From assembly GCA_024305405.1 (NCBI GenBank), contig JAKNDB010000103.1, forward strand, positions 3,162,001-3,226,000: a stretch of 64,000 nucleotides of DNA, written 5' to 3'. Source of the DNA: Dirofilaria immitis (taxonomy: Eukaryota > Nematoda > Chromadorea > Rhabditida > Onchocercidae). Each line of letters opens with the position of its first letter. The stretch's first letter is position 1. This document shows positions 1-64,000 of this stretch, piece by piece. The notes below the pieces were generated by a model. The model worked only from the letters and a program-made list of their open reading frames with translations. It did no database searches and was not told where the DNA came from. The translations under genes were made by a program, and so were the position numbers.

Positions 1-102
1 CACATGTACACTGTTTTGCTTACTGAGGTCAAAATATCTCAGGAAATTTGGGAACCAAATGTTTCTAAATATTATTAACGCCTTTTTAATTAATTATTTT
101 AG

Positions 103-1040
103 GTTCAAATGGAGGCGTCACTGCAACAGGCTCTGGTGCAATACGTAAGTGTTTGATCTCGTTTATAAAAGATAATGCGAAATAAAATCTCTTATCTTTA
201 CGTTTTATGGGATTTTCAGCGCAACACATATTGAACTCAGGCGAATGGGTATCAGTTGATATGGTGGTACGATTTCGTGATAACTATGATGATGATGAAC
301 TTAAAGGTCAAGAAGGAACTATTAAAAATGTTGACACTGTGGTAAGTGCTTATTCATTTTATTTTTTATTGTTGCTTTTATTTTAATGTGACTGACATTA
401 ATTGACGTAACTTGCTTGAAATTTCAGGAGAGCCGTTGCAGTATTTACTCATTCGAATTAGATCGTGAAGTAACAGCATATTTCGATCAGATTCTTCCCG
501 TCAAGCCTCAGCAGGGTGATAGGGTGCGTCTTCTTGTTCATTTAAAATTAAAAATTATGCTTGTTTTCACAACATTTAGCAAAACTAAAAATTAAAAAAG
601 TCTTGGATACGTTGTCAGTTGAATATATTTTTTTGTTTACACTTGAGCATTTACACAGTTACTACATATTTATACCAAATTAAACTACAATTGATATCTT
701 TATGTAAGATTTAAAGTACGCGTGATAAGTGATTAAATATACAGAAATATATTGCTAATTTACCTCATATTTTTTGTAAAAATCAAAGTCGATAATATCA
801 GACAGGCATATATAGAATGAATATGGTTGGCTTTTCCAGAAATCGATTGCAGTATTATTTGGTATTTTACTATTGATTTATCACACTGATTGTATTTAGG
901 CGAAAATAATATATGGTGACGATATTGGTATCAGCGGTACCTTAGTATCAGTGGACAATACTGAGGCAGTGGTTAAAACCGATAACAATGATATTGTTTT
1001 AAGTCATATTGAATCACTCTGTCGCATGGAAAATTTATAA
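103..1040 (+). CDS. spt-5: SPT5 transcription elongation factor, C-terminal part (5' end outside window)
   Basis: Four exons are visible: 103-144, 220-341, 428-523 and 900-1040, each bounded by AG and GT, ending at TAA 1038-1040. The first encodes a Gly/Ser/Thr-rich linker. The others encode the terminal KOW-type region, with short matches to SPT5 such as GEWVSVDMVVRFRD, GQEGTIKNV and KIIYGDDIGISGTLVSVD. SPT5 pairs with SPT4 as DSIF on RNA polymerase II in the nucleus, where it controls pausing and processivity. Codon phases join cleanly across all three introns and no frameshift is seen. The NGN domain, earlier KOW domains and most of the C-terminal repeat region must lie left of the window. 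The family call rests on the pattern of the last KOW domains. Confidence 0.85.
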
Positions 1041-1987
1041 TTCTTTACTTTGTTATGTTTTTTCTCACATTTTTTCATTCTTAAGCTAATGGTTATCTAG
1101 ACGTATGAATTGATAGTATTGGTATTTGATTTTTTTAAAGTAGTTAACGAAATTGATTAGCGACCTTCAAAATTTGAATAAAATTGAGATTCGAAATACA
1201 TAATATAATAAATCAACTGCAAGAACGTATAATTGTATCTTAAAAACGAAACAGAATCGCGAAATTTCTATGGCAAAGAACATTAAAATATAGTAATAAT
1301 AACAGTTAAGATCTTCCTACATTTAAATTGACATCGATATCATTCAAAGAGTTAGTGAATTTTAAAAATTGTAATCTCCAAAGAATTTCTGATGCAGATC
1401 ATTATTCAAAAAATGCTGTGTAGAAACACAAAGAGAATGAGGTTCTTGAATAAGAAATTTGGATCATCTAGAGCTTCGTATAAACTTTCGGTTTTTGAAT
1501 AAAATGCTGTATATTATTAGCTTTTGCATAACATTTTATCGTGAAAAATTTTTGTTTTTATTTTCTTTGATGATACTTACAGTTGATTTTTCTATGTATT
1601 TTATGCTTTAGCTTTATTTAAGTTTCAAGAAAAAAATTGTTGAAAAGTAGTGAATTCTTGCATTCCAATTTCGCTCCAATTTAGCTTAGTAATTGGAAAA
1701 GACTTCAATGTGACGTGCTTTTTTCGTAGAATTGTATTCATTTTATGTTTCGATTTCTCTTTATTTATATCGGCATCATTTCTATTGCTCGTCAGATTTT
1801 AAGCACGTATCTGTATTTGCTATCAAGTTTGCAATTAAAGATAAACTAAAGCATTGAATGATTTATGAGATCTTATTTATGGTCGTTTTTAACCAACAGT
1901 ATTGGATTTCATTTTTTTCTCTCTTTTAAAGTAACTTACGAATTTTTCGGATTTTATGGACTTCTGTATGCGGTATTCATTTTAGGA
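1041..1987. other. Intergenic stretch between SPT5 and MFAP1
   Basis: About 950 AT-rich bases with no supportable coding exon. It presumably holds the SPT5 3' UTR and the promoter or outron of MFAP1. An open frame covering 1865-1987 is only the intronic or outron lead-in to the first MFAP1 exon. Confidence 0.6.
1976..1985 (+). promoter_or_regulatory. Candidate trans-splice (SL) acceptor of MFAP1
   Basis: A T-rich TTTTAG ends two bases before the ATG at 1988. In nematodes an unpaired acceptor so close to the start codon usually receives a spliced leader. Inference from position and consensus only. Confidence 0.5.
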
Positions 1988-4900
1988 ATGGGAGAATTCA
2001 CTCCGAAGTTTGAAAGAGATTTGGAAAGCCGTAGTACGGGGCCAAAAGCCCTACCTACTGCTGGTGCTATTGCTGTAAGAAATGAAAAAGGTGAAATTAC
2101 AATGCAGAAAGTGAAAGTGGTTCGATATATGGCTGGAAAAGTGTACATTTTTAATCTTTTAGGAATGAAAAAGGATATTATTGAAAATTTAAATTGTTCT
2201 TTAAAGTGTGTTATGACTTCAGAATTTTTAGCCGAAATTATTAGACATATGCGACATTACTGTATAGTTTTTCTAATAAATCTTTTGTGTGGAAAAACTG
2301 TATTTGTATTTTGTCCTTACTTCAGACCAACATATGCTTTGGGAAAAACTGATTCATCTGGCGGTGAACAAAGTGATGAGGAACAAGAGAAGCCTCTCAA
2401 TGATGCGTGGCAAAGAGAAACGTAAGCTTATTCTACCAGTATTTTTTCAAGAGATTTTTGTACTATCACCATACTTTTATGTTTTTTCTTCATCTTATTC
2501 GAATAATGAAAGTGCATTAAATTAGAAAGAAATGTGATGATTCATGTTATAACTATTTTCATGTCATTAAACCTGATTAAAATGCAGGAATTTTTAAATA
2601 GGTTGAATAGTATGAATTACTAATTATGAGACTAATGGAAAAATGAAATATGTTACTTCAGCTGCTTTTGACTTGATCTTTTTAACAACTAATTTCATAG
2701 CATCTGTTATTAGTTTTGTTCACTTTTATTACATTTAATCATATTATTAGTCACTTGAAGTTTTTTTTTTTTATTAAATTCTCAATTTTATACCATGATT
2801 GCGAAGTACTATTACTTCTTTGGCAGAGCTAAATATATTATCACTGCAACACAGTATCAATTTACTTTTTATGAGACGTACAACTGATGTGAGCAAAGAA
2901 GAAGTAGGAGCAGCATCGAGTTCAGATGATGATGAAGAGGCGGAAAAAGAAGAACAAGAGCAAGGTTACGACGTATGCAACTAGAAATGCAAGAAACTCC
3001 TGTTGAAGATGATGAACCTGATGAGGATGATGAAGTAAGATCAGATGAAAACGTTCAATATAAATCCCAATTTTCGTTTGAATCTATATCCGTTTTTTTA
3101 TAAGTGTACAGCAATCTTGTGGTAGTAATTTTTTTTTGGGCGATTATCTGGAACTATTCATTTTTATTTTTAACGAAGAAAGGACTTCAGGAGGAGTTCG
3201 AGAGGCGACGAGCTTTATTAAGAGCACGTGCTTTGATCAAGGAAGAAGAGGAACTCATAGGAAAGCAAGAGGAAGCAGAAGAAGATGAAGATAGTGAAGA
3301 AGAATCGAGTGAAGAAGAAAGCGAGGAGAGCGAAGACGAAACGGTCCCCAGAATGAAACCTGTATTCGTCGAAAAGTATATCGAATTACTTTTTCTATTT
3401 TATATGATTCTGTTTTTTATTTGAAAATCTGAGTTTTATATCTCTATATTAAGAAGTAAACGAATAACGAAAATAGAAGAAGAGAAGGAGAAAGAACGTG
3501 CCAAAAGGCAGCAAGCTGAGGAGCAGGAAAGGAAAGAAAGGCGGAAGAAAGAATCTGCTAAGGTCTTTTTCCGTAATTTTATATCTCAATGCTTATTTCT
3601 TCCTTACAAGTATTTTCTTTTTCACCTTGAAAAGGATTTGAAGTGTAGTAGTTATTTGGTATAATTTTGACAGCATCTTTCATGTTATTACAGCCATTTA
3701 CTGAACGATAATTTATAGCATTATTTTAAGAATGAATATATGCATGTCGCGAAAATGTATTATCTCTGTTATACAAAAAATCGTTGTGCTTTTCAAAATT
3801 TTCTCATGAACTTACATAAAAATCTTGCAGTTGCTGGAGGAAGTTTTGCGACATGAAGCAGACATGGAAAAAAGGAAAAAGGAGGATAACATTGACTTGA
3901 CGTCAATTATAACCGATGATGAAAATGAAGAAATTGCATATGAAAGTTGGAAGCTTCGTGAAATGAAGCGATTGAAAAGAAATAAAGAAGAACGCGACGC
4001 GTAAGCACGAAATATTTTCCATAATATATTTACTTTTTCTACTGCAATCGCAGTGAAAGAAATGTTTATGTCAAGAAGTTAGATCAGATATTCAAATATT
4101 AGCTGCGAAAATGATTATTGTAGAACTACGAATAATATTTATAGCCTTATATTAGTATTGGCATATTGCTCAGTGTTCCGATAATTTTTGGCTGAAAAAA
4201 TGTGATAAGTGTCAAAAATGGAATTAGATTATTAGTTGGATTTGTCTTTCTGGATGTTTTCGCTACGTTTTTGGGCGTGGAATGTTTTTATGAAAAATTT
4301 CAATGAGTCAGTTTGGACATTTTGCCTTGTATTGAATTATCGTTTGCCGAAATGTAACTGAGACATTTTGCAGATTAGCGCGAGAAAAGGCAGAATTAGA
4401 TCGCATACACGGTATGACAGAAGAAGAACGAAAGCAGTATTTAAGAATGAATCCAAAGTTATTACCAACATGGTTGGTAATTTTTGTCTGTATTTGCTTC
4501 CATTGATTTCGTTAAATCATGAAGAGATCTGCTTTCGGATAGTTTGATTTTATCTTTGATGCATCTTTTGATTTTAATTTGACCATAAATTGCAGCAAAA
4601 GAAAGGAAAATATAAGTTCCTTCAAAAGTACTTCCATCGTGGAGCATTCTATTTGGATGTTGAAGATGATATATTCAAAAGAGATTTTGCTGAAGCAACT
4701 CTTGACGATCAGTTTGATAAATCTGTACTTCCGAAGGTTATGCAGGTAAAAAATATGCTTTATTCGCATCTGCTTAGATTGGATTTTTCAATTTGTTTTT
4801 AATATTAAATCAATTTCACTGACTTATAATAATCTTAATCTTTCTGTTATGCAATATAAAATAAATAGAATGAAAGCTGACAATGGTAGGTAGAAATAGT

Positions 4901-5137
4901 ATATAAGAGATGAGAATTAAATCCAGTTATATAAAACGACTCTTATTTGAGGTCAAAAACTTTGGAAAAGCTAGTCGTTCGAAATGGACGCATTTAACAG
5001 CAGAAGATACGACTGATCATCAGGGTGCTTGGGCTGCTACGACGGCACTAAATAGCAAATTTCTTGTGAAACATGCCGGTGGTATGAAAAACAATTTTGA
5101 AAGGCCAGCTGCAAAGAAACGAAAAACTGATGTTTAA
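1988..5137 (+). CDS. mfap-1: MFAP1, microfibrillar-associated protein 1 (spliceosomal)
   Basis: Nine exons: 1988-2142, 2326-2421, 2876-3034, 3191-3375, 3454-3562, 3831-4000, 4374-4476 (or 4472), 4596-4745 and 4952-5137, about 437 residues (human about 439). Hallmarks are the N-terminal block [19 protein letters not shown], long Glu/Lys-rich coiled-coil stretches, the KPVFVEK joint, [16 protein letters not shown], and a C-terminal block with [19 protein letters not shown] and a basic [11 protein letters not shown] end. MFAP1 is a nuclear component of the pre-mRNA splicing B complex that binds PRP38. Exon 3 needs one extra base, most simply in the A5 run at 2944-2948: its first half reads in one frame (acidic) and its second half in another (an Arg-rich LRRMQ segment as in MFAP1), while both flanking exons demand this switch. 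The end of exon 7 is ambiguous between two frames. Confidence 0.92.
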
Positions 5138-6463
5138 TCCGTTTGTTATCATTTCAAAATAAATTCACTGTTGTTCACCGGATTATCGTTTTGTACAAAA
5201 GATATTCTAGTGTAGACGTCATTCAGTGATGACCTATTGTGCTAAATGTTTGTTATAAAATTGAAGCTCATATGTTTTCTGGCTTCTGCGTTTATTAGCT
5301 TTGAAATTTTTTTCTAATCCATTCCAAAGCATGTGAAAAGACGGCGGAACTTGATTATCGATATTTATTTCTTATTTGGTACAATTTTTGATGATAAATG
5401 CTTTTCTTTTTTTATTATACAGAGAGTTTTGCTCTTTCCTTAAATGCTTATAAACAATTTGTTCCATTTTTCTTTTTTGTGATACAGGATAAAGAATTAA
5501 AATGGATAAAGAATTAGCATGATTGTAATTCTTTATCCACATTTTTTATTAGTTTATTATTACTCGTGATGAATTACAGATTTTGAAATCATCAATTAAG
5601 TATGTTTTTTAAATAAATTGAAAGAAGAAAAGTAACATTAAGAGAAAATTGGAGAAAACAATTGTTATTACTAATGATGCATTTTTTTATCGGAAATTTA
5701 GAACGGGTTTCTGGTATCTCTTTATATACTTTTCATTCTCGACAAATATAATTGCATTATAGCTAATTTTCTGAAGTTCATTTCATCTTTATTCCATCGA
5801 TACAGTTGTTTCCTGTTATTTTACTATCTACATCATATTACATCGTAAATACCTCTATGATCATTATGTCTAATAGTTGGCTTTTTTTTTGAAAATTCTT
5901 TACGAAATTTCAGAATTTAATTTGATTTTTTTGTGATATAAATCAACATATTTCTGAATCGATTTGTTTTCACAGCATATCTTTTTAATTTCTTATATAA
6001 ATTTTGAAATTTTTATACATTTACAAATTTTTCATAATTGTAATTAATTTGAATAGTACTTTGGATAGTATTCATGAATTAATTAATTTCTACTCTGATA
6101 TGTATATTTTTTACAAATCTAATAAATTTTAGCATTGTTAGATAAGTGAATAAGTAATATTTATTTATCAATGATAGATTAGGTATCAAGTGAAATAGAT
6201 GAAATTGATCTAATTACTATGCTGTTTTTATGCTCTTCTAAAATATATGAAATAAATTTAGAATAATTTATATCGTGAAATTGCAAGAATGTCATAGATC
6301 ATTACAGTATGTTAGTTCTATAATCGAAAAGTGAGTTTTTACTAACAAGCAATGGGTGAATGATAATGGGAAAGAAAAAAAACAATGAAATGGGACAAAA
6401 ATGAATCAACAATAAACTGATGTTTGTAAATAACATTAAGCATAACTTTCCATTTATAGGGCA
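5138..6463. other. Intergenic stretch between MFAP1 and the retrotransposon
   Basis: AT-rich DNA with an AATAAA-like poly(A) signal shortly after the MFAP1 stop (about 5157) and one strong hairpin (5503-5539). No gene is supportable. Confidence 0.6.
5503..5539. repeat. Perfect 14-bp inverted repeat (hairpin)
   Basis: The arm TGGATAAAGAATTA at 5503-5516 is followed by a 9-base loop and its exact reverse complement at 5526-5539. A third, direct copy of the core (ggataaagaatta) sits just upstream at about 5488-5500. It lies about 370 bp past the MFAP1 stop. Function unknown. Confidence 0.8.
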
Positions 6464-6654
6464 TGTCGGGAAACCGAGAAAAATTAATTCAAATTTATTC
6501 CTAAAAATACATTTTTGTAACAAATAATTAATTCATTAACGATTCCTGTTTCTCACACTAATTCGTCAACGATTTCCTGTTTTTTGCACTAATCAAAATA
6601 TTTATGTAAATTTTCTTATTCATCATTCACCCAAAATCCTTTCCCACATTTGTT

Positions 6655-6844
6655 CCAATCCAAATATCTCTTTTATCTATTTACAAATCTTACCAAACAA
6701 AATATCTGTTTTATCTATTTACAAAATCTTCCAATCCAAATATCTGTTTTATCTATTTACAAATCTTACCAAACAAAATATCTGTTTTATCTATTTACAA
6801 AATCTTCCAATCCAAATATCTGTTTTATCTATTTACGAATCTTA
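6655..6844 (+). repeat. Five 38-bp tandem units inside the 5' LTR
   Basis: Each unit contains ATCTGTTTTATCTATTTAC (the first has ATCTC). Units alternate between two variants (CCAATCC... and CCAAACA...), so the higher-order unit is a 76-bp dimer. They lie in U3, 42 bp upstream of the TATA box. Confidence 0.9.
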
Positions 6845-6885
6845 CCAATCCAAATTTTTCTCTCATCACGCTCCTTTTATCACCT

Positions 6886-6893
6886 TATATAAA
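6886..6893 (+). promoter_or_regulatory. TATA box of the 5' LTR
   Basis: TATATAAA, conserved in the 3' LTR at the corresponding place, about 110 bp before the AATAAA signal. Likely drives transcription of the element. Confidence 0.6.
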
Positions 6894-7053
6894 CATAACC
6901 ACAGCAACAGATTTCAGTTTTGTTTTGTTTTGTTTTGTTTTTGTTTTTAACCTCCTTGACCACAGTTTGCGGCCTTTTTCCTTTCTTCCCCTTTAATAAA
7001 ATATTCGTTATTTGTTGATTGTCCCCGCAGCAAAAATTTCCACAACATTTTTT

Positions 7054-7071
7054 TGGTGCCACGAGCCGGGA
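7054..7071 (+). other. Candidate tRNA primer-binding site
   Basis: TGGTGCCACGAGCCGGGA begins six T residues after the LTR end. It starts with TGG, the complement of a tRNA CCA end, as expected for minus-strand priming. I could not identify the tRNA by eye. Confidence 0.55.
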
Positions 7072-7081
7072 AATTAACGGG

Positions 7082-8534
7082 ATGTCAACCAGCTTGATCA
7101 AAAGTGCTCAACCGACATTAGAGAAACTTGAGCTACTACTCACCGAAATAAACGAATTGGATTTATCGGATTTATTGCCGGTCGATCAACAATTAACGCA
7201 GGAAGAAACGCGTCACCTATACGAAGTTCGAAAACGAACTATTGGAGAAAAATTGGAACGAATCGAGCAATATGTTAGTATTCTTGAAATTATCAACAAC
7301 AATTGGCTCGACTATATCCAGAAAACGACAAATGCAGCAAGAAAGAAAGAAGAGGAAGAAATTTATATCGAAATGGCCGATCAAGAGAAAGGTATTTTAC
7401 GATTATTAAGTCAAGGTAGGGAAGTCAAAACTACTTTAAAGTTATATAATAAGGATCTTGAGATAGCCATTCGTAGCCTAACATCGGGACATATAAGTCA
7501 AGATAATCTAAATGAAGTATTTGCAATTGGCCCACAAGTAACAGTGCACTTACCACAACTACAATTACCCACATTTAGTGGGGATCCTAAAACGTTGAGG
7601 CAATTCTGGAATAGTTTCGATGTAGCAGTGCATTTTCAAGCTATACCAGACGTTCAAAAACTAAACTATTTAATGTCCTGCTTAAGAGGAGAAGCTCTGT
7701 TAGCTGTTAGAGGTTACGATATTGCCCTCAAAATTACAATATCATTCGAAAGGTATTAATTGAAAAATTCGGTGAGGATTCTATTATCAAGAAATCCTTA
7801 TATGCCGAACTGCAATCTATCAAAAGAAGTGATCGAGATTGGAAAGCAACAATAGAAGCAATTGAAAGAATACTACGACAGCTAGAAGCAATCGGAGAAA
7901 ATTTGGACCATTGTAGTATCGAAACTTCTATAGAAAGTAAGTTACCTATTTGGATATTACACAAAGTTTATGAACAAAAGAAAAGAGGAGCTTGGTCAAT
8001 AGATCGACTCCGGCAAATATTAGGAGAATTAGTTCAAATAAATGAAGAAGTAGCTAGAAACCAATCCTTTAGCAATGAGAAGAAATCGATAGATTTCAAA
8101 CAAAAACGAGCATCACATAATAATAAGGGAGAAACCTCTGCGTTATCTACAATAAAACAATTTAAATCAACCAAATCAAGTGATCATGAGTCAACCACAC
8201 AACCCAAGAAAATTGCTAGGGATAAAAGACCTTGTGCATTTTGTAACAAGGACCATTGGGATAACGAATGCTCCATGTATCCCACACTCAAACAGCGAAT
8301 GGAATATCTAAGAAAAAATAACGCATGTCTTAATTGCCTTCGGACGGGGCACGCAACAAATAATTGTAACAAAAGAAACGCTCATGTTTCCATTGCAAGA
8401 ATCCTCACAACACTGCGCTGTGTTATGTGAAATATGGTATGCAAACTGCCGAATCAAGGAACTCAGCAAACGTAATTAACTCAATAGCTCAATCAACACA
8501 TCAACAAGGTCAGGAAATTTTGCTTTTATGTTAA
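7082..8534 (+). pseudogene. Gag of the BEL/Pao element (frame broken)
   Basis: The frame opens with ATG at 7082 and encodes an alpha-helical N-terminal region rich in Glu/Lys/Leu, then a conserved segment around LPTFSGDPKTLRQFWNSF, typical of BEL/Pao and other retroelement Gag proteins, then zinc-knuckle-like Cys/His clusters at about 8230-8420. These are CAFCNKDHWDNEC, the classical CLNCLRTGHATNNC (CX2CX4HX4C) and a third, CFHCKNPHNTALC. The frame changes at about 7735 (an A4 run) and at about 8372 (an A4 run); each is repaired by one more A. The third knuckle is therefore only visible in another frame. These breaks may be genuine decay or assembly homopolymer errors. Confidence 0.8.
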
Positions 8535-8558
8535 GAAATTGAAATAATTAACCCGATC

Positions 8559-9191
8559 ATGCCGGAAAATCATGAAGAAGTTTTAGTACTATTTGATATA
8601 GGATCACAGTCATCTTTTATATCGACAAAATTAGCAAATCGATTAAGGTTAGAAAGAAAAGAAACGGAAAATCTAAGTATTTCTTCATTTGGTAATAAAT
8701 TCCCGAGGTTACATCAAACTACTAAAGTGGATATCGGAGTAAAAACAGTCGACTCGGAAATTATAACTATTAATACTTATGTATTAGACTACCTAACGGA
8801 CAAATTAAAAGTAATTAAATCAAACTACCAAGATTTACCGCGCATGATAAGTCTAGAACAACTAGACCACGGAGAAGATTGGAAAAGACCCGATATACTT
8901 ATTGGAGCCGACTACTTTTTTGACTTTATGTCACCATATGAATTCTACAAGACGTCATCAGGGTTCTACGTAATTCTCACAAAGGTTGGTTCTATAGTAA
9001 CTGGAATTGGATACATTAAAAACTATTGTACTAGTAAGACTTCAGACAGAATAGACAAAATTTCTGTTGAGGGCAAAACAATGAAAGTAGGTAATGTCAC
9101 TACGACTTCAGATATCGAACAATTTTGGAAGCTCGAACTAATAGGTATTCAAGAACAACCAAATGCCTGTGATGATGAAAAGGCATTAGAA
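8559..9191 (+). pseudogene. Aspartic protease region (DUF1758-like) of BEL/Pao Pol
   Basis: A 210-residue open segment. The LVLFDIGSQSSFIS motif at about 8583-8624 corresponds to the retropepsin active site, normally D(T/S)G; here it reads Asp-Ile-Gly (GAT ATA GGA, 8595-8603). A downstream DILIGADYFFDF matches the second conserved block of the BEL/Pao peptidase family. The protease would cut the Gag-Pol polyprotein. With Ile in place of Thr/Ser the enzyme is probably impaired in this copy, and one C-to-T change could explain it. The segment ends at a stop just before an A6 run at 9202. Confidence 0.8.
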
Positions 9192-9199
9192 TAATTTAA

Positions 9200-10170
9200 A
9201 AAAGGAATCACAAAAAGAAATAACAGATATCAAGTTCGTTGGCCCTGGAAGGATTCAAAGGGAGTTTAAACGATAATTACGGTCTTTGTTTCGGAAGGCT
9301 GAAAACATTAGTTAAACGACTTCGGACTGACAAACTACTATTTAATCGATACAATGAAGTAATTCTACAACAAGTGCAATCAATATAATTGAAGAAGTGA
9401 CTCCAAACATGAATCAGAGCGGTGTTATACATTATTTGCCTCATCACGAAGTATTAACACCGGGTAAATCGACAACGAAATTAAGAATTGTTTACGACGC
9501 TTCAGCCCGACTAAAAGGTATGAAAAGCTTAAATGATGTTTTATACCGCGGCCCGATTACCCTCCCGACTTGGTAGGTGTATTACTTCGTTTTAGGACGA
9601 TGGAAAATGTTATAATAGTCGATATTGAAAAGGCATTCTTGCAGTTGGAATTATTTCCATCGGAGCGGAACTGCACTCGATTCTTATGGTTGAAGAATAT
9701 TCAAGGAGAAGTAACTGACGACAATATAGTATGTTATCGTTTCCAAAGAGTTCCATTTGGGATCATATCATCCCCATTTTTACTTTCAGCGACTCTTAAT
9801 TATCATTTAGAAACTCAGGGAAGCGAAGTTGCCCTGGAAATTAGAAAAATCTCTATGTCGATAACATTATACTGCCAACTAAGGGAACCAAGGAAGAACT
9901 CAAAAACTATGAAAAATGAAATCCATCTTCAAAGAAGCTTCAATGAATATAAGGGAATTTTTGTCAAACAATGAAGGATTCAACAAATCCATTCGAGAGC
10001 ATGATCGAGCAGAGGTAAACCAATTAAAAAGAATCCTCGGCATTAATTGGAATCCCAAAAGATATCATCCAAATCATTTTAAAACCATGGAATGGAATAA
10101 AACTGACAAAACGAACAATTTTACAATTTATAGCAGCTCAGTATGATCCATTAGGATTCCTTGTTCCGAC
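9200..10170 (+). pseudogene. Reverse transcriptase region of BEL/Pao Pol (frame broken)
   Basis: Pieces in shifting frames carry RT signatures: LRIVYDASA (about 9482), [12 protein letters not shown] with the first catalytic Asp (about 9620), [13 protein letters not shown] (about 9748), and the catalytic box as YVDN at 9854-9865, followed by the thumb/connection motif [10 protein letters not shown] (about 10135-10165). The second Asp of the usual YVDD reads Asn; some nematode Pao elements may carry this variant naturally, so it is not proof of inactivation. At least five one-base breaks occur, mostly next to runs of A or C. Confidence 0.85.
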
Positions 10171-10171
10171 T

Positions 10172-10864
10172 ATGGTGCAATTCAAACTATTCCTTCAACA
10201 TTTATGGAAAAGGAACTACACTTGGGATCAATCTATAAGTGAAGAAGACGAAGAAACTTGGGAATGTCTAATAAAAGAATGGTCAACAGACATAAAGGAT
10301 CTACCACGGTGTGTAATACATCCCTCAGAACAAATGCAGCTCCATGTTTTCACAGACGCATCAAGTCTAGCCTATTCTGCAGCTATATATGTGCGAAACT
10401 ATGGAATTGAAGGTGTTAAAACATCGCTTATATTCGCAAAATCACGGATCGCACCAATTAAAGGTATTACCATACCTCGATTGGAATTATTAGCAATAAT
10501 TGTTGGAGTAAGAGCAGTCCATTTTGTTATAAATCAACTGAATCTAGAAAACGTGCCAGTTACCCTATGGTCTGACTCGAAGTACGCATTACATTGGATA
10601 CAGAACTGTTTCCGACTACTGCCAAAATTTGTACAGAATCGAGTAGAAGAAATAAGAAAAGCAAAGTTTCTATTCCGGTATATTCCAAGTAAGTATAATC
10701 CAGTCGACATTGCAACAAAGGGACTTTCTCCAGCAAAACTTGGAAATTATGAAACATGGTGGAACGGACCGTCATGGTTAGCAAAAGAAGAAACGAACTG
10801 GCCGCAATGGGAATACAACTTTGAAGGGAATACGAAAATGAAGAAGGAAACGAAATCTCTGTAG
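10172..10864 (+). pseudogene. RNase H region of BEL/Pao Pol
   Basis: The longest intact Pol segment (230 residues). RNase H motifs are seen in order: [16 protein letters not shown] with the first catalytic Asp, IPRLELLA with the Glu, [12 protein letters not shown] with the next Asp, and [10 protein letters not shown] near the end, as in the Pao RNase H family. It removes RNA from the RNA-DNA hybrid during reverse transcription. The frame shifts again just before the stop at 10862-10864, where one base restores the link to the integrase segment. Confidence 0.85.
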
Positions 10865-11520
10865 CAAAGGTTACAAAACAAGTTATTATAAATAAAACTT
10901 TTAGACTTATAGACGCGAGTCGTTTTAGTAAATGGTCAAGATTATTGAGAGCTACTGCATGGGCGTTGAAATTCATAAATTCCATAACAAAGGGAAACCT
11001 TCATGGCTACACTCCTTATCGGATGTACGAAGTCAACTAACAGTAGCAGATCTTATATTAGCAAATACAGTCTTGATCAAGCAAGCGCAATCAGAAGGAA
11101 TAACCGAAGAAGAAATAAACAAATGGAATCTGTACTACGATGAAAGGGATGGTTATTGGAAATTCAGAAGCCGATTAGACAATCTAAAACAGTACGAAAG
11201 TAATTCGCATTTAATCTATCTCCCGAGACATAATCACATAATTGAAATTTTTATACAATGCCAACATGAGAAACTCTACCATGCAGGTATTGCTCACACG
11301 CTATCAGAATTGAGAATAGAATATTGGATACCCAAAGGAGAACTGAAGTCAAGCGAGTATTAAACAAATGCAGAAGCTGTAAAAGATGAAAGACAAAACC
11401 ATTTAAGTTACCAATTATGCCTAATCTTCCAAAAACCCGAATTGAACGTATTCGAACATTCGAAAATATTGGATTGGACTATCTTGGTCCTCTTTCTATC
11501 AAGAATGAAACTGGGATTGT
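10865..11520 (+). pseudogene. Integrase N-terminal part; catalytic core mostly deleted
   Basis: The zinc-binding region HEKLYHAGIAHTLSELRIEYWIP and a following CRSCK, in another frame (about 11270-11390), form the HHCC domain. IGLDYLGPL at about 11470-11495 contains the first Asp of the DDE triad. Only a few residues later the sequence leaves the integrase pattern: the second Asp and the Glu, with roughly a hundred or more residues, are not found before the env-like region. This looks like a true internal deletion, unlike the one-base breaks elsewhere. Confidence 0.7.
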
Positions 11521-11524
11521 CAAA

Positions 11525-12385
11525 AGCGAGCCATACTTAATGAATGGTAATATTATCATCGAAAAAGGAACCAACAATTTAGCCAACAACATACGAAAAC
11601 AAAGGTCTGAATCCAGAGGGTGAGTTAATTATGAAGGAAGTAAGTGAAAGGGAAGAAACAGAATTAGATAAGTTTGATCCAAAGAATATTAAATATCAAT
11701 ATCTTTTCGACGTGTTGCAGATAGAATTTAAGAAACAATTGACTAAACTGTATCAGAGAAGCTGCCAAAACAGAAACAACTTATTATTATTGATTGAATG
11801 GTTATCGACTGTCAATCCAACACTGGCTGTTAAACTATTGTTGCAAAGAAACGATATAATAGCAAAACGAATTAAAGGAAAACTGTTAATAGCTCCCTGT
11901 AGTTTCAATGCCTCTGAATGGAAAACTGTAGATTTCAAAGCAGGTAGAGTGAGCAAATTCGAAATTGAGAAAATTAATGCAGATTTAGATATATTAGCCC
12001 AAACACTCGGAATAACGAACCCAGTACATGGTCCAACACGAGAGGAATCTTTACGGGAACTAATAGTTGAACAAGGGAAGAATTGGTAAATCAACTAGAA
12101 ATCGAATTCGATGAAACCACTGAATTAATAGAACAAGAATTATCAGAAGTTATGAAACGTTGGAAACTGATCACCTTTAGTATAATTGTTTTCGTAATAT
12201 TAATTATAATAATTGTTATCAAACTAAAATTTGAATTAATTCGATCTCCTTGTCGTTTTTTCTGTATTAGAACCTCAAATCGAAGGGTAGATAATTCTAT
12301 GGAACTTGTACGGGTTCCTACACCCAAAAGAGGGATCAAGAACCACCCAACACCATTCAATACTTTCCCATTGTTCTTTCCTTAA
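11525..12385 (+). pseudogene. Env-like third reading frame remnant of the BEL/Pao element
   Basis: Downstream of pol two segments in different frames (11631-12089 and 12083-12385) encode a Glu/Lys-rich helical region, a Cys-containing stretch, and then a single strong transmembrane helix of about 20 residues (LITFSIIVFVILIIIIVIKL, about 12169-12228) followed by a short basic tail. A membrane-anchored protein between pol and the 3' LTR fits the env-like genes known in some nematode BEL/Pao elements such as Ascaris Tas. The N-terminal part appears lost together with the integrase core. Inference from position and topology; sequence homology to any named glycoprotein was not shown. Confidence 0.5.
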
Positions 12386-12413
12386 ATAGCCCTTCATCCC
12401 GTTTCCTCGGGAA

Positions 12414-12919
12414 TGTTGGGAAACCGAGAGAAAATTAATTCAAATTTATTCCTAAAAATACATTTTTGTAACAAATAATTAATTCATTAACGATTCCTGT
12501 TTCTCACACTAATTCGTCAACGATTTCCTGTTTTTGCACTAATCAAAATATTTATGTAAATTTTCTTATTCATCATTCACCCAAAATCCTTTCCCACATT
12601 TGTTCCAATCCAAATATCTGTTTTATCTATTTACAAATCTTACCAAACAAAATATCTGTTTTATCTATTTACAAAATCTTCCAATCCAAATATCTGTTTT
12701 ATCTATTTACAAATCTTACCAATCCAAATTTTTTTCTCTCATCACGCCCCTTTTATCACCTTATATAAACATAACCACAGCAACAGATTTCAGTTTTGTT
12801 TTGTTTTGTTTTTGTTTTTTAACCTCCTTGACCACAGTTTGCGGCCTTTTTTCCTTTCTTCCCTTTAATAAAATAATCGTTATTTGTTGATTGTCCCCGC
12901 AGCAAAAATTTCCACAACA
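12414..12919 (+). repeat. 3' LTR of the BEL/Pao element (506 bp)
   Basis: Nearly identical to the 5' LTR. It starts TGTTGGGAAACCGAG (C to T at base 4) and ends CCACAACA. It has three 38-bp tandem units (12605-12718) instead of five. Other differences are few and include homopolymer lengths. No clear polypurine tract sits directly before it. Confidence 0.92.
12605..12718 (+). repeat. Three 38-bp tandem units inside the 3' LTR
   Basis: Same unit as at 6655-6844, with exactly one 76-bp dimer fewer. The copy-number change arose after, or during, the insertion of this element. Confidence 0.9.
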
Positions 12920-13767
12920 AGGCAATCAATTTCATTAAAAGTCTTGTTTCAATTTTCTCGACAACCGTACTACTATGATCCGTTCTTGCCATCAAGATAA
13001 TACAATTGCCGAGTTTAGTTTTTTTTCTTTTTTTTAAATGATATTTGAAGAGGCAAAGTTTTAAACTTTCTACAGTATCTCTACATTTTTTTTTTTATTA
13101 CAACATCTTCATTTTTTTGTTTGTTTGTTCATTCTATCTTCGAAACGAATCGGCGCCTTTAATTTAAACATTTGATTTATTACAAATAATGCTATTCAAA
13201 TAAATACTTATTGTTGACCTTTTGTCGTTCCTGTGCTTATGTTGACTCTCTCAATTTTTAAAAATATTGCTCACATTGATTTTCTTACTTATCACCTATT
13301 TCTTACTCATCATCTATCCCTACGTTGATTTCGCCATCCCAATAATTACCATATCATAGACATAACCATAAACACGATTATTCCTGAATTTTTTTTTTCA
13401 GGAACTAGTTGCACAGTGTAACCCAGTTCTCGTATTCTCGTCAAAGTAATCTAAAGCTACTTGATGTAATTCGCTTTAGAAAATTGGCATCTTCTAGAGC
13501 TCATAATAATTTATAATGGATGAGACTTGGGAGAGAGGACTCGAAATTTAAACAGAAGTAAAAAGGGGAGGGGGAGGGGGTTTACAGTATTGGTGAAAGT
13601 GTTGTGAGTTGTAGCTCATTAATTTGCAACGCGAGTTCAAAGGTCATACGCTATCATCTGAATTATTTATATCAGTCATATCATCTCTATATATATTGTT
13701 ATTGTTATGACGTTACGTACAACATTCCTGCATACATATTCATTGAATTATACGTATATATTCAGAT
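12920..13767. other. Intergenic stretch before RIOK2
   Basis: AT-rich with several poly(T) runs and one conspicuous G-rich tract at 13565-13580 (G4-A-G5-A-G5). It probably contains the promoter or outron of RIOK2. No gene seen. Confidence 0.5.
13755..13765 (+). promoter_or_regulatory. Candidate trans-splice (SL) acceptor of RIOK2
   Basis: ATATTCAG ends at 13765, two bases before the ATG at 13768. Consensus and spacing fit spliced-leader addition. Confidence 0.5.
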
Positions 13768-17207
<3,440 letters not shown>

Positions 17208-17701
17208 GGATTGTTCTGGATGGGATTTTTGAGGATTGTTTCAAATCATAAATACGAAATTTGTTCGTTTAGGCGCATGTGATATATTTTCGGACTGCTT
17301 GCAAGTATGCTTAAAGGGTTACCAGTTCTATAAGATGAAGGTTCATAGCATAAGGTACATTCATTATTAGTTTAGATGAATTCAAAATTACCATGTCAAC
17401 TATTATCGAAAATAGCGAGGTTTCACAGAAAAGTTTTTCAAGTTTCTACTGGATCAGAATTTTTTGTTTCTTATTATTGTGATGTTTTTTTACAAAAAAT
17501 TTTCAGTGATTTGTTTGTTATATAATAAATATGATTTCGTATTGTTTCTTCGAACATTGTGGGTACAAGTGACCTGATCAATTTATAATTTTAATGTAAA
17601 ATTTATTTTAGGCGAAACTTAATTTAAATATTGATGTTTTTATAAAAAAGTATAGTTTTTACAAACTAGTGGATCTTCCAGGCTCTTCTGCTGGCGAAGG
17701 C
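17208..17701. other. Intergenic stretch between RIOK2 and HPRT
   Basis: AT-rich; no coding exon seen. It ends with the TCTTCCAG acceptor at 17681 that precedes the HPRT ATG by 20 bases. Confidence 0.5.
17672..17681 (+). promoter_or_regulatory. Candidate trans-splice (SL) acceptor of HPRT
   Basis: ATCTTCCAG ends at 17681 and the first in-frame ATG is at 17702. In an operon this would be the site that frees the HPRT mRNA from the RIOK2 transcript. Confidence 0.45.
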
Positions 17702-19358
17702 ATGAAGAACGATTCAGATTCGAGAATTTCAATTCCAGATGATGCTGAGGTATCTGTTTGCTTATTTATGAGGGTCATGAGAAAGATGCGGGGTTTACGT
17801 TTTCTTTGTCCTTATCAGCACATACCTAGTTTTTCGAGAATTTTAGTAAATTGATACATCATTGTTTGAAATTTTAGTTCAAACTAGGATCATTCATACT
17901 TCCACAGTGCTATTACGATGAATTGAAAGCGGTATTGATACCGAATGGTCTTATTTGTGATCGAATCAAATGTCTTGCGCGAGAAATATTCCAAGCTATC
18001 GGCGATAAAGTAATGCTGTGTTATTATTCACTTCAGAATTTTCTATGTCTCATTCCAGAAATATGTAAAAATTTACTAAAGAGAACTATTAGAAAAATTT
18101 GTTCGATTAATTTTTCGTTGTTATATTAATTCTTTTCCTCATTTATGGCCTTATCTGATTTCTTGTTGTAGCCGCTGGTAATAATTTGTATACTGAAAGG
18201 TTCATTTCGATTCTTTACACAATTACTTAAAGAATTAACACGTGTTCGAGCATCCTGCAAACATCTACTAGACGTTGAATTCATCCGAGTCAAGGTTGTT
18301 ATCAATTCATTATTTCATCAGTTGCTAGCGAAAGTGCAATGAAGTAAAATGATTTTGAGAAATAAAAAGATTTCAGATGATTTCTTATTGAAAACAGATG
18401 TTCTTTAAGTATGTAGGGTTTGTAGAACTTGTGTTGTATAGGTTTTCTGTAGTTCAATCTATTATGTCTGATTAATTTAGATGGCTGTTTATTGATTGGT
18501 AGAAGTTTTGTTTTTAACTGCTCTTCTCTATTAAATATTGTATCTTAATAGAGAACATCGAAAATTTTTTTCGTTATTTGAAACAATAATGTATTAGAAT
18601 GTGTTGTGAGACTTGATATTGTAATCGTTTTACACTATTTGTTTCATGTCATATTTATATCAGAGTTATACGAATACTGGACGTTCTGATACAATGGAGA
18701 TAATCGGTCTTTTAAATACAAAACAACTGGAAAATAAAAATATTATGGTAAAAATTTATGCTGTTTACTTTATGCGGTTTCTGAATAGTTAAACATGTTT
18801 CTGTTACTCATATAGTGTGATACATTTGGGAGGTCGAATTTAAGGGTCACAGAATTTGTTCAAATGAAAGGATGTACTAGTTGGCCTTCTTCTTATTCAT
18901 ATATTTCGACATAAGAAAAATATTGTTACAGATCGTAGAAGATATTGTGGATAGTGGCACAACAATGTCACAGCTTCTGAAAAGGTTGGAAGAAATAAAA
19001 GTGAAGCAGAAATGGACCGCAATTTTACTATCTAAGAGATGCAAGAGAGAATTTGAGGTACCTAGCTTTGTATTGTTTAGCAGAAAAGTGAAAAGGAGTG
19101 TTATAAAATAATGATTAGGAAATAGGTCTGAAGGGAATATTTATTTTATGTTCATCTGACGTGCTTCAGTCATTATGAATCCAATGTTTTTTTTATTACT
19201 GGTTGTGTCTTCAGGTGCAAGAAGACTTCGTAGCTTTTGACATACCAAATAAATTCGTTGTTGGCTTTGGATTGGACTATAATCAGAAGTTCCGGGATTT
19301 GGAACATATATGCATAATGAACGAAGCGGGTATTGAAAAATACAAAGTGGCAGAATAG
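17702..19358 (+). CDS. hprt-1: Hypoxanthine-guanine phosphoribosyltransferase
   Basis: Six exons (17702-17749, 17878-18009, 18172-18294, 18664-18747, 18932-19057, 19215-19358), all in perfect phase, give 218 residues, the same length as human HPRT. The enzyme makes IMP and GMP from hypoxanthine or guanine and PRPP in the cytosol (purine salvage). Seen motifs are [15 protein letters not shown] (first PRPP/pyrophosphate loop), the flexible-loop segment [12 protein letters not shown], the PRPP signature [12 protein letters not shown] with the catalytic Asp, and [22 protein letters not shown] with the base-binding and metal-binding residues near the C-terminus. The start is chosen at the first ATG after a TTCCAG acceptor; a longer frame begins only with GTG. 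No frameshift is seen here, in contrast to its neighbours. Confidence 0.95.
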
Positions 19359-19552
19359 ACATTTGAGGCCGTTCAATAACATTGTTTAATACCTTCGAAA
19401 CATTTTTTGGATCTTTATTATTAATTATTTATTTCTCCATTTTACTATCGCGCTTTCTACAAGGCTACTATCTAAATAAACTTGCCTAATCATATTAACT
19501 GTCGGTCTTGAGAAATTTCATTATTATAAATACCATTATTATTATTATTATA

Positions 19553-19576
19553 AATAGTAAGTTATGGCTTACTATT
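19553..19576. repeat. Short hairpin with 9-bp stem in a direct-repeat pair
   Basis: AATAGTAAG, a 6-base loop, then CTTACTATT. The left arm plus loop is repeated directly downstream. It lies about 200 bp past the HPRT stop. Role unknown. Confidence 0.6.
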
Positions 19577-20446
19577 ATAAATAGTAAGTCATGGCTAATA
19601 GGTGTTTCGAACTTTTATATTCCTATTATTTTTTTATTATTTTGTTATCCTTTTCTTAACTTTATTAAATCAATTATTTCCTTTTAAAAATTTGTAGAGT
19701 TTTTAATTTTCAGAATTTTATGTTTGTTACATTCTTCACTGATTTATTTTCATGTTTTTCTGATTTTAAATGAAATTTTGTAAAGATTTATAAATTCCTA
19801 ATTTTTATTAACATTTTAAGAGAAGTTAATATGGTAATCCTATTATTGGTTTATCATATATGCCCACTGCTAAATCAGCATAGTATAGGAAGTCTTTGGG
19901 CGGAATTCTAAATTTTCAAAATTATAAATATGTCAAGGATCGATTTATTGTGATAATAATGAGCCTAAAATAAATAGTTGTGGATCAAAGCTTAGAATAT
20001 TGTGCCTTACAATATTTGTAAAACTGTGTCACGATTTGCATCGCTATAATTTGATTGTTTTGCTACAATAAATGCTAGAATAAATTTTATTACCGAGAAA
20101 TATTATATTTAGGGTATTTTTGCATCAAACCACAGAGGTTTTATCTGAAGATTCGCTGGTGGTAGCATTTATAAGCATAATAATCGAATTTTGAAGCCGA
20201 ACTCGTAGCTTTAGCTTGATTTTTATCATGAGTAACTTTAAATAATCTGATAATATGTTGATCGCAAAATATTGATGTGAAAATTTCAAATCTATGGATA
20301 TGATAGTTCTTTGGAAAGGAAATACTTTACAATTTTCAGAAAACTTCTGCATAGTTAGAAAAATAAGAGGGATGATAAAAGTTAGTAACTATAAGCAGAT
20401 TCTCTCTAATCAAAAATGATGAAAGAAACGGCGACAAGTGTTTCTT

Positions 20447-20456
20447 GCCATTTTAG
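20447..20456 (+). promoter_or_regulatory. Candidate trans-splice (SL) acceptor of the 152-residue gene
   Basis: CCATTTTAG ends at 20456, three bases before ATG 20460. Confidence 0.5.
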
Positions 20457-20459
20457 CAA

Positions 20460-21297
20460 ATGGCTTCGATTTCTACAGTAATGGAAGATATCAGTTTGAT
20501 CGGTGAACAAATATTCGATCATACTGCTCCTATACGGAATCAGATTGACAAATTTTTGAATAATTTTGAACGTAATGAACGGCACAAAGAATTTGATGGT
20601 ATTATTCGAGCTAGTCATTCGGTATGCATTATTAATATCAGTGCAGCAGTTGCATAATTTACTGGTGATGATTTAAAACTTTTTAAATTACATTTTAACA
20701 ATTTTCTTACTGGAAAAAGTTATAAGCATTCTTTACTATTTATGTTATCTCATTACTTCATTAGATAAATTGATCATGTACATGTGTGGTTGTATTACAG
20801 TTGGTAGAAGCAGCAGATGTCCCATTGGAAATGATATTAGCAAAAATGATTTACAGCAGCTCAATAAACAGATTGTGAAAACAACATCCAAATTGTTGGA
20901 ACTTACAGTTCCTCTTTATCAGAAAGTAATCATTCTTTGTTTTTTGATTTATTAGCAATGTGTTATTTTGACCTACTCGTTTTGTGCAACAATTTTTAGT
21001 CTTTGGATTGGATCAATGAAAACTTTCAATTTATGAGCAACTTATCTCACCGTTGCTAATAAATAAGATGCTCTGATTTTCCTCCTAAAATATCTAGTAA
21101 TAAATTATTATGATCGAACTTTATAGGAACACGAAGATTATTTAGAAGCAGTACGTAAAAGTCAGAATGAACAGAAAACGGTAATGGAATTAGCGATTGA
21201 GAGGCAACGACAAGCGTTTAAAGAGGGTGATACTAATGCAGATGACATCCTCGTTTCTCCTAATATTTCCAGTACTACTGAAATTAACTTGGACTGA
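20460..21297 (+). CDS. Unrecognised conserved-looking helical protein, 152 residues
   Basis: Three exons: 20460-20621, 20801-20925, 21127-21297. I do not recognise the family. The product is acidic, almost entirely predicted helix, with heptad-like stretches (IRNQIDKFLNNFERNERHKEF; QLNKQIVKTTSKLLELTVPLYQK; SQNEQKTVMELAIERQRQAF) and a short Ser/Thr/Asp tail, no signal peptide and no membrane segment. A small subunit of a larger complex is a fair guess but unproven. Exon 2 is 125 nt while both neighbours are in phase 0, so it needs 126. One more A in the A5 run at 20842-20846 joins LVEAADVPLEMILAK to NDLQQLNKQIV. As printed the frame stops early. It sits between HPRT and GNL2 on the same strand with its own AG acceptor. 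Confidence 0.75.
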
Positions 21298-21949
21298 GAT
21301 GTTTCTCCTGTAAATTATTGTTTGTTTCTTTATTGATTTATTATTTTTCTTTCGCTACCATTATTTTTTTGATCTGATTTAAATTATATTCTAGATTTAA
21401 ATGTTATTATTGGATGTTTACTTGAGAGTTATTTCAAATAAATTTTAAAAATAGTAAATTTCGATGTTATCGATATGTAAAATTTTATTACATGTTTTTT
21501 AATTTTGCGTTTAATTAGCATTAATTGTCTTCTTTTCTGTTTATCTGCAGATACATACTCGGATTTTTATTATTTAGCCAGTGATCGTATGGAAAGATGT
21601 AGACTAGTACTATTTGTAAGCATTTTTAACAATACCTTTAGTCTTTACTGATCTTCTTGTTTCGCTCCTTCATTTAAAATCTTTCATTTCATATGTAGAT
21701 TTTTCATCTCTCCTTGTTTGCTCTTATGCATTAAGTAGTATAAAGAAGTTGCAAATTAGAAATCGCTATGCATTTTATTTGAAAAACCATCATTTATATG
21801 GCATTTTCAGTTTCTTTTTTGAACATTTTATCCAGTCATTCAAGCCCAACGTTTGTATATTTGCTCATCGTTTTTGACGGAAATGAATGGTATTTAACAA
21901 TTCTAGTTATAAAGTCATTATTATTAAATTTATTACAGGGAGAAGCAGC
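21298..21949. other. Intergenic stretch before GNL2
   Basis: AT-rich, 650 bp, no gene seen. It ends with a TATTACAG acceptor. Confidence 0.5.
21929..21938 (+). promoter_or_regulatory. Candidate trans-splice (SL) acceptor of GNL2
   Basis: TTTATTACAG ends at 21938, 11 bases before the ATG at 21950. Confidence 0.45.
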
Positions 21950-24900
21950 ATGGCCAAAAAACGTTCATCACTAAAAAGAATCGTCCTGATTCTACGAGTT
22001 CAAATAAGAAGAACAAAAAGTTTATGAGACCAGCACATGGAAGAGGAACAAATTTGACGTTCAAAAAGGCGAGCACAGTTTGAATCCAGGTAAGGTTTAA
22101 GATTTCAGGTAAAGAAGTCAGTGAGTCGAATATTTTTATTTAGGGATCAGCGCCTTATTGTTGAAATAATATTAAATTTTGGAATTGGCTGATTGAAATT
22201 AGTAATTCATTATCTTACGTATTCATTTTAGAGAATTAAAGATATCAGTGTAAATAATAATTTGAAATTCTTCATTTTTATATCGTTTGAATATTCATTA
22301 TTGCAGATCGTAAAGCGAAAGGAGATCATTTTCGCTCCAGAGCTACTATCAATCGGTTACGCATGTACAAAAATTTTAAACCTATTAGGTTAGTCTTGCG
22401 CGAAAATTTTTCAAAATGAACAAGGTTATAATTTATTAACAGTTACCTCAAATTTGTAAACTTTCTAGTTTTTTACAGAGATGCCAAAGGTAAAATTGTC
22501 AAAGCTGCGCCTTATCAAGAATGGCTGTCTTCTGGAACAGTTGCCAGAGTAGAACCTCATCGAAAATGGTTTGGTGAGTATATTTTTCTTTTTAAACGCT
22601 TTGCAAATATGAAACAGAAGAAAATTTCTCTGCACTTGATAAGAAATCAGAAAACCTGGATATCATAGAAGACAATGTCTCTTTTCAGTACTAACTTAGT
22701 TTAAATTTGAGAAATTAATGAGAAATAGATATGCTAACTTAACAGTACACCATCCACTTCATTATGGAGATAAAAGAGAGAAAAGTAAACCAAATATTTG
22801 TATATTATCAAGAATAAAGATTCGAAGAAGAAAAAGGATATAATTACGTATGCCCTACACATGCTGCTTAAAATAAAAATATCTTTAAGAGAATTTGCTT
22901 AAAAAGAAGTTGACATATCACAAAGTACAAGTTATACTTGAATATCACAAAGTACAATTACAATGACTATAAATTAACAAAATGTAATGATGTCTGTTAA
23001 TTTTTGAGAAATTCTATATAATATAATCAAATAAAGGAAATACTCGTGTGGTTGGACAGGAACAGCTGCAGAAATTCCAGGAGAATTTAGGAAAAACATT
23101 ACATGATCCATTCCAAGTGGTAATGCGGCAAACTAAACTTCCTATTTCACTGTTAACTGAAAAAGCGAAGGTAAGTCTCATTTCTAATTCACATTTTTGT
23201 TCAGATTAGAAATTAATTGGCATGAAGCTTTATCCATTGAATCCAATAGGCGTTATGTAGGTAAAAGCACCTGAAGCGATATGATTTATTTTATTTTTAG
23301 TGCCTCTAGTGACTCAAACATTTAAATTAATTTTTAAAATACTTTTAGCAACAGCGTGTGCACGTACTTGATACGGAGAGTTTCGAATATACTTTTGGCA
23401 AAAAAGCACTTAGAAAGAAACCAAAAGTGAAAATAGAAAACCTTGAGGTATACTCTTTTATGATTGCTCCATTGTGTTTGATAGCCCACAAAACTTATGA
23501 AAGAATATTAATTTTCATATTTGCAGACATTATGCGGCGAGGTTGTTCAACGAGCCGAACAATACGATGAGACAGCTGACAGCAGTTTGATCAAAAATGC
23601 GAATCCCGAAGCTATGGAGAATTCAAATCCGTTGTTTAAAGCCGGGCAGAGTAATCGTGTTTGGGGAGAGCTCTACAAGGTTTTTGTTGGTTATGATTTT
23701 TTTATACCAGTTGTCCGATATTGGTTTTACTTTATAGGAATAGAAATGTTGACTCTATTGTATTGTAATTTCTTTGATCTTTTTATAAATTTCAGGTAAT
23801 CGATTCATCAGATGTTGTTGTGGAAGTAGTTGATGGACGTAATCCAATGGGAACTCGATGTCTTCATATTGAACAGTTTTTGCGGAAAGAAAAACCCCAT
23901 AAGCATTTAATTTTGGTTTTGAACAAGGTTGATCTGGCACCAACTTGGGTCACGGTATATTGTTTGCTTTTCGGCTTATATTTTCCTTATTTAAAACTCT
24001 TTTCGTAAGCTTTTATTTTATATTTTTTATTAAAGACGAGGACAATTGTTTATTAATCATTATTTATAATATTAAATTCTGGCTTGGAAAAGTAAATTTT
24101 TGAAATGTTCCATAAAATTTTAAAGTGTATTTTTATTTCAGAAGAAATGGTTGGCATTATTATCGCAGGAACTGCCCACAGTGGCTTTCCATGCATCTAT
24201 GCAACATTCTTTTGGCAAAGGAACATTGATCAACTTGTTGAGACAATTTGCAAATCTTCATAAAGATCGTCAGCAGGTATTTATCCCATTCATGAACATT
24301 TAAAATGAAATTTCCTTATTCAATTTTTAACGATTTTTGTTCACTTTATATGGTTCCAGATATTTTCATGTTACACATCTAGAAACCATAATTAACAATG
24401 AGGAAATTGCATTACAGATAAGTGTTGGTTTCATTGGTTATCCGAATGTTGGTAAATCTTCAATAATCAATACACTTCGAGCTAAACGAGTTTGTAAAAC
24501 TGCACCAATTGCAGGAGAAACTAAAGTTAGTGTCGTTATGATTTATTTTTTTTAATTACTCTAATAAAGTATGCTGTTCATAATTTAGTTGTAATAAACA
24601 GAAGAGATATTCTGTTTTTCTTGATCATCTTTGGAAGTGAGGTTTTTATTTGTGTTTAAAAAAAGCAAATTAAGGTATGGCAGTACGTTAGTTTGATGCG
24701 ACGTATTTATATGATTGACTGCCCAGGTGTTGTTTATCCACAAGGAGATTCGGAGACCGAAATCATTCTAAAAGGAGTGGTTAGTCTAATTTTTGTGTTT
24801 AACCAGTGTTTTAATCTCAGTTTATTTTTATATTTATAATATTTTCTGACCTTTGATTTACTGTCGTAAAATGATATTTTTATATGCTTAAATTATCGTT

Positions 24901-26731
24901 TTAAAGTAAGAGTTTTTCATTTATTCCACTTTAAAAGACTCGAACGATAGTATAATTAACAGCAAACAGTTGTCAATGCAATTTTGTTTTATGTCATGCA
25001 TAGGTGTAATGCCAAATTTGTTGTTGCTTGGCGTGATTGATTAATTTAAGCAATTAATCTTTGTGAACGTATTTTTTTATTTTTGTAAACATACTTCTGT
25101 TTTTAGGTACGTGTCGAAAATGTGAAGGACCCAATCAATCATGTGCAAGGAGTCTTAGATCGAGTAAGAGAACAATATTTGTTGAAAACATATTCCATCG
25201 ATCCTTGGAATAATGTGTATGATTTCCTGACAAAAATTTGCATTAAGACGGGTCGACTATTAAAGGTAAAGCATTTTATTCCAATCATTTTTGCAAGAAT
25301 TATTTTCCGATGATTTAATTATTTTTCTTCTTAAGATTAGGTTAAATATTAAAGACTGATTTTGGCTTTTAATGCCATGCTATTTTTAGACCCAGTTTTT
25401 TCATTAATAGCATAGAATTTATTTTAGGGTGGTGAGCCTGACTGGAACACAGCAGCAAAAATTATATTGAATGATTTTCAACGAGGTCGTTTGCCCTACT
25501 ATGTTCTTCCTCCTGGTTGTGAATTGCAAAGTGCACATGAACACGGCGAAGATAGGGTAAAAATTTGTTCAATTTGTAATTTAAGGTTTTGTCATGTCTG
25601 CTGATGATGTGTAAAAAGAATAACTACACGTGATCTTATCTGATAGCATCTTATCAAAGTTTGCTAACTGATATGTGATGAGACTGAAGCACAAAACACA
25701 AGCAAGAACATGCGCTGTTTTTTCTTTGGTATCCTAACTAAAACGATAAACTTTTAGTGTGAAGAAGAAACAGTAACGAATGAATGCAACAATCCAAGTG
25801 ATATTGTCGATGAGGAAAAAATGTAAGCAATCCTTTAAATTATTTCTATTTCTAACTCCAAGATTCTTTCTTGAATAATTTAAGATGTGTTCATTATTGA
25901 ATTGTTAGCATTTTTGTTGTTATTACTCGCTAATATAACGGTAATAATTTTTTTCAGAAAACTGGTGATAATAATGATAATGATGATGCCGATGACAACG
26001 ATGACAACGATGATGGTACTCTGACGGATATAGATTCAACGTGTAGTGGTCTTACTAATTTGACGGATCTAGACGATTTAGATTTTCAACTTCCGGAAGC
26101 ACCTGAAGGTACCATCGATGCCGGTGCTGAACCCGTAGTGAATTTTGCATTTCTTAGAAATTCTTTTTAACTTCATTCATTTGAAATGGGAAATATTTTT
26201 GTATGATTGATTACAAAGGGGCAGATACATTATAGTAATTCCAATCATTTACTGCTTCAGGAAAAGAATGAGTCGAAAATAAAAAAACGACGAACACGAG
26301 GGAAGAGAGCGGGGAAAAAAGTGACGGAGAAGCGTAATAGATTGAAACGTGAGAAACCATTTGACAAGGTAATCTTTTTCTTAAATCTTTTTGTTTGCTA
26401 GATGCTATTTTTAATGGAGGAGTTGGATTTTATATCAAAAAAGAGAGAAGGATAGTTTTCTGCTGAATATGGTAAAATGATTATAATGCATTGCAACTAC
26501 ATCGTTCATCCATCATCACAATTATTCTAATAGGAACATAAAAGGAATTATCTGCATATTGCAAAAGCTGTTGATATTTACCTCTTGATAACTTAATTGA
26601 AGCATTAGTGATGAAATGAATTGCAGTGCAGTGGAGTTGTTGAATTTGGTTTAAATGAGGAAAGGAAGCAGGATAAAAATTCTTGGAGAAGGAAATTAAA
26701 GAAGCGTCAACGTGTCAAGCATCAGCAATAA
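21950..26731 (+). CDS. ngp-1: GNL2/NOG2 nucleolar GTP-binding protein 2
   Basis: Sixteen exons spanning 21950-22089 to 26627-26731, about 651 residues. The product is a circularly permuted GTPase needed for assembly and export of pre-60S ribosomes, acting in the nucleolus. Motifs appear in the permuted order: G4 [12 protein letters not shown] (exon 7), the [12 protein letters not shown] block (exon 8), then G1 [12 protein letters not shown] (exon 9), G2/G3 with PIAGETK and IDCPGVVYP (exons 9-10). Before them come the NOG2 N-terminal domain ([44 protein letters not shown]-like). The tail is Asp-rich then strongly basic, as expected for a nucleolar protein. Three one-base gaps are implied by exon phases: A5 at 21973-21977 and T3 at 22079-22081 in exon 1 (140 nt, 142 needed), and A6 at 25816-25821 in exon 13 (65 nt, 66 needed). 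Confidence 0.94.
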
Positions 26732-28053
26732 CAAATGTTTGCTCAGTCTCGGATATGTAAGCTCTCTCTTTTATTAATTGTAAATTTGATAAAGATTGGA
26801 GCGGAAGTAAACATTTGATAGCATTTTCAGGATTCACATCATGGTGGATTTCTAAACAAGTATATTGGTATCCAGTTTTGTTATACTTGTTAATTAAACT
26901 GCTGAAATATGTATTATGTTGGAGAATAAATAAAATTGCAGTTATTTTGAAGAAAGCATTCTAGCGAACTTTAAAATTGAAATATATCGTTGGGTTGTAC
27001 TAGATTACTTCGTCCCAAAATATATTTATCATTTAGATCTCGAATAAATGTCAATTCTTAAAATTATTAATAGAAGAAATTTTTGTAAGTCTTTAGGAAG
27101 TTGGGAAAGTTAAGAAGTTCTGAAGTATGAGTAAATGTTTTTGACGTATATTTTGGATTCAAATTTAGTGGTTGTTTTTCAATGAGTCTCGTCTAATAAT
27201 GTTCAAATAAGTTATTTAAGAATTGATCATTTTATTATCTCTATGGTCATGTTCGTAAACAACCATTCAGCAATAAAATTTTACTATTAACTACTAGAGA
27301 CATCTTAGGTACAAATGAAACATGAGAAATTTTTTTTTAATAACTTGGGACAATGGAAAGAGGGAAAGGAAATAGAAAAAAAAATACTAATTGATATATT
27401 TCATTACTTAATGTTTATTAAACTCCAGCTGCAATAATCTCCAAAGTTCGTAACAGATAACTAGGAGATATGGTCAAATTTGATAAAAATAAAAATTAAC
27501 TTGTTACAAAATGGGATGATATAAAAGATAATGGAAAAGAGGGATGAGATGGTATTATTCATCAAAAATATATGGAGATAATCCGTTTGTACATATTCTA
27601 ATGAAACGTTTATGGCATTAAACATAACGACGAAAATGAAAAACTAGTGAGAAAGAAATCAATTTGTTTTTATTCATCCCATTTTGTGAACTTTTGATCG
27701 AGTACACAAATTAACATATCAAATTGAAATATATATACATCTTATATTAGACTAAATTAAAATTAACGTTCATCGTTTTATCAGTTGGAAAAGTACAACG
27801 AAGATATAGGAAGGATTATCAGTAATGATAAGGTGATCCTTTCACGTGTAGCTTCACTTGTTCGATTCTGTAATTGAGAGATATGCTTATGTGCGAAGTT
27901 TTATATTTTTTCCTTAATAATTATTATATTTAATTCTGCACTTTCTAATCAAAATTTGCCAGTTGAAGGAAATCATTTCATAAACATTAAGACGATCAGA
28001 AGGAATCAACTGATAATGATAAACTGTAATGGCTTGATAAGAGAGGATTTTAA
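26732..28053. other. Convergent intergenic region between GNL2 and the CPG4-like gene
   Basis: About 1.3 kb, AT-rich. It should contain both 3' UTRs (an AATAAA occurs at about 26926 on the + strand). No further gene seen. Confidence 0.55.
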
Positions 28054-31000
28054 TCATCGAAATGCAAATGGAAAAAGAAAACAAGAAAAGGAAACCTTGT
28101 TTTCGCCAATTTCTTGCTGTAGAATGGTATTGGTATCAATTCCACTATCTTTATCATCATCGTTAACAACAACTATTGTACGTTCTGTTGTGCTAGATTG
28201 ATCCGTCTCTTCACTACTCTTCATTTCTTCTTCGCTCTTTTCCTTCTATATCAATTATTTAATTTAATTTAATTTAATTATTAAATTAATTTAATATATA
28301 TGAGATATATTAATTATTTAATTTAATTACTAAATTAATATCAATTATTTAATTTAATTATTAAATTAATATCAATTATTTAATTTAATGTATGAGAGAT
28401 ATTCATTTGTCTTCGTTAAGAAAATATTTAATTTTCTATTATTAATCTAAACCATATATAATTCTATGTACAGAATCATCATCATTTGCATAATTTTGAA
28501 CATTTGATAAGATATAAGAATCATTTGCATAATTTTGATAAAATAGGTGAGAAATGTGAGTGATTCTTAACTTTCTTCACCTTTTTCGTCGTTCGATAAA
28601 ATCATTTTATATTTATATTATAAAATATATTATTAATACAAAAAAAAAGAATAATTTTTGAATTATCAATATAAAATGTGATAATTAATTATATTTATTT
28701 CTCTTTTTTTTTTTTTTTAAATGATAATATTACCGTTATATTGTCCATTTCCTCATCTTCTTCCTCTTTTTCTTCTTGTTTACCTTCAGATTCTTGCTCT
28801 CCTTCATGATCTGTTTCAGTAGTTTCTCCTTCTTTCTCATTATCTTCCATATCCTTTGATTGATCATCTGTTGAAATTGTCGATTTTTCTCCTTCTTCTT
28901 CTTCTTCTTCCACAACTCCATGCGATGATGTTGGCTTCAATGAGAAAATGAAAATGTTTGAATGAATAAGTCACGGATAGGAAGACATCTGAATTTGCTT
29001 CGATAAAATATATAATCTAATATAAGAAATCGTATAGTTATAACGTTATATAATTCTTAAGATTGTTTCATATTATCAATTATACTTCTCAACTGATGAA
29101 AGAATTGAGAATCAGATGTTTATATTTTTTTGAATTTGTGGATGATATAATCCTGCTTATATTTTTGAATAATAATCAATATTTCAGACTTCTCAATATC
29201 ATCTACAATAGGAATTTATTCAATGTTATACTAACTATTGTTGTTTCTTTTGTTTTTTTATTTTTTTAAACTTTACTAATTATTCATGAATAATAGATGA
29301 TACATGTTTGAAGTATTTATCATTCTCTTTTGACAATTTTCCATTCTTGGAATGTCTCAAAGATTCAGTTTATCCTATAAATGAATAGATTTAAATTTAA
29401 GCTTAAAAAAAAAAAAACGATAATGTTTGCTATTCATACACTACATTACTATATTTCTTATCTCTTTAATTGATATAATCAAAGAAGAGTGATAAAGAAT
29501 TCATGTTTCACCTCTTTCATTTCTTTATCATCTTCTGCTGGAATAGTAGATTGTGTCGTAAATTCAGTAGCGAATAATCGTGTGATAACATCATCGTTGC
29601 TTGTATGAATTATTTCCACTGTCATTTCATTTATTCCTTCTTCCTTTAAAATTAGAAAATTGATATTTATAATTATATATAAATTTTATACTTGCAATTA
29701 CAGCTAAATGCTAGAATCAGCATTCTATACAATAATAAAAATAAGAAAATCAATTTTACTAAACAAACCATGGTACTACTCGATTTTGTGGTATCTTCTT
29801 CAACATCCGTTGTTTTCAAATTATCGCTTTCTGCATCTCCAAATGTCTATAAAAAGAATGGATACAAAGAAAATAGAAATAATTGTTGCTATTTTTAACT
29901 AAAGATCAACAATGAAATTGAAAAAAAAATAATTTACATTTATCTATCCAATGTATGATTGTATTTACATCTTTAAGTAACTTCTTTAAGTATCTTATAT
30001 TCTAATTGATATGACTGATAAGGACTAATAATTTTTTTTTGTTTTCAGAATTTTATGAAATCATACCGTATTGTAATTTATAGGATTGATAAGAAAAGTG
30101 CACTGATAAGGAAGTGTTTCTAAGTATAACTGTATCGATTGTTGATTAACTGACGTTGAATTGAATGCAATATTTTGCAATTCTTTACTTGCTTCCGTTA
30201 CTTGTTTTAAACCAATATCCTGTAAAAGAAATTCAATTAATAATGATTAATTTAAGATTTGTCAATTAATTTTATATCAGCTTACTGTAATCGTTATATA
30301 TTACCGTAATCTTTGTTACTATAGCAATTGATTATTTTGAAAATTGATTATATAAAAGTAATTAATAAGAGATAGCTGCAGAAAAGTAATTTATAAATTT
30401 CTCTAAAATTGTTAGAGTAGCGATTTTTGAATAAATACTAGAATGTATCTCATTTTCATGCTATTTAAAAATGAATTTTCATATTACAAAATTTTCTTAT
30501 CTATGAATAACGATATTTTTTGAATGAAAAAATTAGGAATGTATCCAACAAAAAAAAAAAATTCATGCTTAATTGAAATTCACATGATATAAAAATTTAA
30601 GCAATGTTTTGCCAAGAATAGCATTGATTAAAATTACTTCTATAAAAAACAAATTGTAATTTATCAACTGTTAAATTAAATGAATTATTAGATTTTTAGT
30701 TTGACGTAATTTCATCTAATTTGTTTATTTGATTCCATTTTAAATTGATCGAAAAATGAAGCAATCAAGAATTTGCATAGTTTCATGCATTCTAATTAGC
30801 TATTCATATTTTAACAAATTTTTAAACAATTTCAAGGTAAAATGATATATGAGCGAATAAATTGCAATAATTATTTTGTGGAAAAGATAAACAGACCCTA
30901 AACAGATAACCACTTCCAGCACATATCTTGTTAAATTCTTTTATCGAACATTTCACAACACACCCAGTCGTACTGTAACATCAAGAAAAGCTACAGTAAT

Positions 31001-34000
31001 CTACTCAAAGAAAAGCTACAATAATCCATTTAAAAAAAAGAAAGAAAAAACAATTTTTGTTATAATTCTATTAATAAATGATGTTGTTTATTTTACAGAA
31101 TTTATTTTTAAGACGTAATGCTTGCAAAATCTATTTAGCGACAATCAATTAGGCTATTTAACATTATGTATGTATAATTTGTTTGCAAATTACAAACCGA
31201 CAAATTTCTGTCGTATTATCGGTTAATGAAGTTGGATTAACAAGGGCTGCAGGAGATGAATCAAGTTGAACGGCAGCATCAAAAGGATGTCCACAATCAG
31301 TGATACATTTATTGATACCATCATCATCCTGTCTTTCCATACATTCTTTTACCAATCGAAATTCTTTAACAAATTTCACACAAATTAATTAAACAAAATT
31401 ATTAATTGAACAAATATTTAATAGCATATAATGAATCACTGGGATTTAATTGAGATGATTGGAATTCTCCTAGGCTTACCTTCTAGTTTATCCTTGCAGA
31501 TATATGTACTAATCAATGTCTTTGGAGCCAATTCTTGTTGCTCCTCATTAGTACATAATTGAGCACATTTCAACAGTTCGTCACGGGTGCTGTAATCACA
31601 ATATTTTCTTAGGTATCATTTATAGTGGCCTTCCTTTTTTGAGATGTTCAGCTTCAGTAAAAGCAAGAAGAGATAATTTGGTCTAATGACAATATTCATA
31701 TAACACAGTATCAAGTAAAAGGATAATTTGGTATCTAATTACAGTGTCAGAAAGAAATAACTTCATCCCTTGTTACAGTATCAGAAAAGTTTGATTGAAG
31801 TTTTGGCGCAATTCTTTTCTGATCATATGACCATGCTATTCGCTGATTGGACGAGGAAAAATGCAAGAATCTTTTCAACTCTACGAAAGAATATAAAATC
31901 ATTAAATTCAGGTTAGAATCGTTAAATTAATTTGCAATCATGATACGATAATCTTGAGTAGTCGACTTTCTCTTACTTTCTCTTATCAAATATAAGAATT
32001 AAATTTCCAATTATAACTTTCGATCGGTCTTTTAAGAAAAAAATTTCTTTTTTCAGATATTTTCTACAAATCATACAACGTTGAATAGCAAATGTTTAAA
32101 TAAACTGAACAAATTATTTAACAATTCTAACTTGAAAGATTATTTAATAATTCTAACTTAAATAACGATTCTGATCTGAGCAGAATGTTTAACGATTCTT
32201 AAGAAAAATCCTTCGAGAATCGTTGAATAAAATTCGTTATTAATCGCAATAAAAAAAATCTTTATATTCATCTTCCTTTTAATTTCACTTTTCCGGCCAG
32301 CAAAATTCTCAAAGTTGATAAAGGTCAGATTTTGTATTCAATCAGCGGAAGTTATATAACACTTGGAATTTTGAAGTGAAATTGATTACATCGTTATCAC
32401 AATCACATACATTTGAATGGTTTACTAGGTAATTTTAATGCTAAAATGAATGATAAAAAGGTAAGATGGAATTTAAATTTGAATATGCAACAACAAAAGA
32501 GTAATTTTTGATGAAAAATACTAGAGGTAAAATTAAACCTAAAATACTAGAGGTAAAATTAAACCACTAATGATAATTTTTTATGATCAACTAAAATTAC
32601 AAACAAAAACGAAAGATATAAATAATTTTAGCTATCATCTAGTAACATGATATAGCATGATTGATATAAATTACAGAAGTTTTTTGAGTTCTACGAGAAG
32701 CGATTTATAAATATTTATTAAGCTGCTTATTTGTTTATTCATTTGTTCAAATTTTTACTGTTTATCAATTAAAAGAATTATACTGTAGGCAAATAATTTA
32801 AACGATTTAGAGAAGAAATTATTGTTCATTATTTGATCTGTATTTCTTCAGTAAAATAACAATGGATCAAATATATTGCTTTAAATTATGATGATATTCA
32901 AAAGAATCAATTTGATAACATCAAAAGGGATTGTTTGAAAGAAGTAAACAATAGAAACGTTTATCACTTTTTCAAATTGATCAAAAGTTATAGAAGGAAT
33001 ATGATTTAAGCGTGAATCATTTTTCACTTTAACTAATCGATTGAAAATTAAATTAAAAATTTAATGCGATTTTTTTTCTTTAAAATAAAATCATTTATAT
33101 TATATGCGAATATTTCATAATTTTAATTTTAAACTTTAAATCAATTCAAGTTTCTTTTAACAGGTTTATCACGATATACTTTGTTCTCTCATGCAATAAT
33201 CATTTTATAATGGTATGTGCAAGAAGTAAAATAAATTTAAATTTAAAAAGAAAAAAATTATAATTTAATGAGAAATATTGAATTTAAAAAAAAATAAAAT
33301 CAATCAAAAAATATATAAAAGGAAGAGTTTAGAAATAAATAAATAAAGAATGCAAAATGATTACTTACTCGCAAAATTCTTCGATATGTAGGATAATCTT
33401 TCGAAAATTACGAAGATTGTCGGCAGCAAAAATAAACGATCTTTCTTTCAAGCAATCATTGATGCATGCATTACTCGTTATTACAATAGATTCCGATGGA
33501 AATTGAGCCAAAAGAGGGACTAAATTAAAATTTATGAACTTGAAAGCAAATTTAAATTAACTGAATTTGAAATTACAAAAATACATATTTGATACATTTT
33601 TCGTAAATACAATTTTACATTCTTTAAACGGAATTCTGCAAGTTTTACTCTTGACAATTCCAGAGAAACATGCAGTTTTGTTATCAAAACAAGCGAGATT
33701 CGAGAATGCATCGCAACTAATATTAAAATACAATGCTCAAATATTATGGGCATTTTCAAATATTTCTCAAACTTCAGGCATATTAAAGTTTACAGATATT
33801 TCTCCAACTTTAAACACATAAAATATTGAAATCTTGGAGAAAGGCTGAAGTACAATGTAAATAATTGATCTCTTAGAAAACTCTTACGAAAAAAAAAGTT
33901 TATTTCAGCTATTCAGAAATACTCAATGTTAGCGAGGAAGTAAATGGAAAAAGATAGAAATAAATCCAAGCATAAAAAGTTGTTTTCCTAGAAAACTTGC

Positions 34001-34460
34001 ATAGAAAAAAAAAAAGATGCATTTATTTCATCGATTCAGAATGCTCAATGATAGATGGATTCTGAAGGTCCCTTATTGGAACGTATCTCTATGGATATAA
34101 TTGTATTATTCAGTTCTTCATTTTTGGTCATTCACTCATTTGCCGTAAAATGTCCTTCAACAGCAAAATTGCTATCAAAATTATAACGATTGCAGCTGAC
34201 TTTTTTTTCTCTTTTCTACTACATATCAAATTTAAGACATTTCCTTTGATGCGTACATGCGAAGTTCAAAAGTTTTCCTCAACCTTTTCACTTTTTTTTT
34301 CGCCGTTATGTCAATCATTATGTGGTATAAAGTGCGATATGAAAATTATTGGGCAATCGATAATTTGAAGGAAGAAAATGAAATATTCATTGTATGAGAT
34401 GAGATCAACAGGAAGTAATTTTGATTGCGGGCAGATAACGGAAGATGAGAGATGATAATA

Positions 34461-34527
<67 letters not shown>

Positions 34528-35037
34528 CATTGAGATGATGATTTTGAAGAGATATGATTGTGGAAAAAAGTTAGCCAAAGTTTATTTTTATATAAAGTAC
34601 AATAAAGAAATGAATCATTCTTTGTTTATTAAATGAAATTGAAACAAATATATGAATGTTAAGGTATATATTTGTCATACTTAAACAAAATCTTTTGGCT
34701 AAAATTAAACAGATCTTAGTGATAAAGTTAATTTAGGATTGATTATATTGATAAGTAAATCTGCGAATATAAATTATATTACGCAATTCGTTTAACTAAT
34801 TACAAAGACATGAAGACTGTTATCAATTATCGTTTATTACTCGTTGATTTATTGAGTTTTGATTTGATTATTACAATTATTTACTTTCTACAAATTATTT
34901 ATTATTTATCGATAATGTTAAATGACTTATTTCCTTGAATGCATATACTCGGAATATCATAAGATAACTATTAAAAAAATAAAGAAAAACTTACGAGTTA
35001 TAGCAAAAATAAGCGATAGAAGGCACAAAATTTTCAT
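28054..35037 (-). CDS. Secreted Cys-rich CPG4-like protein with acidic tail
   Basis: Nine exons on the minus strand: 34995-35037, 33369-33519, 31480-31589, 31194-31363, 30067-30219, 29769-29846, 29512-29643, 28734-28934, 28054-28245. All phases match, giving 409 residues. Residues 1-19 (MKILCLLSLIFAITLPLLA) are a signal peptide. Exons 2-4 encode a domain with about ten cysteines (e.g. NACINDCLKE, CAQLC, YICKDKL, CMERQDDDGINKCITDCGHPFD), whose pattern resembles the nematode chondroitin-proteoglycan-4 type domain. Exons 5-9 are all phase 0 and encode a Glu/Asp/Ser/Thr-rich acidic tail. The donor of exon 4 (TTT|GTAATT) is the weakest choice; reading on would give a stop after 10 residues and a short isoform. 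A secreted extracellular-matrix, eggshell or excretory protein is plausible. Function not shown. Confidence 0.75.
28248..28390. repeat. AT-only tandem/palindromic repeat in the last intron of the CPG4-like gene
   Basis: Units of about 30 bp built from ATCAATTATTTAATTTAATT and its own reverse complement (ATTAAATTAAT) are repeated about four times. Each unit can fold on itself. It lies only a few bases from the acceptor of the last exon. Confidence 0.8.
34460..34528. repeat. (GAT)n microsatellite, about 23 copies
   Basis: Nearly perfect trinucleotide run inside intron 1 of the minus-strand CPG4-like gene. The poly-Asp frame across it on the + strand has no splice or homology support. Confidence 0.95.
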
Positions 35038-38014
35038 TGTTTTTTCCTCAAAATTACAGTAAACCGGTGAATTACGGTAAATTGGTGAATGGAGTTGATG
35101 TTTGTTTTCTTCTGTAGATTTTCAATATTATTCACAAAATCACCTAAACAATTATTTGATTAAGATGAATAAAATGATGTAAAACAATAATAATAGCGAA
35201 AAGAAAGGTATAAAAGAAGAGAGAAAGAAATTTAAGAAAAAGTATTGAAAATAAATTTATGCCAAAATTATTTGTTCAATAATTATTTGTTCAATGAATA
35301 ATTACGTTCATCGAATATAATTTAAACATATATGTGGTTTACTGAATAAGATCAAACCTATTGTTTTGATAGTACTATTTAGTTTAACTCATTTCACACT
35401 TTACTTATGACTACAAAAACAACATAACAACATTAGATCTATTATTACTGCACTAACACAAAGATTATAGACAATTCAAAGTGAATAAAATTTTGTTTAA
35501 TTAGATTGTTGAAATCATAAAATCAATAATCCATTACGGATTTCATTTTATGCAATAATATTATAAGAATTATTTAATAATAAACATTTCGTAGTAATAC
35601 CAAATTAAGAAAATATTAAAGAAGAAATTTTATAACTGATTGAACAGCTGAATGTGTATAAAAAGTCATATCGTAGCTATCATACATACTGTATCCTATC
35701 GTAATCCATCTCTTTTCAATAATTGCTACCATTAAAAAAATCATTTGTAACAAGTGTGAATAGTTTTTCTTTTAATTATCATTTTGTCTATATTTTATAA
35801 TGAAGTATTCAAGATTAGTTATATTCTATGCTTGAAATAGCAACAATCGATCGTTGAACAATGGCTAAAAATATATACCAAAATGATTCAAAAAGAAATC
35901 AAAAGATCTAAAGTTCATGGGTCATATATGCAAACACACCGAATGATGAGTAGAAGCGCTGATGTAAATGGGATAGAAGTGAATAAAATTTAAACATTTT
36001 ATAAGAATTTCAATGAGAAGAAAAAAGAAAAGAAAACAAATTCATGCAATGCTCAATTTGGTTCATTCGAAGAGATGGAAATTTTTGATCATCAATGAAA
36101 ATTTTGATCATCAACTATGTGTGTATAAGATTTAGAAAGGGCGTGGTACAGGTATAATATACAGGTATACAATGTAATATGTATATATGCACCTGTATGC
36201 ATGATATCTTATCCTATATATAAAACTATTATTTTATTTCTTTGAAAATTTCATAAACTTTAAAAATCTTTTTTTTTTCATTGGTTGTTTATAGCTGGTA
36301 AATATTTTTTATTTTTTATTATTTTCTTCTACTTCCTTTCTTTTTTTCCTTTTTCATTCAATTCATTCTTACCTTCTTCTTTCATTCTTCCATTTATTTT
36401 GTTTAAAAAGAACTTTTATTTATTTCTCAAAAACTTAAAAGACATCTGAACAGAAATATATTTTTGTATGATAGCATTCGTCGATATATCATTATTTTTA
36501 GTTGTTAATTAAGTAATATTTATTAATGAGACAATTTTACTTACAATTTTCCTTTTAATTTTTCATTTTTACTTTTCTTTTTAATTCAACTTCGAGAGTA
36601 TTATTTCATCTTGATGAGTCAAAAAGAGAGAAAATGATACATTCTTAAAACTGATTAATAACCTAATATAAGCTCTATCATCTATCATTTGATCATATTA
36701 TGAAACAGGTTATAAGATTTCTATAATATTTGGCTTTACAGTAACACAACATTTAATGCACATTTTGTTCAGATAACAAAGTGACAAGTTTAAAATCGGC
36801 GAATATTAGGTATATATGTCAGAATACCTTGTATCACTTGGTATCACATTGCTTAGATATTACGAATATTAATGAATGGATCATTATTGTAAATTAATTA
36901 TCATAACATATTGTTATGAATCAAACCTGTTTCGCTTCTTAAATTATTGTAAAAAAAAAACTAAAGAACATTATCAAAAATTATGTCAAACCACAGAAAA
37001 TGCTTAATTAATCATCATTTCTTGCACTATTCTCGAAATGAACAAAATGATGTTTTTTTTTTTTTTTTTATGCTATAAAACTTTCTGTTATGATATGATG
37101 AGTAATTTTAATTTTTATCTCTCTTCTCTCTTTTAAACAATAATAGATGTATTTGATAAATTTAATTTTTAATAATTAAATAAGAATATGCGATTATCGG
37201 TTTCATTCAATATTAATTATTATAAAGAATTATGTTTCACGATAATATTGCTCATGCTTGCTTAATTATTAAGAATAAAATTAAAATTCTGATAGCAAAA
37301 TTCTGATAGCAAACATAGAGCAAAAGTTTGAATTAAAACAATTACTAAGTTCTTGCTAATATGAATTTATCAGATTCATCTGTCATTTCTTGCTTTCTTT
37401 CTTTTTTATAAATAATAAAATATTATCTTATTTTCTTTATCTTTATCAATAATTTAGTGTTTTATTATCAATCATTTAACGAATCACTGATAAATATTAT
37501 AATTTTAAATTGCAAAAAAAAAAAAAAGATATTTGAAATTTGAATATTTATTTTTAAAGAAAAGGAAAGTTTCTAAAGTGGTATGCACATTTGATGATGA
37601 ATTTAACTCACTTTCATGCTCATCTATCTACAAAGTACTAATTGTTTATTGAAATGAGAGCACGCATTCTCGACAGTAAATTACCGATACCCTATGAGAG
37701 CGGGACCGCAAGGGCAAATAACAAAAGAAATAATCTGTCATGAAATATAACCATCACCGTTAAATTATATAATCATTTCATACTTTTTTTTCCTTTCATT
37801 TAAAAAAAAAAAATTAAATTTTTTTTTGCATTTTTCCTATCATTAATTTCAATTTCTCAATTAAACAGTTTAATGATAGGTGAGAGTCAGATGGTTTTTT
37901 TTTTTTTGTTTTTATAAGAGGAAGCAAATACCAAAGGATAAAACAATGTTGTTGATCTTTTAAAATCAGATAAAATAAAAATAAATGAAAATGTTTGTTT
38001 TTATTTATGTATAA

Positions 38015-38046
<32 letters not shown>

Positions 38047-40054
38047 ATGAATGGATAGGTAAACATTACGATAAGTAAACATACAAATAGTTCATAGTTC
38101 ATTTTAAAATTAAGTATTATATAAATAATAAGTTACAAAATATCACATATAATTATATTTTGTCGCATATAATTAAATGCTACGTTACAAAATATCGCAT
38201 ATATTTTTATCATGGCATAATTTTCGAGAATTCATCGTTATTATCATTTTTAATTCATATTAATGTGATAAAAAATTTTAATCAAAATGTATCTCAATAC
38301 TTTACATTACAATTATAAGTATCAAATAATTTTACAGTTTTTGATAATTTTTATTAAGAATGGGAAAAAGTAAATATGAAATAGCAATTTTATTATTCGT
38401 AATAAAAGTAGCACAAAAGTTAAATTTTAAGTAATGAAGCTTGCGATAATTAATTAATGGTAAAATTAATCAGTTAATTAGTATTGATTATTGAAAGCAT
38501 GCCAAAATATTAGTAGAATATATCTATTGATAATTATTCCAAGATGCCAAGTAATTTATGGATAAATTATGGATAATTCATTATCAAATTATCAAAGTTC
38601 CTTTTTGCTATATAAAAATTTATTTTTGAAAAAGTGCTAATATTGACGTCAAGTAATTCGAGAAAAAAATTACAAAACAATTAAATGGCTATTCAAGGTT
38701 GAAATGAATTAAGTTTTGATTCAGTTAAGAAGCCTGAATTAAGATTTCATTAACTTCAAATAATTTTAAAATTGCGTATGATAATATTAATAATAGCATT
38801 AATTAGTGAGGGTATTATGAAAATGATGACAATAAATGATAATATTGACAGCAGAAATATTCTGATAGTTCAAATATCGTAATAACTCTGTAACGATAAT
38901 TACGGTGATAATTGAAAACGATGAAATGTAAAAATGATAATGCTGATAACAAATGGAAAAATAATGTAACATGATAGTCTTTAATAGTAAAAGGACTTCG
39001 TAAAAACTATAAATGATTAAGATCGATAAATCAATTTAATTCATTAAATTGATTTTTTAAAATTATGAATTGTTTAGGATGAATGAAAATTCAACTGATT
39101 AAAATCACACCGACTAAATGAATGATTAAAAGACGATGGAATATTTTTGTCTCACAATTTTCTTCCTTCTTCTTCTTCTTCTTCTTCTCCTTCGTTTATT
39201 TTTTTTTTTGTTGAAAATAAAAAAATAGAAAATTAAGAAATAATTTAGCAACAAAATTTTCAACTATCATTGCTATTAAAATGAAATCAACAAAAAAAAA
39301 AAAAAAGAACGAAAGAAAGGAAGGAATAGAAACAAACATTAATAAATGATTTTGTAAGATGAAAAATTAAGGATACTGTTTATTCAAATATTTCAAAAAA
39401 ATAAAAATAAAGGTAAATAAATCATATGATGTCAAATTCAATACCTTCAATAATTTCATCATCATCCATTCTCTTTTTCCTCTATTTAAATTGATTGAAT
39501 CATATAAATGTGTTTGATTTTTGATCCTATTCTATCAATTAAGTTTATCTCAAAGTTTATTTTATTTTATCTTTTTTTCTCTCTTCATTATTCTCGTACT
39601 TTTCATTTCTTCTTCCATCTCTTTTCAAAAATTCTATTTAACTTTTTTTTTATCGTCTCACTTAAATTTTCCAAAACTATTTACTGTCGTTTTGATTATT
39701 TGCGATAATTTCTATTTCTAATTATAATTTATTTTTAGAATATATATATATATATATGTTATTTTGGATCATTTATTATTTCTAATATCATTTTTTAGTA
39801 ATTTATTTTTGATTCTTCTTTACTGTCTTATTGTCTTGTTAATAAATTTGCTTATTATATTGGCTATTTATTCATAATTTTTTTTGAATTGAAAAAGAAA
39901 ATTTTCTTTAATCATTTTTGATAGCAATTTGCAAACTTCGTTCAATTTATTAGCTATATTTTCCAGACAAAATTATGAGTAATTACTGTAATAAAATTTG
40001 ACCTATATTAGCAATATTTTTAAGTTTTTCAATCAATCATTACTAATTTTATGA

Positions 40055-40089
<35 letters not shown>

Positions 40090-42416
40090 TTAGTAAATAA
40101 TTCATTTCTAATTTAGAAGAAAAAATTTTCGGATTATCGAATATCAAAATCTAAATTGACAACAATATTTAGCAATAAATTGTACGGTAATTAATTATCC
40201 AATTATTGTTTGCATAATATTGAAATATTTTAATTATGAAAAGTAATCAATTATATATTTTTTATATATTTTATTATCTTCAATAATTTAACACTCTATG
40301 CAAATATATATATATATATTATAATTATCTGACTAAACAAATAATTAATTATTAAAAAAGATTAATACAAGAATATTTTATCAATAACATTATTTGTGAT
40401 TATTTCTTGAAGTAAAAAAAAAAGTTACTATATATATATATCGATCTCGAGATATCTGAGAATTTATTCTATCCCCGCCTCTAATATTTATAATAAGCAT
40501 ATTAAATGGACGAGAAATGAAATTTATCAAATATAAAGCAACAAAACCAAAATAGAAAATGTAGAAGAAACGAAATGTTTGTTATCAAGTTTTCTGATAG
40601 CTTTTATTTATAATTTTGAAAAACAACCTTTTGCGTGGGAGTGAATAGAGAGAATAGAGTAGTTGTGGGAAATGGAAGAATGATAGCTTCCGAGAAATGT
40701 CATATTATTTATTCTCCCGCTATCACCAGCAACGGTAAAAACAGGTTTCAAATGAAATGAGCAAAATACATGTGAATCGGTATTTCATATTCAGCATCAA
40801 GCGTTAAGGAAACGAAGAAGAAAATAGGTGCAGTAAGAGGAGAAGGGCAAGAATTGCTTTAAAGGTAACGCAATATTTAATTTGTCACATCATATATACC
40901 AATTGATACTTCATATCAATCTATCATCTGTTGCTTCTAAATGTTTTACTGAACAAAAAAAGGAAAGTTGATAGCGATTTGAGGGATAATTTAACTATCA
41001 CTGATAAAACTACAACCTAATTGATAATATGGTAGTAAGGAAAATGAATTGAAAAATGAGATGATAAAAATATATGATATCTTGTTGTTTTTACAAAATT
41101 TTTATCTTTTTTCTTAATCATTCGAAATGATAAATACATGATATTATCGATATTATCGATATAAAGAAATTTCTTAATTAAATTAAAAAAATTTTTCTTC
41201 TTCTAATATAATTTTATGTTTAACAAACTTAATAGTTTTCTAAATCTAAAAGCATTTTGCTCATTTATTGCAAATTTTTTTTTTTAGATATATCTGTTCA
41301 TTTTTGTTAAAAAAATAAAATCAATCGATTGTATTTTTAGATTATATTTTTGCAATTCTGCATGATCAAATTACAATTCAAAGATGTTATATCATAAATA
41401 TTCCTAAATATTCATTCTCTGTTAATCAAAACTTCCTAAATTTCAAAGCTTATTTAGAAAATCAAGCAAACGATTTAAAATACCAAAATATTTTTCTTCA
41501 AAAAAGTTTAGACGAAAAATTTTGAATTCATTAATGATCATTAATAATAATAATAAAAAAAAACATTTCATATATAAATTCTATTTTACCTACGAGAATT
41601 ATTATTTTCTTTTTTCTTTTACAAAAATCAATTCTTACTTTTTTTAAAGAAAAAGTTTGTCATATACACAAACAGAGTTTTTTCAAGTAAAAAATTTATC
41701 AAACGTTCGAATGATAATTAATCCTACATCATATCATCTTTTGTTATTAATTAATTTAATTGATTATTTCATATAACTTTGTCGTTTATTTACCATTTAA
41801 CTCTAAAAAATGATACATTGAAAAAGAAGTTACCCAATTCTTAAAAATTAATTACATGAGTTAAATTTTATCAATTATTTATAAGGAAAAAAAAGTAAAA
41901 AAAATATTTGCATCGAAAGTTTGAATCTTTCAATTAGACTCTCGAAATTAATTTTTAAATGAAAAAAGAAAAGAAGCAATACAAAGATTATACAGAACAA
42001 TGAGCAGTAGAAAGATGGTTTACAAAAGTGTAAATTCTGCTGGGAATCAAATCAAATAACAGAAAATTTTTTTTTTGTTTCAGCAATTTCATCATGTATG
42101 AAAATCGATTCAAACTCAAAATTTTTCAAATAAATTCAACTAAAAATATATGCATATATATATTGCTTTTATTTATTTTTTCATGCTTTTACAAAAGCAT
42201 ATTTGATAATTATTGATAAAATTAAATTTTTACCTTTTCATTAAATTAATCAAACAAATCAACTTTTCATAAGTTATATTATTAGTTTGCATATAAAAAT
42301 TTCTTCAACATTAAAGAAAAAATTTTTTAAATAAAATTAATTTGAACAAATTCTTAAACTATTCAAATATGAAAAAGCTTTTGCAAAAATTTCTAAAACA
42401 TTATTAAGCAGCATAG

Positions 42417-42417
42417 G

Positions 42418-42457
<40 letters not shown>
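42417..42457. repeat. (GAT)n microsatellite, about 13 copies
   Basis: Second GAT run in the window, in intergenic DNA, continuing into GATAATGATAATAATG. Confidence 0.9.
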
Positions 42458-44510
42458 AATGATAATAATGCTTTTGTTATTTCCAGGTGTATATGAAATA
42501 ATAATAGCAAGTTTGCTCATGTGATTAAATCAGAAATTTCAATACTTTGCTTCTCGTTTTCTTGTCTTTTTCATTTGCTTCCCTATTTATGAAGGAAATT
42601 GGCATACCACACTATCTTAAAAGGTAACTATAATGATGTATATGTATAATATATATTGGGAAAGAAAAGATAGATAGAGTAAATGCTGATTAAAATTATA
42701 TCAACTCAACCTATCAACTGCTATTTGTTTCTTCTTTCGAAATATTGAAAAAAAAAAAAAAAGGAGGAAAAACCGGTATTTATACGCATTAATTTTCCTA
42801 TCATAATAACCTGTATTAATCATAAGCATTAATATATATATATATATACATATATTATTGCTAATGAAAATCAGTAAAAGCAATTTTGTCTTTCTTTCGT
42901 CGTCGTTGTTATCATCATTTATTAATGTGTAAAATTGTTTTTATCAACATTAAAATACCAAAGAAAAGAAATATTCCAAGAATTGTTTAATTCTCATCAA
43001 CAATTAACATTTTTTTTTCGCACTTCAAAAACAAAAAAAAAAAAAAATAAAAATAATAAAATGTTGGAAAAAGAGAACGAAAATGTTTTGAAAAAAATTT
43101 TTCGAATGAAATGAATGAATGAAATTTTCAATTTGAATAATATATGTATATATTATAAATAAATAAATACATTCAATTGCTTTCGTTTTTTTTTTTTTTT
43201 TTATAACTTTTTTTCAAATTTTTCTTTTTTGCTAAATTATATGTACCTTAATATTAATGTAAATTTTTGAAATTTTATTGATTGATTGATTTATTATTAT
43301 ATTTTTTTTTGGAAAAAATATGAAAATGATAAAATTATTATCAATTTATAGTTTGATAAAAGTTATCATGAATTACAATAAAAATTAATGGAAATAAATG
43401 AATTATATGAAATAGGGAAGTGTCGAAAAGATGCCACTTTTATTGTTGCCATATTGTTTAAGTGGTACCAGATAGAAATCGCTAGCTTCCCTTATCCTGA
43501 AATTTATTTTGAAATAAGCCGTATTTTATAAGACAAACATCATTCAATGAAAAATTTTTATTACAATTATTGAGACTGATCGTTTCCAGTAATTGAAAAA
43601 TAAAACAATTTCGAAATTTCATATTGACAAAAAATGAAAAAAAAGAAACGAAATAAATTCACAGAAAAAAAAGAAACCTAAATTTCCACTATAATTTAAT
43701 TCTGCATAATCTTAAATTTAACATCCATCTGATATATATATATATATATCATAATAAATTATAATTTATTATCAGAAAAAAACGAGCGAAAAACACAGCA
43801 ATTTTTCATTTCAATAAATCCATGCTAGACAAACAAATATATAAACCATTAATTAATGAGTTAAAAAGACTGCAATAAATACAAACATTATCTAGCATAC
43901 TATTGACAGATTTAATCCAATAAAGCAATATCGATCGATATCATACGTCAATATCTTTTGAACTCATTTTGTTGATCATTAAAAAAATCGATAAAAATTT
44001 TTATGCCTAATCTTGATACATCTCAAAGGATAATAATAATAATAATAATAATAATGGGAATAAAAATACATAACACATAATTGAAAAATTTTTAAATTCA
44101 TCAAAACTTTCTGCCTTATTTTTTTTCAGCAAATTCGTAAACAATTCGAAAATTTAAAGAAATTAAACAAATTTTAAGGTTCGCACAAAATTTAAGTAAG
44201 TGAGAAAAGAAACGAAAAAAAAGTGACAAATGTCTTTTGACAATATTTTCCATCACAGTCAAACTGTTCATACAAAACAATAATATATAATTTTTTTTTC
44301 TTTTTTATCTTTTATATATTCTAGCAAGCAAAATAGATAAATTTTTAGTTGATGCCATATAGTAGTAGCATAAATTTATTATGAAAATTTACATAAAGTT
44401 GATTAATTTGGTTAATTTGATTAATTTTGCTAGATGAAAATTGGGATAAACGCAAAAAATATAATTATTTCAATAATTATATTGTAATTTTTTAATAATT
44501 TATAATTTTT

Positions 44511-44547
44511 AAAATTATAAAATTATAAATTATAATTTTATAATTTT
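44511..44547. repeat. 37-bp perfect AT palindrome
   Basis: An 18-base arm (AAAATTATAAAATTATAA), one central A, then the exact reverse complement. All bases are A or T. It lies about 360 bp beyond the TEP stop codon (on the TEP-downstream side). Confidence 0.85.
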
Positions 44548-44736
44548 TTTGATAATTTTTTTATCACTAAATAATGATAAAACAATTTATTACCTTTTTA
44601 ATATTACTATAAATCATCTTTTATTGCTTAGAATAGCTATTAATAATAAATATATATATATATAATGTATGAGTATGTATGTATATATATGATGTATATG
44701 TGTACGTATGTATGTGTGTGTGTTTGTATGTATGCA

Positions 44737-44763
44737 TGTGTGTGTGTGTGTGTGTGTGTGTGT
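44737..44763. repeat. (TG)n microsatellite
   Basis: About 13 TG units, preceded by imperfect TATG/TGTG runs from 44665. Downstream of the TEP gene. Confidence 0.9.
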
Positions 44764-44906
44764 TTATTCATTTAAACATGCTGAAATATTTGTATTATCA
44801 ATAATTAAATGTTATTAATATTAGAATAAAATGGTTATTTCAATGATTGAGTAAATAACAAAATTTCGTCCAAGCATAATAAGGCACGAGATTTCTCACA
44901 GAAAGG

Positions 44907-45101
44907 TTACAGCCTAACAATTGAGACAAATAAGGCAAACACGATCATAACATGCAATTTGATAGGGATAATAATTGATGCAGCTTCGGCACGCATTGAT
45001 AGAATACCTGCACTCATTTCGTTAAATTCAGCAGCTGGCCAACAATCAGGACATGCATCCGGTAATGATCTCATCTGCTTGATCGTATAGCTTGTCTTCA
45101 C
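44907..45101 (-). other. Last TEP exon with hydrophobic C-terminal tail (possible GPI signal)
   Basis: After [18 protein letters not shown], the chain ends in [24 protein letters not shown] and a stop. A small-residue site (SAG), a spacer and a terminal hydrophobic segment of about 20 residues fit a GPI-anchor signal. A C-terminal membrane helix is the alternative. Confidence 0.5.
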
Positions 45102-48100
45102 CTGAAGCACAATTCTTTGAAGTATTATAAATTAGAATACAAAGTTTAAACATCATTTCAACATTCATGGATAATGGATAAATTTTAAACTTAACCATAA
45201 ATTAATTAATTAAATTAACAAATCAAGTTTAATTCATAATTAATCTTTCACAAATAAATTTTTGCAGCAAGTCATGGAGTGATTTTTTTCATCAAACGTT
45301 TGAAATACATATGATTACATCTAATTATTGGCAATATGTTAACATAACTTTTGGAAAATAAATATTAAATAATGATTGTAAAGGTGTTATTAATTATAAT
45401 TGCATCACAAGCAATACCTGTTGTTCGGGATCGTAGTAATCGAAAAGAACAACTTGTGCTGGTTTTTGTTCTGATATTTGATAGACCATATCACTATACA
45501 GTGATAGACATACCGGTGTTGAACCAATCTATAATATGCAATATATTTTGTATGATAAATATGGAAAATTCTCTTTCATTCTAATTATCAATAAATAATA
45601 TTACTTAATTATTTTCGATTTAATAAAATTTTTAGGAAGATATCAATTATTTCATACAGGATTGAAATATAAATTCATTCTAGTATCCTCTTTATCCAAT
45701 TCCGCTCTTTGTAAATCGCCAATATCCATAAGATTACCAAGTTGATCCCCATCAAATCGAAATCCAGATAAGGCATCTATTTCAGCAACAGCCATATTAG
45801 AACGTGAATTTGGTTTGGTATAACTGAAGGAAAAAATATCGTAATCAAATTAATAGATAATCATTTAGACATACACGGTAATATAAAAGTTATCAACATT
45901 GAGCACTAAACGTCAGAAGAGAGAAACATGAGATAGTATATTATATAAATGAGTTACTTTGAGATCATGTATAAAATTATCAATAATGTTGGAGAAAAGA
46001 AACGTACTTGCAACATAGGTCAAGCTGTAAGCGATTACCACTGTGTAATTCACGAACTTCCTTCGTACAATAAAACGGTAGGTCATCTCTCATTGTAGTA
46101 CGGTGATATGAATACTGTAGTTGTGCAAGAACAATACCATTACCTCGAGCTTCCATTTCTAATTTTTCATCCAAATTTGACAACTATAATGAAGATTTTC
46201 TTTTTCATTCATTATTACTATTTTGAAAGGAATAGAATACATATGTGGTATTTAATTAAATGAACCGATTTGAAATAAAAAATTATGAAGATAAAAACAA
46301 TTCTTAGATAAACTACTAAAAGTAATATTTATACTTCAAAAAAAATTAATTAAGTATCAGAAAAGAGTAGTGAAAATTTTAATAGAAAAAGTGACAAGAG
46401 ATTGAAAACATTATAAGCTTATGTTGTAGGCGTAGGAAATTTCTACTGTTGCTACCGCCACCGTAATTACAATTACAAGTTAATCCTACGATTACTGTTG
46501 TTGCTTTTGTTATCGTACTATTACCGATTACTTTTAAGCAAAAAAGGAAAGAATATCGCATCGATTTTGCGATTAATGAATGATAAGAATTTTTGATTTT
46601 ATATGGTTAATCCACCACCATTATCATCTTCCTTAATAAATTACATCATTATAGATATTCCAAATTCAAATGTTGTGAAGATATACAATGAAAATAACAG
46701 TGACCTCATAACTTTGCAGTACCATCGAATTGTCAGCTGTTACTTCGAAATTTTGCTTATCAGCACCATTTGTTATCATAATGCTAACATTAAGCTGAGG
46801 AGAGTAAATTTTGGCCGCATAAGCAGCCAATGCTTGTAATGCCATCACAGTATCCTGAAATTTGCCACAATAAAATTTCCCATTGCCGTATTTTTCGGAA
46901 ATACGTATATTTATTTATATATGTAAACAATAATTCATCATCTAACCTGCGTACTACTGAATCCTCCAAATGCATTTCGTTGTGATGTAAGCCACCTCAC
47001 CAGAGGAAGTGCTTTTGCAGTATCATCTCTTATCATATAAGTAAGTAAAACATAAGCTGTCATCTCGACATCAACTGGCCTTGGTTGATAAAAATAATGT
47101 TGTGCATCTTTCGGCTTTTCCTGATCAACTTTCATAGACCAGTGAATACCGTCTAAAAATTTAAATTCAAATTTTATCTTTATAAATATAAATACAGCTA
47201 CCAATATGGAATATTTTGAATAGTAGGAAATACGGAATCAATTCTTCATTTCCTTTTTTAGGTCACGTAATTAACATACTAACACGACAAATACTATAAT
47301 TGAAAATATAATTTGAATTATATTCCTTAAGATTTTAGCCTTTTCGTCAATTATAATAATATATAATGAAGAAGAAAAATAATAAAACTAACCAGCTGTT
47401 TCTTTTTATGAGATTCAAGAATTCCCAGTGCTTCTTCTTTTTAGAGCTATTAGCTAAATGGAATACATAGGTAACGATTGCTAATGCATATGGATCATCC
47501 TTAATTTCCTGAAGATGTTGCTCCAAATAGTATTGTGCTTTTTCGTCAGAAACCTAAAATATCATATACTATGTTATAGATTCTTTTAAATTTACCATTT
47601 TATTAGATAATGAAGGCCATAACATCACTGATAAATCAAAATTGTTAATATTGCAAAAATCCAGTAGATTTCAGGAAGGAGAAGATCTGATTTTCAAATT
47701 TATAACTGCTAAGATTGATTTAAATATAATTATAATTGCTACGATACAATTACTGTAGATGTTTAAATTACATCAAAGAATGAAAAATACTGACCCCATT
47801 TTCGAGAAGTGCAGCATATACATAAGCAGTTAATGGTACACCACCTTCAGCTGCACCACCTTGCATCGCTTTATGATGAACTTCGCCTCGCTCAGCGAAT
47901 GCACCATTTTCCTGCAACCAGAAAAATTTGCTAAAATGGACTTCTAATTAGTATTCCTTCATCATTGCATTAGTACCATATAGGAAGAAAGAATCGATAG
48001 TAATAAATGAGCAATTCAACAATTAGCAATTTGTTTTAAGCAATTAGAAACCTGTTGTTGTTGAGCGTTCAAGAATGCAATGGACTTCTGAAGGATTTGT

Positions 48101-51100
48101 TCATCAACGAAGATGAATTGCTGCGCTTGTTTAAATGATCGGACAACAAATGCTGTAAGCCAAGTTGATCCATGTTTATCACTTTGACCAAATGCTGAGA
48201 ACGAATTATCATTCCTCCTATACATGAATTAATTCTTTTTATGTCACTTTCAGATAAAAAGTCAATTTTAGGTTTATGAAAAGTTTTCAAACTATGTGGT
48301 AGTTTTAATATCAAATGAAATCAGTGTTAAAATGGAAATTTCAGTGCATCCATAATCAAATAATTTTTACTACATAAATAACCTCGGTACAAACATATCA
48401 CAAGCAATAAATTATTTCTTCAAATATAATACTTCCAAACCAAATAAATCTTTTTTCATTTGTCAAGCTTATAATCAAGTAAATGATCTAAAATTAACGA
48501 TAATTGAAAAAATAAATAACTTTTCAATTATCAGTCATCATAACATATCACATGAAGTATTGAAACAACGTCAATATTTAGTTCATTGACATTATTTGGC
48601 TGTAATATTATTGTCAAGGTATTCTTACAAATTTGTAATCAGATTCTTATCTTCAAAGTTAGATGTTGTTGAAATATAAACACGATGTAAATACATTAGG
48701 AATCCTTTCACTCTTATCGGTAACGCGACGAGCGATGCTTCTGAATTCAGCTCCAAATTTCATCAAACCCTATAATTTCCAACCACAATAACATCCGGAA
48801 AACATCCTCATTTTCAGCCTTTAGTACATGCGAAATCCCAACTATGCCGAGCTTCCAATTTTGGCGCCAGAGATAAATGAAGAAAATATAAGTTGTTGTC
48901 GCTTTAAAAGACTTCATTCAATAATAATATCATTCCCTTTTTATTGTCAGTTACTCTTGATCATCATCTGGAGACTCATAGTAGCAAAATCGCTCTAGAG
49001 AAAATCCTTATGTTGATAAATAATGCTATATTATCAATCAAAGCAAATGAAGAAGCACACAAACGTGTGGAAAAATGAAATCTATCTTTAACAGTGCTTC
49101 AATGAATGTAAAATAATTTCTCTTAACGACCAACAATTCAATGAAAAAATTCTCAACAGTAACGAGCAGAATCTGTTGCTTTCATAATAGGAATATCATT
49201 CGGTTAGTAACAAAGCCATGGACTCGAAAGAAATTGATACACAGGGTTTATTATGAGGTTCAAGAAAAAGAAATTCTTGATTTTTGCCAAATCTTGAATT
49301 GCATTAATTAAGAGTATTATTATACCTCGCTTGAAATTATTAGCAATACTTATCAAGGTAAAAGTACTTACTTTACAGTTAGAGAATGTATTGATAATTT
49401 CATGATCACCGGACTATTACTAAGGAAAAGTGAAATTTTTATTTTGTTATATTGTGAACATAGCCCAGATGATGTAATAAAAAGGATATTCACCTACGAA
49501 ACTTAAAACTACTGATTTTGATGAAGGGGATCATTGGCAATAATGAAAATTCAGACTTAAAGAATAATCAGAAAATAAAGAAGGAGGAAAAACAATCACT
49601 AGTTACCTTAACTGCTCAAATTCCTATCGAAAAAATAAAATGGAAATTGTTTTGGAAAATGATTAATTATACTAAAACTATTGCGTGGATGCTCAAAAGC
49701 TATGATAATCTTCCTCTTACTGTTTTATAAAATTAACAATAATAAGAGCAAGATTAACGTGACTACAACCATTATCAATCAAGAAAGATTGATTAACAAT
49801 CAAGAAAGATGAAGATTATAAACTAGCTCAATGGGTGCTTAATTGGCGCACATAAAGGGTGACTGAAGAAAAAATAGGTAAATGGAATTTATATTATAAT
49901 AAAAAGGAAAAATTATGCAGGCCAAAAAGTCAATTAGATACTCAGAACTGGATGAGGATCGTAAACATATAATTTATTTTCCAAAGCTAATTTTATAACT
50001 GAACTTCTTACATAATATGAAGATATCTATCGGCAGAATCGAAATTAAACGAGTTATAAATTCATGGCTTGCAAAACCATGCAAACCATTACCTTCCCAA
50101 TTAACTTTCTCTCTTCTAATATTTCGTTAATCTTATCAGTTTATAATAATTATGATCAAGATGAATTTATTCCTTATAAACCAAATACTTTAAAAAAAAA
50201 GAATTATTAAGCATTGGTCAAATATTCTTGAAAAAATTTGGATACTTTGAATATTTAAACTAGCCCTGGAAAAAGAACAAGAATCTATTGCTTCAAGATT
50301 GAGAAGCGCCACTAGACAATGAGTTCAAGCAAAAACACACAGTAAATTGAATTCGATAATGACAAGCTCGTTTTTAACAGCAAGGACTTTTTAATTACGA
50401 TTGTGGTAAAAATCAAAATAATTTTACCAAAAAACTTCTCCTTATGATGTAATAGCGAAAAGAATTGAAAGAAAAGTTCAAAAATAAAAATATCAAAATG
50501 CATTTGATTAAATTTAAAGAATTAATAAGCAAATATGAAATCGAATCAATTAATGCAGGATTGGAAAGAGTAGCTCAATATTAAAAAATAATTCAACAAC
50601 TAATCAGTAAAAATAAATTTGAGAAGAGATAACTTAACAAAAACATGTTTTCCGTAGAATAATTGGAAAATGAATTTTGACAAAGCTACTGAAATAATAG
50701 AATTATCAGAAAATTTTACGAAAATATTGTAAATTGATCACTTTTGGTATGAATATTTTTGTGTCGTCAATAATAGTGAAATTTGATTTTTTTATAATTT
50801 ATCCACTATATTTTGAATCTTCAAAGAGGAAAAGTTGTCGGGTAACCTGAAGTAAATGTGTGATCCGTACACATTGACATTCAGATTTAAGAAGTTGCTT
50901 TTCATAATCTATGGTTGATGCTAAATTTAATTTTTGTCAGAACACTTTCGATTCGGCCAGAACATCATCGATTGCCATCGCTTACAAATACTTTTCTTAT
51001 CGCCATTACATGTTCTTTGCTTCCTCACATATATATATCATCAACAAATGTAGCTAATGTTGGGAAAATGGATTTTCTATGTCCCGATCGTTTATCTCTT

Positions 51101-54100
51101 TTTTCTCTATAACATGGTATATACCACTTGCTTATCCATGTATGTCTAAATAGTCTTATTTCTTTATCTTATACTTCAGATGATTACTCTTTGCGTATAT
51201 CCTGCCCCACAAAGGGCATGCAGATAGTATAAAAGGGTTTTTTTGGGTTTACTCAGCAAGATATTAGTGGTGAATGGTCGGTCTACAGTCAAGTTCCCGA
51301 AATCTCAGAAATGAGATTCGCCTACGAAGGAAGCTTGAAAAGCCATTAGCGGTTTTCCTAAATAGTGGAACAATTTCTTCCTATTATTAGTATTAGCGAC
51401 TTATTGCTCTCGCACACTAAAGAAAAAAAAGCTTTTGTTTTTTCACGGCAAAATTAATTGTAGCTAAAGAAATTATAAGATATTCCCATGGCAGTCGTAG
51501 AAATTCTTTCAGAAAAAGAAATGCCCATAAACAATGCTAAAGTACGGAATTTCTTTTATTATGCTCCTGAATTTATTTCTCCCGGACTTCTGATCTTCAT
51601 TAGTCAGGAATGTTGGAATACTGAATATTTCATAATATAAATTATCTTGATATGAGAAATTTCTTCTCCTGAATAGTTGACGACTAATAACAGTATTAGA
51701 GCGACACCTCATTGCAGTTCGTAGTCTAAATACACTAGAAGATTTCGTTTTCCTTTTGTTGAATTGAAATTTTAAAACTTCATTTCCAAAATGGGCTTTC
51801 TATTAATTACTTAATAATTGGTAAAGCATATTATTTAAGAATTGAATTGACAAAAATAGTAAAGCATATTATTTAAGAATTAAATTGACAAAAAATATAA
51901 CATTTTATTTATTTTTTTGTTAATTATATTAAAAAGTAAGAGAAGAAATTTAAAAAAGAGGACAGCGAAAAAGAAAAAGATTGTTATTACTAGTATTGTC
52001 AGTTGACAGATGCTTCATTTAAATTTACATTTGATTTTTAATCTTCATGAGGATCCAGGTTTAACCTTCATAGGATCGAAGATAATTCCTATCTGATCTT
52101 TCTAACATTGAAAGCATCATTAGCATCTTAATCATAAAGATTGTTGTCAACCTCTACCAATGTCTAACTCGATAATTTTGAAATTCTATGTCTTCAGTTT
52201 CATACATACGGAAGTAAAAATCAACTGAAAACATTTTTATCATTAATCCTTACTTTATTATAATTAGTAATGCAAAATTACCGATAAGTAAGTTCTCGTT
52301 GATATCCAGATTCCATGTACTTCTTTGCTTTATTTTCAATTTGAGTTCCAGCTCGTTTAGTGACTTTTAAATACCGAAGGATAGCGATGTTAGGCACAAA
52401 ATTGATCATATTCTGTTCACCACAGCCATAAGGCATACGTATGAGGGAATCTATATTAGCGAGAGCTGAACCTAATAAATCACCTGAAATAAAGTAAATC
52501 ATCTGAAAAATTACTCCATAACAAAAATAACTAGCATTACTGATAACATGAGAGAGAAGATTAAATAAAAAGAAATGATATGGAAATTCTTCTCTAATCT
52601 TCTTCAGATTATAAAAATTTTAATGATTAAAAAAATTAACCATAAATGTATTCAAAAATTTCTATCATGTAAAAACCGTATGTGAAAAATAAGAGACATA
52701 CCTATAACATCGAATCGCGCCTTTCTGGATCCTTCTACAGCGTCCATTGGAAACTGCATATCTATTTGCTTTTTAATTTCGGTATTATTATTCATCTGTG
52801 TCAAATCAACCATTACAAGAGTATTTCTGTCTATTCGATATCCTTCTGGCTACAAATCATATCTGGCTATCATTTCCGGTTATCTGTTCCATTGTTAATC
52901 AGAGATAAACTAAAAAAATACTGTACATACCTCAACTCGTAGCACTTGTTCTACTGCATCACCTGCTTTCGCAGATTGCGCTGTCACAGAAAGCATCACA
53001 TTACCGATTTTCGTTGGTACAATCGGAAAGTAAACTGCTTTCGATACACCACCGCCAGGTACCGATATCAACCTTACATTATGGTTCTTGCTCTTCGTGT
53101 TTTTACTGTAACAAAGCAAAATACTGATAGATTGATTAATTTTGAGTAATATTAATGAATAGAATACTTAACATACTTAACCAGAAATGAATATTGACAT
53201 TCCAATATACATTATGTGAAAAAATATTTATTAGTAATCCACCTGATAAATTTCTTCGTAGTACCATCTTTTGTAGAAAATCATAACCAATATCATCGCC
53301 ATCTTTCAATGTTACTGTCACCTGAAATTATTTGTCTATTTATTTTTTTATGTTAAATGAAGTTGTTAAGCATCAAAAAGCTATCAACATTACTGTTCCT
53401 GTGATGATTAATATAAATCCAATATCCAATAAAAGTATATAACAAAAGATGATAAATACTGATCAGAAAAGTCACAAAGTGTAACTAAAATGACTGACGT
53501 ATAAATGAAGAAATATAATTATAATTAAGATGAATGATACATGAATGAAAAAATAAAACCAACATCTTGTTCACTATCCATATAATTGAATACTAATATT
53601 TGCAAGGCGAATTTTTCTCCACGTTTCACCGAATATGGTAAGTTGATGCGAATGAAAAATGGACGAAATACAGTAAGCTAAAATTGAACAAATACATACA
53701 GTATCCATTAAAAGTTTACAGATGATATATTAAAATAAATTAACATCAATATCAACAAACACAATGTGCCAGAAATTTTCAGAAGGAAATATCAATATAT
53801 TTTTTCAATGAATTAATATTAATTAATGAGAATCAAACCAGTATCAATCATGCAATCCTTTAAGACTGCTTCAAAAGAGAATGCAATATGAATTAACATT
53901 AATTAATTAATTAATCTGATACTAATATAACTCCTCGAAATTTTCTCGGAAAAATATATTAATATGAAAATGAAGGATGAAATTGGTTCTATCTCGTTCA
54001 ACAATTATGAAATTATTCTGCAATCAATCAAGAAAGATTTTTAGAACGACAATTTATATGGGAAAAAAGCTCTAATTATTGTAATATATAATAATATCAT

Positions 54101-57100
54101 ACCTTTGAAGTTGATGGAGCAACCCTGAGGCCGGTCTCATCGTTGACAGCAAAAGCGCTCGCAACCCAGGATGTTATCGTATCCGGTACAACCGCTTCGA
54201 AGATAGCTTCTCCGGTGCCTCTAAAATGCCAGATATTTAAACATCTATATATTGTCTTTAATTTTCATTTCCTCAATCTCGGAATAACAGTTTATAAGCA
54301 CATGATCTCCACATTTGAAAATCTCCATATTTAAATTTCTAGAACAATGAAATTTTTCGAGAAATTTTTCAACAATTGAATTTGAAAAGATTCAAATTGA
54401 ATATTAGAAATTCTCTTACAGTTACTGAAATTTAATAACCTCAGAAAAATTGAAAAAATTACTCTTTTCGTTTGAAAAATTTATTTTTCAAAAATAGTTT
54501 TTATGTATGTATGTGTAAAATGACTTTACTTTGGTTATTTCATTGAGAAGAGCTTTTTGTCCATTCATGCTAGCTATTTTGAAAATGATTTCAACATTAA
54601 AGTATCAGCATGTTTTTCTCAACCCTAAATCAATTTTTTGTCCTTTTCTCAGTCTATTTACAAAAATTTCTCCTCATAAAAATGCCATAAAATTTGAAAT
54701 TTCAAAATCATTGAAAAATCATTGAAATGTAGCCCTTAATTATTTCTATTTTAACTTTAAGTCTATATTGCATTGCATTTCTTTAATTTATTTCTTTAAG
54801 GCTCTTACGACTTATATTTGAAGTAATAATTAGGAATGAAATGTATGTAATATTTGCATATTTTGCTTAATTAAAATGAAGAAATGCTAATATATTTCTC
54901 TCGTTGGAACTGAATTCCAAGAAGATATTATTTCGAGAATTTCTCGCTCTTCTGTTTACATCATATTTCAAATATATGATAAACTAGTGAACGAGAAACT
55001 GAAATTTACTTTACTATGGCAAATTTACTTTACTATGGTATTGCTAACAGAAAAACTCATTTTTTCGAGAAATTATTTGTTTTCAAAAAATTTCAAAAAT
55101 TTAAAAAACAAATGCATTAAGTAGAGCATATATTAAGAACAAAAATTTATCTGTGCTGCTAATAAATTATAAAGATACATTTAGAAATTCAAGAATTTAT
55201 CTATTCAATTGAAACCATTGGAGAAAAAAACTGTTCGGAAAGAGTAAAATAATAATGCTTATGGCATAACATAGATTGAAATGATTTAAAAGAGTTAGAA
55301 GTTTGCGAACTCTCGTAAAGCATTTAAAGGATTACATGTGACGTATTATCTGATCGTTGAAAAAATAACTACACACAGCAGCGCATGAAGATGATTGACG
55401 TGTGACACTATGATATGTTAAGGTGATGTGAACGAATCATGCCATCGGGATCTTTTGAGTTGATAATAGATATGATAAAGAGGAAAAAAAGATTAATCAA
55501 TTTTTCTATAAAATATCATCATTGAAATGACAAAAAAGAAACGTAGCCTTTCCTGATAATGACTAATTACTCAAGTGAGTTTGACGAAAATTTTGCATGG
55601 GTCATTAGAACTGAGCAGATAGTATAACGTTACTTTCATTTTTTTACGTCAATAAATTATTGCAGCTAAAATTAAGTGAATAATATGACATAATATAAAT
55701 AAGAGAAAATAAAGAAATTAAATACGAGCCATTAAGCTATTCATCAATTAAAGCACTTATTTACATTAATAATGACATACGTTAATCAATCATGGAGATA
55801 TGAAGGCAAATGATGAGATAATACGAATAGAGAAAAAAAATGTCCAATTATTAATTTATCTTCGGATTAAGGCCAATAATGCTTCCAATCAAATTCTAGT
55901 AGGAATACATCAGATTTTTTTAAATTAATTAATCAAATTTATTGATATCGATTGTAGGAGAAAATAGATCGTAAGAACAGAATGATGTATAAATAATACC
56001 GAGTTCGCATATTGCTCCAAACCCATGTTTCCGGAAACAATTTCCGTACTTTAGGTAAATTATATAAGCCAGAATTTTCCTCCGTTATTTCTCGATCCAT
56101 ACCTATTTTAATCATAGAACGCGCAGAACCGAATGCGATTGCAGGAAATCGTCGCCAAGTTTTGAAAGTCACTAAAATGGAAAAAGCCAATCAGGCGAGT
56201 TTGGAAAAAATCAAACTTCAGCGGAAACAAAGGACCAGAGTTTTACACCAACTTGCAGTGAAAAGATGAAGTAAGCAGGCCAAGGAAGGATTCTATGATG
56301 AAATATACGGAAGAAATGAAAGAATAAAATGTTAGCATAAAGTGTCATGAAATAGTTATTATCACAAATCAGTGATAATACTATCAGATGATCATTCTAT
56401 ATGATTAATGCTTTCTGAAGTAATGTTTTTCATCGACAGCAACATCATGCAGTGTGCCAATGAAGAAAAGTGATCATTCTTTTACAGTACTGATAAAAAC
56501 TGCAAAAAGGCCAATGATAACATTTAATGATGATAAATGATATCCGTTCGCAATTAGCCGAAGGAGATACAATAACGATCCATGGCTTGTGTATTTTAAA
56601 AATATAATGAAAATGTTTGAGAAATTGATAAATTTGATAATATCATAACTTACTAAATGTATTGTTATGATCTTGCAAAATTGATATAATAAAGTTGTAT
56701 CGACAAATGACTTAGTTTTGTTCATAAATAAATTATTAATTAATTGAAAAATTTATGTTGCTAAGTTTTCTAATCCTATATTTTTCGGAATTACCTGAAA
56801 TATATTTTCAAAAAATCAAATGTTATTATTCCTGTCAAATCACTCCGTTATGCTTGCTAGTGATTGAATAAGCATAAATAAAAACATCATCATGCTTTTG
56901 ATAACAATGCGGTAAAATGCAAAAAATTGATAACACGCAAACGGTGAAATTAAAATGCATAATGGCATGCATCGAGCATGATGCATGACTATTTTATTCT
57001 ACCGTAAGAGTATAACTACTGCATTAATTGCTTAAAATTATTCACACAATATATATTGCAGGTGAAAGGAACAATGTCAATGATGAAAATTAAAGAAATT

Positions 57101-60100
57101 TCAATTAATTTATTTTCTTGCTACAATAAGGACAACTTAAGTTAGTGATATTAGAAATTCTGAAATCAATAGAAATATGGAAAAGGAATCTAACTGCAAA
57201 AATTTGTTCGCTCAATGGTACTATCAGTGATGATTGATAATTTTTGGAAATGAAAGCCGGTTAGAGATATGGGGAAGGAAAAAAATAGGAAAATATTTTC
57301 TAGAAGGTTCTCTAATCTATTTTCAGACCTGAAATTATTAGATTCATCTGATAATCTCAGATATGAAGATAATTTATAATTATTTATAATAATATTCATC
57401 AGTAATTATTTATAGATGATGTCGGAAAATTGAAATATTTTATAATATAGATAGATATATCCATATGACCAAATTATTTTTGCATGACTCATCATCGTCT
57501 AACATAAAGGAATGTTACGATGTCTAATGTAACGAATCATTTATCTAATTCTCCTCTTTGTTACCTTATAACAATGGTTACATGTAATATCTGGAATGTT
57601 GAAATATATACTAATTTAGTAATTATCTGGAATGTTATAAAAATGTTATAACGATCGAAGCTTGATGGAATGTTGTAACGATCGAAGCTTTGATATATTT
57701 GAGTATCGCTCATCTCTCATGCTTTATTAGATCGGAGAGTTCTAGCAATAAATATAAAATATTTGTTTTCAACATTGATCTAGATCTCAATCGTAGTATT
57801 GTTATATATATATATTAAAAAAAAAAATACGAAAGGTTTGAATAATGTCTGGACATTGCCTTAAGCTGGAGAAAAGTTTGATCAAAGGATCTAAGGAACT
57901 GAAGGTAATTGGAATATTATTATATATTCGTTATATTTACCTTGTATTATGAGCGATACATTTATTAAAGTTATAAAAAAGTGAAATCTAATAAAATATG
58001 ATTTTTTCTCATAAATCTAACAAACAAATGAGCAGTATGAAAAATGAACTTTGCAATAGATAAGCATAATTAATCGGAGATTTAATAGAATTTCTATTCC
58101 CTAATGATAATTCGAAATGAATATTTTTATATCAAAATTTATTCCATTGTCGTGAAGGAAGCAGTCTTTTCAATCAATTTAAAATAAAACACTACTATCC
58201 ATCTCAGTTACCATTCTTCTCAAAACAATTAGATGGATGAAATTAGTCAAAGTTAAGTAAATAAATGTTGTAAGTTTATTCAGATATTTCAAAACGGTTT
58301 TCTCAAATTAATTTCTTACTCTTTTTAAGGAGTATTGCGTACTAAATTAATTATCAATATAATGGTTATGGTAAGTTAATGATGTAATGAAGTTATAATT
58401 TATCGTAAAAATAATGAAATTAAGTTTTGTTCACATCATTCTATCAGATCAAAGACTAAACTAAAAATTAAACTAAAAATATTAAAAAAAAGTCTGCACT
58501 AATTTTAATGTATATCATTTCAATCAACATTCCTAAGTTGATAAGGGACTGCATTAATTCTAATATCATTTTAACTAACACTTCCAAATTGATGAAACTA
58601 GAAGATAAAATTGTATATAATCATTCTTACTCTGCGGCAAAAGCAGCGTTCCATATCCAGGATTCCGGAAAATTCTTCCTTATTCGTGTAATTTCAGAAC
58701 CTTTCGTAGGTAATGCAGAATCCATATCGCTTTCTAATACTACATTAGGATGGAAATTACTGCCCAATGGTTGTGCTATTACTGGTTGCGCAAGTCCTGA
58801 AATTATTAGCTCCTTCCGCTCCTGATGAATTAATATTGCAATTCTGATATTATTGCCCCAAGCGAAAAATTATCACATATTTTTACTCATGCTGGGAATC
58901 AATAAAAGAAATCTTGAATTTATCTTCCAATGTTGTTAGTGATATTGGCAAAGGCGATAGTGATGATGTGATGATATTGCTAATGGCGGTACTAATAAAT
59001 AAATGATATCAATGATGATTTTGGTAGTTTGATAATATATTACTGATAAGAAGTGATATTACTGGCAATTATACTATGCTGACAATAATATGATAATTAT
59101 AATGCCAATAATACCATATACATTGACATTATCAAGTGATAATAGTACTAATCAATGATATAATAAATTAGCGTGAAAATTAATTAGCTTTTAGTTAGTA
59201 TAATAAAACTTGTAAATGGACAAACGTAAACGAACATTTCCTGTTAATTAGTAATAAAAAATACAATAAGATAAGCAATGTATAATTAATTCTCATACTA
59301 ATTAATTGATGCATTTTTCTTTTAATCATTGCAATCTTAATAATGAACAAATACCAATACAAATTGAGAATTTACGATTGTGAAATAATTTATTAAATAT
59401 TAAATTTATATACTACTTTCTCAATGTTTTATGCATAGACGTTCAGTAAACAACTCGTTTTATCTTATGATAAAAGTATCGCTAATTTAATCTTATCGCA
59501 ATAATCTTGATAACTGATAGGCAATCGAAAAATAGATATATCAATCAATTTTAGATCTTTTGAGAAAAATGATGAGCAAATACCGATTAAAGTATTACAA
59601 CAGCATTACACTAAAAGCGATAAGGATTTTTACAATTCTTGTATCCACAGGATCAGTTATCGAGAATTTCTTATAATTAATTACTTAGGGAATCGCTTAT
59701 TTATCATTATTTTCTGAAGATACGAAGTTAATTAATGATTTATTTTTAAGCATTAAGCATTCCCGAATGATGGTACAATTGGTGCATCCATGAAATATTG
59801 AAGAATTTTCCAAAAACAGGTCATGCATTAAATTATCCAATATCGAAAGCTCAGGCTTAGGTTTTAAGCATAAACAGGAGGAAAATATTGATTTTTTGGA
59901 AATACTGATTGATCAACAAATTTACTTCTATTGATAATCCAATATCATATCGCATTTGATCATTCATTGAATCCTCCATATAATTAATCTATTAAGTAAG
60001 TAGATCTTGGAAACTTAAGGAACTCATTAAGAGAATATTTTTCATTAGTCAAAGAGAAAAATAACTTTCCATTATCATATCATCCATTCTCAATTAGCAA

Positions 60101-63100
60101 AAATATTTACATATTTTAACCTGGGTTAGCTATAAATCAAGCATATGTTATTGTCGGTAATTTTCCCGTAGTTGTTTAACAAAAATAGCATGGCAATAAA
60201 CAGAGCAACTGTAACAGCATGCATTTTTAATTTTATCTTCATTTTTATCAATTGAAGAACTTTTAGTATTATTTCTGAAGATATTGTTTATTATAATTAA
60301 TAGTTTTTACGATGATAGTATAAAATTTGGTGAATTCTAAAAAATTATGAAATGCATAAATTTAAGATAGCACATAATAACCCTTCGATAATTAAGCATG
60401 AAGTTTTTTCAGCATGAAGTTTTTCATCTTATCTCTTTTTTCTCCCCAAACCATGCTTTAGAATAACATATAATGTATTTTTATGAAAAAATGGCCATAA
60501 GGCTTTCACAAAAGCACTAACTTGCAATATCAGGTCCACGAAATAGAAGCGCATCAGTTAGAACAACCAAACCTGAGTTCTGGAAATTGATGATTCTTGC
60601 GCTAATATAACAAAGAAATCATTCTAATCTTTAAAATATTATAAATCGTTTTTGTTCTATTCATAAAAACTTTTGTAAAATGGAATAACAAAAGGAGCAA
60701 ATAGAACATAACGACTAAGATGCTAACGTCAAAAATTGTTGCCGCATCTCTACCACCAATTCCCCACCAGGAAACCAAATGGATCGTTTTCGACGTTTAG
60801 CATCTGCTTCCCATGATCGAAATCCACGTCCGACACCTGTTGTATCATACTGTTCCACATCTTGTTCTACCTAAAATAATCACATTTTCTATCGTGTAAT
60901 CTTAAAGAGGAAACCTAATGACGTTTGAAAAAAGTTTATTCGAGAAAGAACCATTACGTTAAGATTGGCTAGCATTTAATTTTAAATTTTTTGATTAGAA
61001 TTAGGAGAATGTAAGCACATTGATTTGAAATGTGGATATCAAATTTTAGCTTAAATAATATTATAAATTTCATAATGGATTCTATTGTCCGGATTCTTAT
61101 GATAGTTAGAATTTATAAATGAAACAGTTTGGAATTTGACGCTAATGAATTTATTCCAGGCTTACTAAATCTTTCGTGATATCATTCCCAGATTTCAGAA
61201 GTAAGACACTTTGATCAACTGCAAGTAAAGCACAATACGAATCCGGATCTGCTTTTACAGTATATTTTATTGAATCGCCCGGTTCTGCTGTAGTATGATC
61301 AGCCGTAAGTGAAACCTGAAGAAGATATTGTAATTTTATTTTTAAATTTTTCATCTTCCATTATGCTTAATTAATTTCTTAAACTTCTTTAAAGTAATCT
61401 TTAATTTTTAAATTAATAATTTTCACTGAATCTTTCGATAAAACTCAATGAAGATTATTAATTAGAAGCCAAGGATTAATTTAAAAGATTAGCTTAAAAA
61501 AATTAAGATTATTTATTAAACTGTAAAATAACTAACATTGTTTCGAAACAATCCATCCACTCGAAAATCGGTTGCATCGACTAGAATTTCTTGATTCGAT
61601 GCTCGAACTGAATACACGACTAACATCGCTTTTGGTGCCATTTGCGATGTCGCTGTGAATGTAATCGTTGCTAAATCACCGTTAACTGACATATTTTGAA
61701 CAAATATTACCGATCCACGTGCTATTACCTGAAATATATTAAGATGACTTCATTTTAGGTTATCGACGATATTCATGATATTTGATATTCTAAGAGATTA
61801 TCATAACAATTAATCCTATATGTAACAAGTCAAACAGAGCAAATTCGAAAATTTAAGCACAGAGATTAATAAATTTAACAACTTACAAAATTTATGATAA
61901 ATTCTTTATATTATCACTCACATTATAACTTAGAAATCTTGCGCTATTATGATTCATAATCTAAAAATCTTGCACACTATCACCCGCATCATCATTTGAA
62001 AATCCTCGCATTATTAGTCGCATTATCGCTTAAAATATCTACTTGTATTATCACTCACACTATCACATGAAAACCTTACGTACTGTCAATTGGACCTTTT
62101 GCTAATTATTACCAGCACTATCATCTGGAAATCCCGCGCATTATCATTAGTATTACATTTGAAAATCTTGCATACTACCATTAACATTATCACTTGTTTG
62201 CATTTCTAATATAGCATCAACTAACCTGATAAGTGATTATAGATAAAGGTTCAGTAGCCTTCACAGTGAATGATAATGTTTTTCCCGTATCAACAACACC
62301 AGCATGATCGGCAATTAATTGCAAGAAATTATTCGATGGACTTTTGCCAGCTTCGACATAAAGAATTGAATAAATGCTCGCATCTTTGAAATCATCTTTT
62401 CCGGAACGATCATAATGCGCCTACAGTAATTGATGATACATATTGTTGAATAAAGCAAGAATTAAGCATGACAATCTTTTAATTTAATTTGCATAAATAT
62501 ATATATTACGATAAATAGATAATCATTAATTTGAAAATTTGCCTCGAACTTTTCAGGGAGATAGCAGAAGAAATGATAAAATGAACACAAAAATAAAAAT
62601 TGTTGCAAAAAATGAGGACAGAAAATAAGTTTAGCTTGAATTGATAATCAAATATAAGGCTAAAATAAGCAGAAGATAATAGCTCTAATTTTTAGGTTAA
62701 CTATTCATAATAATTGAAGAAGGATGTAATTGCTGATGAAGTTTTTAAACATTTATCATTTCTAGTAAAATTAAAATTAGATGTCTTTTTTCACGTAATG
62801 AATCGAAAAATTGGAAAAAGAAACTTATTAATTAAGTTGAAATAGGAGAACAAATAACTTCAACTCGTGCATCCGTGCAATTATTTGGTGGTTGTAGTGT
62901 AATTACCGCACTTCCGTGAGCATCTAAATCCACAATTTTAACTTCTTTCTCTTCATGTTGTGTTATCGGATCAGTCGTATATAAATAGCTATAGAATGTT
63001 GTTACCTGAATCGTTTATTTATTAATATTTTCTAAAAATAGATGATAAACGATGACATCGAAGTAAAAATATCTTCTGTTGCAAATCATCGAAATGTCGA

Positions 63101-64000
63101 AATCATAATTATGCTTAAAATAGATTGCATTAAATGCATAAATTTAGTAATATAATTATATTATTTTTACACGTTTAGATATGGTAGTAATATAATTATG
63201 TTACCTGTACACGTTTAGGTATGGTAGCTTTAACTGGTGTATTATCCATTTGTTTCAAAGTAATGACAATATTATATCCAAGGCCAGGTTTGAATGTTTC
63301 ACCTTGCTTTTCCATATCCAATTTAACATCATGCCGATAAGCGATAATCTTAAATGTTGAATTTATACATTAAAATTTTTTTATTATCATTTTTAAATTT
63401 CAGAAGAGTTAGAATTATAAAAAGTTTTATTTTCTAAGAATCATAATTTGTTATTACCTGGGATTGTTACAAGGATTAACCCATTTTGTAAGAATCATAA
63501 CAAAGATTATCTATCATAAACTAAACGATAAGCTTATTTTATATGAATCATTAAAAAATTACTTATTATAAATTATAAACATAAGCCTATTTTGTAAGAA
63601 TCATAATAAAGATTACCTGTGCAGTAGCATTTCGTTTAATATCTGTCAAATCTTCGGTAACTGTTACCGTAATTTTCACCGAACTACCACCATATCCTGT
63701 CACCAATTTATGCTTCTTCAATTCTTCATTAGTGAAGACAATAATTGCTTCGCCCATATTATTCAAAGTTACTATTCGTTCAATAACATTCTCTTGTTCT
63801 GTCTATAAATATTCTGCGAAAATTACAGTAATAAATTTCATAAATTAATGAATAAAATTAAATTCAAACCTTCTGAATGGTGCCATCGTCTGCAACAACT
63901 AATGGTACCGCAAAATGATTCCACGGTAATTCTAAAGTTACTTTTGCTTTACCGGATACTCCTTTTCCATACGTATACCTGAAACGATTTGACGCATAAA
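44907..64000 (-). CDS. tep-1: Thioester-containing protein (TEP/C3/alpha-2-macroglobulin family), 5' end outside window
   Basis: At least twenty minus-strand exons from about 63979 to the stop at 44907-44909. In coding order they give macroglobulin (MG) domains ([18 protein letters not shown], about 63.9 kb, to [14 protein letters not shown], 61.2 kb), a dibasic [14 protein letters not shown], two alternative bait-position exons, [15 protein letters not shown] (54.2 kb), CUB region, the thioester domain with GCGEQ (52.4 kb), GSTWLTAFV (48.2 kb) and [11 protein letters not shown] with a His at the catalytic position (47.9 kb), and the receptor-binding MG8 domain ([18 protein letters not shown], 45.8 kb). 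The C-terminus ends in a hydrophobic tail that could be a GPI signal, as in CD109. TEPs are secreted or surface proteins that bind covalently to nearby targets in innate defence. One exon (60728-60870) is one base short. The symbol is by analogy with the C. elegans family member. Confidence 0.93.
48052..48217 (-). other. TEP exon of the thioester domain (GSTWLTAFV)
   Basis: Encodes [19 protein letters not shown], a conserved helix pair of the TED. Its 5' boundary closes a 4.06-kb intron reaching 52281, the longest in the part of the gene seen. Confidence 0.85.
48700..51372 (+). mobile_element. Old BEL/Pao remnant inside a TEP intron, antisense to the gene
   Basis: Stretches match the 6464-12919 element in the same order and orientation (+). 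The RT region is at about 48800 (cf. 9770). A block GAAATC(T/C)ATCTT at 49077 matches 9917. GAAGAAAAAATAGGTAAATGGAA at about 49866 matches the pre-integrase segment at 11103. CAAAACCAT... at 50070 matches 11395. The env-like region at 50480-50780 matches 11955-12230, and a diverged LTR follows. All frames are destroyed. The 5' half of the element is absent. It lies wholly within the intron between TEP exons 52282-52483 and 48052-48217. Confidence 0.75.
50836..51372 (+). repeat. Diverged LTR of the intronic BEL/Pao remnant
   Basis: Begins TGTCGGGTAACCTGA right after a purine-rich AAAGAGGAAAAG (possible polypurine tract) and probably ends AGTGGAACA. TATAAAAGGG at about 51229 could be its TATA box. 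Apart from the first bases it is unlike the LTR at 6464, so it belongs to a different subfamily. The right end is uncertain. Confidence 0.5.
52282..52483 (-). other. TEP exon with the thioester motif GCGEQ
   Basis: Encodes [17 protein letters not shown] with GCGEQ at 52413-52427. In this family the Cys and Gln form the internal thioester. Intact and in phase with both neighbours. Confidence 0.95.
54103..54222 (-). other. Common TEP exon downstream of the alternative exons
   Basis: Acceptor CATTTTAG, then A|GGCACCGGAGAAG; needs a two-base remainder from the preceding exon. Both alternative exons provide it (CG+A = Arg or GA+A = Glu). Encodes [18 protein letters not shown], a block conserved right after the bait region in TEPs. 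Confidence 0.85.
56000..56171 (-). other. Alternative TEP exon A (bait-region position)
   Basis: 172 nt, acceptor CCATTTTAG, donor GTATTA. It starts after a one-base remainder and ends with a two-base remainder. Variable first part ([18 protein letters not shown]..., Lys/Arg-rich), then the conserved [11 protein letters not shown]. Its closest relative in the window is exon B; both fit the same flanking exons. Confidence 0.8.
58631..58796 (-). other. Alternative TEP exon B (bait-region position)
   Basis: 166 nt, acceptor TAATTTCAG, donor GTAAGA, the same phases as exon A. Variable first part ([17 protein letters not shown]..., few basic residues), then [18 protein letters not shown]. If both A and B were included, the frame would not continue (remainders 2 then 1 required), so they should be mutually exclusive. 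Confidence 0.8.
60522..60579 (-). other. Common TEP exon upstream of the alternative exons
   Basis: 58 nt after [26 protein letters not shown], ending with a one-base remainder (A) before GTTAGT. This fits exon A (ATG, Met) and exon B (AGA, Arg) alike. Confidence 0.75.
60728..60870 (-). other. TEP exon with a furin-type KRRKR site, one base short
   Basis: Encodes [20 protein letters not shown] and then [14 protein letters not shown]. The exon is 143 nt while both neighbours need a multiple of three. One more G in the G4 run (C4 on the + strand, 60762-60765) gives [16 protein letters not shown] and joins [10 protein letters not shown]. The basic cluster could be a proprotein convertase site, as at the C3 beta/alpha junction. 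Confidence 0.75.
63147..63226 (-). repeat. 40-bp tandem duplication across a TEP exon-intron boundary
   Basis: AGTAATATAATTAT.. to ..ATATGGT at 63147-63186 is repeated at 63187-63226 with a few changes. The copy nearer the exon holds the working splice donor (CAG|GTAACA on the minus strand). In the intronic copy the matching bases read AAAATAATA, so the donor GT is lost. Confidence 0.85.

What the first reader, a model, noticed from the sequence alone, without database searches (positions are those of the whole stretch)
54103..60579. Two candidate mutually exclusive exons at the TEP bait-region position
Seen: exons A (56000-56171) and B (58631-58796) have the same entry and exit phases, different N-terminal parts and the same conserved ending (V/I)RKxFPE(T/S)W(V/I)W. 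The upstream exon (60522-60579) and downstream exon (54103-54222) fit either one but not both in series. Known: insect Tep2-type genes swap this segment by alternative splicing, changing the protease-bait loop. Inference: this nematode makes at least two TEP forms with different bait chemistry (basic in A, nearly neutral in B), which may widen protease or target range.
Basis: partly seen in the sequence, partly recalled or inferred. Interest (0 to 1): 0.8.

Follow-up and report, generated by a model that had tools for sequence, protein, structure and literature searches.

The report
Swappable bait exons in worm TEP
A filarial worm's complement-like TEP gene carries two alternative versions of the segment that proteases cut, so it can probably make two forms of the protein; the same trick is known in flies, snails and scallops, and nematode gene models hint that it is common in worms too.

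Summary
U+A+D and U+B+D are open; U+B+A+D and U+D hit stops. No third copy was found in 83.5 kb; all 29 TEP matches scored in the genome lie in this one gene.

Relatives carry both types: protein models of Loa loa and Brugia malayi have B, Acanthocheilonema viteae has A, and a Wuchereria bancrofti model joins part of B to A. So both are real exons, in conserved order.

Best explanation: mutually exclusive bait exons of a CD109/TEP-1-type gene, the same kind as Drosophila Tep2 and snail BgTEP2. No transcript data were available. Strict exclusion is not fully frame-enforced: two internal donors in B can join A in frame. The charge contrast is real but small. Elsewhere the gene departs from relatives' frame at four places, probably assembly errors. 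New member of a known kind; what is fresh is how often nematode gene models show the same sign.

The parts
60522..60579 (-). Constant upstream exon U ([19 protein letters not shown]), last constant exon before the bait
   Evidence: same stretch in Loa, Brugia, Acanthocheilonema and Wuchereria models
58631..58796 (-). Alternative bait exon B (166 nt); variable part net -1, ending [11 protein letters not shown]
   Evidence: B-type bait in Loa loa P0001 and Brugia malayi P0002
56000..56171 (-). Alternative bait exon A (172 nt); variable part net +3, ending [11 protein letters not shown]
   Evidence: A-type bait in Acanthocheilonema viteae P0003 and Wuchereria bancrofti P0004
54103..54220 (-). Constant downstream exon D ([31 protein letters not shown]...)
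58701..58761 (-). Two internal GT sites in B (exon would end at 58761 or 58701) that would join A in frame, giving partial B + A
   Evidence: W. bancrofti P0004 has a protein of this form
60728..60870 (-). Constant exon with furin-type site RRKRS upstream of the bait; its reading frame changes inside the exon relative to relatives (donor read by eye)
52282..52490 (-). Thioester exon ([15 protein letters not shown]); upstream border approximate
44907..45101 (-). Last coding stretch, ending in a hydrophobic tail (possible GPI signal; no predictor run)
44907..64000 (-). Part of the TEP gene inside the window; its 5' end lies beyond the window (first homologous codon about 66374 on the extended scale)

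Best explanation
A and B are tandem-duplicated, mutually exclusive exons of what is probably the worm's only TEP gene, a CD109/TEP-1-type thioester protein. Each supplies the variable stretch of the bait loop plus the conserved re-entry strand (V/I)RKxFPE(T/S)WxW. Shown: exon anatomy, phases, homology, both types in other filarial genera, one locus. Inferred: the splicing machinery joins U to B or to A; transcripts with both or neither whole exon shift frame and would be removed by nonsense-mediated decay; the two proteins share the other domains, including the GCGEQ thioester, and differ in which proteases can cut the bait and so trigger the thioester.
For: Phases and open frames. Both exons found by a profile from other species, no third copy. 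Relatives: B in Loa and Brugia, A in Acanthocheilonema, partial B then A in Wuchereria, i.e. the same order (A). The variable parts keep 24 and 27 of 41 residues (A) and 25 and 23 of 38 (B), so both diverge about equally, against 86-88% identity to the same four species in the exons downstream of the bait: neither looks like a relic. A and B donors are weak beside the gene's other donors (1 and 3 of 17 score lower), as is common for regulated exons (general knowledge). The three introns around them are 1725, 2459 and 1779 nt, while 16 of the 17 other introns measured there are at most 885 nt. Steinernema hermaphroditum has two models of one gene identical for 729 residues before and 307 after this stretch.
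Against: No RNA evidence for either junction in this species. The relatives' proteins are predictions. A database search with the Brugia B bait returned only Brugia, and with the A bait only Acanthocheilonema and Wuchereria. Internal in-frame donors in B weaken the 'one only' rule. No docking/selector pairing was found. The gene departs from relatives' frame in three exons and lacks an in-frame GT-AG join at one further border, so this copy is mis-assembled or damaged.
Confidence: 0.75

Rival explanations
1. The exons are alternative but not strictly exclusive: besides B-only and A-only there is a long form in which a shortened B (about 12 or 32 residues) is followed by A, through an internal donor of B.
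For: W. bancrofti P0004 reads ...RFAQPMVAYPLGSNFQSNIMLKSDVNHA-VHFKSWRRFPAVAFG.... In the window 2 of 5 internal GT sites of B are in phase with A and score 4.4 and 3.5 against 4.0 for B's own donor.
Against: P0004 may be a gene-predictor artefact forced by two in-series exons. Only 1 of the 4 filarial proteins that include the bait has it. Scores come from a 17-site matrix.
Confidence: 0.12
2. Only one exon is used in this worm; the other is a relic of the duplication.
For: No transcript data; only 1 of 17 other donors of the gene scores below A's.
Against: Both are open over their length with GT-AG borders, and have close counterparts in other filarial genera with similar divergence.
Confidence: 0.06
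3. The gene in this assembly is a pseudogene, so the exon choice no longer matters here.
For: Four departures from relatives' frame: inside the furin-site exon, inside the exon near 53268-53321, inside the exon 47395-47553, and at the border between the exons near 64477 and 64394, where no in-frame GT-AG join was found.
Against: 22 other borders outside the bait join in frame with GT-AG (17, 5), and downstream exons are 86-88% identical to four relatives. The furin-site exon and the exon near 53268 are intact in all four filarial models; the 47395-47553 exon in three of four, Loa's model lacking the stretch. Small assembly errors are the simpler reading, but no raw reads were seen.
Confidence: 0.08

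Closest known systems
Biomphalaria glabrata BgTEP2, 12 mutually exclusive exons in the bait-like region (PMC7016707, passages read)
   Same: Tandem exons at the bait position, variable in length and sequence, with an extremely conserved C-terminal part
   Different: 12 exons over 30 kb with transcript proof; here two exons, no transcript data, nematode
Drosophila melanogaster Tep2, five isoforms from exon 5 (PMC5489563 and PMC7016707, passages read)
   Same: Alternative exons swap the bait-like hypervariable region
   Different: Insect TEP; more isoforms; here the best solved match of the relatives is CD109
Chlamys farreri CfTEP, six mutually exclusive exons (as cited in PMC7016707, passage read)
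   Same: Mutually exclusive exons
   Different: Mollusc; isoform use by tissue and challenge was reported there, not tested here
Caenorhabditis elegans tep-1 / ZK337.1 (PMC12633222, abstract and two passages read)
   Same: P0025 matches the draft over 100% of the query at 53% identity; several splice forms reported
   Different: The passages read describe splice forms with and without a C-terminal GPI signal; a term search of the main text found no 'bait'. Function shown is glial/ciliary
Steinernema hermaphroditum QR680_007497 models P0015 and P0030
   Same: Same gene name, identical 729 residues before and 307 after, differing in the bait stretch
   Different: Annotation only; other bait sequences

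Membership tests
Alpha-2-macroglobulin/TEP superfamily | GCGEQ thioester motif | tested here: met
   Window exon near 52282-52490 reads [12 protein letters not shown]
Alpha-2-macroglobulin/TEP superfamily | A2M domain after the bait and receptor-binding domain | tested here: met
   PF00207 over cut-off for both joins; PF07677 over cut-off in the same gene
CD109-like TEP | CD109 is the nearest solved structure | tested here: met
   8s3o is the top hit for relatives P0003 (5.5e-206) and P0002 (4.8e-199). Tested on relatives; for the short window joins CD109 is top with A and alpha-2-macroglobulin with B
CD109-like TEP | GPI anchor | tested here: inconclusive
   Last exon ends in a hydrophobic tail; no predictor or assay
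Tandem mutually exclusive bait exons (Tep2/BgTEP2 kind) | Two or more homologous exons, same phases, between two constant exons | tested here: met
Tandem mutually exclusive bait exons (Tep2/BgTEP2 kind) | Both or none of the whole exons breaks the frame | tested here: met
   but partial B + A stays in frame
Tandem mutually exclusive bait exons (Tep2/BgTEP2 kind) | Exactly one exon per transcript | not testable with these tools
   No RNA data held
Dscam-like exclusive exons controlled by RNA structure | Docking sequence pairing with selector sequences | tested here: inconclusive
   Three layouts, 40 shuffles each: 35, 35 and 4 shuffles reached the observed score; one genome only, little power

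The most novel reading that the evidence does not exclude
Filarial relatives carry a furin-type site (RRKR) about 85 residues before the bait ending (115 in the Wuchereria model, which holds both bait parts), and the window has RRKRS in the same exon. A cut in the chosen bait exon would then be the second cut and could free or loosen a peptide of some 40-80 residues whose sequence is partly set by splicing, as C3 frees an anaphylatoxin. The two filarial bait exons would encode two alternative activation peptides, conserved across genera, not just two protease menus.
Probability: 0.08. Interest if true: 0.75.

Novelty: new member of a known kind. Interest (0 to 1): 0.4.

Why it matters
This worm appears to have one TEP gene. 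If bait choice is spliced, that single gene gains more than one specificity. The sign in other nematode models (10 of 65 examined with two or more bait endings; several models cut at the bait) suggests that many nematode TEP models are wrong or truncated exactly there and that bait diversity in the phylum has been overlooked. It makes a simple question testable: does bait choice change with life stage or tissue?

Tried and rejected
Third bait exon: a loose pattern in six frames over 83.5 kb (it also hit one chance site at 81006) and a profile search (best 25 rows seen) gave only A and B. A donor near 60754 that would join the furin-site exon to U in another frame (listed) was used in the draft query and then dropped, because relatives read WWG(I/V)GG(R/K)DAATIFDNSGLV there. 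Docking/selector RNA pairing: 35 and 35 of 40 shuffles reached the observed score for two layouts, 4 of 40 for the third; shared words flanking A and B were not above shuffles. Counterparts of A or B outside filariae: B resembles a Toxocara canis bait (score 51, 0 of 200 shuffles); for A a few models reach p 0.01 or less with scores of 33-37, which I do not find convincing among 138 segments (its segments overlap so most endings count twice, and pieces under 25 aa were dropped). My first motif tally, also, double-counted and was replaced. Brugia GPI-proteome paper PMC6742230: a term search of its text found no macroglobulin, CD109 or thioester. CD109 review PMC11842317: one passage, naming ZK337.1 only as a homolog. 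Ten literature searches showed, by the listed titles and abstract openings, no paper on alternative bait exons in nematodes; several lists were capped (20 of 195, 20 of 34, 20 of 567, 10 of 11) and only open-licence PMC papers are held. Structure prediction was not attempted: the relatives are longer than the limit for a single protein, and spliced window proteins fall outside its stated rule. dN/dS was not possible: I had no DNA of other filarial species.

Full report
What is there. The window is G000:C63:3162001-3226000 of an 86.7 Mb, 65-contig assembly. A TEP gene runs on the minus strand from beyond the window's right edge (first homologous codon about 66374 on the extended scale) to about 44907. 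All 29 matches scored for a filarial TEP across the whole genome fall inside this one gene, so it is probably the only TEP; that search scores only its best candidates. Downstream exons are 90.7% identical to an Onchocerca ochengi protein (459 of 506 positions) and 86-88% to Loa, Brugia, Acanthocheilonema and Wuchereria proteins (matches under 75 columns only), so the worm is a filarial nematode nearest Onchocerca among those compared. I did not name the species.

The exons. U, B, A and D lie in that order in the transcript. Their coordinates, splice sites and phases match the finding except that D starts at 54220. Insertion of A or B alone keeps the frame; both or none does not. A profile of the bait ending from other species' proteins finds A and B far above everything else in 83.5 kb: E 4.8e-10 and 9.8e-9, next 0.63. 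A loose pattern search finds no third copy.

Where they sit in the protein. Both joins score over the Pfam A2M cut-off, beginning in the shared ending. The nearest solved relatives of the short joins are CD109 (for A) and alpha-2-macroglobulin (for B), with Anopheles TEP1 further down. For the whole relatives P0003 (A type) and P0002 (B type), human CD109 8s3o is the best match. Its alignment stops at residue 654 or 655 and resumes at 747 or 744, a few residues before the shared ending. The unaligned gap of about 90 residues holds the furin-site segment, U and the variable part of the bait exon; the exons swap its last 40 or so residues.

Relatives. Protein models: Loa loa and Brugia malayi, B type; Acanthocheilonema viteae, A type; Wuchereria bancrofti, the first part of B followed by A. 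A region-limited search with the A bait found only A. viteae and W. bancrofti; with the Brugia B bait it found only Brugia, so the Loa and Wuchereria B stretches rest on reading the proteins. The database is clustered at 90%, so isoforms of one gene that differ only here are hidden. The variable parts keep 24 and 27 of 41 residues (A) and 25 and 23 of 38 (B) between this worm and two relatives of each type; the partial W. bancrofti B was not counted. That is faster than the rest of the gene but far from random, and alike for the two exons. Net charges: A +3 (this worm), +5, +1; B -1 (this worm), 0, 0.

Beyond filariae. Of 65 protein models examined (P0001-P0066 without one insect; the top of 2339 hits, of which 120 were listed; four carry no species name), 47 have one bait ending, 10 have two to four, and 8 have none. 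Two of the ten count a degenerate ending. Models with several endings in series are best read as predictors stringing alternative exons together, and models that begin or end at the bait (Onchocerca, Anisakis, Toxocara) as broken by such a cluster; both are inference. Two Steinernema models of one gene are identical before and after this stretch. B-like sequence is seen in Toxocara canis. So alternative bait exons look common in nematodes, and the filarial pair is one instance.

How it works. Most likely the spliceosome chooses B or A between U and D, and frame rules discard most mistakes. Weak donors on A and B and long introns around them fit regulated choice, but I found no RNA pairing element. 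Strictness is not guaranteed: two internal donors in B join A in frame. The protein consequence, different cleavable loops in front of the same thioester machine, follows from the known A2M/TEP mechanism and is inferred. What nematode TEPs do is open: in C. elegans TEP-1 acts on glia and cilia (PMC12633222, abstract), so 'wider protease or target range' is one option among several.

Against. No RNA; predicted proteins only. This gene departs from relatives' frame at four places: inside the furin-site exon (60728-60870), inside the exon near 53268-53321, inside the exon 47395-47553, and at the border near 64477/64394. 22 other borders outside the bait join in frame (17, 5). I take the departures for assembly error but cannot show it. 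A and B themselves are intact. The splice-score matrix rests on 17 sites.

Novelty. Alternative bait-region exons are reported for Drosophila Tep2, BgTEP2, BgA2M, BgCD109, CfTEP and a shrimp A2M (PMC7016707, passages) and a tick A2M (title in the reference list of PMC2685406). None of my ten literature searches listed a nematode case by title or abstract opening. It is a new member of a known kind.

Noticed in passing
60728-60870, 53268-53321, 47395-47553 and the border near 64477/64394 (extended scale), all (-): Four places where the TEP gene departs from the reading frame of its filarial relatives. Assembly errors or damage; intact versions exist in relatives (the 47395-47553 stretch in three of four models).
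   Followed up: partly
P0034, P0036, P0037, P0039, P0044, P0045, P0051: Several nematode TEP models begin or end close to the bait, so public N- and C-terminal halves may belong to one gene.
   Followed up: partly
48218-52281 (-): A 4064-nt intron right after the thioester exon, far longer than the other non-bait introns measured; no second copy of any exon showed in it.
   Followed up: partly
44907-45101 (-): Hydrophobic C-terminal tail that would fit a GPI signal, as reported for one C. elegans TEP-1 splice form.
   Followed up: no
8001-12000: GC 35.4% and AT skew +0.19, the highest of the 16 blocks of 4000 bases on both measures.
   Followed up: no
42404-42529 and 44614-44775: Simple repeats (trinucleotide run; TG/CA-rich run) beyond the 3' end of the gene.
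   Followed up: no
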